A DNA stretch of 64,000 bases from Halobaculum sp. MBLA0147 (GTDB taxonomy: Archaea > Halobacteriota > Halobacteria > Halobacteriales > Haloferacaceae). Where the stretch lies: the NCBI RefSeq assembly GCF_041361345.1, contig NZ_JBGKAD010000001.1, forward strand, positions 1,550,001 through 1,614,000, read 5' to 3'. The position numbers and the translations under genes are program-made. Below the pieces are notes generated by a model. The model was not told the DNA's origin. It saw nothing but the letters and a program-made list of their open reading frames with translations, and did no database searches. Shown here piece by piece: positions 1 to 64,000 of the stretch (within the stretch, counting starts at the first letter, position 1; every line of letters begins with the position of its first letter).

Positions 1-400
1 TGAAGAGGTTCACCTCCACGTCGGCGTCGGCCGCCGCCGCCAACTCGACGACCGCCTCGGGCGCCAGGGCGGCGACGTTGCCGTTGACCGACACGACCGG
101 GTGGTCCGCCAACAGGAGGTGTGCTGCGGCCGCACGCGCCGCCTCGTCGGCGCTGTCGATGGTCTCCTCGCCCAACAGGTAGTCGAACGCCTCACCGCGT
201 CCCTCCGCGATCAGTCCCTGTTTGGAGGTGATCCCCTTCTCGACGCCCGCCTCGATCCGGTGGCGCGTCTGGAGTGACTGCGCCCGCGGGTGGTCGTCCG
301 GTACGTCGTCGTGGTCTGGTACGTCGTCGTGGTCCTCCGACGCCTCGTGTGTCGCGTCCTCGTGATCCGGGCCCTCCTCGTGTGTCGTCTCGTCGCTCAT
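1..400 (-). CDS. 4-phosphopantoate--beta-alanine ligase (phosphopantothenate synthetase), C-terminus beyond left edge
   Basis: Archaeal coenzyme A pathway enzyme that joins 4-phosphopantoate to beta-alanine using ATP, giving 4-phosphopantothenate. The reading frame opens with ATG at 400 and stays open to the left edge (133 codons seen). After an acidic, His-rich leader of about 36 residues with a small DHDDVP repeat, the text HPRAQSLQTRHRIEAGVEKG, GRGEAFDYLLGE and VSVNGNVAAL is characteristic of the family. It follows the pantoate kinase gene by 25 bases on the same strand, so the two enzymes for consecutive steps are very probably co-transcribed. The leader is longer than usual for the family and is probably disordered. 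Identification is from remembered family motifs. Confidence 0.88.
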   Translation of the reverse strand, partial: MSDETTHEEGPDHEDATHEASEDHDDVPDHDDVPDDHPRAQSLQTRHRIEAGVEKGITSKQGLIAEGRGEAFDYLLGEETIDSADEAARAAAAHLLLADHPVVSVNGNVAALAPEAVVELAAAADADVEVNLF

Positions 401-425
401 ACGCTCCGGTTCCGGTGGCAGCGTG

Positions 426-1466
426 TTAGCGCCGTCGGAGTCGCACGCCGGTCGGGTCGACGCGGGTCACCGTCGGGTCGTAGCCGGCGTCCGAGAGTCC
501 GGTGCCGGTGGCGACGACGGTCTCGCCGAGCATCGCCATCGTCGCCTCGCCACCCGTCGCACGGACGGCTTCGACCGCCTCCGCGACCGCCGGCACCAGC
601 AGGTCCGCCTCACGGGCGAACGTCCGCGCGGCGGACAACACCGTCTGGAGACGCGGCGTCTCGCGGACGCGGTCGAGGGCCCGCTCGCCCGCCGCGGTGA
701 CCGCCGTCGTGTCGTCGGCCAACACCGCCGCCGTCGAGCGGTCGCCGAAGCTGACGTACTCCACTCGCGGGCGCGCCGGGAGTCCGTCGACCCGTCCGTG
801 GTCGGGGTCGCCGGGGGCGAGTCGCAGCGGGACGCCGCCGTGTGCGGCGCCGACTACGTCGCCGAGGCCCGTGCCGGCGCGCACCTCCGCGGCGTGGGCG
901 ACGGCGACCAGCTCGTCGACCGTCCGCGGCAGGTCGTAGACGCGCGCCGCGGCGACGGCGGCACCCAGCGCCGCCCCGCCGGAGACGCCGAACCCCGACG
1001 CGACCGGCACCGCCGATCGCACCCGGATCCGCGAACGGGGGACGCCCAGCGTCGCCAACGTGTGCTCGACCGCCTCGATCGTCGCCCGCTCGCCGTCGAG
1101 TGTCACGACGTGCGGCGTCGTCGGAGAGTCATCGTGGTCGTCCTCGTCGTCGGTATCACCTCCACCTCCGCCACCGCCTCCGTCGGCAGTTCCGGAGGCC
1201 TCGGCGGCGCCGGAGTCCTCTGCGAGCGGTTCGACGGTCGTCTCGATTCCGTCGGCCAGCGCGAGCCCCGCGCCGGTCGCACCGCTGGTCGCCGGCTCGT
1301 CCGTCCGGTGCGGGGCGAAGAAGGCGGTCACGTGCGCCGGGACCACGGCCGTCGCGGTACGGGTCGTCGACTCGACGTCCTCGTCCGTCTGCCCGACACC
1401 TGCCTCGGTCGGCCGCTCGACACCCGCCTCGGTCGGCGGCTGCGGCGCGCTGGCGTCGTCCGTCAC
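426..1466 (-). CDS. Pantoate kinase (GHMP kinase superfamily)
   Basis: Phosphorylates pantoate with ATP, the archaeal step before phosphopantothenate synthetase, whose gene lies 25 bases downstream. The GHMP glycine-rich ATP loop is seen as PVASGFGVSGGAALGAA, and AEVRAGTGLGDVVGA matches pantoate kinases. I chose GTG at 1466 (VTDDASAPQ), giving 346 aa. An ATG at 1553 would add a 29-residue low-complexity leader and overlap the promoter region of the divergent cupin gene. An insertion of roughly 30 residues (poly-Gly then acidic, around 1140-1215) interrupts the N-terminal half between the first strand region and the VTLDGERATIEAV segment. It is probably a surface loop. Confidence 0.87.
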   Translation of the reverse strand: MTDDASAPQPPTEAGVERPTEAGVGQTDEDVESTTRTATAVVPAHVTAFFAPHRTDEPATSGATGAGLALADGIETTVEPLAEDSGAAEASGTADGGGGGGGGDTDDEDDHDDSPTTPHVVTLDGERATIEAVEHTLATLGVPRSRIRVRSAVPVASGFGVSGGAALGAAVAAARVYDLPRTVDELVAVAHAAEVRAGTGLGDVVGAAHGGVPLRLAPGDPDHGRVDGLPARPRVEYVSFGDRSTAAVLADDTTAVTAAGERALDRVRETPRLQTVLSAARTFAREADLLVPAVAEAVEAVRATGGEATMAMLGETVVATGTGLSDAGYDPTVTRVDPTGVRLRRR

Positions 1467-1567
1467 GCCCCGTGTGTGACGGGGCCACGGACAAGGGTGC
1501 GTCGGATCGGTCGCCGCCCCGTTCCCCGACCCACGACTACTTGTCGGTGGCACTCGCTCGGGCAGGT

Positions 1568-2086
1568 ATGGAACACGTCGCCGTCGACGAGGTGGACAAC
1601 GCCGTCCAGCCGGCCGCGGTGATGCGCAGACTCACGGACGAACTCGGGTGTGAGGACCTCGCGATCAACTACTACGAACTCGCGCCGGGCGACAGCTTCG
1701 CGTTCGCGTACCACGAGCACTCGGTTCAAGAGGAGGTGTTCGTCGTCCTGTCGGGGACCGCGACCTGGGAGACGGAGTCGGGGACCGTCACCGTCGGGCC
1801 GAACGAGGCGATCCGCTTCGGCCCCGGCGAACGACAGCGTGGCTGGAACCGCACCGACGAGGACGGCGAGGGCGAACGCGTCCGGGCGCTGGCGCTGGGC
1901 GCGCCGCTGTCGTACGGCGACCAGCCGAAGACCGCTCCGTGTCCCGAGTGCGGCGAGGACGCACCCGTCAGCATCGGCCGGCCAGACGACGACCCGGAGG
2001 CGGTCGTGACGACCTGTGACGACTGCGGGACGGAGGTCGGCCGCTGGGTCCGCGGCGACGACGGGGACAACGAGCGGGTGGTGTGA
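1568..2086 (+). CDS. Cupin-domain protein with C-terminal zinc ribbon
   Basis: A 172-aa protein starting at ATG 1568. Residues about 30-115 form a single cupin barrel: YHEHSVQEEVFVVLSGTATW supplies the first-motif metal ligands (His, His, Glu), followed by VGPNEAIRFGPGERQRGWN. The C-terminal 50 residues carry CPECGEDAPVS and TTCDDCGTEVGRW, two CxxC pairs typical of a zinc ribbon. The cupin-ribbon combination suggests a small sensor or regulatory protein rather than a classical enzyme, but no substrate can be named. It is divergent from pantoate kinase with about 100 bases between, and the downstream spacer repeats GAGCGGGTG-like text. Confidence 0.75.
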   Translation: MEHVAVDEVDNAVQPAAVMRRLTDELGCEDLAINYYELAPGDSFAFAYHEHSVQEEVFVVLSGTATWETESGTVTVGPNEAIRFGPGERQRGWNRTDEDGEGERVRALALGAPLSYGDQPKTAPCPECGEDAPVSIGRPDDDPEAVVTTCDDCGTEVGRWVRGDDGDNERVV

Positions 2087-2149
2087 GACTGCGGTGACGA
2101 CGAGCGGGTGTGGTGTGAAGCGGAGCGAGTGGTGTGAGGCGGCGACGAC

Positions 2150-2776
2150 TCAGAAGTCGGACCACTGCGAGGCGGGCTGGCGGCCGTCGCGGACGCGGAG
2201 TTGCCGCTGCCCCTCGTGTTCGCGGGTGTCGATCACCGTGTCGAACGGCTCGTACATCGTGTGCAAGGTCTGCTCGTCGTGCATCGTCGAACCGATGGTG
2301 GCGACGGTGATCCACCCTTCGCTCTTGGCCTGCGTGGTGAGCACGCGGGTGAACTTGTACACGTCTTCGGGGTCGAGGTACACCAGCAGTTCCGACAGCG
2401 AGTGGAGGCCGACGCCGACCTGGTCGTCGTACTCGCGGAACCGCTCGAACACGTCGGTGAACTTCATCCCGATCTCGGTGACGTTCTTCGGCGAGGAGAC
2501 GTACCGCGTCACGTCGTCGTCGGTCACGTCTGCGCCGCGCTGTTTGCTCACACAGTCGATCACCGCCACGTCCTCCGGGTCACACCCCGCGGCGGCGACG
2601 AACTCCCGACGCACGTCTTCGGCCGGATCACCAGTGGTGACGACGATCCCCCGGTCGGCGGCCGCACCGAGCAACTGGAACAGCAACTGGTACTTGCCGG
2701 TCATCGGCGGCCCGGCGACGAGGAGACTCTGGCCCGACCGGAGGTCGTCGACCGACACTGGTGAGTCTCCCAACAT
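2150..2776 (-). CDS. RAD55-family RecA-like ATPase (KaiC/RadA superfamily)
   Basis: A 208-aa single RecA-fold ATPase of the haloarchaeal RAD55-like type. The Walker A motif is AGPPMTGK near residue 20, and a Walker-B-like hydrophobic strand precedes a SLSELLVYL segment. These proteins usually act as regulatory or signal-linked ATPases beside kinases and transducers; here it lies left of the chemotaxis cluster. An upstream ATG at 2818 is in frame, but the 42 bases between are AT-rich (TAATCTAATTTC) and look like promoter, so ATG 2776 (MLGDSPVSVDD) is preferred. It is convergent with the cupin gene. No partner is identifiable, so the function is unknown beyond ATP binding. Confidence 0.75.
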   Translation of the reverse strand: MLGDSPVSVDDLRSGQSLLVAGPPMTGKYQLLFQLLGAAADRGIVVTTGDPAEDVRREFVAAAGCDPEDVAVIDCVSKQRGADVTDDDVTRYVSSPKNVTEIGMKFTDVFERFREYDDQVGVGLHSLSELLVYLDPEDVYKFTRVLTTQAKSEGWITVATIGSTMHDEQTLHTMYEPFDTVIDTREHEGQRQLRVRDGRQPASQWSDF

Positions 2777-3332
2777 ACGTGAAATTAGATTACGGACACT
2801 CAAGACCTTTGCCCACATCTCTCGGTCCCCGTTCTGGGGTGGCAGACGGGGTCGAACGCGAACCGGTCGGTCGACGGCGCGACCTGGAGGACCGTCGGCG
2901 ACGCGTCGCGCCGGTCACGACCCCTCCGTCGCGTGACACACCCGCCACACCCTCGGTTCGGGTCCACGCGTCTCCCACGACACGCCGGCCCGGACGGTTC
3001 CGACTGCGGTCATCACCGGAGACGACGCGGGGGCCGAGCATAAGCGTTCTCTCCGAGAAATCAAGACTGATACTCGGGGAACGCACACCGGGTGTCGGCT
3101 CGTCGTGGCGAGTATCGAGACTGGTGGCGCGGGCGGCAGCCGCGGGTGGAGCCGACGCTCCGTGTCCACGGGGTGAGGCGGCCGAGAACCCGAACGAGAC
3201 GTGTCGGCCGGTCCGGCAGGAGCTCCGCGGTGGCGAGTGTCGAGAGAGCGTCGCGAGACGGTGGGGGCCGCAGCGAGGGCGAGTGCCGAGAGAGCGTCGA
3301 GAGGCGCGGCGACCCACGGCGAGAACTGCCGG
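2777..3332. other. 556-base intergenic region, no convincing gene
   Basis: Open frames here are Arg/Ser/Pro-rich shadows on both strands. The region holds a 22-base imperfect direct repeat (3232-3253 and 3278-3299, one mismatch, copies 46 bases apart) close to the end of cheW. A less GC-rich patch (AGCATAAGCGTTCTC near 3038-3052) could be a promoter, but nothing recognisable follows it. Confidence 0.5.
3232..3299. repeat. Pair of 22-base imperfect direct repeats
   Basis: Copies at 3232-3253 and 3278-3299 read GGCGAGTG(T/C)CGAGAGAGCG plus TCG, with one difference. A weaker related string occurs near 3112-3121. The repeats lie 33 bases beyond the cheW stop codon, in its 3' flank. Confidence 0.6.
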
Positions 3333-3779
3333 CTACTCCGTGATCGGTTCGACCCAGACGACGAACCGGCCGTCGTCTTTCACGATCCCCTTGACGGCGT
3401 CCTCGTCGGCCGTCGTCGCGTCGTCGATCTGGTCGGGCGCGACGTCGCGGACCTGGTACACCTCGTCGACCGTCCACCCGACGGTGCCGCCGTCTTCGAC
3501 GGCGTCGGGGTCGAACACGACGATCCGTTCACTCTCGGTGTGGCCCTCGACGCCCAGCAGTGTCTTCGGGTCGATGATCGTCGTCGTCTGGCCACGCAGG
3601 TCCATCACGCCCTCGACGTGCCGCGGGGAGTTCGGGATCGCCGTGAGGTCGCCCGCGTCGACGATCTCGTCGATGTAGGCGATGTCCAGACAGTACGTCT
3701 CCTCTCCGAGTCCGAACTCCAACACCTGTGTCGTGTCGCTGTCCCCCCCGTCGCTCTCTCCGCGTTGTCGCGTCGCCAT
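3333..3779 (-). CDS. cheW: Chemotaxis scaffold protein CheW
   Basis: CheW couples haloarchaeal transducers (Htr proteins) to the CheA kinase. The protein is 148 aa, and after a short polar leader shows a complete CheW domain: QVLEFGLGEETYCLDIAYID, AIPNSPRHVEGVMDLRGQTT, IIDPKTLLGV and VGWTVDEVYQVRDV. ATG at 3779 is about 29 bases beyond a TATA-like GTTAAC (3804-3810 on this strand), as expected for a leaderless mRNA. It is transcribed away from cheB-cheA-cheR-HEAT-cheF. A 7-bp-arm palindrome lies between the two promoters, so joint control is plausible. Confidence 0.95.
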   Translation of the reverse strand: MATRQRGESDGGDSDTTQVLEFGLGEETYCLDIAYIDEIVDAGDLTAIPNSPRHVEGVMDLRGQTTTIIDPKTLLGVEGHTESERIVVFDPDAVEDGGTVGWTVDEVYQVRDVAPDQIDDATTADEDAVKGIVKDDGRFVVWVEPITE

Positions 3780-3803
3780 GTGTCGACTCGTCTTCCCCGC
3801 CGG

Positions 3804-3813
3804 AGTTAACAGT
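3804..3813 (-). promoter_or_regulatory. cheW TATA box
   Basis: On the minus strand GTTAACTCC is centred about 29 bases before the cheW ATG (3779), the haloarchaeal leaderless spacing. Confidence 0.6.
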
Positions 3814-3815
3814 GT

Positions 3816-3833
3816 CCCCCGAGTTATCGGGGG
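3816..3833. promoter_or_regulatory. Palindrome between the divergent cheW and cheB promoters (candidate operator)
   Basis: CCCCCGAGTTATCGGGGG is an inverted repeat with perfect 7-base arms around a 4-base centre. It sits between the cheW TATA (~3808) and the cheB-operon TATA (~3857), so a bound dimer could affect both. Function inferred from position only. Confidence 0.55.
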
Positions 3834-3850
3834 TGAAAATCGGATCGGAG

Positions 3851-3861
3851 CGTTGAATAGA
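3851..3861 (+). promoter_or_regulatory. cheBAR operon TATA box
   Basis: CGTTGAATAGA is centred about 26 bases upstream of ATG 3883, predicting transcription start at or next to that ATG rather than at the cheB GTG 95 bases further on. Confidence 0.5.
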
Positions 3862-3882
3862 CGCATCCCGGTAGGCGTGAGC

Positions 3883-3981
3883 ATGAGACGCCAGACCCCA
3901 CCGTCACCCGGTGGTGGTCGACCCTCGTCCGGGGTGGACGACGGGGGGCGACCACCGCGGCGTGGGGGTGAGCAGCCGTGA
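3883..3981 (+). CDS. Possible 32-codon leader peptide overlapping cheB
   Basis: ATG 3883 opens a short Pro/Gly/Arg-rich frame (MRRQTPPSPGGGRPSSG...) ending in TGA 3979-3981, which overlaps the cheB GTG as GTGA. Its ATG is at the transcription start predicted from the TATA box at 3851-3861, so a leaderless mRNA would begin with this frame and cheB could be reached by translational coupling. The composition is unlike normal haloarchaeal proteins, so it may be only the 5' leader of cheB. No homologue is known to me. Confidence 0.3.
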   Translation: MRRQTPPSPGGGRPSSGVDDGGRPPRRGGEQP

Positions 3982-5051
3982 CACGCCGTCGGTCTCCAGA
4001 GGTGGTCGTCGTCGACGACTCCCGGTTCATGCGTGGGTTGATCTCGGACACCTTGGAGTCCGGCGGCGTCGACGTCGTCGGCGAGGCCGAGGACGGCGAG
4101 GAGGCCGTCGCCGTCGTGAAAGAGCTCCGCCCGGACGTGGTCACGATGGACGTGAACATGCCCAACGTCGACGGAATCGAGGCCACCCGGCGGATCATGC
4201 GGGAGGTGCCCACGCCCATCCTCATGCTGTCGGCGTACACCGAGGACGGCGCCGACGAGACGTTCGCGGCGCTGGACGCCGGGGCCGTCGACTTCATCGC
4301 CAAGCCCGGCGGCGAGGTGTCGGCCGGCGTCACCGGCCTCGAAGACCAGCTCGTCGAGTTGGTCGACTCCGTGGCCGACGCCGACGTGTCGGACCGCGGC
4401 CCGGCCGCCGACGAGTCCGAGGAGGCCGACGCGGAGCCGGAGCCCACGACCCACGACGAGGTGACCGTCGAGCCGAACACGACCGTCCTGATCGGCTCCT
4501 CGACCGGCGGCCCGGACGCGGTCGAACGCGTCGTCGGGTCGCTCCCGGCCGACGCCGACATCCGCGTGGTGGTCGTCCAACACATGCCGGCGGCGTTCAC
4601 CGGGCGCTTCGCCGACCGGCTCGACCAGGGGACGGAGTTGGACGTCCGCGAGGCGTCCGACGGCGACCGGATCGGCCGCGGCGAGGTGCTCGTCGCGGCC
4701 GGCGGGGAACACCTGGAGGTGTCGAGTTACCGCCGTGGGCGGCTCCGCGTGAAGACGGTCGACGAGGATCGCGGCCAGGGTGTCCAGCCGTCGGTGAACG
4801 TCACCTTCGAGTCGGCCGCCGAGGTGATCGACGACCCGATCGTCGGGGTCGTACTCACCGGGATGGGCGACGACGGCGCCGAGGGCGTGAAGGCGCTCAA
4901 GCGAGCCGGCGCACGAGTGATCGCACAGGACGAAGACACGTCGGTGGTGTACGGGATGCCCAAGCGGGCCGCCGCCACCGGCTGTGTGGACGAGATACTG
5001 CCGTTAGACGACGTCGCTGCGGGCGTCGTCGGGGGACTGGCCGATGTCTGA
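3978..5051 (+). CDS. cheB: Chemotaxis protein-glutamate methylesterase/deamidase CheB
   Basis: Removes methyl groups from transducer glutamates during adaptation and is activated by CheA phosphorylation. It has 357 aa with GTG start at 3978. Residues 1-120 are a receiver domain: VVVVDDSRFMRGL acidic pocket, phospho-acceptor Asp58 in VVTMDVNMPN, Lys109 in FIAKPGG. An acidic linker (about 130-165) leads to the methylesterase domain with LIGSSTGGPDAV (nucleophile Ser175), QHMPAAFTGRFADRL (His202) and VVLTGMGDDGAEG, which holds the third triad residue. It overlaps cheA by 8 bases, indicating coupled translation. Confidence 0.97.
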   Translation: MTRRRSPEVVVVDDSRFMRGLISDTLESGGVDVVGEAEDGEEAVAVVKELRPDVVTMDVNMPNVDGIEATRRIMREVPTPILMLSAYTEDGADETFAALDAGAVDFIAKPGGEVSAGVTGLEDQLVELVDSVADADVSDRGPAADESEEADAEPEPTTHDEVTVEPNTTVLIGSSTGGPDAVERVVGSLPADADIRVVVVQHMPAAFTGRFADRLDQGTELDVREASDGDRIGRGEVLVAAGGEHLEVSSYRRGRLRVKTVDEDRGQGVQPSVNVTFESAAEVIDDPIVGVVLTGMGDDGAEGVKALKRAGARVIAQDEDTSVVYGMPKRAAATGCVDEILPLDDVAAGVVGGLADV

Positions 5052-7401
5052 CGCACACAAGACCTTCGTACGAGAGAGCGAGGAGGGGATCACCGATCTG
5101 AACAACGCACTGTTGGATCTGGAGGCAGATCCGGACGACCCGGAGGCGATGGACCTCATCTTCCGGACGGCACACACCCTGAAGGGGAACGCCGCCGCGA
5201 TGGGGTTCGAGCAGTTCTCCGAGTTGGCCCACGCGATGGAGGACCTCCTCGACGAGGTCCGCGACGGGGAGATCGAGGTCACGACGGAGTTGATGGACCT
5301 GCTGTTCGAGGCCGTCGACATCCTCGACGCGATGCTCGGGGAGATCGACGAGACCGGGGACACCACCTCCGAACCCGACGGGCTGGAGGACCGCCTCCGG
5401 GCCATCGCGGAGGGCGAGGCGGAACTCGGCGACGGCGGTGGCTCCGGCGGGTCGTCTGGCGACGCGGGAACCGACGCCGCAGGGGGAGCCGACGCGGACG
5501 AGGCAGCCGACGCGGACGCCACGGCCGCGGGCGACGCAGACGGCGCGACCGCCGACGCGGGTGACGACGAGTCGGACGCGGAGGCGGACGGCGTCGACGT
5601 GACCGTGGCGGAGGGGGACCACGACCACGGGCTGGAGCCGGCCGACGACGAGGGCGTCTACCTCGCCAGCGTCGGTGTCGGTGACACGGACATGCCGGGC
5701 GTCGACGCGATGTTCGTCCTGGAGGGCGTCGAGGAGGCGTTCCCGGCGATGGAGACGCGCCTCGACAGAGACGCCGTCGAAGACGGGGAGTTCGACGACA
5801 CCTTCGACATCTACCTCCGCGACGAGGACGCCGAGACCGTCCAGGCGGGGTTGGAGGCCGTCAGTCAGATCGAGGAGTTGGCAGTCGCCGTGTTGGAGCC
5901 GTCACCGGCCGACGACACCGGCACGGACGCGACCGAGGACGGCGACGAGTCGACCGACACCGCGTCCGACGAGACGGGGGCAGAGAGCGACGACGGCGAC
6001 GAGTCCGACGCGGACACGTCGAGCGGCAGTTCTGGCTCGTCGAGCGGGGGATCGAGCACGTCGAGTACGTCCAGTTCCTCCGACAGCATCTCCTCGATCC
6101 GCGTCGACGTGGAACAGCTCGACGACCTCTACGGACTCGTCGAGCAGTTGGTGACGAGCCGGATCAAACTCCGCCGCGAGATGGAGGAGGCGGGGATCGA
6201 CTCGGAGAACCTCGACGAACTCGACAAGATCTCGTCGAACCTCCAGAACACGGTGATGGACATGCGGCTGATCCCGCTGTCGTCCGTGGTGGACACGTTC
6301 CCGCGGCTGGTGCGGGACCTCGCTCGCGACCAGGACAAACAGGTCGACTTCGAGATCGAGGGCCGGGACATCGAACTCGACCGGACGATCCTGACGGAGA
6401 TCCGCGACCCGCTGGTCCACATCCTCCGGAACGCGGTCGACCACGGGATCGAACCACCCGAGGAACGGGTCGCGGCGGGCAAACCGGAGACGGGGACGAT
6501 CGAACTCACGGCCACCCGCGAGCGGGACCACGTCAACATCGTCGTCGAAGACGACGGCGCGGGGATCGACGCCGACGCACTCCGCGAGAAGGCCGTCGAC
6601 GAGGGCGTGAAGACGGAGGCCGAGGTGGAGGCGATGGCGGACAGCGAGGCCCGCGAGTTGATCTTCCACCCCGGCTTCTCGACGAACGAGGAGGTGACGG
6701 ACGTCTCCGGCCGCGGGGTCGGGATGGACGTGGTGCGGACGACGGTGAAGGAACTCGACGGCTCCGTCTCGCTGGAGTCGACGCCGGGCGAGGGGAGCCG
6801 CTTCGAGATCCGGCTGCCGGTGACGGTGGCCATCGTCCGCGTGATGTTCGTCGAGGTGAACGGGACGGAGTACGGCGTCCCGATCAAGAACATCGCCGAG
6901 GTGTCGCGAGCGGGCGACGTGGACGTGGTCAACGGCGACGAGGTCGTCCGGCACGACGGCGACATCTACCCGGTGATCCGTCTCGGCGAGGTGTTGCAGG
7001 CGGACGCCGGCACGGCTTCGCCGACGCCCGCGGCGGCCGACGGCGGCGACCCGGACGCCGGGCCGCCGACGGACGACACGGAGCTGTCGGCGCTCGGCGG
7101 CGGGACGGCCGGTGGCGACGGACCCGAGAGCGGCGACGGGACGGCGGGAACCGACGCCGGAGCCGGCGACGACGGGTTCGAACTCGGCGACGAGGGCGAC
7201 GACGGGATGTTGGTCAGGATCCGCGAGGAGAAGCGGCCGGTTGCGCTCCACTGTGACGAGGTGCTCCACCAAGAAGAGGTCGTCGTCAAGCCGCTGGAAG
7301 GCATCCTCAGCGGCATCCCCGGACTCTCCGGCACCGCCGTGCTCGGCGATGGGGACGTCGTGACCATCCTCGACGTGGAGACGCTGGGGGAGTCGTACTG
7401 A
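5044..7401 (+). CDS. cheA: Chemotaxis sensor histidine kinase CheA
   Basis: Central kinase of chemotaxis, phosphorylating CheY and CheB under control of transducers and CheW. The 785-aa protein has all CheA parts. An Hpt domain at residues 1-105 carries His44 in RTAHTLKGNA. A long acidic Gly/Ser/Asp linker and a P2-like segment follow at about 195-290. A dimerisation helix pair starts at IRVDVEQLDDLYG, and the GHKL ATPase has HILRNAVDHGIEPP, VEDDGAGIDAD, GFSTNEEVTDVSGRGVGMDV and GSVSLESTPGEGSRF. The CheW-like regulatory domain begins at TVAIVRVMFVEV and is split by a Gly/Asp-rich insertion (about 655-715). It overlaps cheB; a 280-base spacer separates it from cheR. Confidence 0.97.
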   Translation: MSDAHKTFVRESEEGITDLNNALLDLEADPDDPEAMDLIFRTAHTLKGNAAAMGFEQFSELAHAMEDLLDEVRDGEIEVTTELMDLLFEAVDILDAMLGEIDETGDTTSEPDGLEDRLRAIAEGEAELGDGGGSGGSSGDAGTDAAGGADADEAADADATAAGDADGATADAGDDESDAEADGVDVTVAEGDHDHGLEPADDEGVYLASVGVGDTDMPGVDAMFVLEGVEEAFPAMETRLDRDAVEDGEFDDTFDIYLRDEDAETVQAGLEAVSQIEELAVAVLEPSPADDTGTDATEDGDESTDTASDETGAESDDGDESDADTSSGSSGSSSGGSSTSSTSSSSDSISSIRVDVEQLDDLYGLVEQLVTSRIKLRREMEEAGIDSENLDELDKISSNLQNTVMDMRLIPLSSVVDTFPRLVRDLARDQDKQVDFEIEGRDIELDRTILTEIRDPLVHILRNAVDHGIEPPEERVAAGKPETGTIELTATRERDHVNIVVEDDGAGIDADALREKAVDEGVKTEAEVEAMADSEARELIFHPGFSTNEEVTDVSGRGVGMDVVRTTVKELDGSVSLESTPGEGSRFEIRLPVTVAIVRVMFVEVNGTEYGVPIKNIAEVSRAGDVDVVNGDEVVRHDGDIYPVIRLGEVLQADAGTASPTPAAADGGDPDAGPPTDDTELSALGGGTAGGDGPESGDGTAGTDAGAGDDGFELGDEGDDGMLVRIREEKRPVALHCDEVLHQEEVVVKPLEGILSGIPGLSGTAVLGDGDVVTILDVETLGESY

Positions 7402-7681
7402 TGCCCCCCGAGCGTACCGTGCGCGAACCGGCGTCGGCCGCACAGACCGACGGTGTGTCCGTTCGGTCCGGGTCGAGACCGACGCGGACCGACGGGGCGT
7501 CCACGTGGTCCGGGTCGAGAACCGGCTGGATCGGGCGAGAGACGCCCGCACGGGTCGAACGAAGGCGACACACACCCGCACGAGCCGGACGGAGGCGACA
7601 CACACAAGCGGGAGGCCTCACTTACACGCACACGATGTGTGGTGTGACGGGGGGTCGAGCGGTGTGTCGGGGTGACCGCGC
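7402..7681 (+). other. 280-base spacer between cheA and cheR; possible but unlikely 94-codon frame
   Basis: A frame from ATG 7401 (overlapping the cheA stop as TGATG) to TGA 7683-7685 (overlapping the cheR start as ATGA) spans the whole gap. Its product is rich in Arg, Thr and Gly, uses AGA/AGG/CGA codons avoided by the neighbours, and lacks the acidic bias of the host. The DNA instead shows short direct repeats (GGTCCGGGTCGAGA near 7466 and 7509; AGGCGACACACAC near 7562 and 7592). I read it as a non-coding spacer. CTTACAC at about 7620 is a weak TATA candidate for cheR. Confidence 0.45.
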
Positions 7682-8509
7682 ATGAGCGGCACGCGTTCGG
7701 GTGACGACGACTTCGACCGCGTCATCCGGCACATCGAGGACGAGGTGCCGTTCGAGCCCGGCTACTACAACGAGGCGTACCTCGGACGGCGAATCTCCGC
7801 GCGGATGCAACGGCGCGACGCCGACGACCACGCGGAGTACCTGCAGATCCTCCGGTCCGACGAGTCGGAGCGCGAGGAGTTGCTCGACGCCCTGACGATC
7901 AACGTCACCGGCTTCTTCCGGGACCCCGACATGTGGGACCACCTCGTCCCCGTGTTGCGAGACCTGACGGCCGACAACCGCCGGGTCGAGGCGTGGAGCG
8001 CGCCGTGTGCGGACGGCCGCGAGCCGTACTCGCTGCAGATGGTCGCGGAGGACGACGACGAGATCACGGCGCGCCGGCTGAACGTCTCGGCGGTCGACAT
8101 CAGCGAGGACGCCATCGCGGCGGCCCGTGCGGGCGTCTACGAGACCACCCGGACGACGGACATCGAGGACGAACTCGGCCCCCTCGACAGCTACGAGCCG
8201 TACGTCGAACAGGACGGGAACACCTTCCGTGTGCGCGACCGGATCCGCGAGCAGGTGTCGTTCGACACCCACGACCTGATCCGCGACGAGCCGGCCGGCC
8301 AGAAGGACCTCCTGTTGTGTCGGAACCTGCTGATCTACATCGACGCGGAGTACAAGACGCCGCTGTTCGAGACGCTGCAGGCGGCGTTGCGCGACGGCGG
8401 CTACCTCGTGTTGGGGAAGACCGAGAGCGTGCCCCCCGAGTGTCGCGACGCGTTCGAACCGGTCGCGAAGCGGAGCCGTATCTACCGGTACGTCGGCGGA
8501 GGTGACTGA
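7682..8509 (+). CDS. cheR: Chemotaxis protein-glutamate O-methyltransferase CheR
   Basis: Transfers methyl groups from S-adenosylmethionine to transducer glutamates, opposing CheB in adaptation. It has 275 aa. The N-terminal helical domain contains RRISARMQRR, and LTINVTGFFRDPDMWDHLVP is the family signature. The SAM-binding loop is WSAPCADGREPYSLQM, AVDISEDAIAAA is the acidic adenosine-binding strand, and LLLCRNLLIYID plus GYLVLGKTESVP complete the fold. In most family members the SAM loop reads SAACSTGEEPYS; here it is SAPCADGREPYS, a conservative variant. Its stop overlaps the ATG of the HEAT-repeat gene by one base, so they are translated together. Confidence 0.96.
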   Translation: MSGTRSGDDDFDRVIRHIEDEVPFEPGYYNEAYLGRRISARMQRRDADDHAEYLQILRSDESEREELLDALTINVTGFFRDPDMWDHLVPVLRDLTADNRRVEAWSAPCADGREPYSLQMVAEDDDEITARRLNVSAVDISEDAIAAARAGVYETTRTTDIEDELGPLDSYEPYVEQDGNTFRVRDRIREQVSFDTHDLIRDEPAGQKDLLLCRNLLIYIDAEYKTPLFETLQAALRDGGYLVLGKTESVPPECRDAFEPVAKRSRIYRYVGGGD

Positions 8510-9744
8510 TGTCACTGTACCAACTCGCCAGAGACAACCAGACGGAGGAACTGTCCGACCGCGCCAAGTCCAGCGACAGTGCCGCCGTCCGGCGCCGCGC
8601 CGCGGAGATGCTCGGCGACGTTGGCGACGTCGACGACACGCAGGTGACGGAGACGCTGGCGGACCTGGCGTTGACCGACGACGACGCCGAGGTGCGGGCG
8701 ATGGCGGTCGACGCACTCAGCGACCTCGGACAGGAGGCGCTCGAACAGCTGATCGCCCGCGACTCGGCGCTGGACGCGGACATCGAGCCCGGCGACACGG
8801 ACTGGACGGCGATCCGGGCGTTCGCGGACGCGTTGAGCGCCGACCGCCCGGAGTGTCGGATGGCCGCCGCCAGCGCGTTGGGTCGGATCGGCGATCAAGA
8901 CGGCGTCGCGCCGCTGCGGAAGCGACTCGACGACGATGACCCGCGGGTCCGCGAGCGGGTGTGTTACGCGCTGGGGCGGATCGGCCACCCGCAGGCGGTC
9001 GACGCCCTGATCGAGCGGCTCGACGACGAGTTCGAGCGCGTCCGCTCGGCGGCCGCCGACGCGCTGGGGAGTATCGCGACCGGACGGGCGCTGGCAGCCC
9101 TGACGGAGATGCTCGACGACGACAACGAGGCGATCCGGCGCGTCGCGGCGAGTGCGCTCGGCAACGCCGGCAGTGCGGAGCCGGTGCCGGACCTGGTGGC
9201 GGCGTTGAACGACGACCACGAGGCAGTCCGGTACGCGGCGGTGTTCTCGATCATCGAACTGTTGTCGACGGCCCCGCGCGACCAGAGTCACACGGTCCGA
9301 GAGGCGATCGTCGAAGAGCTGGAGGCAGTCGACGACGAGACCGTCGTCGACCCGCTGTTGGAGGTGTTGGAGGAGGCCACCGAGGCTGGCCAGCGTCGCA
9401 ACGCCGTCTGGTTCCTCGGGCGGGTGACCGACGCCGAGGAGCCGCCGACGCGAGTCGTCGACGCGCTGGTCGAGACCCTGTCGGACGACGACCGGATGAC
9501 CGCTCAGTTCGCCTCGACGAGCGTGACGGAACTCGGCGGGTTGTACGTGGAGTCGTCGCTGATCGACCTCCTGGAGGACGCCGACGAACCCAGCGGCGCG
9601 CGAGCGCGGGCGGCGTACGCCCTCGGGGAGGTCGGCGGCGACCGTGCACAGGAGACACTGGACAGGATGACCGACGAAGACGTGGAGCCGGAGGTGCGCA
9701 AACGCGCCTTCTCGGCACTCTCGAAGCTCGGAGGGATTCGATAA
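8509..9744 (+). CDS. HEAT-repeat protein of the chemotaxis cluster
   Basis: A 411-aa all-helical repeat protein: about ten HEAT/PBS-lyase-like units of about 30 residues, each with a (V/I)RRRAAxALGxxG-type core, for example RRRAAEMLGDVG, CRMAAASALGRIGDQ, VRSAAADALGSIATG and IRRVAASALGNAG. Such repeats form a protein-binding solenoid. It lies between cheR and cheF with one-base overlaps on both sides, the position of the HEAT-like protein (OE2401F) described with CheF in Halobacterium salinarum, where these proteins link the Che system to the archaellum. A scaffold role is therefore inferred; no catalytic motif is visible. Confidence 0.85.
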   Translation: MSLYQLARDNQTEELSDRAKSSDSAAVRRRAAEMLGDVGDVDDTQVTETLADLALTDDDAEVRAMAVDALSDLGQEALEQLIARDSALDADIEPGDTDWTAIRAFADALSADRPECRMAAASALGRIGDQDGVAPLRKRLDDDDPRVRERVCYALGRIGHPQAVDALIERLDDEFERVRSAAADALGSIATGRALAALTEMLDDDNEAIRRVAASALGNAGSAEPVPDLVAALNDDHEAVRYAAVFSIIELLSTAPRDQSHTVREAIVEELEAVDDETVVDPLLEVLEEATEAGQRRNAVWFLGRVTDAEEPPTRVVDALVETLSDDDRMTAQFASTSVTELGGLYVESSLIDLLEDADEPSGARARAAYALGEVGGDRAQETLDRMTDEDVEPEVRKRAFSALSKLGGIR

Positions 9745-10622
9745 TGGCAGCACAAGACGATCAAGAGGAGTACATGCTCGCGGACACCAAGGGCAGGTTC
9801 GCCCAGGCCGTCAAGGACGGCCGGCCACTCAACGACGTCTCGTGGACGCCGGGCCGGATCGTCCTCTCGAACCGACGGCTCGTGCTCGTCGGCAACGACG
9901 GCAAGCGGACGATCCCGCTGTCGGACGTCTCGAAGATCGGCGGCCGCCACGACGTGACCCAGGAGGTCAGGCGGGTGTCGAACTACGTCAGCTTCCGGCT
10001 GGGCGAAGACGTCCTGTTGGTGGCCACGCAGAACCACGAGGAGTTCCAGACGAACGTCTACCAGGCGTTCCTGGACAGACGCGTCATCTACGCCCGCCAC
10101 CCGGCGGTCGCGGGTGGTGTCGTCCAGGACAGCGAGTGGGAGAAGGCCCGCCTGAAGGTGGAGGCCGACGGGGTCTCCGTCGCCTTGGAGTCGGGTGACT
10201 TCGTCCGCCTGGAGTTGGACGACATCGGGACGCTCGACACCGCCGAACGCACCGTCTTCGACGAGAAGCGGCAGGTGATCGAGGCGGAACACACCAACGA
10301 CGAGGGTGGCAGCGTCCAGACGTACCTCTCCGGCGAGGGGTGGCGGATGGCGGTGCTCAAGTCGTACCTCGGCCAGAACCAGGAGCGCACCAGCGGCGCG
10401 GTCGAACTCTCCGAGTCGGAACGCGAGGTGTTGATGGCGCTGTACTCCGGCGTCTCCTCGTTCGACGTGCCGCAGTTCCTCGACATGGACGTCGAACGGG
10501 TCGAGGAGATCTTCGAACGCCTCATCGAGGTGAACGTCTTAGAGGAGGTCCGGACACGCCGCGAGGTGAACCTCAAACCCCGCGGGCGGAACATCGCCAG
10601 CGAGGCGATGAACGAGCAGTAG
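9744..10622 (+). CDS. cheF: Archaeal chemotaxis adaptor CheF (DUF439)
   Basis: CheF proteins (DUF439) connect the bacterial-type chemotaxis machinery (CheY, CheC/CheD) to the archaellum motor complex. The protein is 292 aa from ATG 9744, which overlaps the preceding TAA. The N-terminal two-thirds are beta-rich (WTPGRIVLSNRRLVLVG, IPLSDVSKIGGRHDV, SNYVSFRLGEDVLLVATQ), like a PH-type fold. The C-terminal ~70 residues, from VELSESEREVLMALYSGVSS to LEEVRTRREVNLKPRGR, resemble a winged helix. Last gene of the che operon. CheY, CheC and CheD are not in the window. Confidence 0.9.
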   Translation: MAAQDDQEEYMLADTKGRFAQAVKDGRPLNDVSWTPGRIVLSNRRLVLVGNDGKRTIPLSDVSKIGGRHDVTQEVRRVSNYVSFRLGEDVLLVATQNHEEFQTNVYQAFLDRRVIYARHPAVAGGVVQDSEWEKARLKVEADGVSVALESGDFVRLELDDIGTLDTAERTVFDEKRQVIEAEHTNDEGGSVQTYLSGEGWRMAVLKSYLGQNQERTSGAVELSESEREVLMALYSGVSSFDVPQFLDMDVERVEEIFERLIEVNVLEEVRTRREVNLKPRGRNIASEAMNEQ

Positions 10623-10677
10623 ACGGACGCTGTCGGATCGAATCCCCTCTCTCACTCCGCGGCCGTCACACTACGCG

Positions 10678-10953
10678 CTACAGGTGTCGCTTCAGGACGG
10701 CGTACTTGCCCTGGCACTCGTTTCTGAGGAACCGCGTCACGTCGGCACCGTACCCGCTGGGGATACAGATCCCCCGGCCGTTGCGATCGAGGAAGTCGAG
10801 GTCCGCACAGGCCCGACTCACGGCGTTGGCCGCGCTCGTCCCGGCGACGTTCTTCGGGTACCGATCCTCGACGGTCCGTGTGGAGACGCGACCGCCCCCG
10901 GCACCGGCGAGTCGGAGCACGACCCCGACCACGTGGCACTTGGGATTCTGCAC
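10678..10953 (-). CDS. Small uncharacterised protein, possible winged-helix
   Basis: A 91-aa protein from GTG 10953 (MQNPKCHVVGVVLRLAG...). The section STRTVEDRYPKNVAGTSAANAVSRACADLDFLD followed by GRGICIPSGY looks like a helix-turn-helix with a wing, but I do not recognise the family. Support for a real gene comes from a good TATA element (TTATACC, 10977-10986 on this strand) 26-29 bases before the GTG and from sensible codon usage. Four cysteines are spread along it. It is convergent with cheF. Confidence 0.6.
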   Translation of the reverse strand: MQNPKCHVVGVVLRLAGAGGGRVSTRTVEDRYPKNVAGTSAANAVSRACADLDFLDRNGRGICIPSGYGADVTRFLRNECQGKYAVLKRHL

Positions 10954-10976
10954 TGTCGTCTAGTGTGATCCTCTCT

Positions 10977-10986
10977 GGTATAACAT
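10977..10986 (-). promoter_or_regulatory. TATA box for the 10678-10953 gene
   Basis: Minus-strand ATGTTATACC, centred about 28 bases upstream of GTG 10953, consistent with a leaderless mRNA. Confidence 0.6.
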
Positions 10987-11162
10987 CTTCCGTACCAGCG
11001 ACCCACAGATCGTTACCGTGGTGTCCGTCGGCAGCGTTGTGTCTGTCTAGATCGACATATCTGTCTGCACACAACGACAACACTTATGCCGAGTGGGACT
11101 CGTTTAGTAAATCGAGACCAGTGAGTACGGTGTGGTCCTCGCTGGAACGGATGTGATCCACG

Positions 11163-11519
11163 ATGTCCGAGACAACCCAGAACCGGTGGCAGGGCAGAGA
11201 GATGAAACGACGGCGGTTGGAGGAGCCGAGCGGCTGGCTGTATCTCACGAAGAACGATCACGCACAACTGTTGATCGATGCCCTGATCGACGGACACCCA
11301 GACAGCTTCAACAAGTCCGAACTCGCCGACTTCGCGGGCGTGAGTCGGGACGTGGTCCACGACCACCTCGACCTACTCGTGGAACTCGGTGTCGCCGCAG
11401 ATGCCGGCCGCGGAGACCGCTCGCGGTACCGGTTCGATCCAGAGAGCCGTGTGAGCGAGTGCATCCTAGAGATGGACGCCGCGGTACAGGAGGCACGCGG
11501 AGAGTCGCGGTCGAACTGA
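11163..11519 (+). CDS. Winged-helix DNA-binding protein
   Basis: A 118-aa regulator. Residues about 38-100 form a winged helix: LLIDALIDGHPDSFNKSELADFAGVSRDVVHDHLDLLVELGVA, then a wing with GRGDRSRYRF. This resembles the MarR/ArsR-like haloarchaeal HTH proteins that often control neighbouring genes. It starts at ATG 11163. GTTTAGTAAATC (11102-11113) is a possible promoter about 50-60 bases upstream. It is convergent with the membrane protein at 11526; its target is unknown. Confidence 0.75.
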   Translation: MSETTQNRWQGREMKRRRLEEPSGWLYLTKNDHAQLLIDALIDGHPDSFNKSELADFAGVSRDVVHDHLDLLVELGVAADAGRGDRSRYRFDPESRVSECILEMDAAVQEARGESRSN

Positions 11520-11525
11520 AGCGGA

Positions 11526-12155
11526 CTACTCTCGTGACTCCCTGAGCCGCCCGAGCTCGACCGCGATGTCCTCCAGTGCCGACGCCGTCGGCCCGCGTGC
11601 GATGTCCGGTGCGGGTCCAATCTCGGACAGTTCGTACCGGAGATCGACCGACACCTCGTCGTCGAAGGCATCACGGAGCGTCCCGGTGACACGCAGTTCG
11701 GTGAACTCGTCGGAGGCCGTCGCCTCCTCGTCGGTCAACTTCCCGAACGGGTCCTCGAGGATCGGGTACGACTGGTCGATCCCGAGGTTCCGGATCGAGA
11801 GCCGCGTCGTCTCCGTCTCGCCACTCGCTCTCACCGCGTGTAACGTCACTTCCACCTCTCGTGCGGGACCGTTACCGACATTCAGTAGCTCTGGAACGAC
11901 ACCGTACTCCTCGGTGACGACGGTCAGCACCGGTGCCGACTCCCGTCGGCGGCTCTCCCGTGATTCGAGCAGGAGTCCGTACGTGAGGTACGCGTACGTC
12001 GCCGTCACCACGATCAACAGCAGTGACGTCACAACAGAGATTCTCCTCGGGCCGACGTTTCCGGTGACGGCGAGCGCGGCGAGCAGGGTGCTCACGAGAA
12101 CGACACCGACGAGCACGGGGACGCCGACTCGCGCTGGCTTCTCCGTGAACGACAT
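11526..12155 (-). CDS. Membrane protein with two N-terminal helices and a beta-rich soluble domain
   Basis: A 209-aa protein. Two transmembrane segments are visible near the N-terminus (VGVPVLVGVVLVSTLLAAL and ISVVTSLLLIVVTATYAYL), then RESRRRESAPVLTVVTEEYG and a domain of about 130 residues with alternating hydrophobic residues. The pattern of two helices then a variable domain containing an NVGNGPAREVEV-like motif is common in haloarchaeal proteins of unknown function. ATG 12155 is chosen over 12164 because the TATA-like TTTAATC (about 12177-12186) lies about 27 bases upstream of it. Confidence 0.7.
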   Translation of the reverse strand: MSFTEKPARVGVPVLVGVVLVSTLLAALAVTGNVGPRRISVVTSLLLIVVTATYAYLTYGLLLESRESRRRESAPVLTVVTEEYGVVPELLNVGNGPAREVEVTLHAVRASGETETTRLSIRNLGIDQSYPILEDPFGKLTDEEATASDEFTELRVTGTLRDAFDDEVSVDLRYELSEIGPAPDIARGPTASALEDIAVELGRLRESRE

Positions 12156-12175
12156 AACTAACATTGACTATTTTG

Positions 12176-12187
12176 GAGATTAAATTC
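12176..12187 (-). promoter_or_regulatory. TATA box for the 11526-12155 gene
   Basis: Minus-strand GAATTTAATCTC, about 27 bases before ATG 12155. Confidence 0.55.
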
Positions 12188-12273
12188 TTCCGTTTCTGAC
12201 ACAGCCACCCCCCCAGCGGAGAACTGGCAACGTTTGCGACAGGCATTTGCCCACCCGCTCCCGACCACGCGGT

Positions 12274-13437
12274 ATGCTCGACTACGTGGGCCTGGAGGCG
12301 GATCTGACCGAGGAGGAGCGGCTGATCCGCGACTCGGCCCGGGAGTTCGTCCGCGAGGAGGTCCGACCGGAGATCGCGACCCACTACCAGGAGGGGACGT
12401 TCCCGACGGAGCTGATCCCCGAGATGGGTGAGATGGGATTCTACGCGCCGAACCTCGAGGGGTACGGCTCGCCGAACGTCTCCGAGCGCGCCTACGGCGT
12501 GTTGATGCAGGAGTTGGAGGCGTGTGACTCCGGGCTGCGCTCGATGGCGTCCGTCCAGGGCGCACTCGTCATGTACCCGATCCACGCCTTCGGCAGCGAG
12601 GCCCAGAAGGAGGAGTGGCTCCCGCAGTTGGGAGCCGGCGAGGCGGTGGGCTGTTTCGGGTTGACGGAGCCGGACCACGGCTCGAACCCCGCGGGGATGG
12701 AGACGACGGCGGAACGAGACGCCGACGGCTTCGTGTTGAACGGCGCGAAGACGTGGATCACGAACTCCCCAATCGCGGACGTGGCGGTCGTGTGGGCGCG
12801 GGTGACCTCGGCCGAGGACGCGCCGGTGCGCGGGTTCCTCGTCGAGACGGACCGCGCGGGCGTGACCACCAACGAGATCGACGACAAGCTGTCGATGCGG
12901 GCGTCGGTCACCGGCGAGATCGACCTCGACGACGTGCGGGTCCCCGAGGAGAACGTCCTCCCGGGCGTCGAGGGGATGAAGGGGCCGCTGTCGTGTCTCA
13001 CGCAGGCGCGGTTCGGGATCGCCTGGGGGGCCGTCGGCGCCGCGCGGGACTGTTTCGAGACAGCCCGCGAGTACGCGACGGACCGCGAACAGTTCGGCGG
13101 GCCGATCGCCCGGTTCCAGCTCCAACAGGACAAGCTGGCGGAGATGGCGACGCAGATCACCCTCGCGCAGCTGTTGGCGTACCGGCTGGCGGACCTCAAG
13201 GAACGCGGCGAGTTGCGCCCCCAGCAGGTGTCGATGGCCAAGCGCAACAACGTCCGGATGGCCCGCGAGCAGGCGAAGGTGGCCCGCGAGATGCTCGGCG
13301 GTAACGGGATCACCGCCGACTACTCCCCGATGCGACACATGGCGAACCTCGAGACGGTGTACACCTACGAGGGGACCCACGACATCCACACGCTGATCCT
13401 CGGCGAGGATCTGACCGGGTTCGCGGCGTTCGAGTAG
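12274..13437 (+). CDS. Acyl-CoA dehydrogenase, glutaryl-CoA dehydrogenase-like
   Basis: FAD enzyme oxidising an acyl-CoA thioester and passing electrons to ETF. It has 387 aa from ATG 12274. Family marks are GCFGLTEPDHGSNPAGMET (FAD-binding signature), VLNGAKTWITNSPIADVAVV, TQARFGIAWGAVGAARDCF, REQFGGPIARFQLQQDKLA, MLGGNGITADY and TYEGTHDIHTLILG. Glu366 in YEGTH is the catalytic base, and this placement plus the EGTHDIH text resemble glutaryl-CoA dehydrogenase, which also decarboxylates. It stands alone with no ETF or CoA-transferase gene beside it, so the substrate is inferred from motif similarity only. Confidence 0.88.
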   Translation: MLDYVGLEADLTEEERLIRDSAREFVREEVRPEIATHYQEGTFPTELIPEMGEMGFYAPNLEGYGSPNVSERAYGVLMQELEACDSGLRSMASVQGALVMYPIHAFGSEAQKEEWLPQLGAGEAVGCFGLTEPDHGSNPAGMETTAERDADGFVLNGAKTWITNSPIADVAVVWARVTSAEDAPVRGFLVETDRAGVTTNEIDDKLSMRASVTGEIDLDDVRVPEENVLPGVEGMKGPLSCLTQARFGIAWGAVGAARDCFETAREYATDREQFGGPIARFQLQQDKLAEMATQITLAQLLAYRLADLKERGELRPQQVSMAKRNNVRMAREQAKVAREMLGGNGITADYSPMRHMANLETVYTYEGTHDIHTLILGEDLTGFAAFE

Positions 13438-13491
13438 GCATCGGAGAGTACCGAAGTGCGAGTGAACCGTCGGAGAACACCCGGCGACGGG

Positions 13492-13526
13492 AGTCGTACG
13501 AACGCTTCACGACGACAGTCGTACGA
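13492..13526. promoter_or_regulatory. Twin AGTCGTACGA repeats upstream of the toxin-antitoxin operon
   Basis: AGTCGTACGA occurs at 13492-13501 and 13517-13526, 25 bases apart. Each contains the palindrome TCGTACGA, and the pair ends next to the TATA-like CTTTTCACC (13530-13538) of the DUF433 gene. Antitoxins commonly bind such sites to autoregulate; binding is inferred. Confidence 0.45.
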
Positions 13527-13560
13527 GCCCTTTTCACCGAAGACGGTACAAGGTGTCCGT

Positions 13561-13836
13561 ATGAGCGTCACCATCCCGATCGTCGCGACGGAGGAGGTAC
13601 TGGGTGGGAAACCTCGGATCGAGGGGACACGAATCGGCGTCTACCAGGTCGGCACACTCCGGCGTGACGCCGGGTGGTCGCGTGAGGAGCTCGCCGTGGA
13701 GTTCGACCTCGACGACGACGAGATCGACGCGGCACTCGAGTACTACGACACGCACTCGGACGAGATGGCGGCGATCGAGGCGTCGCGCGAGGAGGCCGTG
13801 TCGGCGATCCGGGATCGAAGCCGTGCCCCGGAGTGA
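13561..13836 (+). CDS. DUF433 antitoxin-like protein
   Basis: A 91-aa protein with the DUF433 (VapB45-like) layout: IVATEEVLGGKPRIEGTRI, then YQVGTLRRDAGWSREELAVEF and DLDDDEIDAALEYYDTHSDE, a helix-turn-helix-like domain. Its gene overlaps the following PIN-like gene by 14 bases, the standard arrangement of a DUF433/DUF5615 pair. It probably neutralises the downstream nuclease-like protein and represses its own promoter, where two AGTCGTACGA repeats are visible. ATG 13561 is about 26 bases after CTTTTCACC, consistent with a leaderless mRNA. Confidence 0.82.
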   Translation: MSVTIPIVATEEVLGGKPRIEGTRIGVYQVGTLRRDAGWSREELAVEFDLDDDEIDAALEYYDTHSDEMAAIEASREEAVSAIRDRSRAPE

Positions 13837-14164
13837 ACTCCGACTCCTGTGCGACCAGAACGTCGCGCGACGGTACGTCTCCGGGTTCCGTTCGGCGTCC
13901 GACTTCGCGGTCGCGACGGTTCGGGAGCGACTCGACCCGCGTGCCGCCGACGCGGACATCGCGGCGGACGCCGTCGAGAACGGACTCGTCGTGTTCACCA
14001 GTGACGACGACTTCTTCCGCATCGACACACGGTGTGGTCGGATACACTACGCACAGGAGGCCGCTCCCGAGGTGGGAACGGTCGTCGACGCCGTCCGAGC
14101 CGTCGCCGACGCGTACGACGACCACGGACTGATCGTCGAACACGTGCCAGACGGGTGGATCTGA
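13823..14164 (+). CDS. DUF5615 PIN-like toxin candidate
   Basis: A 113-aa protein from GTG 13823. LLCDQNVARRYVSGF provides the first conserved Asp of the PIN-like (Mut7-C/DUF5615) fold, and ADIAADAVENGLVVFTSDDDFFRI gives the central helix and the TSDDDF acidic motif. These are the usual metal-binding positions of PIN-type RNases. It overlaps the DUF433 gene, making a VapBC-like type II toxin-antitoxin operon. No partner tRNA or mRNA target can be deduced. Confidence 0.8.
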   Translation: MPRSELRLLCDQNVARRYVSGFRSASDFAVATVRERLDPRAADADIAADAVENGLVVFTSDDDFFRIDTRCGRIHYAQEAAPEVGTVVDAVRAVADAYDDHGLIVEHVPDGWI

Positions 14165-14240
14165 TCGAGTCGGGGGTCGCACCGACCCGACGGGACACCT
14201 ACCCCACCACTCCCGCACCGCACACGCACGACCCACCCGA

Positions 14241-14249
14241 CACTTATCT
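14241..14249 (+). promoter_or_regulatory. TATA box for the FAD disulfide oxidoreductase gene
   Basis: CACTTATCT is centred about 28 bases before GTG 14273. Confidence 0.5.
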
Positions 14250-14272
14250 CCTCGCTGTGCGTCGCCAGAGCC

Positions 14273-15706
14273 GTGTCGGACCCCTTCGTCGTGATCGGCG
14301 GGGACGCCGCCGGTCTCAGTGCCGCCAGCAAGTGTAAGCGCACGGACCCGGACAGAGACGTGCTCGTCTTCGAGAAGGGCCGGTGGGTGTCGTACGCCCA
14401 CTGCGGGATGCCCTACTACGTCAAAGGCGAGGTCGACGACCTGCTGTCGCTCACCACGCTCTCCCCCGACGAGGTGACGGAGCGCGGGATCGACCTCAGA
14501 CGGGAACACGAGGTGACGGCGATCGACACGGCACGGCGAACCGTCACCGTCGACCCGGTCGACGGAGAGCCGTTCGAGCAGTCGTACGGGGACCTCCTCG
14601 TCGCCACCGGCGCGCGGGCGATCGCACCGATCGACGGCGTCGACCGCGACGGGGTGTTCACGCTCCACCACATGGACTCGGCGGCCGCGCTGCGGGCGTT
14701 CCTCGAACCACCGGGCGCGATCGACCCGGAGACGGTCGGAAACGGGTACACGGACACCGCGTACGTCCAGGCGTACGCCGAGCGCGAGCAGCCGGCGACG
14801 GCGGCCGTCGTCGGCGGCGGCTACGTCGGGATCGAGACCTGCGAGGCGTTGGCGGCGTGGGGGCTCGACGTCCACCTGTTCCAGCGTGGGCCGGCGGTGC
14901 TGCCTCCGTTCGGCGAGGCGGTGAGCGAGGCCGTCGCGACGGAACTCCGCGAGCAAGGGGTACAACTCCACCTCGACTGCGAAGTTCGGGCGCTGGTCGG
15001 TGACGAGGGAGACGACAGTGCCCTCACGAGCGTCGCACACACGGACGGGGAGACGCCGGTCGATCTGGCGGTCGTGGGTGTCGGCGTCCAGCCGAACGCC
15101 GAGATCGCGGCCGACGCGGGGATCGAGACGGCGGCGGCGGGTGCGGTCGCCGTCGACGATTACGGGCGGACGAGCGTGCCGGACGTGTACGCCGCGGGAG
15201 ACTGTGCGGTCGCGGAGCACGTCGTCACCGGCGAGCGGACGTGGGTCCCGCTGGGGCTGACGGCGAACCGGGCCGGCCGAGCGGTCGGCGCGACGGTCGG
15301 TGGCGACCCGACGCCGACCGGCGGCGTCGCCGGAACGGCCGCGGTGAAGGCGTTCGAGGTAGAGTGTGGTCGGACTGGTCTCCTCGACCACGAGGCGGCC
15401 CGCGAGGCGGGGTTCGACCCCGTGAGCGAGACGGTGACCGCGAACTCCCGGTCGGGGTACTACCCCGGGGCGGCGGACACGACCGTGACGCTGTGTGCGG
15501 ACCGCGTGAGCGGGCGGCTCCTCGGCGGCAGCGTCGTCGGCGCGGACCGCGCCGCGGTGCGGATCGACACGGTCGCGACGGCACTCGAAGGTGGCCTGAC
15601 CGTCGCCGAACTCGAACGGACGGATCTCGCGTACGCACCGCCGTTCTCGCCCGTGTGGGACCCGGTGTTGGTCGCCGCGAAGGTGTTGGCCGGCGAGGTG
15701 GCGTGA
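14273..15706 (+). CDS. FAD-dependent CoA-disulfide reductase/NADH oxidase-like enzyme
   Basis: A 477-aa flavoprotein of the pyridine nucleotide-disulfide oxidoreductase family. The N-terminal FAD motif is VVIGGDAAGLSAASKCKR, and a single redox cysteine Cys44 lies in SYAHCGMPYYVKG, as in CoA-disulfide reductases and NADH oxidases. The second dinucleotide motif is AAVVGGGYVGIETCEAL, and VYAAGDCA closes the FAD site. The C-terminal dimerisation domain has FEVECGRTGL and LLGGSVVGADRAAVRIDTV. A role in CoA thiol redox balance or peroxide/oxygen defence follows from the family. GTG 14273 lies about 28 bases after a TATA box, suggesting a leaderless mRNA. Confidence 0.87.
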   Translation: MSDPFVVIGGDAAGLSAASKCKRTDPDRDVLVFEKGRWVSYAHCGMPYYVKGEVDDLLSLTTLSPDEVTERGIDLRREHEVTAIDTARRTVTVDPVDGEPFEQSYGDLLVATGARAIAPIDGVDRDGVFTLHHMDSAAALRAFLEPPGAIDPETVGNGYTDTAYVQAYAEREQPATAAVVGGGYVGIETCEALAAWGLDVHLFQRGPAVLPPFGEAVSEAVATELREQGVQLHLDCEVRALVGDEGDDSALTSVAHTDGETPVDLAVVGVGVQPNAEIAADAGIETAAAGAVAVDDYGRTSVPDVYAAGDCAVAEHVVTGERTWVPLGLTANRAGRAVGATVGGDPTPTGGVAGTAAVKAFEVECGRTGLLDHEAAREAGFDPVSETVTANSRSGYYPGAADTTVTLCADRVSGRLLGGSVVGADRAAVRIDTVATALEGGLTVAELERTDLAYAPPFSPVWDPVLVAAKVLAGEVA

Positions 15707-15802
15707 GATCGGCGACGGAGTCGGGAAGGCGCCGAAGCGAGCGGTAGTGAAGCTTGTGGATTCTGTGGGTTTCAAGAGCCTGCCCGACGTGTCTCACGTT
15801 CC

Positions 15803-16120
15803 ATGCGGAAGAACGAACTCCTCCACGTCCACGGGCTCCTGTTGGGGATCGCCCGAGAGTTCACCGAGCGTGACGTGGTGGCCGACGACGCACTCGACAC
15901 GTACCGCGAGCTGGGGGTGACGCCGATGTCGTTGCGTGCGGCCCGCGACGACCACGCCGAGGCAGTCCTGGAGTTGGGCGGAGCGCTGGCGGCGGCAGTC
16001 GACGACGGTGACGGCGACGAGGCCGAGCGAACTCCCTCCGAAGGTGGCGTGTCCGACGGGGAGGGGTCCGACGAGGAGACAGTCGACGAGAGTGGTCGTG
16101 TGACGACGGAGTCGAGTTGA
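15803..16120 (+). CDS. UPF0058-type small protein
   Basis: A 105-aa protein beginning MRKNELLHVHGLLLGIAREF, the conserved start of the haloarchaeal UPF0058 family. A helical segment with YRELGVTPMSLRAARDDHAEA follows, then a highly acidic, probably disordered tail (about 40 residues of Asp/Glu/Ser/Gly). The family function is unknown. ATG 15803 follows GGGTTTCAAG (15768-15777), a possible TATA about 30 bases upstream. Confidence 0.75.
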   Translation: MRKNELLHVHGLLLGIAREFTERDVVADDALDTYRELGVTPMSLRAARDDHAEAVLELGGALAAAVDDGDGDEAERTPSEGGVSDGEGSDEETVDESGRVTTESS

Positions 16121-16205
16121 GCAGTTTTCGTTGTCGGTGTCGCTGCAGTTGGAACCCGTGTTTCGTAAGGTAGTTCCGACGAGCGGTCGCTAGCGGTTGG
16201 CGACG

Positions 16206-16922
16206 ATGGTGTTGGGTGGGATCCAGAGTTTCAAGCTGGTAACGATGCTGCTGTTGATACTTCCGGGATTCGCTGGGACGAAGCTCTATCTCCAGCAGGT
16301 GAACAAGAGAGATCGATACGCCGAAATCGATCGGTTCGAGACTGTGGTCGTCAGTGTCACCGTGAGTCTCGTCGGGCTGGTGATCCTCTACCTGATCCAC
16401 TGGCTGTCGTTCGGGGTAACCTCGTCTGGGGTTCCGCTTGCGACTCCACCCGGGTGGGCAGAACTGGCCGATCGAGTCGAGACACCACTGGGACTGCTGT
16501 TCAACTACCTCTTACTGCTCACGTTCGTCTGCGGAGGTGCGTTCGTTTTCGGGCGGAGGGGTGCTTTCATCTCGAAGGTTCCAGCAGCGTCAAACAAGAT
16601 CTGGCGTACACTACTTGGGTCCGTAGAGATAGGCACCAGCCGAAACGTGAGAGTCAAAACCAACAGTGGGGATGTCATCGTCGGTGAACTCGCTGCCTGG
16701 GATCACGATCCACGTGAGTTGGTGCTACGAGAGCCGAGAGTAGTCGGAGAAGACGGCGAGTCGAAGGAACCCTCTGGAGCACGCGTGTACCTCGCCGAGA
16801 GCGAGATTGCCCGTATTTCAGTCGACGAGCCTGGTCTCGACGAGAGGCACGTCGGCGATGGTGACACAGAGCCCGACGAGGATACCGAGCGGCTCGAGAG
16901 ACGAGTCGACGACGAGAAGTGA
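16206..16922 (+). CDS. DUF6338-like membrane protein
   Basis: A 238-aa protein. A first hydrophobic segment (VTMLLLILPGFAGTKLYL) is followed by DRYAEIDRFETVVVSVTVSLVGLVILYLI, a second helix, then LLFNYLLLLTFVCGGAFVF, giving about three membrane spans. A cytosolic domain resembles an SH3/Lsm-like barrel (NVRVKTNSGDVIVGELAAWDHDPRELVLREPRV). This layout matches DUF6338. An in-frame TTG at 16197 is less likely than ATG 16206. The DNA is visibly less GC-rich than its neighbours, with codons such as GTT, CTT and ATA, suggesting acquisition by transfer. Role unknown. Confidence 0.68.
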   Translation: MVLGGIQSFKLVTMLLLILPGFAGTKLYLQQVNKRDRYAEIDRFETVVVSVTVSLVGLVILYLIHWLSFGVTSSGVPLATPPGWAELADRVETPLGLLFNYLLLLTFVCGGAFVFGRRGAFISKVPAASNKIWRTLLGSVEIGTSRNVRVKTNSGDVIVGELAAWDHDPRELVLREPRVVGEDGESKEPSGARVYLAESEIARISVDEPGLDERHVGDGDTEPDEDTERLERRVDDEK

Positions 16923-17030
16923 CGAGCCGGACGTCACCGGTGACTGGCCGTCCGTGACAGACAGGCTCCCCCAACAACGCCCCGACCAGAGACCGCCACC
17001 GACAAGTCGAGACGCCTCCACGCACCCGCT

Positions 17031-18794
17031 ATGTCACTGGAGGGGTACTGGGGTGTCGGTCCGAAGACGGCCGACACGCTTCGGGAGTCGCTCGGCGAGG
17101 AGGCGGCGGTTGCGGCCATCGAGTCGGCGGACGTGCGCGCGCTCACGGACGCCGGGGTCACGCCGGGGCGTGCGACCCGAATCCTGCGGCGTGCGACCGG
17201 CGAGGGGGCGATGGACGCCCTCGCGACGCGCGACGCTCGCAGCGTCTACGACGACCTGTTGGACCTCGCGGCAGAGTACGCCGTGACGCGTCACGCCGCC
17301 GACCGGATTCGCGTGCTCACCCCGCTGCCCGATCGCGCGGCCCGGGAGACGCGGCTCGACGAGGTCGCGGCCGCTCGCGACGCCTGGGAGCGACTCGGCG
17401 AGTCGAGCCGCGAGGCGGTCGTCGCAGCCTTCGACGAGTACGACGAGGCCGGCGGCACCGACCGGGCCGCCGTCGAGGCCGTGCTCGACCTCCGTGCGGC
17501 CGGGTTGACCGGCGACACCTTCGACGCACTCGGCGGCGTCGACGAGACGGCACTCCGGGAGGCGGCCGACGCCCTCCGGTACCTCGACGGCGACGAGGTG
17601 GCGACGGGGGCAGACGACCGGCTGGATCGACTCCGAGAGCGGCGCGACGCTGCCGCGGAGTTGGCCGACTCCGCACTCGACGTGGTCGAGAGCGTCCGCG
17701 AACGCGGAGCACGCGACGCCGACGCGTTCCAGTCGGCCGCGGTGGAGTACGTGGCGACGGAGACCGGCGTCGGGAGCGCGGAGGTGCGTGCCGTCGCCCC
17801 CGACGAGGCCAGAGACGCCGCGGACTTCGTCGGCGAGACGCTGCGCGGGCTCGTCGACGACCTCGAGGGGCGGGTGACCGACCGCGCCGCGACGGTGCGC
17901 GAGGAGTTACGTAGCGCCGTCGACGGTGCCGACACAGACGTGGAGACGGCCGTCGGGGCGGTCGACGACATCGCGTTCCGACTGTCGCTGGCGCGGTTCG
18001 CCGCCGCACACGAGTTGATCCGGCCGCGGCTCGGCGGCGACGGGGTCGCCGTCGTGGCCGCGCGCAACCTCACGCTCCAGGGAGAGGTACAGCCGATCAC
18101 GTACGCGGTCGGCGACCACGACCTCGCCGCCGGCGAGTTGGAGTCGGGACGGACGAGTCTCCCCGCTGGCGACCGCGTGACGGTGTTGACGGGCGCGAAC
18201 TCCGGTGGGAAGACGACGCTGCTGGAGACGCTGTGTCAGGTGACGCTGCTGGCGGCGATGGGGCTACCGGTGCCGGCCGACGCGGCGACCGTCGGCGACT
18301 TCGACAGCGTCGTCTTCCACCGGCGCCACGCCTCGTTCAACGCCGGGGTGTTGGAGTCGACACTGCGGTCAATCGTTCCGCCGTTGTCCGGCGACGGCCG
18401 GACGCTGATGCTCGTCGACGAGTTCGAGGCGATCACGGAACCCGGACGGGCCGCGGACCTCCTGAACGGACTCGTCGAGTTGACCGTCGACCGCGGTGCG
18501 GTCGGCGTGTACGTCACTCACCTCGCGGAAGACCTCTCGCCGCTACCGGACGCCGCCCGAATCGACGGCATCTTCGCCGAGGGGTTGACCGACGACCTGG
18601 ACCTGCGGGTGGACTACCAGCCGCGGTTCGGCAGTCTCGGGAAGTCGACGCCGGAGTTCATCGTCTCGCGGCTGGTCGCCAACGCCGACGACCGGACGGA
18701 CAGACGGGGGTTCGAACGGCTCGCCGCCGCCGTCGGCGAGGAGGCCGTCCAGCAGACGCTCGCGGACGGCGACTGGGAGCCAGACGGCGAGTGA
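17031..18794 (+). CDS. MutS-family ATPase with N-terminal helix-hairpin-helix
   Basis: A 587-aa protein related to the MutS2/MutS5-like ATPases of archaea. The start (YWGVGPKTADTLRESLGEE... ALTDAGVTPGRATRILRRA) looks like helix-hairpin-helix DNA-binding motifs. A long Ala/Glu/Arg-rich helical region (about 90-340) follows, then a MutS-type ABC ATPase with Walker A LTGANSGGKTTLLETL (about 386), SFNAGVLESTLRSI as signature region, and Walker B LMLVDEFEAIT (about 459). No mismatch-recognition domain I or endonuclease Smr domain is visible, so it is unlikely to be canonical MutS. A role at DNA junctions or recombination intermediates is an inference. Confidence 0.8.
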   Translation: MSLEGYWGVGPKTADTLRESLGEEAAVAAIESADVRALTDAGVTPGRATRILRRATGEGAMDALATRDARSVYDDLLDLAAEYAVTRHAADRIRVLTPLPDRAARETRLDEVAAARDAWERLGESSREAVVAAFDEYDEAGGTDRAAVEAVLDLRAAGLTGDTFDALGGVDETALREAADALRYLDGDEVATGADDRLDRLRERRDAAAELADSALDVVESVRERGARDADAFQSAAVEYVATETGVGSAEVRAVAPDEARDAADFVGETLRGLVDDLEGRVTDRAATVREELRSAVDGADTDVETAVGAVDDIAFRLSLARFAAAHELIRPRLGGDGVAVVAARNLTLQGEVQPITYAVGDHDLAAGELESGRTSLPAGDRVTVLTGANSGGKTTLLETLCQVTLLAAMGLPVPADAATVGDFDSVVFHRRHASFNAGVLESTLRSIVPPLSGDGRTLMLVDEFEAITEPGRAADLLNGLVELTVDRGAVGVYVTHLAEDLSPLPDAARIDGIFAEGLTDDLDLRVDYQPRFGSLGKSTPEFIVSRLVANADDRTDRRGFERLAAAVGEEAVQQTLADGDWEPDGE

Positions 18795-18846
18795 GACGCT
18801 CGGACTGCGAGAGAGACAGAGAGGGAAGGCGTCGACCGCCGGTGAC

Positions 18847-19593
18847 TCACGGAGACCGGGCTCGTGGTGACGCCTCGACTCGCTGTGGGTCGCGGACCGC
18901 CCGCTCGAAGTTGTCGAACAGTCGCTTCGCCTCGCAGGCGGCCGCGTAGTGCTCCTCGGTGATCCCCGTCAAGACGGCGTCGACGCGCTCGTCGGCGAGG
19001 CGGTCGCGTTTCCCTTCGGTCACCTCGCGGGCCGTCTCGCGGTCGTACTCTGGGTGGAACTGGACGCCCCAACAGCGTCCCCGACGGAAGGCGTGGACGC
19101 CGTACTCGTTGCACGCCAGTTCGACGGCGTCGTCCGGCAGTTCGACGACCGTGTCGCCGTGGGTCGTGAAGACGGTGAACGACTCGTCGATGCCGTCGAA
19201 CAGGGTGTCGCCGTCGTGCCGGACCTCGTTGTAGCCGATCTCGAAGTCGTCCATCCCCGCGACGCGCCCGCCGAGTGCCTCCGCGAGCACCTGGTGGCCG
19301 TAACAGACGCCCAGGATCGGGAGCCCGGCGTCGGCGGCGTCCTCCACCCAGTCGAGCAACTCCGCGATCCACGCCTCGTCCCAGTACACCGACGAGCGCG
19401 AGCCGGTGATCACGGCGGCGTCGAACTCGCCGGCACCGGGGGTCGCGGCGGTGTCGGGGTCGACGGGCGGCGGCAACTCGGCGGCGTTCGCGTCGAACTC
19501 GACGAGCGTCGCGTCGAACTCCCGGCGGAAGTTCCGCGACGTGTTGTCGTCGTCGTGGGCCGCGTGCAACAGGGCGAATCGCAGGTCGGTCAC
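18847..19593 (-). CDS. Class I glutamine amidotransferase (GMP synthase-like)
   Basis: A 248-aa stand-alone GATase. The nucleophile elbow ILGVCYGHQVLAEALGG carries Cys97, with CWGVQFHPEYD supplying the catalytic His and Glu. SSVYWDEAWIAELLDW and EIGYNEVRHDGDTLFDG match the GMP-synthase-like free-standing family, which hydrolyses glutamine or related gamma-glutamyl compounds. A longer in-frame extension to about 20106 is only the antisense of the repeat-rich neighbour. GTG 19593 (VTDLRFALLHAAHDD) is chosen, with GTG 19602 as alternative. The substrate is not deducible. Confidence 0.82.
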   Translation of the reverse strand: MTDLRFALLHAAHDDDNTSRNFRREFDATLVEFDANAAELPPPVDPDTAATPGAGEFDAAVITGSRSSVYWDEAWIAELLDWVEDAADAGLPILGVCYGHQVLAEALGGRVAGMDDFEIGYNEVRHDGDTLFDGIDESFTVFTTHGDTVVELPDDAVELACNEYGVHAFRRGRCWGVQFHPEYDRETAREVTEGKRDRLADERVDAVLTGITEEHYAAACEAKRLFDNFERAVRDPQRVEASPRARSP

Positions 19594-19693
19594 GGTACCC
19601 ACCACTCGGCGACTCGCGTGGAAGTGTCTTGCGCGCCGCGACGGCGGTGGTCGTCGCGCGGTGACCCACGAGCGAGTGCCGTCGTGTCGTGGC

Positions 19694-20791
19694 TCACGAG
19701 TCGGCGTCGACGGGACGGGACCCCGTCGAATCACCGGATCGGTCGTCGGCATCACCGGTAGTCGAGTCGTCGGCATCACCGGATCGGTCGTCGGCATCAC
19801 CGGATCGGTCGTCGGCATCACCGGATCGGTCGTCGGCATCACCGGATCGGTCGTCGGCATCACCGGTAGTCGAGTCGTCGGCCTCACCGGTGGTCGAGTC
19901 GTCGGCCTCACCGGTGGTCGAGTCGTCGGCCTCACCGGTGGTCGAGTCGTCGGCCTCACCGGTGGTCGAGTCGCGGGTGTCGTCGACACCCGAGTCGCGA
20001 CTCCCGTCGGACGTCGACTCGTGAGTCCCACCGAAACTCGACGTCCCGATCTCGTCGGGTCTCGATCCGCCGCTCCCGTCGGCAGACGCCCCGCCACTCT
20101 CACCACCAGTGTCGCCGACGAGTCGTCGTGCGAGTTGGCTCAGTCGGCGGTACGCGAGGTCGACGAAGAGACCCGTGAGGAATGCGAGTCCGGCGAGGAG
20201 TCGGCGACTCGCCTCGCTCCCCTCGCCGGTGACGCTCTCCGGGAGCAGCAGCGCCGCGAACAGGTACGTGCCGGCGGCCAGCGGGAGCGCGGCGAGGACG
20301 CGGATCGTCCAGTCGGTGAGCCGCTCGGCCGTCGGACCGACGTTCACCACGCGGGTGAACGTGTACCCCAGCGCGCCGAGCGTGGCGTACGTGTAGACGA
20401 ACGGCGGGACGGTCGGCGTCACCGCGCCGGCCGAGAGTCCCGCCAGCGGGTCGGGGACGAACCCCGGGAGCCGAGCGGCGTCGACGGTCGCCGAGACGAC
20501 GACCGCCGTCAGCACCGCCTGGAGTGCCAGCATCGTCGCCGTCCGGAGCGTGTACCGGCTCCGATCACCGGTCGACGGAGCCGGAGTCCCGCCGTCGAAC
20601 GGCTCCGTACTCGGGTTCTCGTCACTCGGAAGGGTCTCCGGAGCCTCGCCGTCCGACTCCGTCGGCACCTCCGAGTGCGATCCCGACGACTCCGCCGACG
20701 GTGAGCCGTCGCCCACGCCCGATCCGTCTCGTCGCGCCGTCACGTTGGGTACGTGTAGCCGCGAGAGAAAGTAGTTTGTGGCACACCGCAT
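19694..20791 (-). CDS. Membrane protein with C-terminal acidic tandem repeats
   Basis: A 365-aa protein, unrecognised. Residues 1-85 are polar and acidic. Four hydrophobic segments follow between about 85 and 215 (YTLRTATMLALQAVLTAVVV, FVYTYATLGALGYTF, WTIRVLAALPLAAGTYLFAA, LLAGLAFLTGLFVDLAYRRL). The last third is tandem repeats of DSTTG(E/D)AD (8 aa) and DRSGDAD (7 aa), probably disordered and cytosolic or surface-exposed. ATG 20791 lies 20 bases from the stop of the upstream hydrolase-fold gene on the same strand, so co-transcription is likely. Internal GTG starts near residue 17 are possible. Confidence 0.6.
   Translation of the reverse strand: MRCATNYFLSRLHVPNVTARRDGSGVGDGSPSAESSGSHSEVPTESDGEAPETLPSDENPSTEPFDGGTPAPSTGDRSRYTLRTATMLALQAVLTAVVVSATVDAARLPGFVPDPLAGLSAGAVTPTVPPFVYTYATLGALGYTFTRVVNVGPTAERLTDWTIRVLAALPLAAGTYLFAALLLPESVTGEGSEASRRLLAGLAFLTGLFVDLAYRRLSQLARRLVGDTGGESGGASADGSGGSRPDEIGTSSFGGTHESTSDGSRDSGVDDTRDSTTGEADDSTTGEADDSTTGEADDSTTGEADDSTTGDADDRSGDADDRSGDADDRSGDADDRSGDADDSTTGDADDRSGDSTGSRPVDADS
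19733..19975. repeat. Tandem coding repeats (24-base and 21-base units)
   Basis: Inside the membrane-protein gene, five units encoding DSTTG(E/D)AD, then four of DRSGDAD, one DSTTGDAD and a partial DRSGD follow one another. Adjacent copies are nearly identical in DNA (TCGGCATCACCGGATCGG and TCGGCCTCACCGGTGGTCG types), which suggests recent expansion by slippage or unequal recombination. Confidence 0.85.
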
Positions 20792-20810
20792 CGAAACTGG
20801 GGACGGCCAC

Positions 20811-21593
20811 TCACTCGCCGAGGAACGCGTGGAGACGGTCGTTCACCGGGCGGGCTGCCTCGATCCCGACGAGGTGGCCGGCGTCGTCGATCCCGACGAA
20901 CTCCCCGCCGGGGAGGTCACGCGCCAACGCCTCGCCCGCCGCTGGCGGACAGATCTCGTCTGCACGCCCGTGGACCACCAGGGCGTCGTTCGTCACCTCG
21001 TACAGCCAGTCCGTCGCGTCCGCCTCGCGCAGCGCCGCCGCCTGCGCGGTCCGTGCGTCCGGCGTCGCGTCCTCGTCGCCGCGCCACCCGACGATCCGGT
21101 CGACGGCCTCGGGCCGAGCCTCGCGGAACGACGCCGACAGCGCCGTCTCCGTCGTCGCCCGCAGCGCCGCCTCGTCGGCCGGATCGGCCGCCAGTGCTTC
21201 GGTGTCGTACTCCGTCCCCGCCGGGGGCGTCCCGAGCAACACGAGTTTCTCCGGGCGCGCCAGTCGGCGTGCGGCGTGGACGGCGACGAGCCCACCGAGT
21301 CCCGCGCCGACGAGGTGTGCCGAGCGGACGCCCACGTCCGCCAACACCGCCTCCAGGTCGCCGACGAGATCCGTCACGTCGTACGGCCCCGCCGGGGCGT
21401 CCGAGCGGCCACAGCCGCGGGTGGTCGGGACGACCGTCTCGAACGGCCCCGCGAGCGACCCCGCCTGCCAGGCCCACTGCCACGGCCCGAACCCGAGGTC
21501 CCCGAGGAAGACGACCGTCTCGGTCCCGTCGACGCTCCCCCGTCCGTCCGTCTCGTAGTAGATCCGACAGTCTCCGGCAGTCGCGTACGGCAC
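20811..21593 (-). CDS. Alpha/beta-hydrolase fold protein lacking the serine nucleophile
   Basis: A 260-aa protein from GTG 21593. The fold is clear: VVFLGDLGFGPWQW, VVPTTRGCGRSDAPAGPYDV, a nucleophile-elbow position AHLVGAGLGGLVAVHAARRL, ALVVHGRADEICPP (acid strand) and GIDDAGHLVGIEAARPV (His loop). At the elbow the expected GxSxG reads G-A-G-L-G, with Gly98 (codon GGA, plus-strand 21300-21302) in place of Ser. Asp and His positions remain. It may therefore be a non-catalytic or decarboxylase/dienelactone-type divergent member, or a binding protein. It is followed by the repeat-bearing membrane protein gene after 20 bases. Confidence 0.8.
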   Translation of the reverse strand: MPYATAGDCRIYYETDGRGSVDGTETVVFLGDLGFGPWQWAWQAGSLAGPFETVVPTTRGCGRSDAPAGPYDVTDLVGDLEAVLADVGVRSAHLVGAGLGGLVAVHAARRLARPEKLVLLGTPPAGTEYDTEALAADPADEAALRATTETALSASFREARPEAVDRIVGWRGDEDATPDARTAQAAALREADATDWLYEVTNDALVVHGRADEICPPAAGEALARDLPGGEFVGIDDAGHLVGIEAARPVNDRLHAFLGE

Positions 21594-21809
21594 ACCCGTC
21601 GGTTCCGCTCCCGGCGAGTTGAACGTAGCGGTCCGACACCTGCGAGGGTCGTGGCGAGCGATCGGAACGCCGGTGACGGATCGTCGCAGGAACGTCAGTG
21701 GCGGGAGTGGCGCGCCCGTGGGCGGGTTCCGCAAGTGGCACACGAGTGTAGACCCGTGAAGTACCTCGGGGACAGGCCCCGAGGCACTCGCCCTGCTCGA
21801 CCTGTAGAA

Positions 21810-21820
21810 GACACTTAACG
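21810..21820 (+). promoter_or_regulatory. TATA box for the 21841 histidine kinase gene
   Basis: GACACTTAACG is centred about 27 bases before GTG 21841. Confidence 0.5.
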
Positions 21821-21840
21821 GGGCGTCGCGTAACGAGTGT

Positions 21841-22779
21841 GTGTCGGACCGTAACTACTCGCCGGTCGGACGGGGCGGGAGCCCCGGCCGACCGGTGCTG
21901 GGGGAGCACAGTGCCGACTCCGGGCGCCGCCTCGCGGCGTCGGGAGCGGTAGATCGTGACCACGACGAGGAGGGTGCGGGCAACGACGGCGAGTCGAGCG
22001 GCGACGCGAGCGGAGACGACGCGACGGGGAGCGCGGACGAGGAGCGAGACCGTGCCGTCGCGACCGCCGCGGGGATGGCCCACGACCTGCGGAACTCGTT
22101 GAACGTCCTCTCCGGGTCGTTGGACGACCTCGCGGCGGACGAGGACGCGGACTCGGCGACCGTCGACCGGTGTCGCACCGCCGTCGACCGGATGGAGACG
22201 TTGATCGACGACCACCTCACGCTCGCCAGAGTCGGCGAGGCGGCCGTCGAGACGGAGCGTGTGTCCGTCCGCGCGGCGGCCGCGACCGCCTGGGAGACGG
22301 TCCGGACCGACCGTGCGCGCCTCGTCGTCGAGACGGACGCCGTCGTCGTCGCCGACGAGTCGCGGCTCGTCGGCCTCTTCGAGAACCTGTTCCGCAACGC
22401 CGTCGAGCACGGGACGGAGACGGGTGCGGCACGGTCGACGACCGAGGAGGCGTCGAGCGACGGCGACGCCGGCGATCGCGAGACTGGAGCGAGCGAGCGC
22501 GACGAGGACGAGGTGTCGAGCGTCGACCCGTCGGTGACGGTGACGGTCCGGTGGGTCGACGGCGGGCTCGCCGTCGACGACGACGGGCCGGGAGTCCCCG
22601 AGGAGTTGCGCGCGACCGTGTTCGAACCGGGGTACACGACCGCTCGCGACGGGACCGGGCTGGGGCTCGCCATCGTCGCGACGGTCGCGGACGCTCACGG
22701 CTGGGTGGTGCGCGTCGCCGACAGTCCCACCGGCGGGGCTCGCGTCGTCTGCGACGGCGTCGAGCGCGTCGACGGGTGA
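21841..22779 (+). CDS. Soluble histidine kinase
   Basis: A 312-aa kinase without membrane segments or a recognisable sensor domain. An acidic, disordered-looking leader (1-70) is followed by a HisKA-like H-box GMAHDLRNSLNVLSGSLDDL with His at about 81. The GHKL ATPase has FENLFRNAVEHGTETG (N-box), VDDDGPGVPEELR (G1) and FEPGYTTARDGTGLGLAIV (F/G2 boxes). A long acidic insertion separates the N-box from the VTVRWVDGGLAVDD strand. No response regulator is adjacent, so its partner is unknown. GTG 21841 fits a TATA box about 27 bases upstream. Confidence 0.83.
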   Translation: MSDRNYSPVGRGGSPGRPVLGEHSADSGRRLAASGAVDRDHDEEGAGNDGESSGDASGDDATGSADEERDRAVATAAGMAHDLRNSLNVLSGSLDDLAADEDADSATVDRCRTAVDRMETLIDDHLTLARVGEAAVETERVSVRAAAATAWETVRTDRARLVVETDAVVVADESRLVGLFENLFRNAVEHGTETGAARSTTEEASSDGDAGDRETGASERDEDEVSSVDPSVTVTVRWVDGGLAVDDDGPGVPEELRATVFEPGYTTARDGTGLGLAIVATVADAHGWVVRVADSPTGGARVVCDGVERVDG

Positions 22780-22831
22780 GCCACGAGCCACGTCCACACG
22801 CGACCGGAACGCTCATTCGCGGCTCGTCCCA

Positions 22832-23224
22832 GTGACGACCGTGAGCGACGACTCGCTACGACTCGGCGATCTGCCGGACGACGCCGACCCGGCCGCGGTG
22901 GCCGACGCCGTCGAGGCGCGCGCCGACCGCGACCCCGCACGCATCGCCGTCGACGTGGACCGCACCCTCACCACCGGCGAGGGCGACCCGTGGTGGGAGG
23001 ACGGACTCGGCGCGGAGCCGGACGAACACGTCCTCGACGTGGTGGACGAACTGTACTCGCGGGGCCACACGATCATCGTCTGGACCGCCCGCCCGTGGCG
23101 CGTCGCCGACGAGACCGTCGGCTGGCTCACGGCCCACGGCGTCCGCTACCACGGGCTCCGGATGGAGAAGGGGTCGAGTGACGTGTACCTCGACGACAAG
23201 GCCGTGAACGTCGAACGACTCTGA
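22832..23224 (+). CDS. HAD-like phosphatase, small
   Basis: A 130-aa protein of the HAD superfamily. IAVDVDRTLTTGEGDPWWED provides the DxDxT nucleophile motif, HTIIVWTARPWRVADETVGWL gives the motif II threonine (WTAR), and GSSDVYLDDKAVN the acidic terminal motif. It resembles short capsule-biosynthesis-type HAD phosphatases lacking a cap domain. The leader of about 38 residues is acidic. GTG 22832 and GTG 22841 are both possible starts. The next gene is also a HAD protein, 48 bases downstream on the same strand. Confidence 0.7.
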   Translation: MTTVSDDSLRLGDLPDDADPAAVADAVEARADRDPARIAVDVDRTLTTGEGDPWWEDGLGAEPDEHVLDVVDELYSRGHTIIVWTARPWRVADETVGWLTAHGVRYHGLRMEKGSSDVYLDDKAVNVERL

Positions 23225-23272
23225 ATCGGGCCGACGGTGGGTTGAAGCGTCCGCCGGTCGTCCCGGTCGGTC

Positions 23273-23902
23273 GTGCACCTCGTCGTCGACTACGGCGGTG
23301 TCGTCGTCCACCACGACGACCCCCACGAGCAGGCCGCGCAGATACTCGGCGTCGACCCCGAGACGGAGATGCGCCGCGTCGCGCTGCCGTACTTCGCGTA
23401 CCAGCGTGGCTTCCTCCAGAGTACCGCGGAGTACCTCGATCTCCTCGAGACGGTGACGGGTGCCTCGCCCGCCGCGTGCCGGGAGTACCTCGACGAGCGG
23501 TGGCTCGACCCAGAGCTACCGGACGTACACGCCGACGTCCTCCGTGACCTCGCCGCCGATCACACCCTGCTCCTGTTCGGGAACGCGGTCCAGCCGTGGG
23601 TAGAGACGGTGTTGACCGACCACGGCGTGCGCGAGTGGTTCGACGAGCTGGTCGTCTCCTCCGCGATCCAGCGAGCGAAGCCACACCCGCGCGGCTACGT
23701 CGCGTGTCTCTCGGAGGCCGACACTGACCGACCGGTCGCGATGATCAGCGACGAGTACGACGAGGACCTGCTGATGGCCGAGACCGTCGGGATGCGGTCC
23801 GTGTGGGTCGAACGGGACGGCGTGGAGCCGTTTCGAGAACCGGACTACCGCGTGGACGGACTCGCCGGGTTCCCGGCCGTAGTCGCGGAGATGACCGAGT
23901 GA
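23273..23902 (+). CDS. HAD-family hydrolase
   Basis: A 209-aa HAD protein from GTG 23273. The nucleophile region is VVDYGGVVVHHDDP, where the usual DxD reads D-Y-G, as in several 'DYGGVL' HAD proteins. LLLFGNAVQPWVETVL stands for motif II, with Asn in place of the common Ser/Thr, AKPHPRGYVACL gives the motif III lysine, and VAMISDEYDEDLLMAETVGM the acidic motif IV. An alpha-helical cap lies between residues 20 and 90. The altered motifs leave catalysis uncertain. It is convergent with the mutase gene, only 4 bases apart. Confidence 0.72.
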   Translation: MHLVVDYGGVVVHHDDPHEQAAQILGVDPETEMRRVALPYFAYQRGFLQSTAEYLDLLETVTGASPAACREYLDERWLDPELPDVHADVLRDLAADHTLLLFGNAVQPWVETVLTDHGVREWFDELVVSSAIQRAKPHPRGYVACLSEADTDRPVAMISDEYDEDLLMAETVGMRSVWVERDGVEPFREPDYRVDGLAGFPAVVAEMTE

Positions 23903-23906
23903 GCGC

Positions 23907-25610
<1,704 letters not shown>

Positions 25611-25769
25611 GGACGGAGAGAGTGTCGTCGGGAGGTTAACCGTTCGGGTCGATCGTTCACTCGTCTCCGTGTTCCGGTCCGCTACGGCGGGTTGTGGGCG
25701 GTTCCGCCGGGAACGGGTGGACGGCAGCCGGGCGGGCGGCGACGCTCGGCTGTCGGGGCGGTGGTGTCC

Positions 25770-26396
25770 TCACTCCCCGACGACGCGGCTCGCGACGGCG
25801 AGGGCTGCGACCACCGCCCCCGGTGCCAGCAGCGCGAGGAGCACCAGCGGGGGCGACACGCCCGCCTCCGTCGCGGAACTCGTGTCGGCTCGCGCCGCTC
25901 CGGCGGTCGCGTCGCCCGACTCGGTCCTCGACCGCGCCTCGGTCGTCGTCCCCGCGTCGGTGGGCGCCGCGCGGACCGCCAGGGTCACCCGGTCGCCGAC
26001 GCCACGTGGGATCGACAGCGAGAGGTCGTACTCGCCGGGCGGGAGCGGGCCGTCCGGCGCCGCCGTCGTCTCGACACCGGTGACGCGCCCGCTCTCGGCC
26101 GTGACCGGCGGAGTGTCGCGTCCGTCCGCGACGGCGGCGGTGTCGAGGCGGAGCCGGACGCGCCCGTCCTCGTCGTCGGCGAACCGGACGACGAGTTCGA
26201 ACGCCTCGGGACCGGCGACACGCAGCGTCGCGGCGTCGACACGGTGGAGGTTCGCGTCCACGGCGACGGCGTCGCCGCTCGTCGTGGGTGCCGGTGGCGA
26301 CTGGAAGGCGACGAACTGGTGGGCACCGGCGACGCCGACGAGGAGCCAGCAGACGGGGACCACGACCGCCACTCGTGTCGCGCCGCGCGTTCGCAT
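25770..26396 (-). CDS. Secreted or membrane-anchored protein, unknown
   Basis: A 208-aa protein with a signal-peptide-like start (VAVVVPVCWLLVGVAGAHQF), a beta-rich domain of about 100 residues (FELVVRFADDEDGRVRLRLD; PPGEYDLSLSIPRGVGDRV), a Thr/Ser/Glu/Ala-rich linker and a C-terminal membrane helix (PPLVLLALLAPGAVVAALAVA). It therefore probably faces outward, anchored at its C-terminus. It lies downstream of the ABC-2 exporter genes on the same strand with 66 bases between, so a linked role is possible. No family recognised. Confidence 0.6.
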   Translation of the reverse strand: MRTRGATRVAVVVPVCWLLVGVAGAHQFVAFQSPPAPTTSGDAVAVDANLHRVDAATLRVAGPEAFELVVRFADDEDGRVRLRLDTAAVADGRDTPPVTAESGRVTGVETTAAPDGPLPPGEYDLSLSIPRGVGDRVTLAVRAAPTDAGTTTEARSRTESGDATAGAARADTSSATEAGVSPPLVLLALLAPGAVVAALAVASRVVGE

Positions 26397-26462
26397 CTCG
26401 TCTCTCCGTCCGCCGTACGCGGCGATAAACCTGTGGGCGCCGACGGAGTCGAGTGGATCACG

Positions 26463-27245
26463 TCACTCCGTCCGCGGGACGGCGACGGCACCGACGGCGA
26501 AGAAGACGACGGCCAGCGCCGCGAGCACCGCGAGGTTCCCGACGGTCCCCAGCGGCGGTGTCGACAGCGTCGTCCCCGCGGGGTCGAACGTCAGCGTCCG
26601 CACGCCGCGAGCGAAGTACGTCAGCGGCGAGAGGTACTCCACGGTGCCGAACCAGTCGGGCAACAGCGACGGTGTGAGGAACGTGTCCGAGAGGAACAAC
26701 AACGGCAGGGCGATGGTGTTCGAGGCCGCGATCACGCCGTCTTGAGAGTCCGCCACGCGGCCGAGGATCGCGCCGAATCCACAGAACAGCACGACGGCGA
26801 GCGCGACGAACGGGACGAGCAACAGCGTCTCGACGGTCAGCGGGACCCCGGCGCCCGTCAGCGACACCACCAGCAGGAGGATCAGCAGGCTGGCGGCGCC
26901 GATGACGCCGAGGTTGACGAGGGTGTGTGCGGCGAGCCACTCCCCGCGGGACAGCGGCGTCGTCGCGAGCTTCTCGAAGCGGTGGTCGTCGCGGTGGCGC
27001 GCGATCTCGGAGCCGACCCGCGACAGCGGCGTGAACAACACCACCGTCGCGAGGTAGCCCGGGACGTAGTACGACGCCGGCGCGGCGAACAGCCCGCCAC
27101 CGCCGGGCTGGGTCCGGACCAGTGCCCCGAAGACGACGACGAGGATCACCGGGAAGAAGAAGGTGAAGAACACGGCGGTCTTCCGCCGGAGGAAGGACCG
27201 CGCTGCAGCCGTCGCCTCCGCACGCACCCGTCCGACGCGGGTCAC
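26463..27245 (-). CDS. ABC-2 type transporter permease
   Basis: A 260-aa integral membrane protein with about six spans, for example TAVFFTFFFPVILVVVFGAL, AASLLILLLVVSLTGAG, LLLVPFVALAVVLFCGFGAI and VGNLAVLAALAVVFFAVGAV. EYLSPLTYFARGVR is the ABC-2 permease C-terminal signature, and RFEKLATTPLSRGEWLAAHT is the cytosolic coupling region. Its start overlaps the end of the ATPase gene by 4 bases, so the two form one exporter. Substrate unknown; such exporters move drugs, lipids or polysaccharides. Confidence 0.88.
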   Translation of the reverse strand: MTRVGRVRAEATAAARSFLRRKTAVFFTFFFPVILVVVFGALVRTQPGGGGLFAAPASYYVPGYLATVVLFTPLSRVGSEIARHRDDHRFEKLATTPLSRGEWLAAHTLVNLGVIGAASLLILLLVVSLTGAGVPLTVETLLLVPFVALAVVLFCGFGAILGRVADSQDGVIAASNTIALPLLFLSDTFLTPSLLPDWFGTVEYLSPLTYFARGVRTLTFDPAGTTLSTPPLGTVGNLAVLAALAVVFFAVGAVAVPRTE

Positions 27246-28405
27246 GCGTCCACCTCCTCGGCCGCGTCGTCACCGCCACCCGCCACGTCGCCACGCTCGT
27301 CTGACGTGTCGTTGGCGGCGGGGTCACCCTCGGCAGCGTCGACACCCGTCGCGGCGACCGCGCTCGCGCCGGGACGGGACAGTCCCGCGAACGTCTCGCC
27401 GGTGAGCCGGAGGTAGGCGTCCTCCAACCCCGGTTCGGCCCACGTCAGCGACTCGTAGTCGACACTCGCCGCCTCGAGCGTGTCCACGATCGCCGCAATC
27501 TCGTCCGGACCGACACCCTCGACGGCGACCTCGCCGTCGCCGACGGCGACCGCGAAGTCGGCCGCCCGGAGTGCCTCCGCGGCCGGGTCGGTCGGTGCCG
27601 TGTCGGTCGCAGTCGTGTCGGACGCGGCCGTGTCGGTCGCGACGGCGTCGGGCGCGTCGTCGCCGGGAGCGCGGTCGGTGTCTGCACCGGGAGTGAGGTC
27701 GGTCTCCTCGCGGTCACGGACGCCGATCACGAGTCGCGGCGGCCCGGCGTGGTCGGCCACCAACTCCGCCGGCGGGCCGACGGCGACGAGTCGCCCCTCC
27801 CGGAGCAGTCCGACGCGGTCGCTGAGTCGTTCGATCTCCGTCATCGAGTGGCTCGTCAACACGACGGCGGTGCCGGCGTCTGCGAGCGACTCCACCAACC
27901 CCCAGACGGCGCGACGGCCCGCCGGGTCGATCCCGGTCGTCGGCTCGTCCAAGAACAGCAGGTCCGGGTCGTTGACCAGGGCCGCACCGACACATGCGCG
28001 GCGCTTCTGGCCCCCGGAGAGGTCCTCGTACCAGGTGTCGGCGGCGTCCGTCAGCCCCACGTCGGCGAGCACGTCCGCGACGGCGCGCGACTCGTCGTAC
28101 AGGCCGGCGTAGTAGGCGAGCAGCTCGCGGACCGTGAGTCGCCCCGCGGGGGCGAACTCCTGTGGGAGCAGGCCGATCCGCGAGCGGTCGCTCTCGGCCG
28201 GCGGCGTGCCGAACACCGACACCGTCCCCTCGACGCGCGTCGTCCCCGTCAGCGCCCGGACGAGTGTCGTCTTCCCGGCGCCGTTGGGGCCGACCAGGCC
28301 GAACACCTCGCCCGCGGCCACCTCGACGGAGACGCCGTCGAGTGCCACCGTGTCGCCGTAGGTCTTCCGCACCCCCGCGGCGCGGACGACCGGCTCCTCG
28401 CTCAT
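27242..28405 (-). CDS. ABC-2 type transporter ATP-binding protein
   Basis: A 387-aa ATPase partner of the permease that follows. Walker A is GLVGPNGAGKTTLVRAL, the Q-loop lies in RIGLLPQEFAPAGRLTV, the signature is DLSGGQKRRACVGAALV, Walker B is DLLFLDEPTTGIDPAGR, and the H-loop is VVLTSHSMTEIE. After about residue 215 a regulatory domain is interrupted by an acidic Asp/Ala/Thr repeat-like stretch (DTAASDTTATDTAPTDPAA), probably disordered. The family resembles DrrA/NodI-type exporter ATPases. Confidence 0.9.
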   Translation of the reverse strand: MSEEPVVRAAGVRKTYGDTVALDGVSVEVAAGEVFGLVGPNGAGKTTLVRALTGTTRVEGTVSVFGTPPAESDRSRIGLLPQEFAPAGRLTVRELLAYYAGLYDESRAVADVLADVGLTDAADTWYEDLSGGQKRRACVGAALVNDPDLLFLDEPTTGIDPAGRRAVWGLVESLADAGTAVVLTSHSMTEIERLSDRVGLLREGRLVAVGPPAELVADHAGPPRLVIGVRDREETDLTPGADTDRAPGDDAPDAVATDTAASDTTATDTAPTDPAAEALRAADFAVAVGDGEVAVEGVGPDEIAAIVDTLEAASVDYESLTWAEPGLEDAYLRLTGETFAGLSRPGASAVAATGVDAAEGDPAANDTSDERGDVAGGGDDAAEEVDA

Positions 28406-28561
28406 ACCGGACGGTCGCCGCCTGCCGCGCCTAAGCGTGTCGAAGCGCGTGTCCGACGGCGACCGTCAACCACCTCGACGCGGTCGGACCATCGAAATTG
28501 TGATGCCACACCGGACGGCGGCCGCGGGTGGCGAAGCGCCTACACTCGTGGACACCGAAGT

Positions 28562-28957
28562 GTGCCCGTGCCACTGGGAGACCGCCTACGTCGCGCCGTC
28601 CGCCAGCAGGCCCGGAAAGCCGGGCGACAGTACGCCGAGAGCGTCCGGGCGTACCGCGAGGGGCGAGACGGCGACGGCGCCGGCGGCGACGGCGACGACG
28701 GCGGCGAGGGCAGCGACGGGAGAGACGGCGGTGCAGGCGCCGACCCGCCGCCGGAGGACGCCGAACGGGTCCCGCCCGCGACGTTCGACCTGCCGGACGA
28801 CGGGGACGGCGCCGCACGGATCGTCTGCCGGCGCCACGTCGAGCGGCGCGCGGTCCCCGTCGACGAGGCGGGCCGTCCCGACTGTTTCGAGGCCGGGAAC
28901 CCCGACTGCGAGGGGTGTCGCGAGGACGTGTGTGAGGGCCGTGTCGAGACCTGGTGA
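28562..28957 (+). CDS. DUF7091-like small haloarchaeal protein
   Basis: A 131-aa protein (or 129 aa from GTG 28568) with a basic helical start (GDRLRRAVRQQARKAGRQYA... RAYREGRD), a Gly/Asp-rich linker, and a conserved C-terminal part ARIVCRRHVERRAVPVDEAG, then DCFEAGNPDCEGCREDVCEG and RVETW. The clustered cysteines could bind metal. The pattern matches a conserved haloarchaeal family of unknown function, which I believe is DUF7091. It lies alone between two transporter operons facing the other way. Confidence 0.65.
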   Translation: MPVPLGDRLRRAVRQQARKAGRQYAESVRAYREGRDGDGAGGDGDDGGEGSDGRDGGAGADPPPEDAERVPPATFDLPDDGDGAARIVCRRHVERRAVPVDEAGRPDCFEAGNPDCEGCREDVCEGRVETW

Positions 28958-29024
28958 TCGTCACCGAGACACGGAACGGGAGAGACCGCGCGACGGAGTC
29001 GCCACCGGTTCCCGCGGCGCGGTG

Positions 29025-29897
29025 TCACCCGCCGAGGAAGTCCTGCCGGACCGTCTCGTCGGCCAGCAGCGCGTCGCCGTCGTCCTCGTAGCGGTTCTCC
29101 CCGCTCACGAGCACGTAGCCGCGGTCACACCGCCGGAGCGCCTCCTTGGCGTTCTGCTCGACCATCAGGATCGCCGTCCCGGTGTCGTTGATCTCGTCGA
29201 CCTTGTCGAACATCTCCTCGACCAGGTCCGGCGCCAGCCCGGCGGACGGCTCGTCGAGGAGGAGCATCTCCGGGGACAACATCAGCGCCCGCCCCATCGC
29301 GAGCATCTGCTGTTGACCCCCGCTCATCGTCCCCGCCTTCTGGTCTTGCCGTTCCTCCAGGATGGGGAAGCGGGCGAACACCTCGTCCAACGCGTCCTGT
29401 GGCGTCTCGTCGAGGATGTACGCACCCATCTCGAGGTTCTCGCGGACGGTCAACGCGCCGAACACGTTGTCGTTCTGCGGAACGTAGCCGAGTCCCTCGT
29501 AGATGATCTCCTCGGGGTTCATCCCGGTGATGTCCGTCCCGTCGAAGGTGACGGTGCCACCCATGTGACTCGTCAACCCGAAGACGGACTTCATCACCGT
29601 CGACTTGCCGGCGCCGTTCGGGCCGACGATGGTGACGTACTCCCCGTCGCGAACGTCCATGTCGACGTCCGAGAGGATCTGGAGGTCGCCGTAGCCGGCG
29701 TCGAGCGAGCGCACCTGCAACAGGGCGTCCTCCCACGTGTCGATCTGCGTGGCCGCACCCGCGTGCTCGCTACTCGTCCCGTCGGCTCCGCTCGGCGCGC
29801 CACCCGTGCCCGACGGATCGTCGGTCGTCGCCGCGTCCCCGGCGTCGGCGGCGTCCGTCGCCTCTGCGGCGTCGTCCGGCGCGGTGGTCTCGCTCAC
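29025..29897 (-). CDS. livF: Branched-chain amino acid ABC transporter ATPase LivF
   Basis: Second ATPase of the leucine/isoleucine/valine-type importer. It has 290 aa with GTG start at 29897, overlapping the livG stop as GTGA. An acidic leader of about 50 residues precedes the ATPase: VRSLDAGYGDLQILSDVDMD, Walker A IVGPNGAGKSTVMKSV, YVPQNDNVFGALTVRENLEMG (Q-loop region typical of LivF), TMSGGQQQMLAMGRALM signature, and LLLDEPSAGLAPDLVEEMFD Walker B. Last gene of the operon livH-livM-livG-livF. No substrate-binding protein gene lies nearby. Confidence 0.93.
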   Translation of the reverse strand: MSETTAPDDAAEATDAADAGDAATTDDPSGTGGAPSGADGTSSEHAGAATQIDTWEDALLQVRSLDAGYGDLQILSDVDMDVRDGEYVTIVGPNGAGKSTVMKSVFGLTSHMGGTVTFDGTDITGMNPEEIIYEGLGYVPQNDNVFGALTVRENLEMGAYILDETPQDALDEVFARFPILEERQDQKAGTMSGGQQQMLAMGRALMLSPEMLLLDEPSAGLAPDLVEEMFDKVDEINDTGTAILMVEQNAKEALRRCDRGYVLVSGENRYEDDGDALLADETVRQDFLGG

Positions 29898-30961
29898 ACG
29901 TCACCTCCGAGGTACGCCTCGATCACGTCCTCGTTCGACTTCACGGCCTCGGGACTCCCCTCCGTCAGCACCGATCCCTGGTGCATCACGATCACGTGTT
30001 CACAGTTCTCCATGATCAGGTCCATGTCGTGTTCCACGATGAGGAACGTGTACCCCTGCTCGCGGAGGTCGTGGACGTGTTCCAACAGTCGCTCCTCCAG
30101 CGATGGGTTCACGCCCGCGAACGGCTCGTCCAACAGCATCACGTCCGGGTCCGTCAACAGCGCCCGCGACAGCTCCAACAGCTTCCGTTGCCCGCCCGAG
30201 AGGTTCCCCGCGTACTCGTGAGCGAGGTGGTCGATCTCGAAGAACTCCAGCGTCTCCCAGCAGCGTTCCAACACCTCCGACTCCTGGTCGACGACGGAGT
30301 CCCGGACGAACGGCAACACGCTGCGCCACAGCGACTCCCCGCGTTGCCCGCCCGGCGCGAGCATCAGGTTCTCCAACACGGTCATCTCGGAGAACTCGCG
30401 GGCGATCTGGAACGTCCGCACCAGCCCGCGCTGGGCGACGGTGTGGGGCGCCAAGCCGGTGATGTCCTCCCCGCGGAAGGTGACCGTCCCCGCGGTCGGC
30501 TCGTGGACGCCGGTGATACAGTTGAACGTCGTCGACTTGCCGGCGCCGTTCGGACCGATCAACCCCGTGAGCGTCCCGGCCTCCACCTGGAACGTGGCGT
30601 CGTCGACCGCCGTGATCCCGCCGAACTCCTTGCGGAGCCCGTCGACACGCAGCGGCACGTCGTCGGCGTCCGGTGCCGCCTCCCCGCCGACGAGGTCGTC
30701 CGACGTCGCCGCCGTCCCGCCGGGTGCGCCGGCACCACGACTCTCCGTCGACTCCGCCGCCTCCGATCCCGCAGTCGCCGACCCGTCGTCGGCGGTCGTC
30801 GACTCGCCGCCGGTCGTCGACGGCTCGTCCACCGCCGTCTCGCCGTCCGTGGCCGCTCCGGTGTCTGCACGCCCGGCGCTCGTCGACTCGGCGTCTGCAC
30901 GCCCGGCGCTCGTCGGCTCGTTCGCGGCCGTCTCGGCGGTCACGTCCACGTCGTCACTCAT
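29894..30961 (-). CDS. livG: Branched-chain amino acid ABC transporter ATPase LivG
   Basis: First ATPase of the Liv importer, 355 aa from ATG 30961, overlapping the livM stop by 8 bases. An unusually long leader of about 95 residues rich in Ala/Glu/Ser/Thr/Gly contains the repeats TSAGRADAES and TSAGRADTGA and is probably disordered. The ATPase has Walker A LIGPNGAGKSTTFNCITGVH, the LivG-type RTFQIAREFSEMTVLENLML, signature LSGGQRKLLELSRALL and Walker B VMLLDEPFAGVNPSLEERL. The C-terminal EDVIEAYLGGDV is the typical LivG ending. Confidence 0.93.
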   Translation of the reverse strand: MSDDVDVTAETAANEPTSAGRADAESTSAGRADTGAATDGETAVDEPSTTGGESTTADDGSATAGSEAAESTESRGAGAPGGTAATSDDLVGGEAAPDADDVPLRVDGLRKEFGGITAVDDATFQVEAGTLTGLIGPNGAGKSTTFNCITGVHEPTAGTVTFRGEDITGLAPHTVAQRGLVRTFQIAREFSEMTVLENLMLAPGGQRGESLWRSVLPFVRDSVVDQESEVLERCWETLEFFEIDHLAHEYAGNLSGGQRKLLELSRALLTDPDVMLLDEPFAGVNPSLEERLLEHVHDLREQGYTFLIVEHDMDLIMENCEHVIVMHQGSVLTEGSPEAVKSNEDVIEAYLGGDV

Positions 30962-32315
30962 CCGTCTCACCCCCGTCGGTGTAGGCACTGTCTCCGCCGC
31001 GGCGGTCGAGTCGGACGCCGGCCGCCGGCTCTTTCCGGTGGCCGAGCAGTCCCTCCGGGCGCCGGTGCATCAGGAAGATCAACACGAGCCCCATCACGAT
31101 CAACTGGAGCTGGCGGACACTGTCGAGCACGTAGAACCCCAGCGGCACCAGGTCCCCGCTCGCGGAGATGGGCGCCAGCGCCTGGCCGAAGCTGGACGGC
31201 GCCTCCACCTCGACGAAGTTCGCGACGACACTCTGGAGGAACCGCGGCCCCTGGAACAACACGGCGGCGAACAGCGCCCCACCCATCACGCTGCCGGTGT
31301 TCGAACCGGCCCCACCGATGATCAGCGCGATCCAGATGAAGAACGTCAGCCGCGGCCGGTAGGTGTTGGGCGTGATCGCCCCGCTGGTCATGTACCAGAG
31401 GATCCCACCCAACCCCATCAGCGCACAGCCGACGACGAACGCCTTCGTCTTGAACGCGTTCGTGTCCTTCCCGAGCGCGTTCGCCGCGTCCTCGTCCTCG
31501 CGGATCGCCTTCAGCACCCGGCCGAACGGGGAGTTGCCGAGCCGCGTCAACACTAGGTAGTAGACCGCGACGGCGACGAGCAACAGCCCACCGTACAACA
31601 GACTGTTCGCAACCGGCCGGGGGTTGTTCTCGATGACCGCGCCGACGAGCCCGACGAACGCGTCGTGGACCGCCGACAGGAACAACGCGTCGAACAGCGC
31701 CTCCACCGGGCTACCGAAGTCCAAGAGGAGGCCGGAGCCGCCGCCGAACCCGATCACGAGGTCCCCGACCTCGAACCGCTCGAAGGTGCCCGAGAGGAAC
31801 GTGAACCGCACCATCTCGCTGGTCGCCACCGTGACGATGGCGAGGTAGTCCGCCCGGAGACGCAACGCCGGGAGCGCGACGACCAACCCGAGCAGCCCGG
31901 CGGCGACCGTGCCGGCGATCACCCCGACCCACAGCGGGAGCCCGAGCCCGCCGACGCTGCCCGCGGCGGCCTCCGTCGCCGGTGCCTTCGAGACGACCGC
32001 CATCACGTAGATCCCGACCGCCATGAAGCCGACGATGCCGATGTTGAACAGCCCCGTGTACCCCCAGTGGAGGTTCAGCGCCAGCGAGAGCAGCGCGAAC
32101 AGCGCGACGTAGAACGTCAACGTCGCGACGGAGTTCAACTGCCCCCGGACGCCGTAGTCGAGCAGGACCCCGACGAGCAGGTACGCGAGGTAGATCCCGG
32201 CGAGCAAGACGCCGATCTTCACGAGATCCTCCTCCCACACCGCCGCGAGCGGGCTCTGCTCGTCGGCCGCGGTCCCACCGTCGGTCGCGACGCCGTCGGA
32301 CGCGTCGCTCGTCAT
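30954..32315 (-). CDS. livM: Branched-chain amino acid ABC transporter permease LivM
   Basis: Membrane permease, 453 aa, with about ten spans (KIGVLLAGIYLAYLLVGVLL; TFYVALFALLSLALNLHWGY; GVIAGTVAAGLLGLVVALPA). The family marks are SLALNLHWGYTGLFNIGIVG, ALRLRADYLAIVTVATSEMV, SPFGRVLKAIREDEDAANAL and YRPRLTFFIWIALIIGGAGS, where the EAA-type loop contacts LivG/LivF. ATG 32315 overlaps the livH stop as ATGA. Two inserted stretches of 40-60 residues (around 31640-31760) are longer than in bacterial LivM. Confidence 0.92.
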   Translation of the reverse strand: MTSDASDGVATDGGTAADEQSPLAAVWEEDLVKIGVLLAGIYLAYLLVGVLLDYGVRGQLNSVATLTFYVALFALLSLALNLHWGYTGLFNIGIVGFMAVGIYVMAVVSKAPATEAAAGSVGGLGLPLWVGVIAGTVAAGLLGLVVALPALRLRADYLAIVTVATSEMVRFTFLSGTFERFEVGDLVIGFGGGSGLLLDFGSPVEALFDALFLSAVHDAFVGLVGAVIENNPRPVANSLLYGGLLLVAVAVYYLVLTRLGNSPFGRVLKAIREDEDAANALGKDTNAFKTKAFVVGCALMGLGGILWYMTSGAITPNTYRPRLTFFIWIALIIGGAGSNTGSVMGGALFAAVLFQGPRFLQSVVANFVEVEAPSSFGQALAPISASGDLVPLGFYVLDSVRQLQLIVMGLVLIFLMHRRPEGLLGHRKEPAAGVRLDRRGGDSAYTDGGETDE

Positions 32316-33430
32316 GCCGTCGACCTCCCGGAGAACAGCCCCGTCGGTTTGACGATCAGGATGAGGATCATCACGAGGAAGGCGGCGGCCCGCGAGAAGC
32401 TCGAGGGAATCCACAGCACCGACAGCGACGCCGTCAACCCGATGACGAGGCCGCCGACGATGGCGCCGTAGATCGAGCCGATCCCGCCGAGGATCACCGC
32501 CGCGAAGATGAGCAACAGCAGGATCCACCCGTCGAACCAGCCGAGCGTCCCCTTCCAGAGCACGAACATGTAGCCGGCGACGCCCGTCAGTCCGCCGCCG
32601 ATGATCCAGGTGAACCGGACGACCCGTTCGGTCGGGATGCCGGTGATGCGGGCGAGGTCCTCGTTGTCGGCCATCGCACGCATCGCCTTCCCGAGTCTGG
32701 TCCGCTGGAGCAGCAGGTGGACGCCGAGCATCAGTCCACCACCGACCAGCGTCAACGCGGCGTCGTGTGCGGTGACGCGCAGCGTCCCGTCGACGAACGG
32801 GATCGACGCGGTCGGCACGGCGCCGGCCGCCGTCGTCCCGCGCTTGGCCGGGCCGAACACGAACTGGATGCCGTACCGGAGCGCGAACGCGACGCCGATG
32901 CTCGTGATCAACAGCGTGATCCCCGAGCGGTCACGCACCGGCTCGAACACGAGGCGGTCGACCACCAGCGAGAGTGCGATCGTCCCGACACCGGCGACGA
33001 GCATCCCGGCGACGACCGCCAGCGGCGTCTGGGTGGCACTGATCCCGAGTGCGCCCCCGAAGACGGAGCCACCGGCGCCGACCAACAGCAACGACCCGAC
33101 GTTGGCCGAGGAGCCGAAGCCGCCCGCGACGAGGTAGGTGGTCGCCCACCCGGAGAAGGCACCCGCAGTGATGTAGTCGCCGTGTGCGAAGTTCGCGAAG
33201 TTGAGGATACTGTACGTCATCGAGAGGCCGATCCCGGCGAGGCCGATCACCAGCCCCCGCATCAGGCCGTCCTTCACCAGGACGGCCACCTCGGAGACCT
33301 GGACCGATCCCGAGAGGAGTCGGGTGCCGAGGTTCACGAACAAGAGGACGACGAGGAACCCGAAGACCAGTGCGAGTGGGTTCGCCTCGACGACCTCCCG
33401 ACCCCGATCGTACGATTCTGTCACGCCCAT
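32312..33430 (-). CDS. livH: Branched-chain amino acid ABC transporter permease LivH
   Basis: First gene of the Liv operon: a 372-aa permease with about eight spans. LIGLAGIGLSMTYSILNFANFAHGD is the LivH signature, followed by DRLVFEPVRDRSGITLLITS, RTRLGKAMRAMADNEDLARI (coupling loop) and VILGGIGSIYGAIVGGLVIG. The ATG at 33430 is chosen; an upstream ATG at 33454 lies too close to the TATA element (GTTTAAG, 33465-33471). The product combines with LivM, LivG and LivF. Substrate could be branched-chain amino acids, urea or other amides, since these importers are often misassigned. Confidence 0.9.
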   Translation of the reverse strand: MGVTESYDRGREVVEANPLALVFGFLVVLLFVNLGTRLLSGSVQVSEVAVLVKDGLMRGLVIGLAGIGLSMTYSILNFANFAHGDYITAGAFSGWATTYLVAGGFGSSANVGSLLLVGAGGSVFGGALGISATQTPLAVVAGMLVAGVGTIALSLVVDRLVFEPVRDRSGITLLITSIGVAFALRYGIQFVFGPAKRGTTAAGAVPTASIPFVDGTLRVTAHDAALTLVGGGLMLGVHLLLQRTRLGKAMRAMADNEDLARITGIPTERVVRFTWIIGGGLTGVAGYMFVLWKGTLGWFDGWILLLLIFAAVILGGIGSIYGAIVGGLVIGLTASLSVLWIPSSFSRAAAFLVMILILIVKPTGLFSGRSTA

Positions 33431-33811
33431 GTGTGTCTCACTCGTACGTAACATACTCACACGTCTTAAACACCCCGGCACGGGTGGGTGGGGTCCGTCC
33501 CGCCGCCGTCCGTCGATCCCGCGGCCTCTCCCGGGGAGCCAGCGGGGCCGACCGGCCACCCGAGCGGGGCTCGTCGCCGTCCGGACGGCGTCTCGCGGCC
33601 GCTCGGTGGGTGTCGTCTCGGGCGTCCGAGGTCGTAGGCCGTCGCGGCCGTCTCCGAGAGGAGACTCTCCGTCGTGGGAGCCGTCTCGCGAGCCCGCAGG
33701 AGACCTCGCCGACCCGTGTGAGCCGGACGGCGGGGACTCCTGTCGTGGGTCCACACGGAGGGGACGAAGCGGTGTCCTCAAACCGTTCGGTGTCTCAGCC
33801 ACGTGCAGACG
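33431..33811. other. 381-base divergent region between livH and the uridine kinase gene
   Basis: It holds the livH TATA box (minus-strand GTTTAAG, 33465-33471). The rest is GC-rich with short imperfect inverted repeats (for example CTCCGAGAGGAGACTCTCC near 33652) and no plausible gene; frames are Arg/Pro/Gly-rich shadows. Confidence 0.5.
33465..33472 (-). promoter_or_regulatory. livHMGF operon TATA box
   Basis: Minus-strand TGTTTAAG, about 38 bases before ATG 33430. This predicts a short 5' leader of roughly a dozen bases. Confidence 0.5.
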
Positions 33812-34513
33812 ATGAGTTCGTACCCGTCGTTCGTCGTGGGGATCGCAGGGGGCACGGGCGCGGGGAAGACGACGGTGTCGCGACTGATCGCCGAGAGTGT
33901 CGGCGAGTCCGTCACCCGCATCCCGATCGACAACTACTACGAGGATCTCTCGCACATGGACCTCGCGGAGCGCGAGCAGGTCAACTACGACCACCCGGAC
34001 GCCTTCGAGTGGGACCTGTTGCGCGAGCAGTTGGAGCAGTTGCTCGCCGGGCAGCCCGTCGAGATGCCACAGTACGACTTCGAGATCCACAACCGCAAGG
34101 ACGAGCGCGAGACCGTCGAGCCGACGGAGGTGATCATCCTCGAGGGGATCCTCTCGCTGTACGACGACGAGATCAACGAGATGCTGGACCTGCGTCTGTA
34201 CGTCGAGACGGACGCGGACGTACGCATCCTCCGGCGGATCGAACGTGACGTGATCGAGCGCGGCCGAGATCTGGAAGGTGTGATCGACCAGTACCTCTCG
34301 ACGGTGAAACCGATGCACGAGCAGTTCATCGAGCCGACGAAGAAGGCCGCCGACCTCGTCATCCCGGAGGGCGCCAACAGCGTCGCGATCAACCTCTTGG
34401 AGGAGAAACTCCAGGCCGAGGTGAACGGCGACGCGACCCGAACCTGGGAACGCGGCGCGCTCGAACGCGAGATCGACGGCGTCGACGACACCACCTCCTT
34501 CGGCGACGACTGA
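33812..34513 (+). CDS. udk: Uridine kinase
   Basis: Phosphorylates uridine and cytidine for pyrimidine salvage. It has 233 aa from ATG 33812 (GTG 33803 is an in-frame alternative). P-loop GIAGGTGAGKTTVSRLIAES, DNYYEDLSHMDLAEREQVNY (substrate loop of uridine kinases), NYDHPDAFEWDLL, MPQYDFEIHNRKDERETVEP and VIILEGILSLYDDEINEMLD are all diagnostic. RRIERDVIERGRDLEGVIDQ is the LID region. A C-terminal acidic tail of about 25 residues exceeds bacterial Udk. Confidence 0.94.
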   Translation: MSSYPSFVVGIAGGTGAGKTTVSRLIAESVGESVTRIPIDNYYEDLSHMDLAEREQVNYDHPDAFEWDLLREQLEQLLAGQPVEMPQYDFEIHNRKDERETVEPTEVIILEGILSLYDDEINEMLDLRLYVETDADVRILRRIERDVIERGRDLEGVIDQYLSTVKPMHEQFIEPTKKAADLVIPEGANSVAINLLEEKLQAEVNGDATRTWERGALEREIDGVDDTTSFGDD

Positions 34514-34612
34514 TCGCCGACGCGACTCCCCGCTACGGCGACCGCCGAGGCCACCTCGCCAGGCGACGACTGACGACCGCCGCTCTCTCGTGACGGCCGA
34601 GAACTGCCGTCC

Positions 34613-35143
34613 CTACCCCTCGACGCGTCGCCGTCGGTACCAGTCGACGGCGGCGTAGACGACGACGTAGCCGACGACCGCGAGGGCGACCGCCAGGACG
34701 ACGTTGCCGAGCAGTTGGCGGACGAGCACGTCCGTCCCCAGCGCCGGGTCGAGCGAGCGCAGCGTCTCGGGTGTCGGCCGCGCCCCCGGCACCGGGCCGA
34801 GCAGGCGCTCGCCGATCCAGTAGCTCCCCCCGTAGATCGCCCACTTCACCGGGGGGTTGAACACGGCCAGTGTCGCCGCCAGGGCGAGTTTGCTCGCGCG
34901 CTCGGAGAGGTACGCCACGGCCGCGAACAGGGGGATCGCGCCGCCGGCCGTGGGCAAGGCGACGACGACCGTCCCGAGCGCGAACGTCGCCGCCACCTCG
35001 ACGGTGGTGTGGTCGCCGACGACGGCCCGTTCCAGTCCCGCGGCGAGTCGCTCGCGGGCCGCCCCCGGCCGCTCGCGGACGGTGCTCACCCGCTCCCACA
35101 GCGCGGCGAGCCGTGACCTGACCGTCGGGAGCGCGGGCGTCAT
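34613..35143 (-). CDS. DUF2062 membrane protein
   Basis: A 176-aa protein. After a basic helical leader (RSRLAALWERVSTVRERPGAA), the DUF2062 domain shows TFALGTVVVALPTAGGAIPL, AATLAVFNPPVKWAIYGGSY and WIGERLLG, then a last membrane helix VLAVALAVVGYVVVYAAVDW. About three hydrophobic spans. DUF2062 proteins are of unknown function. ATG 35143 lies 28 bases beyond a TATA box (CTTATGCC), so the mRNA is probably leaderless. Confidence 0.8.
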   Translation of the reverse strand: MTPALPTVRSRLAALWERVSTVRERPGAARERLAAGLERAVVGDHTTVEVAATFALGTVVVALPTAGGAIPLFAAVAYLSERASKLALAATLAVFNPPVKWAIYGGSYWIGERLLGPVPGARPTPETLRSLDPALGTDVLVRQLLGNVVLAVALAVVGYVVVYAAVDWYRRRRVEG

Positions 35144-35517
35144 TCGTCCGACGTTCGCGCCGAGACGGCATAAGCGAGGTGGGTGGGATGGAGTGTGTGA
35201 CGAGTAGGTGAGACAGAGTGCGTGACGAGACACGACGACGCCGTCGGGTCCGCTCGGAGAGCCACCCGCGTCCGTGGGCGTTCCCCGGCACCGCACACGT
35301 TCGTCTGTACGTGTTCGTGCATACCGAGACCGAAGTTCCGGTGTAGCGTCTCGTGCAGTCGGAAACTCACAGACGAGTCAATCCGAGCGCCGTGGGTCCG
35401 TCAGCGGCCGGTAACGAACCACTCATTATCGAGCGGCCGCTTGGACGAATATGCACACACGCCGACGCGGAGACTCGTTCTCGACGACCGCGACGCCGCC
35501 GTTCGGAGGTGGGGCGC
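35144..35517. other. 374-base divergent region between the DUF2062 gene and gcvPA
   Basis: It contains the minus-strand TATA box of the DUF2062 gene (35167-35174) and, for gcvPA, ACTCATTATCGAG (35421-35433) and GAATATGC (35447-35454) as AT-rich promoter candidates. No glycine-riboswitch-like tandem structure was recognised. No gene supported. Confidence 0.5.
35167..35174 (-). promoter_or_regulatory. TATA box for the DUF2062 gene
   Basis: Minus-strand CTTATGCC, centred 28 bases before ATG 35143. Confidence 0.55.
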
Positions 35518-36870
35518 GTGAGCAGTGACGGCCGCCGAGACGGGACGCCGTTCGCACCGCACACCCCCGCCGAGACGCGGGCGATGCTCGAGGAACTCGG
35601 CGTCGAGACCGAGGCCGAGCTGTTCGACATCCCCGACGATGTCGCCTTCGAGGGGGAGTTGGGGATCGAGCAGCGCTCGGAGCGCGAGGTCGTCACCGAG
35701 TTGGGCGAGACGTTCGCGGACAACGACGACCTCGTGGAGTTCCTCGGACGGGGCCACTACGACCACTACGTCCCGTCGCTGGTGGACAACCTCTCGCTGC
35801 GGTCGGAGTTCCTCACGAGTTACACCCAGTACCAGCCGGAGATCACGCAGGGGTTCCTGCAGGCACTGTTCGAGTACCAGTCGATGCTGGTGGAGTTGAC
35901 CGGCCTCGGCGTCGCCAACGCCTCGATGTACGACGGCGCGACGGCGCTGGGCGAGGCGGCGCTGCTGGCCGAACGACTCCGCTCCGTCTCCGGGACGGAA
36001 GTGTTGGTGCCCGAGCAGTTGCGTGACGGGAAGCGGGCGGTGTTGGAGAACTACGTCGACGGCTCGGACCTGACCGTCGAGACGTACCCGTACGCGGACG
36101 GCACCGTCGACACCGACGCACTCGCCCGCGCGGCGACCGAGGACACCGTACTCGTGTACGCCGAGACGCCGACGGCGACGGGCGCGATCGAGCCCGCACT
36201 GGAGACGGTCGGCGAGGTGGCCGACGACGCCGACGCGCTGTTCACCTACGGCAGCGACGTGGTCGCGCTCGGCCTGCTGGAAGAACCCGCCGCGGTCGGT
36301 GCGGACGTGGTCGTCGGCGAGGCGGCCTCGCTGGGGCTGCCGACGGCCGACGGGATGGGCACCGGACTGTTCGCCTGTAAGGAGGAGTTCCTCCGGCAGG
36401 TGCCGGGACGGCTCGTCGGCGCGAGCACCGACGAGAGCGACCGGCGGGCGTTCACACTGACACTCCAGACCCGCGAACAGCACATCCGCAAGGAGCGTGC
36501 CACCTCGAACATCTGTACGAATCAGGCGTGGGTGGCGCTGCGGACGGCGATGCACGTCGCGTCGCTGGGTGCCGACGGCCTCGCCGAGTTGGCGGAGTCG
36601 TCGGTCCGGCGGGCGAGTGACCTCGCGGCGCGACTCGACGAGATCGACGGCGTGACCGCGCCGGTCCACGACCGCCACCACTTCCGCGAGTTCCCCGTGA
36701 GCGTCGGAGAGGCGGCGGTCGCGGACGCCGAGACCGCCGCGGCGGCGCTGCGAGACCGTGGGTTCGCCGTCCACACGCTCGACGACACACGACTGCAGGT
36801 CTGCGTGACGGAGACGAACGAACACGCCGTCGACGACTTCGTCGCGGCGGTCCGGGAGGTGGCCACATGA
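35518..36870 (+). CDS. gcvPA: Glycine dehydrogenase (decarboxylating) subunit 1
   Basis: N-terminal half of the split P-protein of the glycine cleavage system, which decarboxylates glycine and loads the aminomethyl group on GcvH lipoate. It has 450 aa from GTG 35518. [80 protein letters not shown] and [20 protein letters not shown] are classic. It overlaps gcvPB by 4 bases (ATGA). gcvT, gcvH and the lipoamide dehydrogenase are not in this window. Confidence 0.95.
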
Positions 36871-38339
36871 GGTACGATCAGGCACGCTACGGCGACGACG
36901 AGCGGTACCAACCCCTGCTGTCGGAGAAGGACACGACCGAGGTCAAGCCCGGCGAGGGATCGGCACTCCCCGACGACTTGACGCGCGACTCTCTGGAGTT
37001 GCCGTCGCTGTCGGAGCCGGAGTTGGCGCGTCACTACACGCGGCTCTCGCAGATGAACTGGGGGGTCGAGTCGGGGTCGTACCCGCTCGGCTCGTGTACG
37101 ATGAAGTACAACCCCAAGTTCACCGAGGAGGTGGCGGCCGACGAGAACGCGGCCGTCCACCCGGACCGCCCGGACGAGACCGTCCAGGGGAACCTGAAGC
37201 TCCGGTACGACCTCCAGCGGTACCTCGCGGAGATCGGCGGCATGGACGCGGTGACGCTCCAGCCGCCGGCCGGCGCCGCCGGAGAGTTCACCGGGATCAC
37301 CGTCGCGAAGGCGTACCACGACCACCACGACAACGACAAGAGCGAGGTGATCGTCCCCGCCTCGGCCCACGGGACGAACTTCGCGACCGCCGCGATGGCG
37401 GGCTACGAGGTCGTGGAACTCCCGTCGGGCGAGGACGGCCGCGTCGACTTCGAGGCGCTGGAGGCGGCCGTCTCCGAGGAGACCGCCGCCCTGATGCTCA
37501 CGAACCCGAACACGGTCGGGCTGTTCGAGCGCGACATCGCGGACATCGCGGAGTTGGTCCACGACGCCGGCGGCCTGCTCTACTACGACGGCGCGAACCT
37601 CAACGCTCTCTTGGGTCGTGGGCGGCCGGGCGACATGGGGTTCGACATCATGCACTACAACGTCCACAAGACGTTCGCGACGCCCCACGGCGGCGGCGGC
37701 CCCGGCGCGGGCCCGGTCGGCGTCGTCTCGGATCTGGCCGACTTCCTCCCGCGACCGCACGTCCGCGCCCGAGACGAGGACGGCGAGGTCGTCGCGGACG
37801 GCGCGGACCGCGAGGACCTGACCTACGAGCGGTACGACCCACCGGAGTCCATCGGGAAGGTCCACGGGTTCGACGGCAACTGGCTCGTGTTGGCGAAGGC
37901 GTACGCCTACATCGCCCGGCTGGGTGACGAGGGGCTGCGCGACGCCAGCGCGAAGGCGACGCTGAACGCCAACTACCTCGCCGAGCAGTTGGACCTGGAG
38001 GTCCCCTACGAGCCGTTCCACCACGAGTTCGCGGCGACGGCGGGCGACCGCGACGCCGCGGACGTGGCGAAGGGGATGCTCGACTACGGCGTCCACCCGC
38101 CGACGACGAAGTGGCCGGAGTTCGTCCCGGAGGCGATGTTGACGGAGCCGACGGAGGTCGAGAGCCGCGCCGAGTTGGACGACCTCGCGGCGGCGTTCAA
38201 CCGGGCGGTCACGGACGACGAGGAGACGCTCGCCGCGGCACCGACGCAGACGGCCGCGAGCCGGATCGACCAGGTGTCGGCCGCCCGCGACCCGAAGCTG
38301 TCGTGGCACGCGCTCGACGACGCGACGGCCGACGAGTGA
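36867..38339 (+). CDS. gcvPB: Glycine dehydrogenase (decarboxylating) subunit 2
   Basis: C-terminal, PLP-binding half of the split P-protein, 490 aa. [59 protein letters not shown] and [16 protein letters not shown] match the family. The PLP lysine is at about residue 267 in [20 protein letters not shown], and [14 protein letters not shown] is the cofactor-stacking region. [20 protein letters not shown] near the C-terminus contacts the tetrahydrofolate-side partners in known structures. Coupled to gcvPA by ATGA. Confidence 0.95.
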
Positions 38340-38589
38340 CTGTAACGCGCGTTTGAACGTCCGGTGTCTTCAATACCCTCTCGGCGCTACGTCGAATCGC
38401 CCGACGCGGTGCCGTTGCCCCTGCACCGCGCTGGGTGGAGACTGCCCCGAACCCCGCCGTGATCCCCCCGGATCACGCGCCCTATCTCTCCCCCTCTCGA
38501 CACGGTCGAGCCGTGCGGCCGTCGCGTCGCCCACCTGCAGTGACGACCGATCACTCGCGGAGTCCTCGTACACTGCAGGGACGAGGCGG

Positions 38590-39096
38590 TCACTCGACGA
38601 CAGACGCCGGCACAGCGGGCTCTCCGTCGGTCCAGCGCAGCGCGTCGAGTACGTCGACCAGTCGGTCCGTCCGCCGGTCGAGGACGTTCAACGGGTGGCT
38701 GTCGAGGTGGGTCGCCGCGAGTCGATCGACCGTCCGACCGCCGTGGTCGAGTTGGAAGTGGCACGGACCCAGTTCCGGGTGTGTCTCGTCTTGGTGCCAG
38801 CCTGCCATCAGGTTCCGCTCGGGTTCGACCCACTGGATACTGTAGAATTCGTGGTCGTACGCCGCCGGAAAGTCGAACGAGACCTGCAACTGTGCCCGGT
38901 CGACGGGCCACGTGGTGTCGAGGAACCGGTCGGGGTCGACTCGCACCCGGACCTCCCGACGAGTCCCAGCAGACGGGTGGTACCACACGCGCTCGACCGG
39001 CGACTCCGCCGTCGTCGCGCGGGTGTCGAACGTGTCGAAGATCCGCCGCAGCAGTCGTCGCCTGTCGAGGTTCGCGCGATTCGCGAGGAACAGCAT
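38590..39096 (-). CDS. Unrecognised protein paired with an HTH gene (candidate toxin-like partner)
   Basis: A 168-aa protein from ATG 39096, which shares one base with the stop of the upstream HTH gene (TGATG), so the two are translationally coupled. It starts with a basic helix (MLFLANRANLDRRRLLRRIF), then a beta-rich middle (RREVRVRVDPDRFLD; AQLQVSFDFPAAYDHEFYSI), and ends GPCHFQLDHGGRTVDRLAAT and DSHPLNVLDRRTDRLVDVLD. The last portion vaguely recalls TumE-like toxins. The gene pair arrangement suggests a regulator or antitoxin with its partner, but the family is not recognised. Confidence 0.6.
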   Translation of the reverse strand: MLFLANRANLDRRRLLRRIFDTFDTRATTAESPVERVWYHPSAGTRREVRVRVDPDRFLDTTWPVDRAQLQVSFDFPAAYDHEFYSIQWVEPERNLMAGWHQDETHPELGPCHFQLDHGGRTVDRLAATHLDSHPLNVLDRRTDRLVDVLDALRWTDGEPAVPASVVE

Positions 39097-39695
39097 CACT
39101 GAGAGAGTCGTTCCGGAACGTCCGTCTGCTCGCTCGCGTCCGGGTGGAGTGACCGGGCGTCGTCGTACAGTTCGAGTGCATGGCGGAGGAGTCGCCTGTC
39201 GTCCGCCAGTCGCTCCCACCGCCGGAGCACCGCGTTGCGACGACGCGTCTCTTCACCGGACTGCGCCGCGTCGGTGAGCGTGGACTCCAGTTCCTCGCGG
39301 CTCTCGACGTCGAACTCCGTCCGCCACTCGTCGACCTGCGATTGGATCTCGGCGACCTGATCCCGGAGCTCCCGACGGGTGTGATCGTTGATCAACGCGG
39401 CGAGTTCGTCGAAGTACCGCCGCTGGTAGTTCGGCGCGTACTTCGTGTGCCCGTCGTCACCCTCGACGGTCGCGACACGCCCGAACTCCGCCAGCGTCGA
39501 CAGTTCGTCCGCCACCGTCTCCCACGACCCCACGTCCGCCTGGTCGCGGATCCACTCGACGGACCGCGGCTCCGAGAGCGTCGTCGCGACCGCTCTGATG
39601 CGTTCTCGGGCCGTCGTGTCCGCCGTCCACGAGGCGAAGCCACGCTCGCCGTCCCGATCCTCGGTGTCGTCTCCGGTGTCGTGATCCGCTGTCAC
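39096..39695 (-). CDS. Winged-helix protein with coiled coil (DUF7342-like)
   Basis: A 199-aa protein from GTG 39695. Residues 25-85 form a winged helix: ARERIRAVATTLSEPRSVEW, IRDQADVGSWETVADELSTL, AEFGRVATVEGDDGHTKYAP. A long helical, probably coiled-coil part follows (RRELRDQVAEIQSQVDEWRT ... RWERLADDRRLLRHALELYD). This is the layout of the haloarchaeal DUF7342 type, usually found beside a small partner gene. A TATA-like AAGATAGATAGAG (39717-39729) is 27 bases before the start. It probably represses its own operon. Confidence 0.7.
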   Translation of the reverse strand: MTADHDTGDDTEDRDGERGFASWTADTTARERIRAVATTLSEPRSVEWIRDQADVGSWETVADELSTLAEFGRVATVEGDDGHTKYAPNYQRRYFDELAALINDHTRRELRDQVAEIQSQVDEWRTEFDVESREELESTLTDAAQSGEETRRRNAVLRRWERLADDRRLLRHALELYDDARSLHPDASEQTDVPERLSQ

Positions 39696-39716
39696 GTCTC
39701 GTCGTAGTCGCTGCGT

Positions 39717-39729
39717 CTCTATCTATCTT
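39717..39729 (-). promoter_or_regulatory. TATA box for the HTH/partner operon
   Basis: Minus-strand AAGATAGATAGAG, centred about 28 bases before GTG 39695. Confidence 0.5.
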
Positions 39730-39924
39730 GTGGCTTCTCGGATATTCGAGATGCACGGGCCGAGATGGGACCCCGGTGGTGGCACCGTGTGAGACCACGC
39801 CGACGGGCAGTGCCGCGCTCGCCGGAGCACTGCGTCACGACGAGAGCACCCGAAGTGCCTACCGACAGGAGAGCCGCACTGGCGCACAGAACGTTCATGC
39901 CCGCCCGGCCGCTACGTGACTCCG

Positions 39925-41256
39925 ATGCGACTCGACGACTTCCTCGAGTACGAGGTCGACGACGACGCCGAGCGTCGTCGCCTCGCCGAGGAGAAGTCGT
40001 ACGAACTGCTCGACCACCTGGAGTCGTTCGAACACCGGTTCGCGGAGGCGACGGACGGGGGCAGCAGTTTCGGCTCCGTCTCGCCGGCGATCTTCGTCGG
40101 TACCGCGAACTACCCGAACGTCTCGACGGGCATCCTCTCGCCGGTCGGGCGCGAGGGGGACGCCGCCCGCTACGAGACCTCCGGCGCGTGGTACGAGGAG
40201 GGGGTCTCGATCTCGGACGTGTTCGAACGACGGACGAGTCTGTTGAACGCGAACCAGTCCGTCGAGCGGAACGTCCACGAGGCGGCGCGGGCGGCCGACA
40301 CGTCGACTCGCCGAGACGACGACGGGCTCCCGAACGTCCACGACGCGTGGAACGGCTTCCTGGGCACCCAACGCGAGGTCGCCATCGCGGACCGGCCGGT
40401 GGACGTGGAGGTGGCACTCGCGGACGGCCCCGACGTGGACTTCGATCCGGGACGCGACGACATCTCGACGCCGACCGGCCCACGGGCGGCCGCGGCCGAC
40501 GCGCGACTCGGCGAGAACCCACACGTCCCGCCGGCCGTCGAGAAGACGCTGGAGGACGACGACTGGCGCGCCGAGGGGGCGATCAACTACCTCTACAACC
40601 GCGGGTTCGACGTGTACGAGATCAACACGATCCTCTCGGCGGGCGCACTCGGGCGGGCCGACGAGCGCCGCCTCGTCCCGACGCGGTGGTCGATCACCGC
40701 CGTCGACGACACCGTCGGGCAGTTCCTGCGGGGGTCGATCCGCACGAACACGTCCGTCGACACGGTGGAGGTGTACCACGACAGCTACCTCGGCAACGAG
40801 TTCTTCGTCCTGCTGGCACCCGGCTCGTGGGAGTACGAACTCGTCGAGGCGAAGGCGCCGGGGAGCATCTGGAACCCCGACAACGAGGAGGCCTGGTACG
40901 CCAGCGACCGCGAGGGGCGGGAGGGCCGGACCAGCTACCCGGAGGAGACGGCCGGTGCGTACCACGCGGCGCGACTCGGCGTCCTGGAACACCTCGCGGA
41001 ACGGGGCCGGTCGGGGAAGGCGCTGGTCGTGCGGTACGTCTCGCCGGACTACTGGGGGCCGGCGGGCGTCTGGCAGGTCCGCGAGTCGGTACGGCACGCC
41101 TTCGAGGGGCGCGTCGGAGAGGCGGAGACGCTCGCCGAGGCGGTCCGGCGCGTCGCAGACCGACTCCCGGTGCCGCTGACCGCGTTGCGACAGAAGTCGA
41201 CGATGGTCGCCGGCCTCCAGTCGACGCTGTCGGCGTTCGACGCCCGGACGGACTGA
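39925..41256 (+). CDS. nreA: DNA repair protein NreA
   Basis: Archaeal Nre-family protein, reported in Haloferax to act with UvrABC on mitomycin C damage through PCNA. It has 443 aa from ATG 39925 (GTG 39916 is an alternative). The N-terminal domain has SVSPAIFVGTANYPNVSTGI, SPVGREGDAARYETSGAWYE and SLLNANQSVERNVHEAARAA. The C-terminal domain has NYLYNRGFDVYEINTILSAG, LGRADERRLVPTRWSITAVD, FFVLLAPGSWEYELVEAKAP and YWGPAGVWQVRESVR. Near the end QSTLSAF fits the QxxLxxF PCNA-interacting (PIP) consensus. It stands alone, transcribed divergently from the HTH pair. Confidence 0.9.
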   Translation: MRLDDFLEYEVDDDAERRRLAEEKSYELLDHLESFEHRFAEATDGGSSFGSVSPAIFVGTANYPNVSTGILSPVGREGDAARYETSGAWYEEGVSISDVFERRTSLLNANQSVERNVHEAARAADTSTRRDDDGLPNVHDAWNGFLGTQREVAIADRPVDVEVALADGPDVDFDPGRDDISTPTGPRAAAADARLGENPHVPPAVEKTLEDDDWRAEGAINYLYNRGFDVYEINTILSAGALGRADERRLVPTRWSITAVDDTVGQFLRGSIRTNTSVDTVEVYHDSYLGNEFFVLLAPGSWEYELVEAKAPGSIWNPDNEEAWYASDREGREGRTSYPEETAGAYHAARLGVLEHLAERGRSGKALVVRYVSPDYWGPAGVWQVRESVRHAFEGRVGEAETLAEAVRRVADRLPVPLTALRQKSTMVAGLQSTLSAFDARTD

Positions 41257-41334
41257 GTTGACCAGTCGTCGTCACACGACGAGTGAGTCGTCCGACGGCG
41301 GTCGCCCCGCTCTCGTGTGCGCCGAGCCAGAACC

Positions 41335-41341
41335 GATTAAC
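41335..41341 (+). promoter_or_regulatory. TATA box for the 41365 gene
   Basis: GATTAAC, 27 bases before ATG 41365. Confidence 0.5.
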
Positions 41342-41364
41342 CCCGGGCGGGCGACGGTACGGGT

Positions 41365-41643
41365 ATGGCACCGTTCGCGGCCGAGCGCGTCGTCGGACAA
41401 CTGCCGGGTGGGCCGGAAGTACTGGTGATCCTGTTGTTGTTGGGTGTCGTGATCCTCGTCCCGCTGGGAATCTTCGTCGTCGTCTACCGGTTCGTCGCCG
41501 GACGCAACGACCACGAACAGCGGCTCTCGCAACTGGAACGCGAGGTGGCCGCCCTCCAGCGCGAGGTGCGCGAGTCGGCGGACGACGACGAGACGGAGGC
41601 CGTCGACCCCACCGCGTCGGTGACGAACCGCGACACGGAGTGA
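41365..41643 (+). CDS. Small single-span membrane protein with coiled coil
   Basis: A 92-aa protein. One hydrophobic helix (VLVILLLLGVVILVPLGIFV) is followed by RNDHEQRLSQLEREVAALQR, a heptad-patterned coiled coil, and an acidic tail. Similar small haloarchaeal proteins are sometimes annotated as TatA-like translocase subunits on weak grounds; the coiled coil after the helix and lack of an amphipathic hinge do not support that strongly. A leaderless start at ATG 41365 fits the upstream TATA box. Confidence 0.65.
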   Translation: MAPFAAERVVGQLPGGPEVLVILLLLGVVILVPLGIFVVVYRFVAGRNDHEQRLSQLEREVAALQREVRESADDDETEAVDPTASVTNRDTE

Positions 41644-41690
41644 GGGAGAACTGCTCGGCCGGGAGTGATCCACGAGCGGGCCGACAGCCA

Positions 41691-42140
41691 CTACTCCGCG
41701 TCGAGGTTCGCGTACGCCTCGGCGACCAACTCGCCGGTCTCGTCGACGATCGCGTCCATCGCCTCGGTGTCGGTGTCCAGCCCGAGCAGGCGCGCGATCC
41801 GCATGATCGAGACGTGGTACACCTCCTGGCGATCGGGCTCGACCTCGCGGACGATCACGTTACAGGGGAACAGGCCGCCGATCTGCTCGTCGGTGGCGTC
41901 GAGCGCGCGGTCGGCCATCTCCGGGTTGCACGCCCCGAGGACGTAGTAGGGGTCCCGGTCGGCGTCGATCTTCTCGGCCAGCATCTTCGAGGGCGAGAAC
42001 TCGGTCGCGATCCCGAACCCCGCGTCGAGGAACGCCTCGCGGACGTGTTCGACCGCCGGCTCGTGAGCCATCGCCAGCGTCGCCCGCTTCTCGCCGTAGT
42101 CTGCCGCCGCGACCTGTGTCGGGTCGATGGGAAGTTGCAC
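41691..42140 (-). CDS. DUF302 family protein
   Basis: A 149-aa protein with the DUF302 fold: AVEHVREAFLDAGFGIATEF, YYVLGACNPEMADRALD, EQIGGLFPCNVIVREVEPD, VYHVSIMRIARLLGLDTD. GACNPxxA and LPCNVxV are the defining motifs, with Cys residues that may bind metal or heme in some members. GTG 42140 (VQLPIDPTQVAAADYG) is chosen, with TTTTGTACG (42158-42168) as a TATA-like element about 26 bases away. Function unknown; the family is often near sulfur or redox genes. Confidence 0.85.
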   Translation of the reverse strand: MQLPIDPTQVAAADYGEKRATLAMAHEPAVEHVREAFLDAGFGIATEFSPSKMLAEKIDADRDPYYVLGACNPEMADRALDATDEQIGGLFPCNVIVREVEPDRQEVYHVSIMRIARLLGLDTDTEAMDAIVDETGELVAEAYANLDAE

Positions 42141-42222
42141 ACGCGTCGTTCGGTCGCGGCGTACAAAACGTCGCCGTCGGCTGTCGAGCGCGACTCCCGT
42201 GGTCCTCCTCGTCGGAGGCCCT

Positions 42223-42897
42223 TCACTCCGCGTCGAGAGCGGCGGCGACGGCCTCGCGGAACCGTTCGGCGCGGCGGGTGATCTCGGCGTAGTCTTCGGC
42301 CTCGACGGCGGTGTCGGGGACGAGCGCGGAGCCGGCACCCACCGCGACCGCGCCGGCCTCGAGGAAGTCGCCGGCGTTGTCGGGGGTCACGCCGCCAGTC
42401 GGGAGCATCGGGATCTGCGAGAGCGGGCCCTTCATCGCGGCGACGTGGTCCGGGCCGACGGTCTTCGCGGGGAACACCTTCACCAGATCGGCCCCCTGCT
42501 CGTAGGCGTCGACGGCCTCGGTGGGGGTCATCACACCCGGTGCGACGAGCGCACCGTGGCGGTTGCAGGTGTCGATCACGTCGTCGTGCGAGGACGGGGA
42601 GACCACGAACTCCGCGCCGGCGGCGAGCATCCGCCCGGCGGTGTCGCCGTCGATGACGGTGCCCGCGCCGACGGTGGCCTCCTCGCCCAACTCGTCCGAC
42701 AGCGTGGCGACCATCTCGGCCGCGCCGGGGTTGTCGGCGGTGACTTCGAGGGCCGTCACGCCACCCGCGAGTAGTGCCTCGCCGATCTCGACCAGTGTCT
42801 CCGGGTCGACGCCCCGCAAGACGGCGACGACGCCACTCTCTCGGATCGCGTCGAAGGTGTCGGTACTCACACGCGAGTGAACACCGTCACCGGACAT
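42223..42897 (-). CDS. KDPG/KHG aldolase
   Basis: 2-keto-3-deoxy-6-phosphogluconate aldolase-type class I aldolase, the last step of the semi-phosphorylative Entner-Doudoroff pathway used by haloarchaea. It has 224 aa. The Schiff-base Lys140 lies in QGADLVKVFPAKTVGPDHV, with TALEVTADNPGAAEMVA (Glu51), VGAGTVIDGDTAGRM, FVVSPSSHDDVIDTCNRHG and MLPTGGVTPDNAGDFLEAGA. ATG 42897 gives a 10-residue leader; GTG 42870 (VSTDTFDAIRESGVVA) fits the family start better. The adjacent upstream region is a repeat array, not an operon partner. Confidence 0.9.
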   Translation of the reverse strand: MSGDGVHSRVSTDTFDAIRESGVVAVLRGVDPETLVEIGEALLAGGVTALEVTADNPGAAEMVATLSDELGEEATVGAGTVIDGDTAGRMLAAGAEFVVSPSSHDDVIDTCNRHGALVAPGVMTPTEAVDAYEQGADLVKVFPAKTVGPDHVAAMKGPLSQIPMLPTGGVTPDNAGDFLEAGAVAVGAGSALVPDTAVEAEDYAEITRRAERFREAVAAALDAE

Positions 42898-42989
42898 GAA
42901 GGTGTGGATCGGGCGGAGAGAGCCGCAGCGTCGTGGAGGGCAGTCGACGTGTGTGGGCGGCAGCGGTCAGGGATCCGTTTCGGGTGGAG

Positions 42990-43204
42990 CGCGACGCTCG
43001 TGGGCAGAGACTGTCGGAGCGGTGGTCGGCCGGTGCGGCGTGGTGCGGAGCGGCGTGGTCGCGGAGGCAGGGCGGAGCGGGACGGATCGGCGTGGTCGCG
43101 GAGCGGTGCGGTTGCGGTTGCGGGACGGAGTGGGACGGAGCGGCGTGGTCACGGAGCGGTGCGGTTGCGGAGGCGGGGCGGTTGCGGTGGCGGCGCGGCG
43201 CGGT
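42990..43204 (+). repeat. Degenerate G-rich repeat array
   Basis: Irregular repeats of GCGGAGCGGxGTGGTCGCGG and GAGCGGTGCGGTTGCGG on the plus strand. A shorter array of the same words precedes the second copy of the double-palindrome element (about 58330-58388), so the array and element travel as a unit. Confidence 0.65.
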
Positions 43205-43325
43205 CACCGCCAGCACACCGACCGCGAGCGCGCCCCGCGGGGCGCGCTCGCGGCCCTTTTTGATCGAGCTTTTTTCCTCGGGTGGCCGCCGCAGGCGGCC
43301 ACCCCGAGGAGTGAAAAAGGTCGGT
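43205..43325. repeat. Double-palindrome element, copy 1
   Basis: A 121-base element almost identical to 58389-58507. Palindrome 1 (43224-43251) is a perfect 28-base inverted repeat, GCGAGCGCGCCCCG and its complement. Two T-tracts follow on the plus strand (T5 at 43257-43261, T6 at 43270-43275). Palindrome 2 (43276-43309) pairs CCTCGGGTGGCCGCC with GGCGGCCACCCCGAGG. A5 at 43314-43318 gives T5 on the polD-sense strand. It could act as a bidirectional terminator or be a mobile repetitive element. Confidence 0.85.
43250..43276 (+). terminator. Possible plus-strand terminator (GC hairpin followed by T5 and T6)
   Basis: The perfect GC hairpin ending at 43251 is followed by CCCTTTTTGATCGAGCTTTTTT. 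Archaeal RNA polymerase stops at oligo-T; the hairpin resembles an intrinsic terminator. Which plus-strand transcript would end here is unknown. Confidence 0.4.
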
Positions 43326-43340
43326 GCCGAAGAAGGTCGT

Positions 43341-46300
43341 TTACATGAAGTCCTCGATGCTCGTCGGCTTGTTGTGGTCGTTCTCGAAGATGGACTCCAA
43401 CGAGCGGTCGAGGATCTCCAGTCGTTGTTTCGTGTACTCGCGACAGCCGAACTCCTCGGCGACCTCGCGGGCGGTGTCCATGTACTTGTTCACCGACCCG
43501 CGGTGGACGGTGAGGGTCATGTCGCCGCCACACTCCCGGCAGTCGCCGGTCAGCGGCATCCGGCGGTACTTCTCGCCGCAGTCGAGACACCGCGTCTCCT
43601 GGCTGGAGAACGCCCGGAGGTTGCCGATCAGGTCCGGGAGGAAGTGGTACTCGATGACCCGTTCGGCCACGTCCGTCTCGTCGACGGCCCGCAGCGTCCG
43701 CGAGAGGTTCAGTTGCGCGTCCATCTTGTCCATCATCGAGCCGAGCGTCTTGTACGCCGACAGCGCCGGCCCCATGTGGATGTCCGTCGTGTCGTGAGTG
43801 TGGTCGAACCCGTGGTACTGGTCGTCCGTCCCCAGCGTCTCCTCGGCGATCTGCACGTCGACCGCCTCCGGGTCCGCCTGCTCGCGCGTCGCCTCGTAGA
43901 ACTCGCGCGGGTACCGATCCACGACGTCCATGTTGTGCGCCTCGTCGTCGATCTCCGTCGGGTCGATCCGCGAGGACATCACCAAGGGTGCGTCCATCGA
44001 GTTGTGGGCGTACAGCCAGTTTGCGGTGAAAACCGGGTCCCCGCCGACCTGGAGATCGTACAGGTACCCCTCGTAGTCGGAGCGTTCGACGTTCTCGACT
44101 CTGAGGTACGCGAGATCGCCGTCGACGAGAGGTCGGATCTCGTCGAGAAGCTTCCTAACTCGATTTGCCGTCTCTTCGTTGGCTCGTTGAGCGACGAGTG
44201 TCTCGACATCCGCCACCATCTCGTCGAGTTTCTCCAGCGAGACGTTCTCTCGACGCTTGAGGTACTTCGGGATCGCCTGCTTCACTCCGTCGAGACCCGA
44301 CTCTCTGATCTCGCGTAGTGCGTCGGGAATCGTAACTGTGAGACTCTTCGGACGGTACGGTTCCTCGCCATCGAGAATGCGACGGAGCGGGTTGTCGTCG
44401 CGCCCGCCAGAGACATTGATATTGTAGATCGGCTGACGAGGGTCATCCCGTTCCCGGTAGGAAATGTTGGCGACGATACCGAGTCGGTGAAGTAGAAAGA
44501 CGATCCCGTCTTTCAGTTGCTCGCTCGTCGTGTGGAACGCGACGGTCGTGTGGTTGTCGTCGCTCGTCTCGCTCCCGTCACCGGTTTTGAATCCGCGGAG
44601 GAACGCGAGCGCAACTCGGTCTGGAGCTGTACGGATACACTGTGGAACCACCTTCTCAGAAGAGTCGTAGCTGTCTGCGTCGACGAAACCGAGACTGTAC
44701 AGGAGCTCTCTGAACACCGTCGGGAGGCCTAGCCTGTACGCGTCGTTCGACCAACTCACGTTCGGGTCGTGACCGAGCGTTCGTTCGGTGATTGCCCGTG
44801 CCCGCTCAATCACTTCCTCGTCTGCATTGTTGATGGTCGGTTGAACGCTCGATGTGGATCCCTCGGCCGCGAACAGCCCGAGCAACCACGCAAACTCTTC
44901 GTCCACCTCAACGTGGCGGTCGATTCCGTCGGAGGAACCCTTGATCCCGACGGTGAGGTCCTCGGGTAGAGTGGTTCCCGACTCGTCGGTAATGTCGTCG
45001 AGCGTGTCAGCGTGGACCTTGCGCTTCGAGAGCCGGTAGGCGAGACCACCGTCGAACGCCTCGCGCGTGTCACTTCCCCACTCTGCGTCGTTCCAGACGT
45101 GTTCTAAGTACTCCTCAACGTCGTCGTCGATGAACACGTAGGGGTCACCGAGACGGTCGAGTAAGTCGAGTGTCTTCGACTCCGTCCCGATATCCAGCGA
45201 TTCCGGCGCGAGGATCAGATCTCCCTCAGACAGTTCCTCGCCAGCGACCTCCTCAATCTCACCGTCGTACCGGAACAGGCTGTGATGCTCTGTGACTTCG
45301 AGCGAGCGGCCGAATTGCGTCTCGATACGGACGAGGGACGTGTCGTCTGCTGCCTCGTAACGGATTGCCTTCTCTATCGGACGCAGCGAGGCGCGGTGTG
45401 AGTCGTCGAATGCGTACGTTCGCCACCCCTCACTGCGGCACGTCTTCTTTCGGAACTTGCCGTCGCGTTCGACAGGGCTGTTGAGTCGGTCCCAGAACTC
45501 GTCGAACGTAGTGAACTCGACATCTCCGTCTGGCCCGACCGCCACGAGCCGGGAATCCTCGGCGACACTTCCCCCTCGCTGGTCCGGCAGGTACGTCTTC
45601 GAGAAATTCAGTAGTCCATCCATGAGAAGCATAACACAATCCTCATCACCATCGCAATTTCGCCGCTTGGCCGCGTGGAAGTACGGGTGCGCGTACCCCA
45701 CGGCGGCCGAGGTGAACCCGACGACGCGGCCGACGACGGCGGCGCTCGTGTGGGGGGCCATCCCGAAGACGAGTTCGCCGACGAGGTCGTCGCGTTCGTT
45801 CACCTCGTAGAACGGCTCCAGGTCGTAGAACCGCTCCAGGAGGTCGTCGACGAAGTCGGCAGTCCGCATCATGTGCTGGGCGGCACCCTCCGAGAGCACC
45901 ACGTCCTGGACCTTCAGCTCCACCAGTTGGTCGTCGTGGCGCAGCGGTTCACCGTCGACGTCCGTCTCGTACCCCAACTGTCGGAAGTGGTCGGCCGTCA
46001 CGTCCAACTCCTCCGGTCGGACGGCCGTCACCGGCAGGTCCGTCATGTCGTACCGGACGGTGCCGTCCTTGAACGCCGAGACGCCGTGTTTCGCGCGGAG
46101 CACACCCTTCGCGAGCGGTTCCGGCGTCTTGTCCGCCGAGGAGAGCCCCTTGACTCCCTTGAGGATCTCGTAGCTCCCCTCGCGTTCGCCGATCTCGTCG
46201 AGCGCCGCCGCGAGACGCTCGTTGAGATCGATGGTGAACTGGTCGGGGCTCTCGACCTCGCGGTCACACCGGTCGCAGACGACCCGCCCCGACTCGTCGG

Positions 46301-48503
46301 GTTCGTGGACGGTGCCACACTCCCGACACTCGTAGTACGGCTCCGTGTGCGCGCCACAGTCCGGACAGGCGACCCGGTAGGTGTGGGTGCCACAGTCGGG
46401 ACAGGCGCGCTCGCCGACCCGCGCCTCGATCACGCCGCGGCCGGCGTCGGTGCGGGTGCGCGCCGCCTCGCCGACCGACCGTTGACTCCCACCGGCCTCG
46501 CCGATGGGGAACAGCGTGTGGACCGCCGGCGACAGTTCGCGCGACTCCGACTTCTCCGGGCGGCCCATCCGGTTACCGATCCGCGTCGGCGCCCGCTCGC
46601 GCACGCGGAACGGCGCGATCTCGTTCACCGCACGGATCGCGTTGTCGCCGCCGTCGTACTCGCGGGCCGACTCGGAGAGGTCGGCCAGCGTCCACTCGCG
46701 GGCGAGTCCGTCGGAGACGCCCAGTTGTCGCAGGAGTGGGCGGAACCCCGGCACGCGCAGCGCGTCCGGCGTCTGGGTGTGTTCGACGAGGAGGCGTTCG
46801 AGCACGCGCCGTGTCGTCTCCGTCCGCTCGAAGACGAGCACGTCGCCGGTCACCTCCCCGTCGGCGACGGCCGCGGCGAGCGCGTCCACGTCGGCGACGG
46901 ACACGTCGTGCCAGAGGTAGGTGTACGCCGGGTGCAACGGCGCGTCGTAGTCGGTCGCCCACGACAGCGCCTCGTCGGGCGTCGGCTCGTCAACGGAGAC
47001 CGTCGGGTCGTCGCGCAGCGCCTGCACGTCCGCGCCCGCGTCGGCGAACTCCTGGACCCACCACTCGACGGTGTAGGAGGCCGGGGCGAGCGGGTGGTTG
47101 TTCTCGACGAACTCCCCGTAGTTGACGAGGTACTCGCCCAGGTCGAGGATCTCCTCGACGCCGTTGCGCACGTCGAGTGCCTCCTGTGGGTCGTCGATCC
47201 GACGCACGTCCCCGTTCGCCAGTCGGACGGTCGGCCCCTCGATGGAGTCGACGGGGACGACGCCCGCCGCCTTCCCGGGGCGTTCGGTCTTGATCTGTGT
47301 CCCGGTCGCGAGGAAGTCGTCGACGAGGTGCATCGTCGCCGGGTGGACCCCGGCGGTGGCGAACCCGTGGTTGCGCGCCCGACCGTACCGGAGTCTGAAC
47401 CCCCCGGACTCCGACGGGTGACCGAACACCGGGCGGCCCGCGATCAGGTCCCGCAGGAACTTCTCGCTCGGCTCCGCACGCGGCGGTGTGTCGGCCGCTC
47501 CGCCGTCGCTCTCGTCGCCGTCGTCTCCGTCGCCCGACCCCTCGGCGTCCGTGTCGCCGCTCTCGGTTCCCTCGGCGTCCGTCTCGTCCGCTTCGTCGGT
47601 GGTGTCGTCCCCGTCCTCTCCGTCCGCGTCCTCCTCCCCGCCGTCGTCCTCGTCGGCGTGGTCGTCGTACGTCCCGTCGATCAGGTCCTGGAGCCACGGC
47701 CACTCCACCTCGTCGAGTTGGCGGGTGTACCGCTGGATCTTCGGGGCCTTCAGCGCGATCCCCTCCGCGAGCACGAGACACATCCCGCCGCGGGCGGCGT
47801 TCGTGTCGATCCGTTCCAGGTCGCGGAAGCCGTCGACCTCCCCGTCGGAGGTCGCCTCCCCGTCGAGCATGATCGGGGTGTGTTCCGTGATGAACTTCGT
47901 CTCCTTCGCCTTCGGGGTGTACTGGAGGCCCGTCTCGGAGTCGTAGAGGTCGATCTCCTCGGCGTAGCGCTCGACCTCGTCGTCGCGCGGCCGGAACTCT
48001 TCGACGTCCAACAGCGAGCGGGCGTAGTCGGCGACCAACACGGACAGCGCCTGTGCGGTCCCGCCCGCCGAGCGGATCGGCCCGGCGTAGTAGACGTTGA
48101 CGAACTCCGTCCCGTCGTCGTTCTCGAGGATCTCCACGCGGTCGATCCCCTCGATGGGGGCCGCGACGACACCCTCCGTCAGGAGCGCGACCGCCGTCCG
48201 GACGGCCCCCTCGACCTTCCCGGCACGAGAGTCGAAGTCGCCGACGGTCCCCTCGACGAAGTCCGTGACGAGTTCGAGCGCCGCCTCCTCGCGGGACATC
48301 TCGCCCTCCAGTTCGCGGACGCGCTCGGCGACGCCGTCGATGCCGAGGATGTTCTCGACTCTGTCGGCCATGTCGCGGGCGACCGGGATCTCGATCTCCG
48401 TCTCCGGGTCGCGGCCGCGCTCCTTCGCGGCGGTCGCGCGGGCGAAGGCCTCGTCCAGTTCGTCCTCGATCCGTTCGAAGTAGCGCTCGTCGTCGGGTCT
48501 CAC
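43341..48503 (-). CDS. polC: DNA polymerase D large subunit (DP2) with in-frame intein
   Basis: Catalytic subunit of the archaeal replicative polymerase PolD. The precursor is 1720 aa, and after removal of a 523-residue intein the mature protein is 1197 aa. N-terminal strings MADRVENILGIDGVAERVRE and YYAGPIRSAGGTAQALSVLV are diagnostic. An acidic low-complexity insertion lies at about residues 280-345. Zinc-binding clusters are CPDCGTHTYRVACPDCGAHT, YECRECGTVHE and near the C-terminus CLDCGEKYRRM with CRECGGDM. The catalytic metal-binding motif RNCDGDED (Asn949, Asp951, Asp953) lies 26 residues before the intein. GTG start 48503. The small subunit DP1 is not in the window. Confidence 0.95.
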   Translation of the reverse strand: MRPDDERYFERIEDELDEAFARATAAKERGRDPETEIEIPVARDMADRVENILGIDGVAERVRELEGEMSREEAALELVTDFVEGTVGDFDSRAGKVEGAVRTAVALLTEGVVAAPIEGIDRVEILENDDGTEFVNVYYAGPIRSAGGTAQALSVLVADYARSLLDVEEFRPRDDEVERYAEEIDLYDSETGLQYTPKAKETKFITEHTPIMLDGEATSDGEVDGFRDLERIDTNAARGGMCLVLAEGIALKAPKIQRYTRQLDEVEWPWLQDLIDGTYDDHADEDDGGEEDADGEDGDDTTDEADETDAEGTESGDTDAEGSGDGDDGDESDGGAADTPPRAEPSEKFLRDLIAGRPVFGHPSESGGFRLRYGRARNHGFATAGVHPATMHLVDDFLATGTQIKTERPGKAAGVVPVDSIEGPTVRLANGDVRRIDDPQEALDVRNGVEEILDLGEYLVNYGEFVENNHPLAPASYTVEWWVQEFADAGADVQALRDDPTVSVDEPTPDEALSWATDYDAPLHPAYTYLWHDVSVADVDALAAAVADGEVTGDVLVFERTETTRRVLERLLVEHTQTPDALRVPGFRPLLRQLGVSDGLAREWTLADLSESAREYDGGDNAIRAVNEIAPFRVRERAPTRIGNRMGRPEKSESRELSPAVHTLFPIGEAGGSQRSVGEAARTRTDAGRGVIEARVGERACPDCGTHTYRVACPDCGAHTEPYYECRECGTVHEPDESGRVVCDRCDREVESPDQFTIDLNERLAAALDEIGEREGSYEILKGVKGLSSADKTPEPLAKGVLRAKHGVSAFKDGTVRYDMTDLPVTAVRPEELDVTADHFRQLGYETDVDGEPLRHDDQLVELKVQDVVLSEGAAQHMMRTADFVDDLLERFYDLEPFYEVNERDDLVGELVFGMAPHTSAAVVGRVVGFTSAAVGYAHPYFHAAKRRNCDGDEDCVMLLMDGLLNFSKTYLPDQRGGSVAEDSRLVAVGPDGDVEFTTFDEFWDRLNSPVERDGKFRKKTCRSEGWRTYAFDDSHRASLRPIEKAIRYEAADDTSLVRIETQFGRSLEVTEHHSLFRYDGEIEEVAGEELSEGDLILAPESLDIGTESKTLDLLDRLGDPYVFIDDDVEEYLEHVWNDAEWGSDTREAFDGGLAYRLSKRKVHADTLDDITDESGTTLPEDLTVGIKGSSDGIDRHVEVDEEFAWLLGLFAAEGSTSSVQPTINNADEEVIERARAITERTLGHDPNVSWSNDAYRLGLPTVFRELLYSLGFVDADSYDSSEKVVPQCIRTAPDRVALAFLRGFKTGDGSETSDDNHTTVAFHTTSEQLKDGIVFLLHRLGIVANISYRERDDPRQPIYNINVSGGRDDNPLRRILDGEEPYRPKSLTVTIPDALREIRESGLDGVKQAIPKYLKRRENVSLEKLDEMVADVETLVAQRANEETANRVRKLLDEIRPLVDGDLAYLRVENVERSDYEGYLYDLQVGGDPVFTANWLYAHNSMDAPLVMSSRIDPTEIDDEAHNMDVVDRYPREFYEATREQADPEAVDVQIAEETLGTDDQYHGFDHTHDTTDIHMGPALSAYKTLGSMMDKMDAQLNLSRTLRAVDETDVAERVIEYHFLPDLIGNLRAFSSQETRCLDCGEKYRRMPLTGDCRECGGDMTLTVHRGSVNKYMDTAREVAEEFGCREYTKQRLEILDRSLESIFENDHNKPTSIEDFM
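44001..45569 (-). other. PolD large-subunit intein with LAGLIDADG homing endonuclease
   Basis: Protein-splicing element occupying residues 979-1501 of the precursor. It starts with Ser (GG/SVAEDSRLVAV) and ends YAHN, with Ser as the first residue of the C-extein (SMDAPLV), so splicing uses serines at both junctions. Block B is EVTEHHSLF (intein residues 91-99). The endonuclease motifs are LLGLFAAEG (229-237) and LRGFKTGDG (324-332). Block F/G is YEGYLYDLQ to NWLYAHN. The DNA is less GC-rich than the exteins. Both endonuclease motifs keep their acidic residue (Glu236 and Asp331), so activity is possible. Confidence 0.93.
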
Positions 48504-48777
48504 GCTGTCTCCCCCGGAACCGGCGACACCCGGACGACACCCACCGGCGTCGCCGGCTCTCGTCGTGTCACGTCAGCCTACTGCGCCCCGCCTCGACAAA
48601 AGTCGTGTGCCTCGGGCGACGCCCGCCACCACCTTCGCGGCGACACCACGTCACTGTCGAGACCGGTCGCGTCGGAGCAGTGCGACGACCGCAGCGTCGG
48701 GCCCGGAACCGGCCGCATCCGGCCGCGTCCCCGCGTCGTCCCCGGGTTTCCACTTCCACTCCGCGTGCCACCGCCAT

Positions 48778-48786
48778 CTTAAATAC
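48778..48786 (+). promoter_or_regulatory. rpa3 TATA box
   Basis: CTTAAATAC is a strong archaeal TATA box about 62 bases upstream of ATG 48844, giving a 5' leader of roughly 35 bases. Confidence 0.65.
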
Positions 48787-48827
48787 CATCGGGAACCAAC
48801 CACCGTACGCCTCCCACTCGAAACACC

Positions 48828-48833
48828 AGGAGG
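48828..48833 (+). promoter_or_regulatory. rpa3 Shine-Dalgarno site
   Basis: AGGAGG lies 10 bases before ATG 48844. A leadered mRNA with a strong site is unusual beside the many leaderless genes of this window and fixes the start. Confidence 0.7.
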
Positions 48834-48843
48834 CAGGAGAACC

Positions 48844-49773
48844 ATGGCAGACTTGCGAACCCACGCGGAAGAGATCAGTGCGCAGTTCTCGGACCACATA
48901 GACGTCGGTCCCGACGAGGTACACGAACGACTGGAGACGCTCGTCGACGAGTACAGCGTCCCCGTCGAGGAGGCGCGTCGCAGTGTCACGAGTTCCTACC
49001 TTGACGAGGCGGGACTCGAGCGCGACGACCTCGCACCCGGCGGGAGCGAGGAGACGCTCGTCGGCGACATCGAGGCGGACGAGGAGTGGGTGGACCTGGA
49101 GGTCCAGGTGGCGGACCTCTGGGAGCCACGCCACGAGTCCATCGCACAGGTCGGCCTGCTCGGCGACGAGTCGGGGACGATCAAGTTCGTCGCGTTCGCG
49201 ACGAGCGACCTCCCGGAACTGGAGGAGGGTGCCAGCTACGCGCTCGGCAACGTCGTCACCGACGAGTACGAGGGCGACTACTCGGTGAAGCTCAACCGGA
49301 CGACGACGATCACGGAGCTCGACGAGCCCGTCGAGATCGGCGAGGACGCCGTCGAGATCGAGGGCGCGCTCGTCGACCTCCAGTCCGGCTCGGGGCTGAT
49401 CAAGCGGTGTCCCGAGGAGGGGTGTACGCGGACCCTCCAGAACGGCCGGTGTTCCGAACACGGCCAGGTCGACGGGGAGTTCGACCTCCGCGTCAAGGCG
49501 GTGTTGGACGACGGCGACACCGTCCAGGAGGTGATCTTCGACGAGGAGGCGACGGAGCGGCTCGCGGGGATCGACCTCGCGGAGGCCAAACAGATGGCCC
49601 AGGACGCACTCGACACCACCGTCGTCGAGGAGGAGATCGCGACCACCATCACCGGTCGCTACTACCGGGTGCGAGGCCCGGAGTTCGGCCGGTACGTGCT
49701 GGCCGACGAGTTCACCGAGCTGAGCGAGGCACCGGACGCCGAACAGACGCTGATCCGAGCGAGGTCGATCTGA
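48844..49773 (+). CDS. rpa3: Replication protein A, Rpa3-type single-stranded DNA-binding protein
   Basis: Binds single-stranded DNA in replication and repair. It has 309 aa. The N-terminal helical part (DEVHERLETLVDEYSVPVEE) precedes an OB fold (WVDLEVQVADLWEPRHESIA, QVGLLGDESGTIKFVAFATS, DEYEGDYSVKLNRTTTITEL). A C4/C3H zinc finger, CPEEGCTRTLQNGRCSEHG, leads to a second OB-like domain (FDLRVKAVLDDGDTVQEVIF). Coupling to an Rpap-type gene without a following phosphoesterase gene matches the rpa3-rpap3 operon of Haloferax rather than rpa1-rpap1-rpe. Confidence 0.9.
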   Translation: MADLRTHAEEISAQFSDHIDVGPDEVHERLETLVDEYSVPVEEARRSVTSSYLDEAGLERDDLAPGGSEETLVGDIEADEEWVDLEVQVADLWEPRHESIAQVGLLGDESGTIKFVAFATSDLPELEEGASYALGNVVTDEYEGDYSVKLNRTTTITELDEPVEIGEDAVEIEGALVDLQSGSGLIKRCPEEGCTRTLQNGRCSEHGQVDGEFDLRVKAVLDDGDTVQEVIFDEEATERLAGIDLAEAKQMAQDALDTTVVEEEIATTITGRYYRVRGPEFGRYVLADEFTELSEAPDAEQTLIRARSI

Positions 49774-49774
49774 C

Positions 49775-50401
49775 ATGAGCAGTGTTCCATCCCGCGAAGT
49801 CGCCCGCCGCGTCTTCGCGACCGAGTACAACGACGGGAGTCACACGTTCAAAGAGTCCGAGGACGAGCGCGCGCCGCTGTACCTGCTGCTCCCGACGGGG
49901 GAGCGGGCCAACCGCGTGTTCTTCGTGGGGACGCTCACCGAGACGGAGGATCTCGGCGACGACAGCGAGTACTGGCGTGGTCGCATCGTCGACCCCACGG
50001 GGACGTTCTTCGTGTACGCCGGCCAGTACCAGCCCGAGGCGGCCTCGGCGCTACGGGACCTGGAGCCGCCGGCGTACGTCGCGGTCGTCGGCAAGCCCCG
50101 GACGTTCGAGGCGGACGACGGGACGATCAACGTCTCCGTCCGTCCGGAGTCCATCTCCGAGGTGTCCGCGGCCGCACGCGACCGCTGGGTGGTCGAGACC
50201 GCCGAGCGGACCCTCGACCGGATCGAGGCGTACGACGACGAGGCCAACGAGTACGGGCGGATGGCTCGCGAGCGATACGATCTCCCGACGGAACGCTACC
50301 GGGAGGCGACCGTCGCCGCCCTGGAGTCGCTCGACGAGGGGGACGAACTCGGCGGCGACACCGACGCCGCCGACGAGACGGAACCCGAGCCGACGCCGTG
50401 A
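49775..50401 (+). CDS. rpap3: RPA-associated protein Rpap3
   Basis: Partner of Rpa3, encoded one base after its stop codon. It has 208 aa: PSREVARRVFATEYNDGSHT, YLLLPTGERANRVFFVGTLT and WRGRIVDPTGTFFVYAGQYQ form an OB-fold domain, then LRDLEPPAYVAVVGKPRTFE and INVSVRPESISEVSAAARDR. A helical C-terminus (RWVVETAERTLDRIEAYDDE) and an acidic tail follow. In Haloferax these proteins form a complex with their cognate RPA and are needed for DNA damage resistance. Confidence 0.88.
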   Translation: MSSVPSREVARRVFATEYNDGSHTFKESEDERAPLYLLLPTGERANRVFFVGTLTETEDLGDDSEYWRGRIVDPTGTFFVYAGQYQPEAASALRDLEPPAYVAVVGKPRTFEADDGTINVSVRPESISEVSAAARDRWVVETAERTLDRIEAYDDEANEYGRMARERYDLPTERYREATVAALESLDEGDELGGDTDAADETEPEPTP

Positions 50402-50481
50402 GGTGACCCCCGAACGGCGCTATCACCGCCGATAGTCGTCTGACGAACGTTGAAGTAGCGAGCGACCACAACGTGTGCCAA

Positions 50482-50940
50482 ATGGGCAAGAAGGACAAGA
50501 CGATCTCCTTCCGGGTGAGCCAGGAGGCGTTCGAGTCACTCCAGGAGATCGCCGACGAGCGCGACCTGTCGCTGTCGGCGCTGTTCCGCGACTACGTCGA
50601 CGCGCTGGTGGCACACGACGGCCAGGTGGAGGTGGTGCCAGACCACGCGGTCGACGAGTCGGCGGCCGAGGACGACGAGCCGACGTTCCCGCCGCGCGTC
50701 ACCGTCCCGAAGGGGTTCGTCCGCGAACACGAACGGCTGGAGTTGGAGGCCGACCACCTCCGCGAGCAACTGGAGGAGTACCGCCAGTACGTCACGCACC
50801 TCCACGACAGACTCGACGACGAGGACGACGAGGACGTGGTGTTCTTGGAGGAGTTGGACGGCGACGGCGGCGACGAGGAGTCACTCGACGACGGCTTCGA
50901 GATCGAGACGGACGAGCGTTACCGCGTCGGGCGCGAGTAG
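50482..50940 (+). CDS. Ribbon-helix-helix regulator with coiled coil
   Basis: A 152-aa protein. The N-terminal 45 residues, KTISFRVSQEAFESLQEIAD then LSLSALFRDYVDALV, form a CopG/RHH DNA-binding domain. An EREHERLELEADHLREQLEE-like helical region (residues 85-115) suggests a coiled-coil oligomerisation segment, and the tail is very acidic. ATG 50482 is preferred over GTG 50473. It follows rpap3 by 80 bases on the same strand, the same neighbour arrangement as in other haloarchaea. Targets unknown. Confidence 0.78.
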   Translation: MGKKDKTISFRVSQEAFESLQEIADERDLSLSALFRDYVDALVAHDGQVEVVPDHAVDESAAEDDEPTFPPRVTVPKGFVREHERLELEADHLREQLEEYRQYVTHLHDRLDDEDDEDVVFLEELDGDGGDEESLDDGFEIETDERYRVGRE

Positions 50941-51002
50941 TCGCACTGCGAGTCGCGGGACGCCGTACCGTCTCACCCGCGTGGTCGACGACGGCCGAGG
51001 AC

Positions 51003-51458
51003 TCAGCCGGTGAGCGCGTCGCGTGCCTCGCGGGCCTTCCGGGCCATCTCGTCGTCACCCTCCACTTCCGCGAGCGACTCGACGGCCTCCAGCGTGCGGA
51101 CCGCCGAGTCGAGAAAGGAGAGTACGTCCCCGGAGTAGGCGTACAGCATGTAGTCGTCGCCCATCACGTCGACGATGGCGTCCGGACCGAACCCCTGTGC
51201 GCGCAACTCCAGGAGGTACTGGACGAACTTCCGCTCCGGGTGGCCGCAGTAGGGGTTGTCCTGACAGTCGCAGTCGAGGAAGTCCTCGGCGAACTCGAGC
51301 AGCCGGTCGCGGGTGGACTCGTCGACCTCCGCGAGCCCGTCGCCGGTGAACACCAGATCCAGCGTCGCCCCCTTGAACGCACCCTTCGGCACGTTCGTGT
51401 CGAGTTGAGAGGCGATCTGTCGGTGGTTCTTCAGGTAGATCTTGTCCGTGATCGCCAC
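51003..51458 (-). CDS. Conserved haloarchaeal protein with a Cys-rich centre
   Basis: A 151-aa protein from GTG 51458. It begins AITDKIYLKNHRQIASQLDT, then VPKGAFKGATLDLVFTGDGL. A cysteine cluster, FLDCDCQDNPYCGHPERKFV (four Cys/His-type ligands), suggests zinc or iron-sulfur binding. The C-terminal half is helical (QYLLELRAQGFGPDAIVDVM; DDYMLYAYSGDVLSFLDSAV). It reads like a strongly conserved family in haloarchaea, but I cannot assign a function. Convergent with the RHH gene. Confidence 0.7.
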   Translation of the reverse strand: MAITDKIYLKNHRQIASQLDTNVPKGAFKGATLDLVFTGDGLAEVDESTRDRLLEFAEDFLDCDCQDNPYCGHPERKFVQYLLELRAQGFGPDAIVDVMGDDYMLYAYSGDVLSFLDSAVRTLEAVESLAEVEGDDEMARKAREARDALTG

Positions 51459-51575
51459 TGGTGGGACTCGATAGGCTCGTTCGGTACAAGAACGCGACGG
51501 TGTCGTCGCTCGGGCGGCCACGGGGGCCGTCGCGAGGCTCGCGGCCGATCTCGGGTGATCGGACCCTCGTCGCAC

Positions 51576-52910
51576 TCAGGCGGCCGACCCGCCGAACACG
51601 TCCGCGTCCTCGGTGTCGTCCGCCGTCGACGGACCGTCCGTGTCGGCGGTCTGTGCGTCTGCGCCGGCCGCCTCGACCAGCGGGAGGTCGACGACGAACA
51701 CGGCGCCACCGTCACTCGCCCGCTCCGCGTCGAACTGCGGGACACCCTCCCGGTCGTGCGCCCACACCTCGCCGCCGAGTCCGTCGACGATCGTGTCGAC
51801 GACGTTGAGTCCCGCCGCCGTCCCCGGTTCGTCGTGGTCGAACAGCGTGCGGTCCGCTGTGGGGCCGAGCCCGGGGCCGTCGTCGGCGACGGTGATCCGT
51901 GCCACGTCGTCGACGCACTCGAGCCCGACGCGGACGACCGGATCGTCGCGGTCGTGGTGTTCGACGGCGTTCTCCAGCAGGTTGTCGACCACCGGCCGCA
52001 GTGACTCGTTGGCTCGCACGGACAACCCCTCCGTGAGCGCCGTCTCGACGGTGAGCCCACCGAACGAGCGGCGTGCGGAGTCGACCGCCGGTCGGAGCAG
52101 TTCGGCCGGGTCGACCGGCGTCTGCTCGGCGTCGCCCGCGACCGCCTCCACGACTGCACGGGCCTGCTCCGTCCGGTCGACGACGGTCTGGGCCCGTTCC
52201 TTCAGCGTCGCCGCCGTCTCCGGCTCGCCGACACGCTCGGCGTAGCCGGCGATCACGTTCGCGTCGTTGCGCACGTCGTGGCGTAACATCCCGTTGACGA
52301 ACGCCAAGGCGTCCCGGACGCGCGCCACCTCGCGAGCCTCGCGTCTGGCACGCGCTCGGTACACGCCGCCGACGGCGCCCGCGAGGTAGCCCGCGCCGAG
52401 CGTCGTCGCCAGCAGGAACGTCGGCTCCGAGACGACGCGTCCCTCGGCGAGCCGGATCAGGATCGTCCCGGTCACCGCCAGCCCGAACGCCAGACTGCCG
52501 CCGACGCCGAACAGCGTCACCGTGCCGCGGTCCGTCGTGTCGAACGCCGACCGCGCGAGCCAGACGCCGACGCCGACGACGCCGAGTGCCAGCGTCCCGT
52601 CGAGTGCGAACGCCGCGAGCGGACCCGACAACTGGTCGATGGCGACCGTCTCGCGGACCAGGTGGTGGTACGCCGTCAGCCCGACGAGCGTCACGCCGTA
52701 CAACAGCGTCACGGCGACTGGCGGGTCGAGGCAGACCCCGTCGTCCGTCCCGCGAGTGCCGGACCCGATCCGACCCGCGTGCCCGTGGTCGTCGATCGCG
52801 GTCGCGTGTCTGTCACTAGAGTCGGACGGGCCGTCCGCGTCCGGTCGCTCGCGCGGGTCCGCTCCCCGCACGGATCGCTCGTCGTCTCGTGTACCCCGCT
52901 CGTCCCCCAT
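51576..52910 (-). CDS. Membrane-bound histidine kinase
   Basis: A 444-aa kinase. After an acidic leader of about 60 residues come about four membrane spans (PPVAVTLLYGVTLVGLTAYH; LAAFALDGTLALGVVGVGVW; VTLFGVGGSLAFGLAVTGTI; FLLATTLGAGYLAGAVGGVY). The H-box is NGMLRHDVRNDANVIAGYAE with His at about 210. The ATPase has VDNLLENAVEHHDRDDP, ITVADDGPGLGPTADRTLFD and AAGLNVVDTIVDGLGGEVWA. ATG 52910 is selected because CTTTTCGA (about 52936-52943, minus strand) lies about 28 bases before it. No adjacent regulator; the nearest is the HalX protein at 55236. Confidence 0.83.
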   Translation of the reverse strand: MGDERGTRDDERSVRGADPRERPDADGPSDSSDRHATAIDDHGHAGRIGSGTRGTDDGVCLDPPVAVTLLYGVTLVGLTAYHHLVRETVAIDQLSGPLAAFALDGTLALGVVGVGVWLARSAFDTTDRGTVTLFGVGGSLAFGLAVTGTILIRLAEGRVVSEPTFLLATTLGAGYLAGAVGGVYRARARREAREVARVRDALAFVNGMLRHDVRNDANVIAGYAERVGEPETAATLKERAQTVVDRTEQARAVVEAVAGDAEQTPVDPAELLRPAVDSARRSFGGLTVETALTEGLSVRANESLRPVVDNLLENAVEHHDRDDPVVRVGLECVDDVARITVADDGPGLGPTADRTLFDHDEPGTAAGLNVVDTIVDGLGGEVWAHDREGVPQFDAERASDGGAVFVVDLPLVEAAGADAQTADTDGPSTADDTEDADVFGGSAA

Positions 52911-53045
52911 TCGATCGACAGACTCGGGCAGCCGTCGAAAAGCTGGCGATGCGTCCGCCACGTGGCCGATCGTCGCCGTCGAGACGACGCCGCGACACTG
53001 GGTGGACGCCCGTCGTGTGAGTCCGTCTCGCCCTCGTCGGGAGTC

Positions 53046-53055
53046 GTAACGTACT
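53046..53055 (+). promoter_or_regulatory. Possible tRNA-His promoter
   Basis: GTAACGTACT lies about 33 bases before the tRNA 5' end, within the range for archaeal tRNA TATA boxes. Confidence 0.35.
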
Positions 53056-53083
53056 TGTCCGGAACGGCTGTACCGGTGAGTGT

Positions 53084-53155
53084 GTCCGGGTTGGGGTAGT
53101 GGTATCCTTCAGCCTTGTGGGGGCTGAGACGCGGGTTCAATTCTCGCACCCGGAC
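53084..53155 (+). tRNA. tRNA-His (anticodon GTG), G-1 encoded
   Basis: The cloverleaf can be folded by eye. Acceptor TCCGGGT pairs with ACCCGGA, D-arm GGGT...TCCT, anticodon stem CAGCC/GGCTG with loop TTGTGGG (anticodon GTG), variable AGAC, T-arm GCGGG/CTCGC with loop TTCAATT. The extra 5' G (53084) faces the discriminator C (53155), the G-1:C73 identity pair of tRNA-His. No CCA is encoded and no intron is present. One D-stem pair (T-T) is a mismatch. Confidence 0.93.
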
Positions 53156-53258
53156 CTCCTCTCGACGCGACTCGGTCAGTCGTGGGTGTGCCGACGCTCG
53201 TCGTCCGGCGTGTCGCGTCTCGACTACCACCTACCGGGCGGTGTCGGCCGCGCACCGA

Positions 53259-54428
53259 CTACCGTCTCCCGGGCGGTGTCGGTCGCTCGCCGACCCCGCC
53301 GACGCGACCGCCGCGACGGATGATGTCGAACGCGGTCATCAGGTCCGTCCGCGAGACGAGGCCGGTCAGGTCCCCGTGCTCGTCGACGACGACCAGTCGG
53401 CCGACACCACGTCGTTGCATCGCCTGGAGCGCGTCCATCGCGTCCGTGTCTGGCCGCACGCTCGCGACCTCCGTCGCCATCACGTCGCTCACCGTGTAGG
53501 CGCTCTGTTCGACCTCGCGGACGCGCTCGGTGTCCTCCAGTGTCACCATCCCGACGAGGTGGCCGCCGTCGATCACGGGGTAGCCGGTGTGACGCTCTCG
53601 GACCATCTTGTCGAGCAGCGCCGCGACGGAGGTGTCGGGGGAGACCGTCTTCACCGCCGGTGCGGGCGTCATCACGTCCCCGACACGCACGTCCTGGAGT
53701 GCGGCCTGGATCGCGGTCTGTTGGGCCTCTCCGGAGGCGGCGACGTAGACGAACAACGCCAGTCCGACGATCAGCCAGTCGCGGCCGAGTAGTCCGAGCA
53801 GGCCGAGTCCGACCGCGAACACCTTCCCCACGTCGGCGGCGATCTTCGTCGCCTTCGGGTACGAGTAGCTGCTGGCCAGCAGGGCGCGCAACACCCGACC
53901 GCCGTCCATCGGGAAGCCGGGCAGCATGTTGAACGCCGCGAGCACCACGTTCGTCGCCGCGAGGTACGCGAGGACGAACGCGACCGGAGCCGGCGACGGG
54001 ACCGCCAGGACGACTGCCCCGAAGCCGACGCCGAGCAGGACGCTCACTGCCGGGCCGGCGACGGCGATCACCAACTCCGCGCGCCAGTCGTCCGGGTTCT
54101 CCTCGAACTGCGCGACGCCGCCGAACAGCCACAGCGTGATCGACTCGATCCCGTAGCCGTACCGGCGGGCCGTCAACGAGTGGCCGAACTCGTGACACAG
54201 CACGGAGACGAACAGCCCGACGGCGGCGACGGCGCCGAGCACGAGTGGACGGAGGCCGCCGTCGAGTGTCCCCGTCGCGATCGACAGCCCGAACAGGTCG
54301 TTGAGCGGGGCGACGAGCGCGCCCACCTGCTGGCCGATCAGCCAGGCGAACACCGGCAGGATCACCAGGAACGTCCAGTTCAACTGGATCGGGATCCCGG
54401 CGACGCGGCCGACACGGATGCCACGCAT
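53259..54428 (-). CDS. Site-2 protease family (M50) metalloprotease with CBS domains
   Basis: A 389-aa intramembrane zinc protease. HExxH is seen as LCHEFGHSLTARRYG (His79, Glu80, His83), and the third ligand region is AAFNMLPGFPMDGGRVLRAL. About six spans surround them (LVILPVFAWLIGQQVGALVA; LVIAVAGPAVSVLLGVGFGA; LIVGLALFVYVAASG). From about residue 245 two CBS motifs follow (VRVGDVMTPAPAVKTVSPDT; YTVSDVMATEVASVRPDTDA), which may sense adenine nucleotides. Such proteins release membrane-tethered regulators. The cluster of Pro/Gly/Arg at the C-terminus is odd. Confidence 0.9.
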   Translation of the reverse strand: MRGIRVGRVAGIPIQLNWTFLVILPVFAWLIGQQVGALVAPLNDLFGLSIATGTLDGGLRPLVLGAVAAVGLFVSVLCHEFGHSLTARRYGYGIESITLWLFGGVAQFEENPDDWRAELVIAVAGPAVSVLLGVGFGAVVLAVPSPAPVAFVLAYLAATNVVLAAFNMLPGFPMDGGRVLRALLASSYSYPKATKIAADVGKVFAVGLGLLGLLGRDWLIVGLALFVYVAASGEAQQTAIQAALQDVRVGDVMTPAPAVKTVSPDTSVAALLDKMVRERHTGYPVIDGGHLVGMVTLEDTERVREVEQSAYTVSDVMATEVASVRPDTDAMDALQAMQRRGVGRLVVVDEHGDLTGLVSRTDLMTAFDIIRRGGRVGGVGERPTPPGRR

Positions 54429-54545
54429 ACCTCGAACTCCGTCCCGGCGGGGGATAAACTCGTGTGGTGAGTCGGGTCCTCGGCTGTCGTGTGAGCGCTC
54501 CCACCGACCCAGGGCTTGAAACGGTCGCCCGACCCATCGACGGGT

Positions 54546-55181
54546 ATGGGAGACACCGCAGACACGAACGACGGCACGGACACGACCGGCGAGACGGGGC
54601 CCGCAGAGACGGGTGGAGCCGAGACGGCTACGGAGACGGGTGGAGCCGAGACGGCTACGGAGACGGGTGGAGCCGAGACGACTGCGGAGACGGGGAGAGC
54701 AGAGACGACTGCGGAGACGGGGGGAGCAGAGACGGCTACGGAGACGGGGGCAGCAGAGACGACTGCGGAGACGGGGGGAGCAGAGACGACGGCGGGTGGG
54801 AGGTCGACCACACCGCCGACCCCGGTCGTCGTCGACGGCGACGACGTGACCTACGAGGCCGTCGACGCGGCGGCGGGGCTGTCGAAGGGTGTGTTGCTCG
54901 ACGAGTCGGACGGCGCCCCACACTTCGCGCTCCGACGGTTCGTCCTCGACCCGGGCGCCGAGGTACCGCGCCACACCAACGCCGTCGAACACGAACAGTA
55001 CGTGCTCTCTGGCGAGTACACGGTCGGGATCGACGACACGGAACACACCGTGACGGCCGGTGACGCACTCCTGATCCCCGCGGGTGTCGTCCACTGGTAC
55101 CGCAACGAGAGCGACGAGCCCGGCGCGTTCCTCTGTGCGGTCCCGAACGGAGACGACACCATCGAACTCGTCGAGGAGTAG
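54546..55181 (+). CDS. Cupin-domain protein with N-terminal tandem repeats
   Basis: A 211-aa protein from ATG 54546. Residues 1-22 are acidic, 23-85 are six 9-residue repeats of the type GAETATETG and a partial one, and about 100-205 form a single cupin: HFALRRFVLDPGAEVPRHTN, VEHEQYVLSGEYTVGIDDTE, AGDALLIPAGVVHWYRNESD. Metal ligands would be the two His and Glu of the first motif and His of the second. The repeats are probably a disordered, highly acidic arm. Function unknown; related stand-alone cupins bind small organic ligands. Confidence 0.75.
   Translation: MGDTADTNDGTDTTGETGPAETGGAETATETGGAETATETGGAETTAETGRAETTAETGGAETATETGAAETTAETGGAETTAGGRSTTPPTPVVVDGDDVTYEAVDAAAGLSKGVLLDESDGAPHFALRRFVLDPGAEVPRHTNAVEHEQYVLSGEYTVGIDDTEHTVTAGDALLIPAGVVHWYRNESDEPGAFLCAVPNGDDTIELVEE
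54615..54797 (+). repeat. 27-base coding tandem repeat
   Basis: Six full 27-base units (54615-54641, 54642-54668, 54669-54695, 54696-54722, 54723-54749, 54750-54776) and a partial one encode (G/R/A)AET(A/T)(T/A)ETG. The first two units are identical in DNA; later ones alternate GCTACG with ACTGCG. Confidence 0.88.
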
Positions 55182-55235
55182 TCCGCGAGCGAACCACGAG
55201 CGGCACCCGTCGTCGACGCGTGTGGCGGGTCGCGG

Positions 55236-55811
55236 TCAGATCCGGCCGAGTGTCCGCCGGATGTCGCCGACGTCCATCTCGTCCAAGGCGGCGTCCGTCT
55301 CGTCGGCGACGGCCTCGTACCGCTCGCGGAGTCGGTCGTACGCCTCCGAGTCGGCCAACTCCGAGGGCGAGAGGTGTTCCGACAACAGCGCGCACTTCCG
55401 GGCGAGCGTGAACTCCTCGCGGACGGCGTCCTCGTACGTCCGGAGCCGGGCGAGGGTGTGTGTCACCTCCAGCAGCTCCTCGTGGTGGACCGGCTTCACG
55501 AGGTAGGTGTCGAACGGCAGCGACACCACGTCCTCGTCGGGCGAGACGGCCGTCACCATCCCGACGGCACAGTCGTAGCCGGCGTCACGGACGTGTCGCA
55601 ACACGTCGTCGCCCGAGAACCCCGGCATCCGCCGGTCCAACAACACCACGTCCACGTCCTCGTCGACCGCCGCGACCGCCTCCTGGCCTCCGGCGGCGAC
55701 CGTCGGCTCGAACGTCTCGTCCGTCGACAGGTGCCCGGCGTACGTCTCTGCCACGTCCCGCTCGTCGTCGACGACGAGGACGGACACCGTCTCCCCAGTT
55801 CCGGTACCCAT
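55236..55811 (-). CDS. HalX-type response regulator
   Basis: A 191-aa regulator. The receiver domain (residues 8-120) has VSVLVVDDERDVAETYAGHL acidic pocket, phospho-acceptor Asp59 in VDVVLLDRRMPGFSGDDVLR, MVTAVSPDED and the conserved Lys in DTYLVKPVHHEEL. The C-terminal helical HalX domain (EEFTLARKCALLSEHLSPSE; YDRLRERYEAVADETDAALD) is found only in haloarchaeal regulators and has no DNA-binding motif. ATG 55811. It is a candidate partner for one of the histidine kinases in this window. Confidence 0.87.
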   Translation of the reverse strand: MGTGTGETVSVLVVDDERDVAETYAGHLSTDETFEPTVAAGGQEAVAAVDEDVDVVLLDRRMPGFSGDDVLRHVRDAGYDCAVGMVTAVSPDEDVVSLPFDTYLVKPVHHEELLEVTHTLARLRTYEDAVREEFTLARKCALLSEHLSPSELADSEAYDRLRERYEAVADETDAALDEMDVGDIRRTLGRI

Positions 55812-55965
55812 ACGGACGCCAGTTGGCCAGCACCAGTCTTCACACTTTCGTCGCTCACTGGGTGTACCGTCCGGTCGCCGTCGTGGAGACGACGGTCGGA
55901 GGCACCACACCGCTCGCGACCCGAACGTATCAAGTGGCCGCTGCGCGTACCGGAGACGACGACAC

Positions 55966-58002
55966 GTGTCCGAACAACTCCCAGCGGTCGGGACGGTGTT
56001 CCTCCACGAGCGCGACGACGACTTCCTGGTGGTCGTCCAGTCGGACGGCGACCGGCGGCTCCGTGGCGTCCTCGAACTCAAGGAGACGGACGCCGGCCCG
56101 CGCCCGCGGAAGTTCCGCGTGAAGCGCGGCTCCGGCGAGGAACCCCGCCAGCCCGACCAGTTCGTCGAGTTGGTCCGCGCCGCCGACCGCATCCGCATCT
56201 CCGAGCAGACCGGCGCCGGCGCCCGCGACCGGCTGCAGGCGACACTCGACGCCTACCAACTGGAGGCGGTCCAGGTGCGGACCTGCCGGTACTGTGCCAA
56301 CGCGGGGCGGTACTCCCCGATCACCGCCGACACCGCGGTGAAAGCCGACCGCGACTACATCTGTCGCGACTGCGCGAAGGAGGAACTCGACCGGGAACTC
56401 GCCTACAAGGGTGAGTTCACCAGCGCCGCCGCCGACCGCTTAGAGGAGTTGCTGTACGAGACGGGCGACCTCGAACGGATCACCAACCTCCTGCAGGGGA
56501 ACCTCGACCCCGAGTTGACGAAGTTCGACACGATCTCGGCGACGGTCGACGAGGTCGACCCCGTCGCCACCGCCGATCTCGATCTGCACCCGGCGTTGGC
56601 CGACCGACTCACCGGGCGGTTCGAGGAACTGCTCCCGGTGCAGTCGCTGTCGGTGCGCAACGGCCTGTTGGACGGCGACGACCAGCTCGTCGTCTCCGCG
56701 ACGGCGACCGGGAAGACGCTCGTCGGCGAACTCGCGGGGGTGAACCGGGCGTTGAACGGGAAGGGGAAGCTGTTGTTCCTCGTCCCGCTGGTGGCGCTGG
56801 CCAACCAGAAACACGAGGACTTCGAGGAGGAGTACGGCGACGTGGTGGACGTGACCCTCCGGGTGGGTGCCTCGCGGATCAACGACTCCGGCGAGCGGTT
56901 CGACCCGAGCGCGGACGTGATCGTCGGCACCTACGAGGGGATCGACCACGCGCTGCGGACCGGCAAGGACATGGGCGACGTGGGCACCGTCGTGATCGAC
57001 GAGATCCACACCCTGAAGGAGGGTGAACGGGGCCACCGCCTCGACGGGATGATCTCGCGGCTGAAACACTACTGTGAGAGCCGTGGCACCGGCGCGCAGT
57101 GGGTGTATCTCTCGGCGACCGTTGGGAACCCGGAGTGGTTGGCCCAGCGGCTCCAGGCCCGTCTCGTCGAGTTCGAGGAGCGTCCGGTGCCGATCGAACG
57201 GCACGTCACCTTCGCGGACGCCCGCGAGAAGGTCCAAATCGAGAACCGACTGGTGAGTCGGGAGTTCGACGCGAAGTCTTCGAAGGGGTACCGCGGCCAG
57301 ACCATCGTGTTCACCAACTCCAGACGGCGCTGTCACGAGATCAGTCGCAAACTGGACTACGACTCCGCGCCGTACCACGCGGGACTCGACTACGGAGAAC
57401 GGAAACGGGTCGAGCGGCAGTTCGGCGACCAGGATCTGGCGGCGGTCGTCACCACGGCGGCGTTGGCCGCCGGGGTGGACTTCCCGGCCTCGCAGGTGAT
57501 CTTCGACTCGCTGGCGATGGGGATCGAGTGGCTCTCCGTCCAGGAGTTCGAGCAGATGCTCGGCCGGGCCGGGCGGCCGGACTACCACGACGAGGGGAAG
57601 GTGTACGTCCTCGTCGAGCCGGACTGTACGTACCACAACTCGATGGAGATGACGGAAGACGAGGTGTCGTTCAAGCTCCTGAAGGGAGAGATGGAGGACG
57701 TGACGACGGTGTACGACGGGCCGGCCGCCGCCGAGGAGACGCTGGCGAACGTCACCGTCGCCGGAGAACGGGCCAAGCGACTCAACGACCGGATGATCGG
57801 CGACGTGCCGACGAAACACGCGGTCGGGAAGCTGCTGGAGTGGGGGTTCATCGACGGGCTCGAACCGACCGACCTCGGGCGGGCGGTGACGACACACTTC
57901 CTCGCACCGGACCAGGCGTTCCGGTTGCTCGACGGGATCAGACGGGGTGACGAGCCGTACCAGATCGTCGCGGACGAAGAGTTGGCCGACGAGGAGTTGT
58001 GA
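55966..58002 (+). CDS. DEAD/DEAH-box helicase with N-terminal zinc ribbon
   Basis: A 678-aa haloarchaeal superfamily 2 helicase from GTG 55966. The N-terminal domain (1-100) contains LPAVGTVFLHERDDDFLVVV and KFRVKRGSGEEPRQPDQFVE. A zinc ribbon follows with CRYCANAGRYSPI and YICRDCAKEEL (residues 105-138). The motor has Walker A SATATGKTLVGEL (about 243), DEIHTLKEGERGHRL motif II (about 344), VYLSATVGNPEWL motif III, IVFTNSRRRCHEI motif IV, VVTTAALAAGVDFPASQVI motif V and EQMLGRAGRPDYHDEG motif VI, closest to the Ski2-like/Hel308 group. Precise role unknown; DNA repair or RNA metabolism are possible. Confidence 0.88.
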   Translation: MSEQLPAVGTVFLHERDDDFLVVVQSDGDRRLRGVLELKETDAGPRPRKFRVKRGSGEEPRQPDQFVELVRAADRIRISEQTGAGARDRLQATLDAYQLEAVQVRTCRYCANAGRYSPITADTAVKADRDYICRDCAKEELDRELAYKGEFTSAAADRLEELLYETGDLERITNLLQGNLDPELTKFDTISATVDEVDPVATADLDLHPALADRLTGRFEELLPVQSLSVRNGLLDGDDQLVVSATATGKTLVGELAGVNRALNGKGKLLFLVPLVALANQKHEDFEEEYGDVVDVTLRVGASRINDSGERFDPSADVIVGTYEGIDHALRTGKDMGDVGTVVIDEIHTLKEGERGHRLDGMISRLKHYCESRGTGAQWVYLSATVGNPEWLAQRLQARLVEFEERPVPIERHVTFADAREKVQIENRLVSREFDAKSSKGYRGQTIVFTNSRRRCHEISRKLDYDSAPYHAGLDYGERKRVERQFGDQDLAAVVTTAALAAGVDFPASQVIFDSLAMGIEWLSVQEFEQMLGRAGRPDYHDEGKVYVLVEPDCTYHNSMEMTEDEVSFKLLKGEMEDVTTVYDGPAAAEETLANVTVAGERAKRLNDRMIGDVPTKHAVGKLLEWGFIDGLEPTDLGRAVTTHFLAPDQAFRLLDGIRRGDEPYQIVADEELADEEL

Positions 58003-58507
58003 GTCGGGAGAGAGCGCGCCGCCCCACGGTAGTCGTCTCGTGTTCGGGGGAGGGCCGGAGCGTGTGAGTCCGGCCACGACCGCGACACGGACGACGGCGA
58101 CCGTGGGGAACGACGGGCCGTCGCCGCTAGTGAGTACTGGTGACTGTCAGGATTTAACGTTAACTCCCCAGTTCGCAGTTCCGAGAGCCGGCGGCGGTGT
58201 GTCGAGTGGTGGCGGTGGGTCGCCGGGTGGCGTCGGTGGCCGGCCGTGGTGGTGTAGGCGGACAGACGACTGCGCGCGGGCAGGCAGGCGTGCACTCGGG
58301 CGGGCGGCGACTGGTGTGGGAGATCACCCACGAGCGGTGCGGTCGCGGAGGCGGGAGCGGTGCGGTCGCGGAGGCGGTGCGGTGCGGCCACCGCCAGCAC
58401 ACCGACCGCGAGCGCGCCCCGGGGCGCGCTCGCGGCCCTTTTTGGTCGAGCTTTTTTCCTCGGGTGGCCGCCGCAGGCGGCCACCCCGAGGAGTGAAAAA
58501 GGTCGGT
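58003..58507. other. 505-base region between convergent helicase and arlJ genes
   Basis: No gene is supported. TTTAACGTTAA (58153-58163) is the only AT-rich spot and contains the palindrome TTAACGTTAA; it could be a promoter for a plus-strand transcript running through a G-rich array (about 58330-58388) into the terminator-like double-palindrome element at 58389-58507. Confidence 0.6.
58389..58507. repeat. Double-palindrome element, copy 2
   Basis: Matches 43205-43325 over 119 bases with one substitution (TTTTTGGTCG for TTTTTGATCG) and a 2-base deletion exactly at the centre of palindrome 1, which keeps that palindrome perfect (26 bases here). It abuts the arlJ stop codon directly. A5 at 58496-58500 gives T5 in the arlJ sense immediately after the gene. 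Confidence 0.88.
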
Positions 58508-60265
58508 TTATATCGACAGAACCGCCGTCACGATCTCCTTCGTCCCCATCGCGGTGAGTGCCCCGAGCCAGGTGAGGAGCACGAAGTGGAGGTAGGCGTT
58601 GGCCTTGTTCCCGCCGTCGATGGTGCGGATCATCACCGACGACAGCAGGGCGTTGAACAGGATGACGAGCAGCAGGAGGAACTCGATCAGCGGGATGTTG
58701 TACACACCCGCGTAGATGATCTGGCCGACGCTGCCGACGCTGGTGATGTTCAACTCCTCGGAGAAGTCCGCGAGGATGTTGACGACCTGGAGCCCGATGA
58801 AGAACGCGAACGAGGAGGCGGCCGTGATCCCGTACAACAGGCCGACGAGTGTCACCGTCGCCTGATCGCGCTGCTGGCGGAGCTGACACACCGTGGTCAT
58901 GTTGTTCGAGATCAACTCACCCAACTGCTTGGGGTCGCCACCCATCGCGCGTCCCTGGAGGTACATCCCGGAGAACTTCTGGACGAGGTACGACCGCGTG
59001 TCGGAGGCGAAGCGGTACCACGCCATCTCCGGGTCGATCCGGATGTTCAGCCGGCGGTAGAGCCGGACGATGGCCGGGGTGAGCGAGCCGAAGTCCTTGC
59101 GGTGGAGCGTCTCCAACACGTCGCCGGTCGTGGACTGCTTGGCGCTCTCGGCGGCCCCCAGCGCACGGATGAACGAGGGGAACTGCGAGTCGCGGTCCTT
59201 GATCCGACTCTCCTCCATCCGGACGACGATCCCGGTGATCGCCATCGGGGTGATCGGCACCGCGATGTACATCGGCAGCGGGATGTCGTCCATGAAGAAG
59301 AGGATCCCACGGATCCCCGGCCCCATGTCGAAGACACCCATCCCCACGAACGCGATGGTGGCGAACGTCGCCAGGACGCCAGCCGCGAAGCTCCCGTACA
59401 ACACCGGGTCGTTCGGGGCACCCTCCTCGCTGTGGAACCAGACGGGGTCGTACGGCGCCATCGCCCGGATGGCGATGTAGAACCCCAACTGGATCAGCAT
59501 GAACAGGACGATCACCGCCGAGACGGTCAGCGTCGGGTTGTTGCCGGTGAGGATCGGCAGGACGATGGCGAACACCAACGCGAACGTCATCGACAGGATC
59601 ATCGACATGTACAGGTCCTTCATCACGTCGAGGTTGTCGAGCGCCCCCTCGTACACCGTGATGTAGTTTTGAATGACGCTGTCCTGCTCCGACAGGAGGA
59701 ACTCGCCGAGCTCCTGGCCGGCACCCATCGTGTACCCCAGCCGGTCGAAGAAGTCCGCGAAGTTGTCCGAGGGGACCTCCTGGGCGCGCCGTCGGAGCGC
59801 GTCGTCCAACGACTGGTTCCAGGTGTCGACGAGGTGGACGACCTGTGCCAACTCGTCGGCCGCGGCGTCGTACTCCTCCTCTTCGGCGAGCGTGCGGAAG
59901 ATCTCCATCCGGTCGATGTTCGTCGTCGACAGGACGGTCATGTGGGTCATCACGAGGTGGAGTTTGTTCTCGATGGATACCTTCCGACTGTTGAGGTACA
60001 GCTTCGGGTAGATGGCAGCCGTCCCGAACACCAACCCACCCAGCCCGACGACCGGACCACGGATCATCATCGCCAGGTCCACGAACACGGCGACGAGGAT
60101 CGTCGCGAGGAAGAAGACACCTGCGGGCACCAACACGTAGCCGACGTACTTCCGCCGCGAGATGTCGAGTTGGTCGTACGCGTCCGAGATCTCCTCGACC
60201 AAGTCGCCGACGGAGTTCGGCAGGAAGGTGTCCTCGCCGTCCACCTCCCCGACCTCGGTGCTCAC
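58508..60265 (-). CDS. arlJ: Archaellum assembly platform protein ArlJ (FlaJ)
   Basis: Polytopic membrane protein of the archaellum motor, homologous to type II/IV pilus platform proteins. It has 585 aa from GTG 60265. A soluble leader (VGDLVEEISDAYDQLDISRR) precedes VLVPAGVFFLATILVAVFVD and about eight further spans. The two cytoplasmic T2SSF-type domains contain FADFFDRLGYTMGAGQELGE and SFIRALGAAESAKQSTTGDV. The last helices are IPLIEFLLLLVILFNALLSS and the C-terminal YLHFVLLTWLGALTAMGTKE. It lies downstream of arlI, separated by 109 bases. Confidence 0.94.
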   Translation of the reverse strand: MSTEVGEVDGEDTFLPNSVGDLVEEISDAYDQLDISRRKYVGYVLVPAGVFFLATILVAVFVDLAMMIRGPVVGLGGLVFGTAAIYPKLYLNSRKVSIENKLHLVMTHMTVLSTTNIDRMEIFRTLAEEEEYDAAADELAQVVHLVDTWNQSLDDALRRRAQEVPSDNFADFFDRLGYTMGAGQELGEFLLSEQDSVIQNYITVYEGALDNLDVMKDLYMSMILSMTFALVFAIVLPILTGNNPTLTVSAVIVLFMLIQLGFYIAIRAMAPYDPVWFHSEEGAPNDPVLYGSFAAGVLATFATIAFVGMGVFDMGPGIRGILFFMDDIPLPMYIAVPITPMAITGIVVRMEESRIKDRDSQFPSFIRALGAAESAKQSTTGDVLETLHRKDFGSLTPAIVRLYRRLNIRIDPEMAWYRFASDTRSYLVQKFSGMYLQGRAMGGDPKQLGELISNNMTTVCQLRQQRDQATVTLVGLLYGITAASSFAFFIGLQVVNILADFSEELNITSVGSVGQIIYAGVYNIPLIEFLLLLVILFNALLSSVMIRTIDGGNKANAYLHFVLLTWLGALTAMGTKEIVTAVLSI

Positions 60266-60374
60266 GTGCCCACCTCCCGCGTGACACACGCACGACTCCT
60301 CGTCGCCTCCGAGCGCCGTCGCGTGTGTGCCCCGATCTCGATCACGTCACGACACCTCCAGTCGGACACGCGCG

Positions 60375-62048
60375 TCACCTCGTCGACCGGTGCATGTCGA
60401 AGGGGAGCCCCTCGACCCCGTCGCGCTGGAACGCCTCGATGGTCTCGTTGACCTCGTGGTACTCCAAGATCCCCTCTTGGATCATCCGTTCCATCAGCTC
60501 CGCCCGGAACTCCAAGTCGTCGTAGATGTCGCGGGTGTCGGCGTACCCCAGAAGCGTCGCGATCTGCTCTTCGAGCACGTAGGAGTTGTTCATCCCGCGG
60601 AACACGATCTCGTCTTCCACTGGGTCCCAGTCGAACACCTGCCGGGTGACGACCCCGTCCATCTCGTCGGAGTACCCCTCGATCTCCTGGACGCTCGTCA
60701 CCCGGCGCAACACGTCGTCCCCCTGCTTGACACGGTTCTGGAACAGCGCCACGTCCGCGATCCCCATGAACGTCTCCGGGACGTTGATCGGGTCGGAGGT
60801 GAACCGCTGGATCATCGAGACGATGTCCGACGCGTGGAAGGTGAGCATCACCGGGTGCCCCGTCTGGGCGGCCTGGAACGCCATCCGCCCCTCGGCACCA
60901 CGCACCTCCCCCACGATGATGTAGTCCGGGCGCGACCGCAGCGCCGCCGCGACCAGATCGAACATGTCCACGTCCGACCCCTCCTCCTCGCCGCCGTCCT
61001 CGCGGGTGAGCAACTGCTGCCAGGTGCTGTGTGGCGGGACGACCTCCGCGGTGTCCTCCGCGGTGTAGATCTTCGAGTCCCGCGGGATGAACGACAGCGA
61101 GGAGTTCAGCGTCGTCGTCTTCCCCGAGGCCGTCTCCCCGACGACGAACACCGTCTGCTCGTTCTCCAGACACAGCCAGAGGTACGCCGCCAGCTTCGGC
61201 GACAGCGTCCCCCACTTCGTGATCTGGTTGATCGACAGCGGCGTGTCCTCGCTCTGGCGGATGGTGAGCGACGACCCCTTCAGCGACACGTCGTCGGAGT
61301 AGATGATGTTGATACGCGACCCGTCCGGTAGCGTACTGTCGACGATGGGGTTCGAGTCGGACACCGGATCCCCCATCCGCTCGCCCATGTTCCGGAGCCA
61401 GTTGTCGAACTCCTCGGGCGTCCCGAAGTCCACGGTCGTCTCCAACATCCCGAAGACGGCGTGGTCCACGTGACACTCACTGGGGCCGATCACGTGGATG
61501 TCCTCGTTGGCCGGGTCCCGCATGATCGGTTCGAGTGGGCCGAACCCGACGATGTCGCGGTTGAGCCGGTAGCGGATGTTCTCGTACATCTGTCGGGACA
61601 CCGCCATCTGGCCCCAGTTGCGGACTCGGTCGAGGGCGCCGACGCCCGCCGACTCGTCCTCGATGACCGTCACCTCCTCCAGCAACTCCTCGATCAGGTC
61701 GTCGTACTCACCCTCGTCTTCGGGTGCCGGCGCGTGGCCGGACTTCCGCAGCAGTTCGTCTTTGACCCCCTCCAGCACCTCCTCCTCGCCACCCGACAGT
61801 GTCGGCTCGATGGCGTAGTAGGTGGTGTCCTGTCCGTAGTCGCCGTACACGTGGACGAAGATCGGACCACCGACCGGGTACAACAGGTTCGGTCGCCGGA
61901 CCTCGTGTTCGTCGTCCGGCTCCTCGACGAACATCGGGTACTCTCCGGTGATCTGTTTGAACTTCTGGAGGTGCTCCCGGAGGTGCGGGCGACGCATCGC
62001 GAGCTCTTGGAGTTGGCTCGACGGGTTCGCGTTGCCTTGCTCGGTCAT
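60375..62048 (-). CDS. arlI: Archaellum motor ATPase ArlI (FlaI)
   Basis: Hexameric ATPase that drives both assembly and rotation of the archaellum. It has 557 aa. The N-terminal domain starts [16 protein letters not shown] and includes [20 protein letters not shown]. The RecA-like core has Walker [35 protein letters not shown] (Asp box region), [20 protein letters not shown] (Walker B) and [20 protein letters not shown] (His box). The acidic stretch of about ten residues near GGEEEGSD is a haloarchaeal insertion. It sits between arlH and arlJ. Confidence 0.96.
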
Positions 62049-62230
62049 GTCGTGTCACCTCGTTGCCGTGTCCGCTCGTCTGAGCGTCTCCGTGTCGCCT
62101 CGTCGGACCGTCGCCGTGTCCGCTCCCGCGACGGTCGGTCCGTGGCACGTCCCACCACACGACGACGGTACGCCGGCCGTCGTGGCCGGGCGCGTGCTCG
62201 CCGAGCGACGGGTGTGGACGCGCACGGGTC

Positions 62231-62992
62231 TCACGCCACCGTCCGCGACTCGATGACGATTCCCGTGCCGGAGCGGACGGAGAACCCGATGTTGTCCCCC
62301 ACCTGGCTCCCCATCCCGGCGAACCGCTTCACCGAGATACTCCGGCGCACGTCGTTGCCGACCTCTACCATCTGCAGCTCCAAGAACACGTCGGCGATCG
62401 ATCGGAACGGCCCGATCGCCTCCTCGCCGACCGCCGAGGGGTCGACCGTCAACACGACCGTCTTGCCCTGCGAGATCAGGTCGCGGTAGAACGAGATGAT
62501 CTCCAGGGCAGCCTGTCGCTCCTCGTTCTGCCGGACCAGCGCCTCGAAGGTCGGGTCGTTCCGGAGGATGGAGTCGAACGTGTCGATGAAGATCACGTCC
62601 GAGTCCCACATCACCTCGGCGTCCATCAGCCGCTTGAGCAGTTCCATCCGGTCGCCGTCGTCGTCGGAGAAGGCCCCGCCGGTGTCGAAGTCCGCCGCGA
62701 GGAACAACAGGTCCTCCTCCAACAGCGGCTTCGTCACGTCGTAGTCCAGCGAGTGCATCTGGTCGATGAACCCCGAGACGGTCAGCTCCGTCGACAGCAA
62801 GGTCACCTGTGCACCCTCCTGGACGAGTCCGTAGCTCATCCGCTGGGTGATCGCCGACTTCCCGGCACCGTAGTCACCCTCCATCAGGACGATACTCCCG
62901 CGGGGGATGCCGCCACCCAGCTCCTTGTTGAGCTGGTCTCTGTCCGGCATCCCGATCGACAACAGGTTCGACTGTGCGTTTCTGCTACTCAT
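62231..62992 (-). CDS. arlH: Archaellum ATP-binding regulator ArlH (FlaH)
   Basis: RecA-fold protein that binds ATP and docks on ArlI in the motor complex. It has 253 aa. Walker A is LMEGDYGAGKSAITQRMSYG, Walker B is SDVIFIDTFDSILRNDPTFE, and VTLLSTELTVSGFIDQMHSL and KTVVLTVDPSAVGEEAIGPF are family text. ATP binding without clear hydrolysis is known for the family. Its ATG overlaps the arlG stop by 4 bases. A 182-base gap, without a gene, separates it from arlI. Confidence 0.95.
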   Translation of the reverse strand: MSSRNAQSNLLSIGMPDRDQLNKELGGGIPRGSIVLMEGDYGAGKSAITQRMSYGLVQEGAQVTLLSTELTVSGFIDQMHSLDYDVTKPLLEEDLLFLAADFDTGGAFSDDDGDRMELLKRLMDAEVMWDSDVIFIDTFDSILRNDPTFEALVRQNEERQAALEIISFYRDLISQGKTVVLTVDPSAVGEEAIGPFRSIADVFLELQMVEVGNDVRRSISVKRFAGMGSQVGDNIGFSVRSGTGIVIESRTVA

Positions 62993-63450
62993 GGTTGGGT
63001 CCTGAACTCGAACAGTTCCTCGTCACCGCGGACGACGATCTTGATCCTGTGGGCGGTGTCGGCCGCCAACGGCTGGTCGATCTCCAAGCTGACGACGCCG
63101 CCGCGCGTCCAGCCGGGGCCACCCGACTCGACGGTCACGGTGAAGTCGGTGACGTAGGTCCCGTTGACCAACACCTCGACGGCGTCGCTACTCGCCGGGA
63201 GGTCCGACGACCCCGTGTTGCGGACGAGCAGCGTCACGTTACCGGTCCCGGAGTCGTACACAGTCCCCGGCGAGCCGGCGTCGGAGATGATCGCCACGTC
63301 CGCCCGCACCTCGTTGGACACGTCCAGCGACCGCGCCGACAGCGAGTCGCTCACGCGGTCGACCTGGGTGGTGAGCGTCCCCGCGACGGAGGCCGCCACG
63401 ACCAGTGCCGCGATGAACAGGATCATCTCGGAGACGGAGGCACCGGCCAT
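62989..63450 (-). CDS. arlG: Archaellum stator protein ArlG (FlaG)
   Basis: A 153-aa monotopic protein with an N-terminal membrane helix (EMILFIAALVVAASVAGTLT) and an outer beta-sandwich domain (NVTLLVRNTGSSDLPASSDA; GVVSLEIDQPLAADTAHRIK). In archaea ArlG forms a filament that tethers ArlF to the S-layer, making the stator. It is 2 bases from arlF and overlaps arlH. Confidence 0.93.
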   Translation of the reverse strand: MAGASVSEMILFIAALVVAASVAGTLTTQVDRVSDSLSARSLDVSNEVRADVAIISDAGSPGTVYDSGTGNVTLLVRNTGSSDLPASSDAVEVLVNGTYVTDFTVTVESGGPGWTRGGVVSLEIDQPLAADTAHRIKIVVRGDEELFEFRTQP

Positions 63451-63452
63451 CG

Positions 63453-63884
63453 TTACGTCACCACCCGTACCGGTTTCGCGCCGCTGACGCCGTAGTCGAC
63501 GACGACGACGACACGGTCTTTCTCGTTGGCGAAGTCCACACTGAAGTTCGCCGTCTCACCCGGGAGCCACGTCTCTCGCTCGACGCCGTCGATCGTCCCG
63601 GTGGGGTTCGTCGCTTCGCCGTCCACCAGCAGGTTCACCGCCTCGAGATCCAGTGTCGTCGTCCCGGTGTTCGTCACGTTCACTTCAACCCTCTTGCCGG
63701 TGTAGTACACCGCTCGCGTGACGTTGATCTCGGTGTTCTTCTCGGCGAGGGCGTTGTCACGAGCGGCCTGCTGTGCGTCCGTCACCCGCTCGGTCCCGTT
63801 CGCCACGGCCGGGTACAGCGAGCCGGCGGCGACGAACACGCCGAGGAAGATCACGGCCGCGGAGGCGCTATGGCTGATTCCCAT
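63453..63884 (-). CDS. arlF: Archaellum stator protein ArlF (FlaF)
   Basis: A 143-aa protein beginning MGISHSASAAVIFLGVFVAA, an N-terminal membrane anchor, then DNALAEKNTEINVTRAVYYT and the beta-sandwich (KRVEVNVTNTGTTTLDLEAV; LVDGEATNPTGTIDGVERE; FANEKDRVVVVVDYGVSGAK). ArlF binds S-layer protein outside the cell and anchors the motor. Its ATG lies inside the end of the upstream arl gene (17-base overlap), indicating coupled translation. Confidence 0.93.
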   Translation of the reverse strand: MGISHSASAAVIFLGVFVAAGSLYPAVANGTERVTDAQQAARDNALAEKNTEINVTRAVYYTGKRVEVNVTNTGTTTLDLEAVNLLVDGEATNPTGTIDGVERETWLPGETANFSVDFANEKDRVVVVVDYGVSGAKPVRVVT

Positions 63885-64000
63885 GGCGACCCTCCGAGAG
63901 CTGAGGCCACCGGTCGAGCACGACCGACTCCGCGGTCGCGTTCGTGAGCTGCATGATGTACTTCAGACTCTGGGTGTGGTGCTGGAGGTCCAGCTTCGCG
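63868..64000 (-). CDS. Archaellum cluster protein ArlCE/ArlD-E type, C-terminal fragment
   Basis: The window ends inside this gene. The visible minus-strand frame encodes a C-terminus reading AKLDLQHHTQSLKYIMQLTN, ATAESVVLDRWPQLSEGRHG, NQP and stops at TAG (63868-63870). Position directly before arlF and the SLKYIMQL and VLDRW text fit the haloarchaeal ArlCE (FlaC/E or FlaD/E) family, the cytoplasmic motor proteins that accept the signal from CheY. Only 44 codons are visible, so the exact subtype is uncertain. Confidence 0.75.
   Translation of the reverse strand, partial: AKLDLQHHTQSLKYIMQLTNATAESVVLDRWPQLSEGRHGNQP

Follow-up and report, generated by a model that had tools for sequence, protein, structure and literature searches.

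A dispersed, covarying two-hairpin element at haloarchaeal gene boundaries and its probable role as a two-way transcription terminator

The window, the 64,000-nucleotide stretch of DNA analysed here (G000:C1:1550001-1614000), belongs to C1, a 3.0-Mb contig from a haloarchaeal genome, and contains two copies of a compact element that combines two hairpins with short T- and A-tracts. We consider this element to be, on the evidence of comparative sequence analysis, probably a dispersed two-way transcription terminator or boundary element of haloarchaea. Its anatomy, covariation, distribution, flush placement against genes and recurrence at the same genes could be established directly. If the reading is right, a class-wide covarying hairpin/U-tract unit at stop codons and core promoters would constitute a structured haloarchaeal boundary element, offering both a test of what hairpins contribute to archaeal termination and a gene-end marker for annotation. 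Searches of open-access papers turned up no description of the element.

Anatomy and covariation of the element

Read on the plus strand, the constant unit consists of hairpin 1, T5, eight bases, T5-6, hairpin 2 and A5. In copy 1, hairpin 1 (43222-43253, plus) has 14 pairs, and across other copies its stems vary yet stay paired. It is preceded by a CAGCAC-like leader (43206-43221, plus) that is similar in many copies of the genus and weakly conserved elsewhere. The first T-tract (T5, 43257-43261, plus) is kept in the aligned genus copies and in class-wide loci, and the second (T6, 43270-43275, plus) doubles as the 5′ side of the hairpin 2 outer stem, pairing with the A-tract. Folding and covariation define the GC-rich core of hairpin 2 (43276-43309, plus). 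Beyond it lies A5 on the plus strand, which is T5C on the minus strand (43314-43318), 22-26 bp past the polC stop codon, and then the outer clamp with the element end (43321-43325, plus), where TCG pairs with CGA at 43265-43267. The preliminary description had ended the possible RNA at 43276; hairpin 2, its flanking T/A tracts and the outer clamp belong to the element, whose end is at 43325. Copy 2 (58406-58507, plus) is 97% identical to copy 1, with hairpin 1 at 58406-58435, T5 at 58439-58443, T6 at 58452-58457, hairpin 2 at 58458-58491 and A5 at 58496-58500.

Two palindromes, the second bearing an inverted clamp, lie within about 105-120 bp. Copy 1 stems are formed by Watson-Crick pairs only, and the fold energy has a z of about -7 against dinucleotide shuffles on either strand. 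The order of hairpin then T-tract is found on the plus strand only (hairpin 1 to T5); on the minus strand, T5 precedes hairpin 2. A search of positions 42000-59500 against Rfam 15 at E up to 1 gave no match to the element, the sole match being a tRNA at 53085-53155. Two copies have the element end partly repeated (GAAGAAGGTCG), at 43326-43340 and at locus L015, which adds ~15 bp before the stop codon. Five loci in G001 and G002 (L034, L039, L063, L066 and L067) carry variants in which an extra hairpin separates hairpin 1 from the first T-tract.

The stems, the T:A stretch and the three-base outer clamp all covary. Across 90 aligned matches from other genera, 97.1% of alignment cells are paired versus 72.0% after shuffling, and changes on both sides of a pair account for 337 cells versus 114 shuffled; slid controls were 46-59% paired. 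For the clamp, statistics were limited to elements outside the window's genus, since within it the parser set T6 against A5 out of register: the triplet pairs fully in 88% of 103 such elements (permuted mean 38.5%, maximum 53% in 1000 permutations), and its variants change in step, as CGA/TCG, CCA/TGG, GCA/TGC, GGA/TCC and GTA/TAC. The length of the second T-run equals that of the A-run in 91 of the 103 elements, where 59 would be expected. Hairpin 2 is conserved as a fold: in its outer stem the second T-tract is paired to the A-tract, and a three-base clamp closes this stem.

Mismatches within the stems are informative about the strand that folds. Outside the genus, the ratio of G-A to C-T mismatches on the plus strand is 215:9 for hairpin 1 and 71:4 for hairpin 2, and tandem GA/GA pairs occur 132 times versus 2 for tandem C-T. 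Stacking of tandem G-A pairs is favourable in RNA and single-stranded DNA; since this applies to one strand only, and such pairs are found on the plus strand, it is the plus strand that should fold. The ratio of G-T to A-C in hairpin 2 (14:4) agrees with this, whereas in hairpin 1 (10:35) it is the opposite of what a plus-strand RNA predicts, a discrepancy that comes partly from a conserved A/C flank and remained after trimming. Upstream of hairpin 1, the only sign of a common terminal motif was a weak C-N-A-G (47/87).

Spread and placement against genes

The constant unit is haloarchaea-wide. There are 28 element copies in the genome, all on C1 and none on C2-C6, leaving out of the count three extra short or weak partial matches. 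Covariance model R1 was built from alignment A1 (48 copies from three genomes of the window's genus), with the variant elements that carry an additional hairpin excluded. It matched 84 of 148 genomes and 22 of 28 genera in the family, and 151 of 194 genomes and 58 of 65 genera of Halobacteria, with E-values that are rough. In a phylum sample 26 of 196 genomes matched, and all 26 lie inside the class; genomes outside it are mostly unlisted, and their lower G+C could contribute. Alignment A2, fitted to the model, includes about ten weak secondary matches. G003, of the same genus as the window, has no element copy.

Copy 1 follows polC, the gene for the DNA polymerase II large subunit with an intein (43341-48503, minus; Pfam PolC_DP2, Intein_splicing and LAGLIDADG_3), with 15 bp from element end to stop codon. 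Its neighbour on the array side, a KDPG/KHG aldolase gene (42223-42897, minus), points away. Copy 2 abuts a type II secretion F-domain protein gene (58508-60265, minus) and has a helicase gene (55966-58002, plus) on its left. The suggestion that a plus-strand transcript would be antisense to the flanking genes applies to copy 1, where both neighbours are on the minus strand, but not to the left side of copy 2, where the helicase gene is on the plus strand.

The side that is fixed relative to a gene is that of hairpin 2 and not that of the array. In a family set of 18 genomes from other genera, 48 copies have the hairpin-2 side towards the 3′ end of a gene and 12 have it towards a 5′ end. The stop codon lies at -1 to 7 bp in 42 of the 48, and 9 of the 12 sit 33-46 bp upstream of the start, a distance that roughly matches the beginning of a leaderless core promoter. 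For the copies of this genome, 15 of 18 stops are at 2-5 bp and 7 of 9 starts at 38-46 bp; the copy listed at 228 bp directly follows tRNA-Leu. Among 40 class-wide loci, chosen as high-scoring matches and not as a random sample, the hairpin-2 side is at a gene 3′ end in 28, of which 22 are at -2 to 5 bp, and the hairpin-1 side is 8 bp or less from a stop in 6. Divergent gene pairs flank 3 of the 27 scored copies of this genome. In most copies the minus-strand T5 is a few bp from the stop, so that a run of at least four T downstream of the gene is present. Gene calls came from our own caller, with codon usage trained on this genome and used unchanged for other genera. The regular-expression parser for placement kept 27 of the 28 copies here, missing the one at 1211239 (first T-tract TTCTT), and 9 of about 17 in G002. 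At one locus (L089 9899-10153, G000 C1 1869699-1869953) one intergenic region, bounded by a tRNA-Leu and a gene convergent with it, contains two elements that face each other, the hairpin 2 of each adjoining the gene on its side.

The same genes recur with the element. Indeed, polC carries it in G000, G001, G002, G009 and G029, which represent three genera, and further gene groups do likewise. The array-side neighbour of polC differs among G000, G001 and G002 and the element is kept, so the element travels with polC. Its sequence follows a different pattern: similarity at orthologous genes between genomes is 0.75 versus 0.747 for unrelated copies, and within one genome it averages 0.82 and reaches about 0.92 here. 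Because copies at orthologous sites are no closer than unrelated ones and copies within a genome are closer, this homogenisation points to gene conversion or repeated replacement. Since the same genes retain the element while each genome homogenises its copies, one may ask whether terminators can spread or convert each other.

The G-rich array

On the side away from the gene, copy 1 has a G-rich tandem array (43031-43205, plus; TRF period 53 bp, 3.3 copies, 81% matches) within a looser G-rich stretch that begins at ~42890, its extent being measured in 20-bp steps; TRF places the array of copy 2 at 58332-58387 (plus). The order of array, hairpin 1, T5 and T6 given in the preliminary description is thus present at both copies. 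Copy 1 has a GCGG count of 22 in the 200 bp before hairpin 1 and a G-skew of 0.42. Over the 28 copies, the 200 bp upstream of hairpin 1 hold 21.9 GCGG words on average, versus a background of 2.73 (16,898 windows, sd 1.98, maximum 15). The count is above the background maximum in 23 copies and above the mean plus 3 sd in three more (9, 10 and 15), and is not raised in two, at 1869702 and 2382335 (counts 4 and 0). The further loci of array plus element that had been anticipated are therefore found in this genome, with GCGG enriched upstream of 26 of the 28 copies, and the array is not confined to the window. G-skew, too, is positive for 26 of the 28 when read along the plus strand of the element.

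A 20-base array word has 34 exact matches in the genome, 32 of which adjoin a copy on the same strand; at the remaining two (1180684/1180695) no element was seen. The longest exact repeats have a median of 23 within one array versus 16 between arrays, which argues for growth mostly by local tandem duplication. In this genome array length ranges from absent to about 680 bp, often extending to the neighbouring gene. Two other genera (G009 and G016) have G-rich arrays of the same polarity and different words, while three copies each in G117, G121 and G093 have none, and the array is missing at most inspected copies in other genera. The array is best seen as filler peculiar to certain lineages, which lengthens through tandem duplication on the flank opposite the gene; it looks like spacer DNA and not like a new RNA gene.

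Two other roles for the array were dropped. As stated in the preliminary description, no frame in it is coding: the gene caller calls no gene there. A 3′ UTR of the array-side gene was rejected on the mixed orientation of that neighbour, which in the family set points toward and away from the element in a ratio of 30:30. In this genome it points toward the element in 17 of 26 scored copies and away in 9. The class-wide set has a ratio of 29:9 toward the element, so a partial link to the array-side gene remains there. Elsewhere in the window, strong tandem repeats of 24 and 27 bp occur at 19730-19973 and 54606-54795; their periods are divisible by three, so they are possibly coding.

Proposed termination and competing explanations

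Accounts of archaeal termination usually centre on a U-tract and aCPSF1 and treat hairpins as optional. On the plus strand, hairpin 1 and the two U-tracts would stop polymerases that arrive from the array side, which could spare the hairpin-2-side gene from antisense transcription or a core promoter from interference. On the minus strand, T5C just past the stop codon would end that gene's own transcript. Hairpin 2 may serve as back-up, as protection of the RNA end or as a DNA structure, and the G-rich array may slow the incoming polymerase. Two-way termination would account for both placements, at the stop codon and at the core promoter. T5C terminates 95% in H. volcanii (PMC7237163), M. maripaludis aCPSF1 binds two-U-tract terminators best and these terminate best (PMC8716108), and an upstream hairpin is not strictly required in archaea (PMC8716108, PMC7237163). 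Several observations weigh against two-way termination. There is no hairpin upstream of the minus-strand T5, and a simple terminator could do without hairpin 2, which comes after both of the plus-strand T-tracts. The ten plasmid copies examined do not abut genes, some chromosomal copies lie between divergent genes, and homogenisation within genomes is as in a mobile repeat. Finally, A-C exceed G-T mismatches on the plus strand of hairpin 1, and copy 1 has its 15-bp gap.

One rival explanation, possible although we consider it unlikely, is a PATE- or REP-like, non-autonomous mobile element whose plus strand, with its two hairpins, moves in single-stranded form, the flush placement being left by selection and any terminator effect being secondary. 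Many dispersed copies, a one-strand structure with tandem G-A pairs, the similarity values given above and tandem duplicates with gene tails would all fit, as would the plasmid copies. Ten of the latter were examined among the plasmid matches (hosts Natrinema, Natronococcus, Haloterrigena turkmenica pHTUR03, Natronobeatus, Natrononativus and Haloferax alexandrinus). The nearest annotated gene is ~94 bp away by the PLSDB gene tables, which are incomplete; our own gene calls agree that the copies are not flush where the element end was parsed. A conserved unit of ~170-180 bp is common to 9 of the 10, and two copies are near transposases. Haloquadratum PATEs have near-terminal palindromes without terminal repeats or target duplication (PMC3119063). 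Mobility does not readily explain the exact fit, on one side, to stop codons or core promoters, the recurrence of the same genes across genera, or a conserved T5/A5 pairing with a covarying clamp. Furthermore, no strain-level pair of filled and empty sites was found; the element-free sites (G003 at polC and at the copy 2 site, G001 at the copy 2 site) are too diverged to show insertion. Homogenisation and the non-flush plasmid copies nevertheless keep a mobile origin in play, and mobile origin and termination can both be true. We tentatively entertain such a combination, a haloarchaea-wide portable terminator: a repeat, spreading or gene-converted in each genome, that would set two-way gene boundaries. 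Its plus-strand hairpins would owe their stability to tandem G-A pairs, which would make them strong as a single strand but weak as a DNA palindrome or when formed by the opposite strand. In some genera, a G-rich run that expands by itself would stall incoming polymerase ahead of the double U-tract.

The preliminary description favoured a plus-strand non-coding RNA gene, with the array as body and hairpin 1 plus T-tracts as 3′ end. The terminator half of that proposal survives as a prediction, through the conserved T-tracts and pairing; the RNA body is not supported, and we regard such a gene as very improbable. The array-hairpin-T order in 26 of 28 copies, the plus-strand structure and the same-polarity arrays of two other genera speak for it. 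Against it, the array varies from 0 to about 680 bp without a conserved start, no TATA-like word was found between array-side gene and array in 27 scorable copies with two word patterns, elements without an array occur in other genera, and the window gave no Rfam match to the element. Array variability and the missing TATA-like word make the RNA reading weak, and with arrays missing from most inspected copies in other genera it was dropped. Very improbable, too, is a DNA-level structure, such as a cruciform or a site for a chromatin or replication protein, that marks gene boundaries. Compensatory changes that keep the palindromes and the strict gene-edge position would suit it, but tandem G-A pairs favour one strand, and stems that are free to vary in sequence make a sequence-specific binder unlikely.

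The element shares features with several known systems. Like archaeal aCPSF1/FttA U-tract terminators (PMC8716108, PMC7237163), it has two T-tracts on the plus strand and T5C on the minus strand directly after a stop codon; it differs in its two covarying hairpins, paired T/A tracts, outer clamp and fixed gene-flush position. Haloquadratum walsbyi PATEs (PMC3119063) are also short, dispersed, palindromic and non-coding, without clear terminal repeats, but the present element is set apart by flush gene position, conserved T/A tracts and same-gene recurrence, with no insertion polymorphism seen. Bacterial REP/BIME sequences (PMC12306157) are likewise multicopy intergenic palindromes, often after stop codons, and differ in sequence and architecture; our element is without a known partner transposase.

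Bacterial bidirectional intrinsic terminators usually have the order A-tract, hairpin, T-tract. They resemble the element in serving two genes with a palindrome and T-tracts, whereas here there are two hairpins, and the T-tract comes before hairpin 2 and the A-tract after it.

Some loci deserve separate mention. In G003, which lacks the element, a convergent gene ends right at the polC stop codon (L116, C62). At L162 (G012) and L173 (G059) a gene 3′ tail is duplicated after the element, and at L262 (G234) two identical element copies lie about 220 bp apart. Element pairs or triplets at fixed spacing occur in G148, G152, G167 and G171. On plasmids (L320-L327, L329) the element sits at about 648-830, away from genes, within the ~170-180 bp unit and with a GGCGTTACCGCTGCGGTCG-like block upstream.

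Follow-up and report, generated by a model that had tools for sequence, protein, structure and literature searches.

The window analyzed in this study, a stretch of 64,000 nucleotides from Halobaculum sp. MBLA0147 (contig NZ_JBGKAD010000001.1, positions 1,550,001 to 1,614,000), carries two copies of a non-coding element, each at the 3' end of a minus-strand gene. Facing the first copy is the stop codon of the polD large subunit gene (DP2; 43341..48503, minus strand), which Pfam identified as PolC_DP2 and which contains an intein. The stop codon of the second gene (58508..60265, minus strand) touches the other copy; its product is a T2SSF protein, consistent with ArlJ, and its start codon is a codon-usage call. 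The gene that follows (55996-58002, plus strand) is convergent to arlJ. Gene calls are approximate, as they come from a script that scores codon usage and was trained on the window, in place of a published annotation; the identities of neighbours are from Pfam. The intein of the polD large subunit (43341-48503) carries a LAGLIDADG domain, and the MCM gene beside another copy of the element (L003) also shows an intein end. Tandem repeats are present in the window at 54549-54822 (27 nt) and 19718-20017 (24 nt) and are probably repeat-rich protein segments.

Read from the gene, the stop codon is succeeded by ACCGACC, TTTTT, hairpin 1, AAAAAA, the linker GCTCGAYC, AAAAA, hairpin 2 and a C-rich, degenerate repeat of CCGC words. 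The core of copy 1, from ACCGACC to hairpin 2, occupies 43222..43325 on the minus strand, 15 nt past the polD stop. Its gene-sense T5 (CCTTTTTC; 43314..43318, minus strand) belongs to the lower stem of hairpin 1 and, as a tract that is near invariant in 97 copies and matches a T5C sequence assayed in vivo (PMC7237163), is the likely site of sense termination. Hairpin 1 (43276..43309) is perfect in this copy and is followed by T5 and T6 tracts that would serve transcription in the opposite direction (43257..43275, plus strand), a role suggested by the sequence and by the invariance of the A tracts. These lie just past hairpin 2 (43222..43253), a perfect 32-bp palindrome whose tip differs in almost every copy. 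The C-rich CCGCN/CCGCNN tail extends over 43030..43221 (minus strand; left limit approximate). Copy 2 has the same plan directly 3' of the arlJ stop: core at 58406..58507 and gene-sense T5 at 58496..58500 (both minus strand), hairpin 1 at 58458..58491, opposite-direction T5 and T6 tracts at 58439..58457 (plus strand), a perfect 30-bp hairpin 2 at 58406..58435 and a C-rich tail at approximately 58330..58405 (minus strand). A degenerate partial duplicate of the first bases of the element, (GC)A(CC)GACCTTCTTCGGC, precedes copies at two unlinked genes (window positions 43326-43340 and, at L014, before 1506).

The original prediction, made from the letters of the window, correctly positioned the two copies (whose cores, read on the minus strand, we place at 43325-43222 and 58507-58406), their single substitution (GATCGAGC / GGTCGAGC), the order of palindromes and tracts (GC palindrome, T5, T6, second palindrome, A5) and the distances to the stop codons of polD (15 nt; 43341) and arlJ (0 nt; 58508). 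Comparison of the copies also confirmed that the deleted CG is the exact midpoint of the first palindrome, although we measured lengths of 32 and 30 bases (arms of 16 and 15) rather than 28 and 26. Two features had been missed. The gene-end T5 pairs with the A6, making hairpin 1 a long stem with an A/T foot, and a sense-strand C-rich tail stands behind each of the two window copies. Both strands fold much more stably than their shuffles, with z values of -6.3 to -7.1.

A DNA search and two covariance models agreed on 28 copies in the MBLA0147 genome. The core model separated them clearly, as the weakest copy scored 47.7 bits and the next match (32.9 bits) was the reverse reading of a real copy. 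With 28 unlinked copies that have distinct flanks, duplication or assembly artefact is ruled out, and the case that would have spoken against the original prediction, two copies only and no covariation, clearly fails. The mean mutual identity of the copies is 92%. They differ in the interior of hairpin 1 (CCGCC/GGCGG, GCGCGC, CCGGCGC/GCGCCGG, ATCGGCGC/GCGCCGAT) and at the tip of hairpin 2, and in both places the pairing is preserved. Some copies had individual features. The neighbour gene of L021 has an open frame that enters the element (near 1502) and apparently ends at a TGA within hairpin 1, in a variant that no other copy has. L006 and L028 are facing copies, flanked by a tRNA-Leu gene on one side and a small gene on the other, and the second hairpin of L028 is unrelated to the others, which indicates that hairpin 2 is an exchangeable module.

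Searches with the core covariance model (E<=1e-5) recovered the element in 205 of 243 genomes of the order Halobacteriales, representing 64 of 73 genera. In a sample of 197 genomes from the phylum, all 23 matching genomes among the candidates listed fell within the order. Since lineages outside the order gave far fewer candidates, this is good, if not perfect, evidence that the element is restricted to the haloarchaeal order. Matches per genome ranged widely: 46 in Halorientalis marina, 39 in Halobacteriales archaeon YIM A00010, 13 in Actinarchaeum halophilum, 6 in Haloterrigena sp. H1, 5 in Halorarius halobius and 2 in Natribaculum breve. The core-model search returned no match in Halobaculum litoreum, Halocatena marina or Haloquadratum walsbyi J07HQW1. 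Within the genus, the 91% complete genome G003 had 0 copies, compared to 28, 16 and 22 in sister genomes. Pairs of same-strand, equally scoring copies 148-220 bp apart (G199:C1:1537976 and 1538196; G421:C1:1764875 and 1765023) suggest local duplication. We found no family above the gathering score for the element in Rfam, where only tRNA was matched, nor a description of it in the open-access literature searched.

Copies from other haloarchaea keep this plan with a different sequence. In a plain alignment of 31 diverse sequences, 12 of 20 pairs had compensatory changes, and none of 500 shuffles reached the observed values; the selection on structure proposed at the outset is therefore borne out. 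In 97 diverse copies, whose alignment was fitted to the model and so favours structure, 92.9% of cells pair, changes on both sides affect 285 cells (91 in shuffles), and the covariation score is 0.373, compared to 0.088 in shuffled alignments and at most 0.045 when the partner is slid by 1-3 columns. A hairpin 2 stem of at least 7 bp is present in 56% of copies and 6% of shuffles. The stem foot flips among CGA/TCG, CCA/TGG, GCA/TGC and GGA/TCC across the 97 copies, and adjoining pairs flip freely, whereas the internal loop, the T-A pairs low in the stem and the A5 ahead of hairpin 2 are near invariant. The T/A tracts are, thus, kept as sequence and not only as pairs, and the conservation pattern is that of a fold plus fixed sequence tracts. 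In most other haloarchaea hairpin 1 has an internal loop made up of a 5' UCG strand and a 3' RCUC strand. This sense-strand loop may be a protein site, yet it is closed in the MBLA0147 hairpin 1 and is, therefore, not indispensable. A swapped-strand version of the loop was suspected in L111, and a scripted search gave no clear flips. About nine copies of G028 (L184, L186-L193) form a genome-specific subfamily in which hairpin 1 is forked and topped by an additional GC hairpin.

The placement of the element relative to genes was exact at one end. Part of the set of copies behind the context statistics had also served to build the models that recovered them, though placement was not used in model building. 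A stop codon is at most 6 nt from the 5' end of the element in 96 of 163 copies, and 7-25 nt away in 7 more; in most copies CCTTTTTC is within about 12 nt of the stop, and its T tract is followed by C. Siting at gene ends had been predicted, but a second class that abuts promoters had escaped the first reading: 24 of the 163 copies are 36-55 nt from a divergent start codon (mode 38), 17 of them at 36-39 nt. The first bases past these copies are BRE/TATA-like words (CGAAA..TTTT), as in CGAAGACTTTTCG, TCGAACGCCTTTTGC and GAGGAACGCTTTTAG. As the haloarchaeal promoter motifs are CGAAA and TTWT, and 72% of transcripts are leaderless (PMC4983044), the match of the spacer words to these motifs indicates that the element touches the BRE of the divergent promoter. 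Several of the remaining copies directly adjoin tRNA genes at their 3' ends. Registration is seen only at the fixed end of the element (CGACCTTTTT) and not at the opposite end. The stop codons that adjoin the element are TAA in 40 of 96 cases, versus 35 of 202 in other genes at the same loci. In MBLA0147, 15 of the 18 copies behind a sense gene have a convergent neighbour (background, 38%; P=1e-4), and L016, L017, L018, L027 and probably L007 are located between divergent genes with no called gene ending there. Attachment to polD is not universal: in an independent sample of 79 named polD loci fetched by protein, the element stands at the end of the gene in 5. In all five it is at most 12 nt from the stop, in agreement with the placement of the larger set. 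A further match in this sample (L216) is about 1.1 kb beyond the polD end.

Some sites are common to different genera. The polD site is shared by MBLA0147, G001, G002 and G009, and the site at a 2-oxoacid:ferredoxin oxidoreductase beta (korB-like) gene by MBLA0147, G002, G009, G012, G020 and G062, which span two families. Three genomes of the genus share a trkA-like promoter site, as judged from near-identical spacer words and distance, and three genomes a tRNA-Leu site. L010 and L098 were considered as one shared promoter site for their similar sequence and rejected, because their genes differ (TFE alpha and NifU-like, respectively). Copies are also dispensable, as polD, the korB-like gene and arlJ lack them in some relatives; no remnant was found at the element-free sites of arlJ in six relatives, the korB-like gene in G001 and G003, and polD in G003. 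Identity among the MBLA0147 copies (0.92) exceeds that of same-site copies in sister genomes (0.70-0.86), which points to concerted evolution by gene conversion or recent respreading. We infer that gene conversion or duplication multiplies the element and keeps its copies alike within a genome, and that between genomes copies are gained and lost cleanly.

A rival explanation is a non-autonomous mobile repeat of the REP/MITE type that inserts beside gene boundaries and is tolerated there, with a terminator role that is secondary or absent. The near-identity of the 28 copies, the clean presence or absence of whole copies at orthologous gene ends and the tandem or facing copies are all consistent with this explanation. 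We nevertheless consider it unlikely, because structure and T/A tracts are conserved across the order with compensatory change and some sites are held in common by different genera. Furthermore, the 3.0-Mb main contig has all of the MBLA0147 copies, even though 30% of the 4.29-Mb genome lies outside it, and neither target-site duplications nor terminal inverted repeats were identified in the 28 copies or by reference to six arlJ sites without a copy, whose flanks have diverged. Y1 (IS200/RAYT-type) transposases do not track the element either: none was found in G001 (16 copies) or Actinarchaeum (13 copies), and Haloquadratum has 11 Y1 matches and 0 copies of the element. Nor was the flanking tetranucleotide of REP/RAYT systems (GTRG) found at the hairpin foot, which covaries instead (CGA/TCG, CCA/TGG, GCA/TGC). 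Spread on plasmids or viruses was also rejected, as there was no similar plasmid record and viral contigs had no exact match to one strict pattern. Thus, of the proposal that a REP/MITE-like mobile element had been reused as a terminator, the dispersed repeat family, the siting at gene ends and the terminator-like anatomy stand, and the REP/MITE label is not supported, firmly so for REP/RAYT only.

Based on its anatomy and placement and on one assay of a T5C sequence, the element is probably a haloarchaea-specific, bidirectional transcription terminator/insulator at the outer edge of a transcription unit. In vivo, the assayed sequence stopped 95% of transcription in Haloferax volcanii (Berkemer et al., 2020; PMC7237163). 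The flush, fixed end faces the unit, be it past a stop codon, past a tRNA or just upstream of the BRE where the promoter belongs to a leaderless gene. On leaving the gene, RNA polymerase would then meet the T5C tract 6-12 nt past the stop, and any read-through transcript could fold hairpins 1 and 2. The classical order of an intrinsic terminator is a GC hairpin followed by a T tract. In the MBLA0147 copies this is the order read from outside, where hairpin 2 and CC lead at once to TTTTT. Polymerase arriving from outside would, accordingly, transcribe the GC hairpin, reach the T5 at once and then the second T tract, and could be stopped before it entered the gene in antisense or crossed the promoter. 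Ending the gene's own transcript fits the stop-codon and tRNA placements only; blocking outside transcription is the one role that fits all three, because the flush end faces the protected unit in each. That these sequences terminate transcription in vivo, and that both directions are important, we infer from the same features. Counting against the terminator/insulator reading are the use of the element at only 28 sites in the MBLA0147 genome, the copies between divergent genes without a called gene end and the dispensability of copies.

The position of hairpin 1 is not explained by the T tracts. From either side a T tract precedes it, so a pure T-tract terminator does not need a conserved hairpin 1, and its conservation implies that a fold in read-through RNA or in DNA also matters. 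An RNA fold could shield the 3' ends of mRNAs against 3'-5' exonucleases, a role known for REP elements in some bacteria, and the sense-strand UCG/RCUC loop and the covarying stem beside stop codons and tRNA ends would suit such a function. We regard it as quite improbable as the main role of the element, however, since promoter-abutting copies have no sense gene on their flush side and efficient termination at the T5, which is ahead of the hairpins, would leave the hairpins out of the transcript. At the level of DNA, a protein or a cruciform at the palindromes could form a boundary that separates the chromatin or supercoiling domains of neighbouring genes. The enrichment between convergent genes, the presence also between divergent promoters and the long perfect palindromes with hypervariable tips agree with this idea, but we give it very little weight: stem sequences change freely between and within genomes, which is ill-suited to one sequence-specific binding protein, and the T/A tracts are strictly kept.

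The terminator/insulator reading has partial parallels in known systems. The T-stretch (T5C) terminators of Haloferax volcanii resemble the element in having CCTTTTTC just past the gene end, and hairpins were seen near some of the termination sites (PMC7237163). That study reports the T stretch and individual hairpins; a conserved two-hairpin family with covariation, an internal loop or promoter-abutting siting is no part of it. Bacterial bidirectional intrinsic terminators also have a GC hairpin between A and T tracts and are enriched between convergent genes; the element differs in that its T tract precedes hairpin 1 on both strands and in its second hairpin, C-rich tail, conserved internal loop and promoter-abutting copies. 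Similar to REP/BIME sequences with RAYT transposases, it is a short, dispersed, extragenic palindrome near gene ends, sometimes paired, yet it lacks a matching transposase distribution and has a flush end at stop codons or BREs and order-wide covariation. The MITEs and palindrome-associated repeats of Haloquadratum are, likewise, multi-copy palindromic non-coding repeats of haloarchaea. Unlike them, the element has no copies in Haloquadratum J07HQW1, and no terminal repeats or target duplications were identified for it. A more speculative proposal, to which we assign a modest chance, is that the element acts as a self-spreading boundary cassette. As a structured element it would date back to the early haloarchaea, and a dedicated mechanism would copy it to the precise limits of transcription units (stop codons, tRNA ends, BREs). 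Its invariant UCG/RCUC loop would be read in RNA or single-stranded DNA by a putative haloarchaeal factor, and the cassette would insulate housekeeping genes from neighbouring transcription.

Accounts of haloarchaeal termination signals speak of simple T stretches that lack a conserved fold. A covarying element that occurs throughout the order and sits only a few bases from stop codons and BREs would, to our knowledge, be the first conserved structured class of terminator/insulator in the haloarchaea. Its copies could serve directly as natural bidirectional terminators, and they make transcription interference testable in compact archaeal genomes. The element also poses the question of how short non-coding repeats stay near-identical in one genome and vanish tracelessly in a sister.
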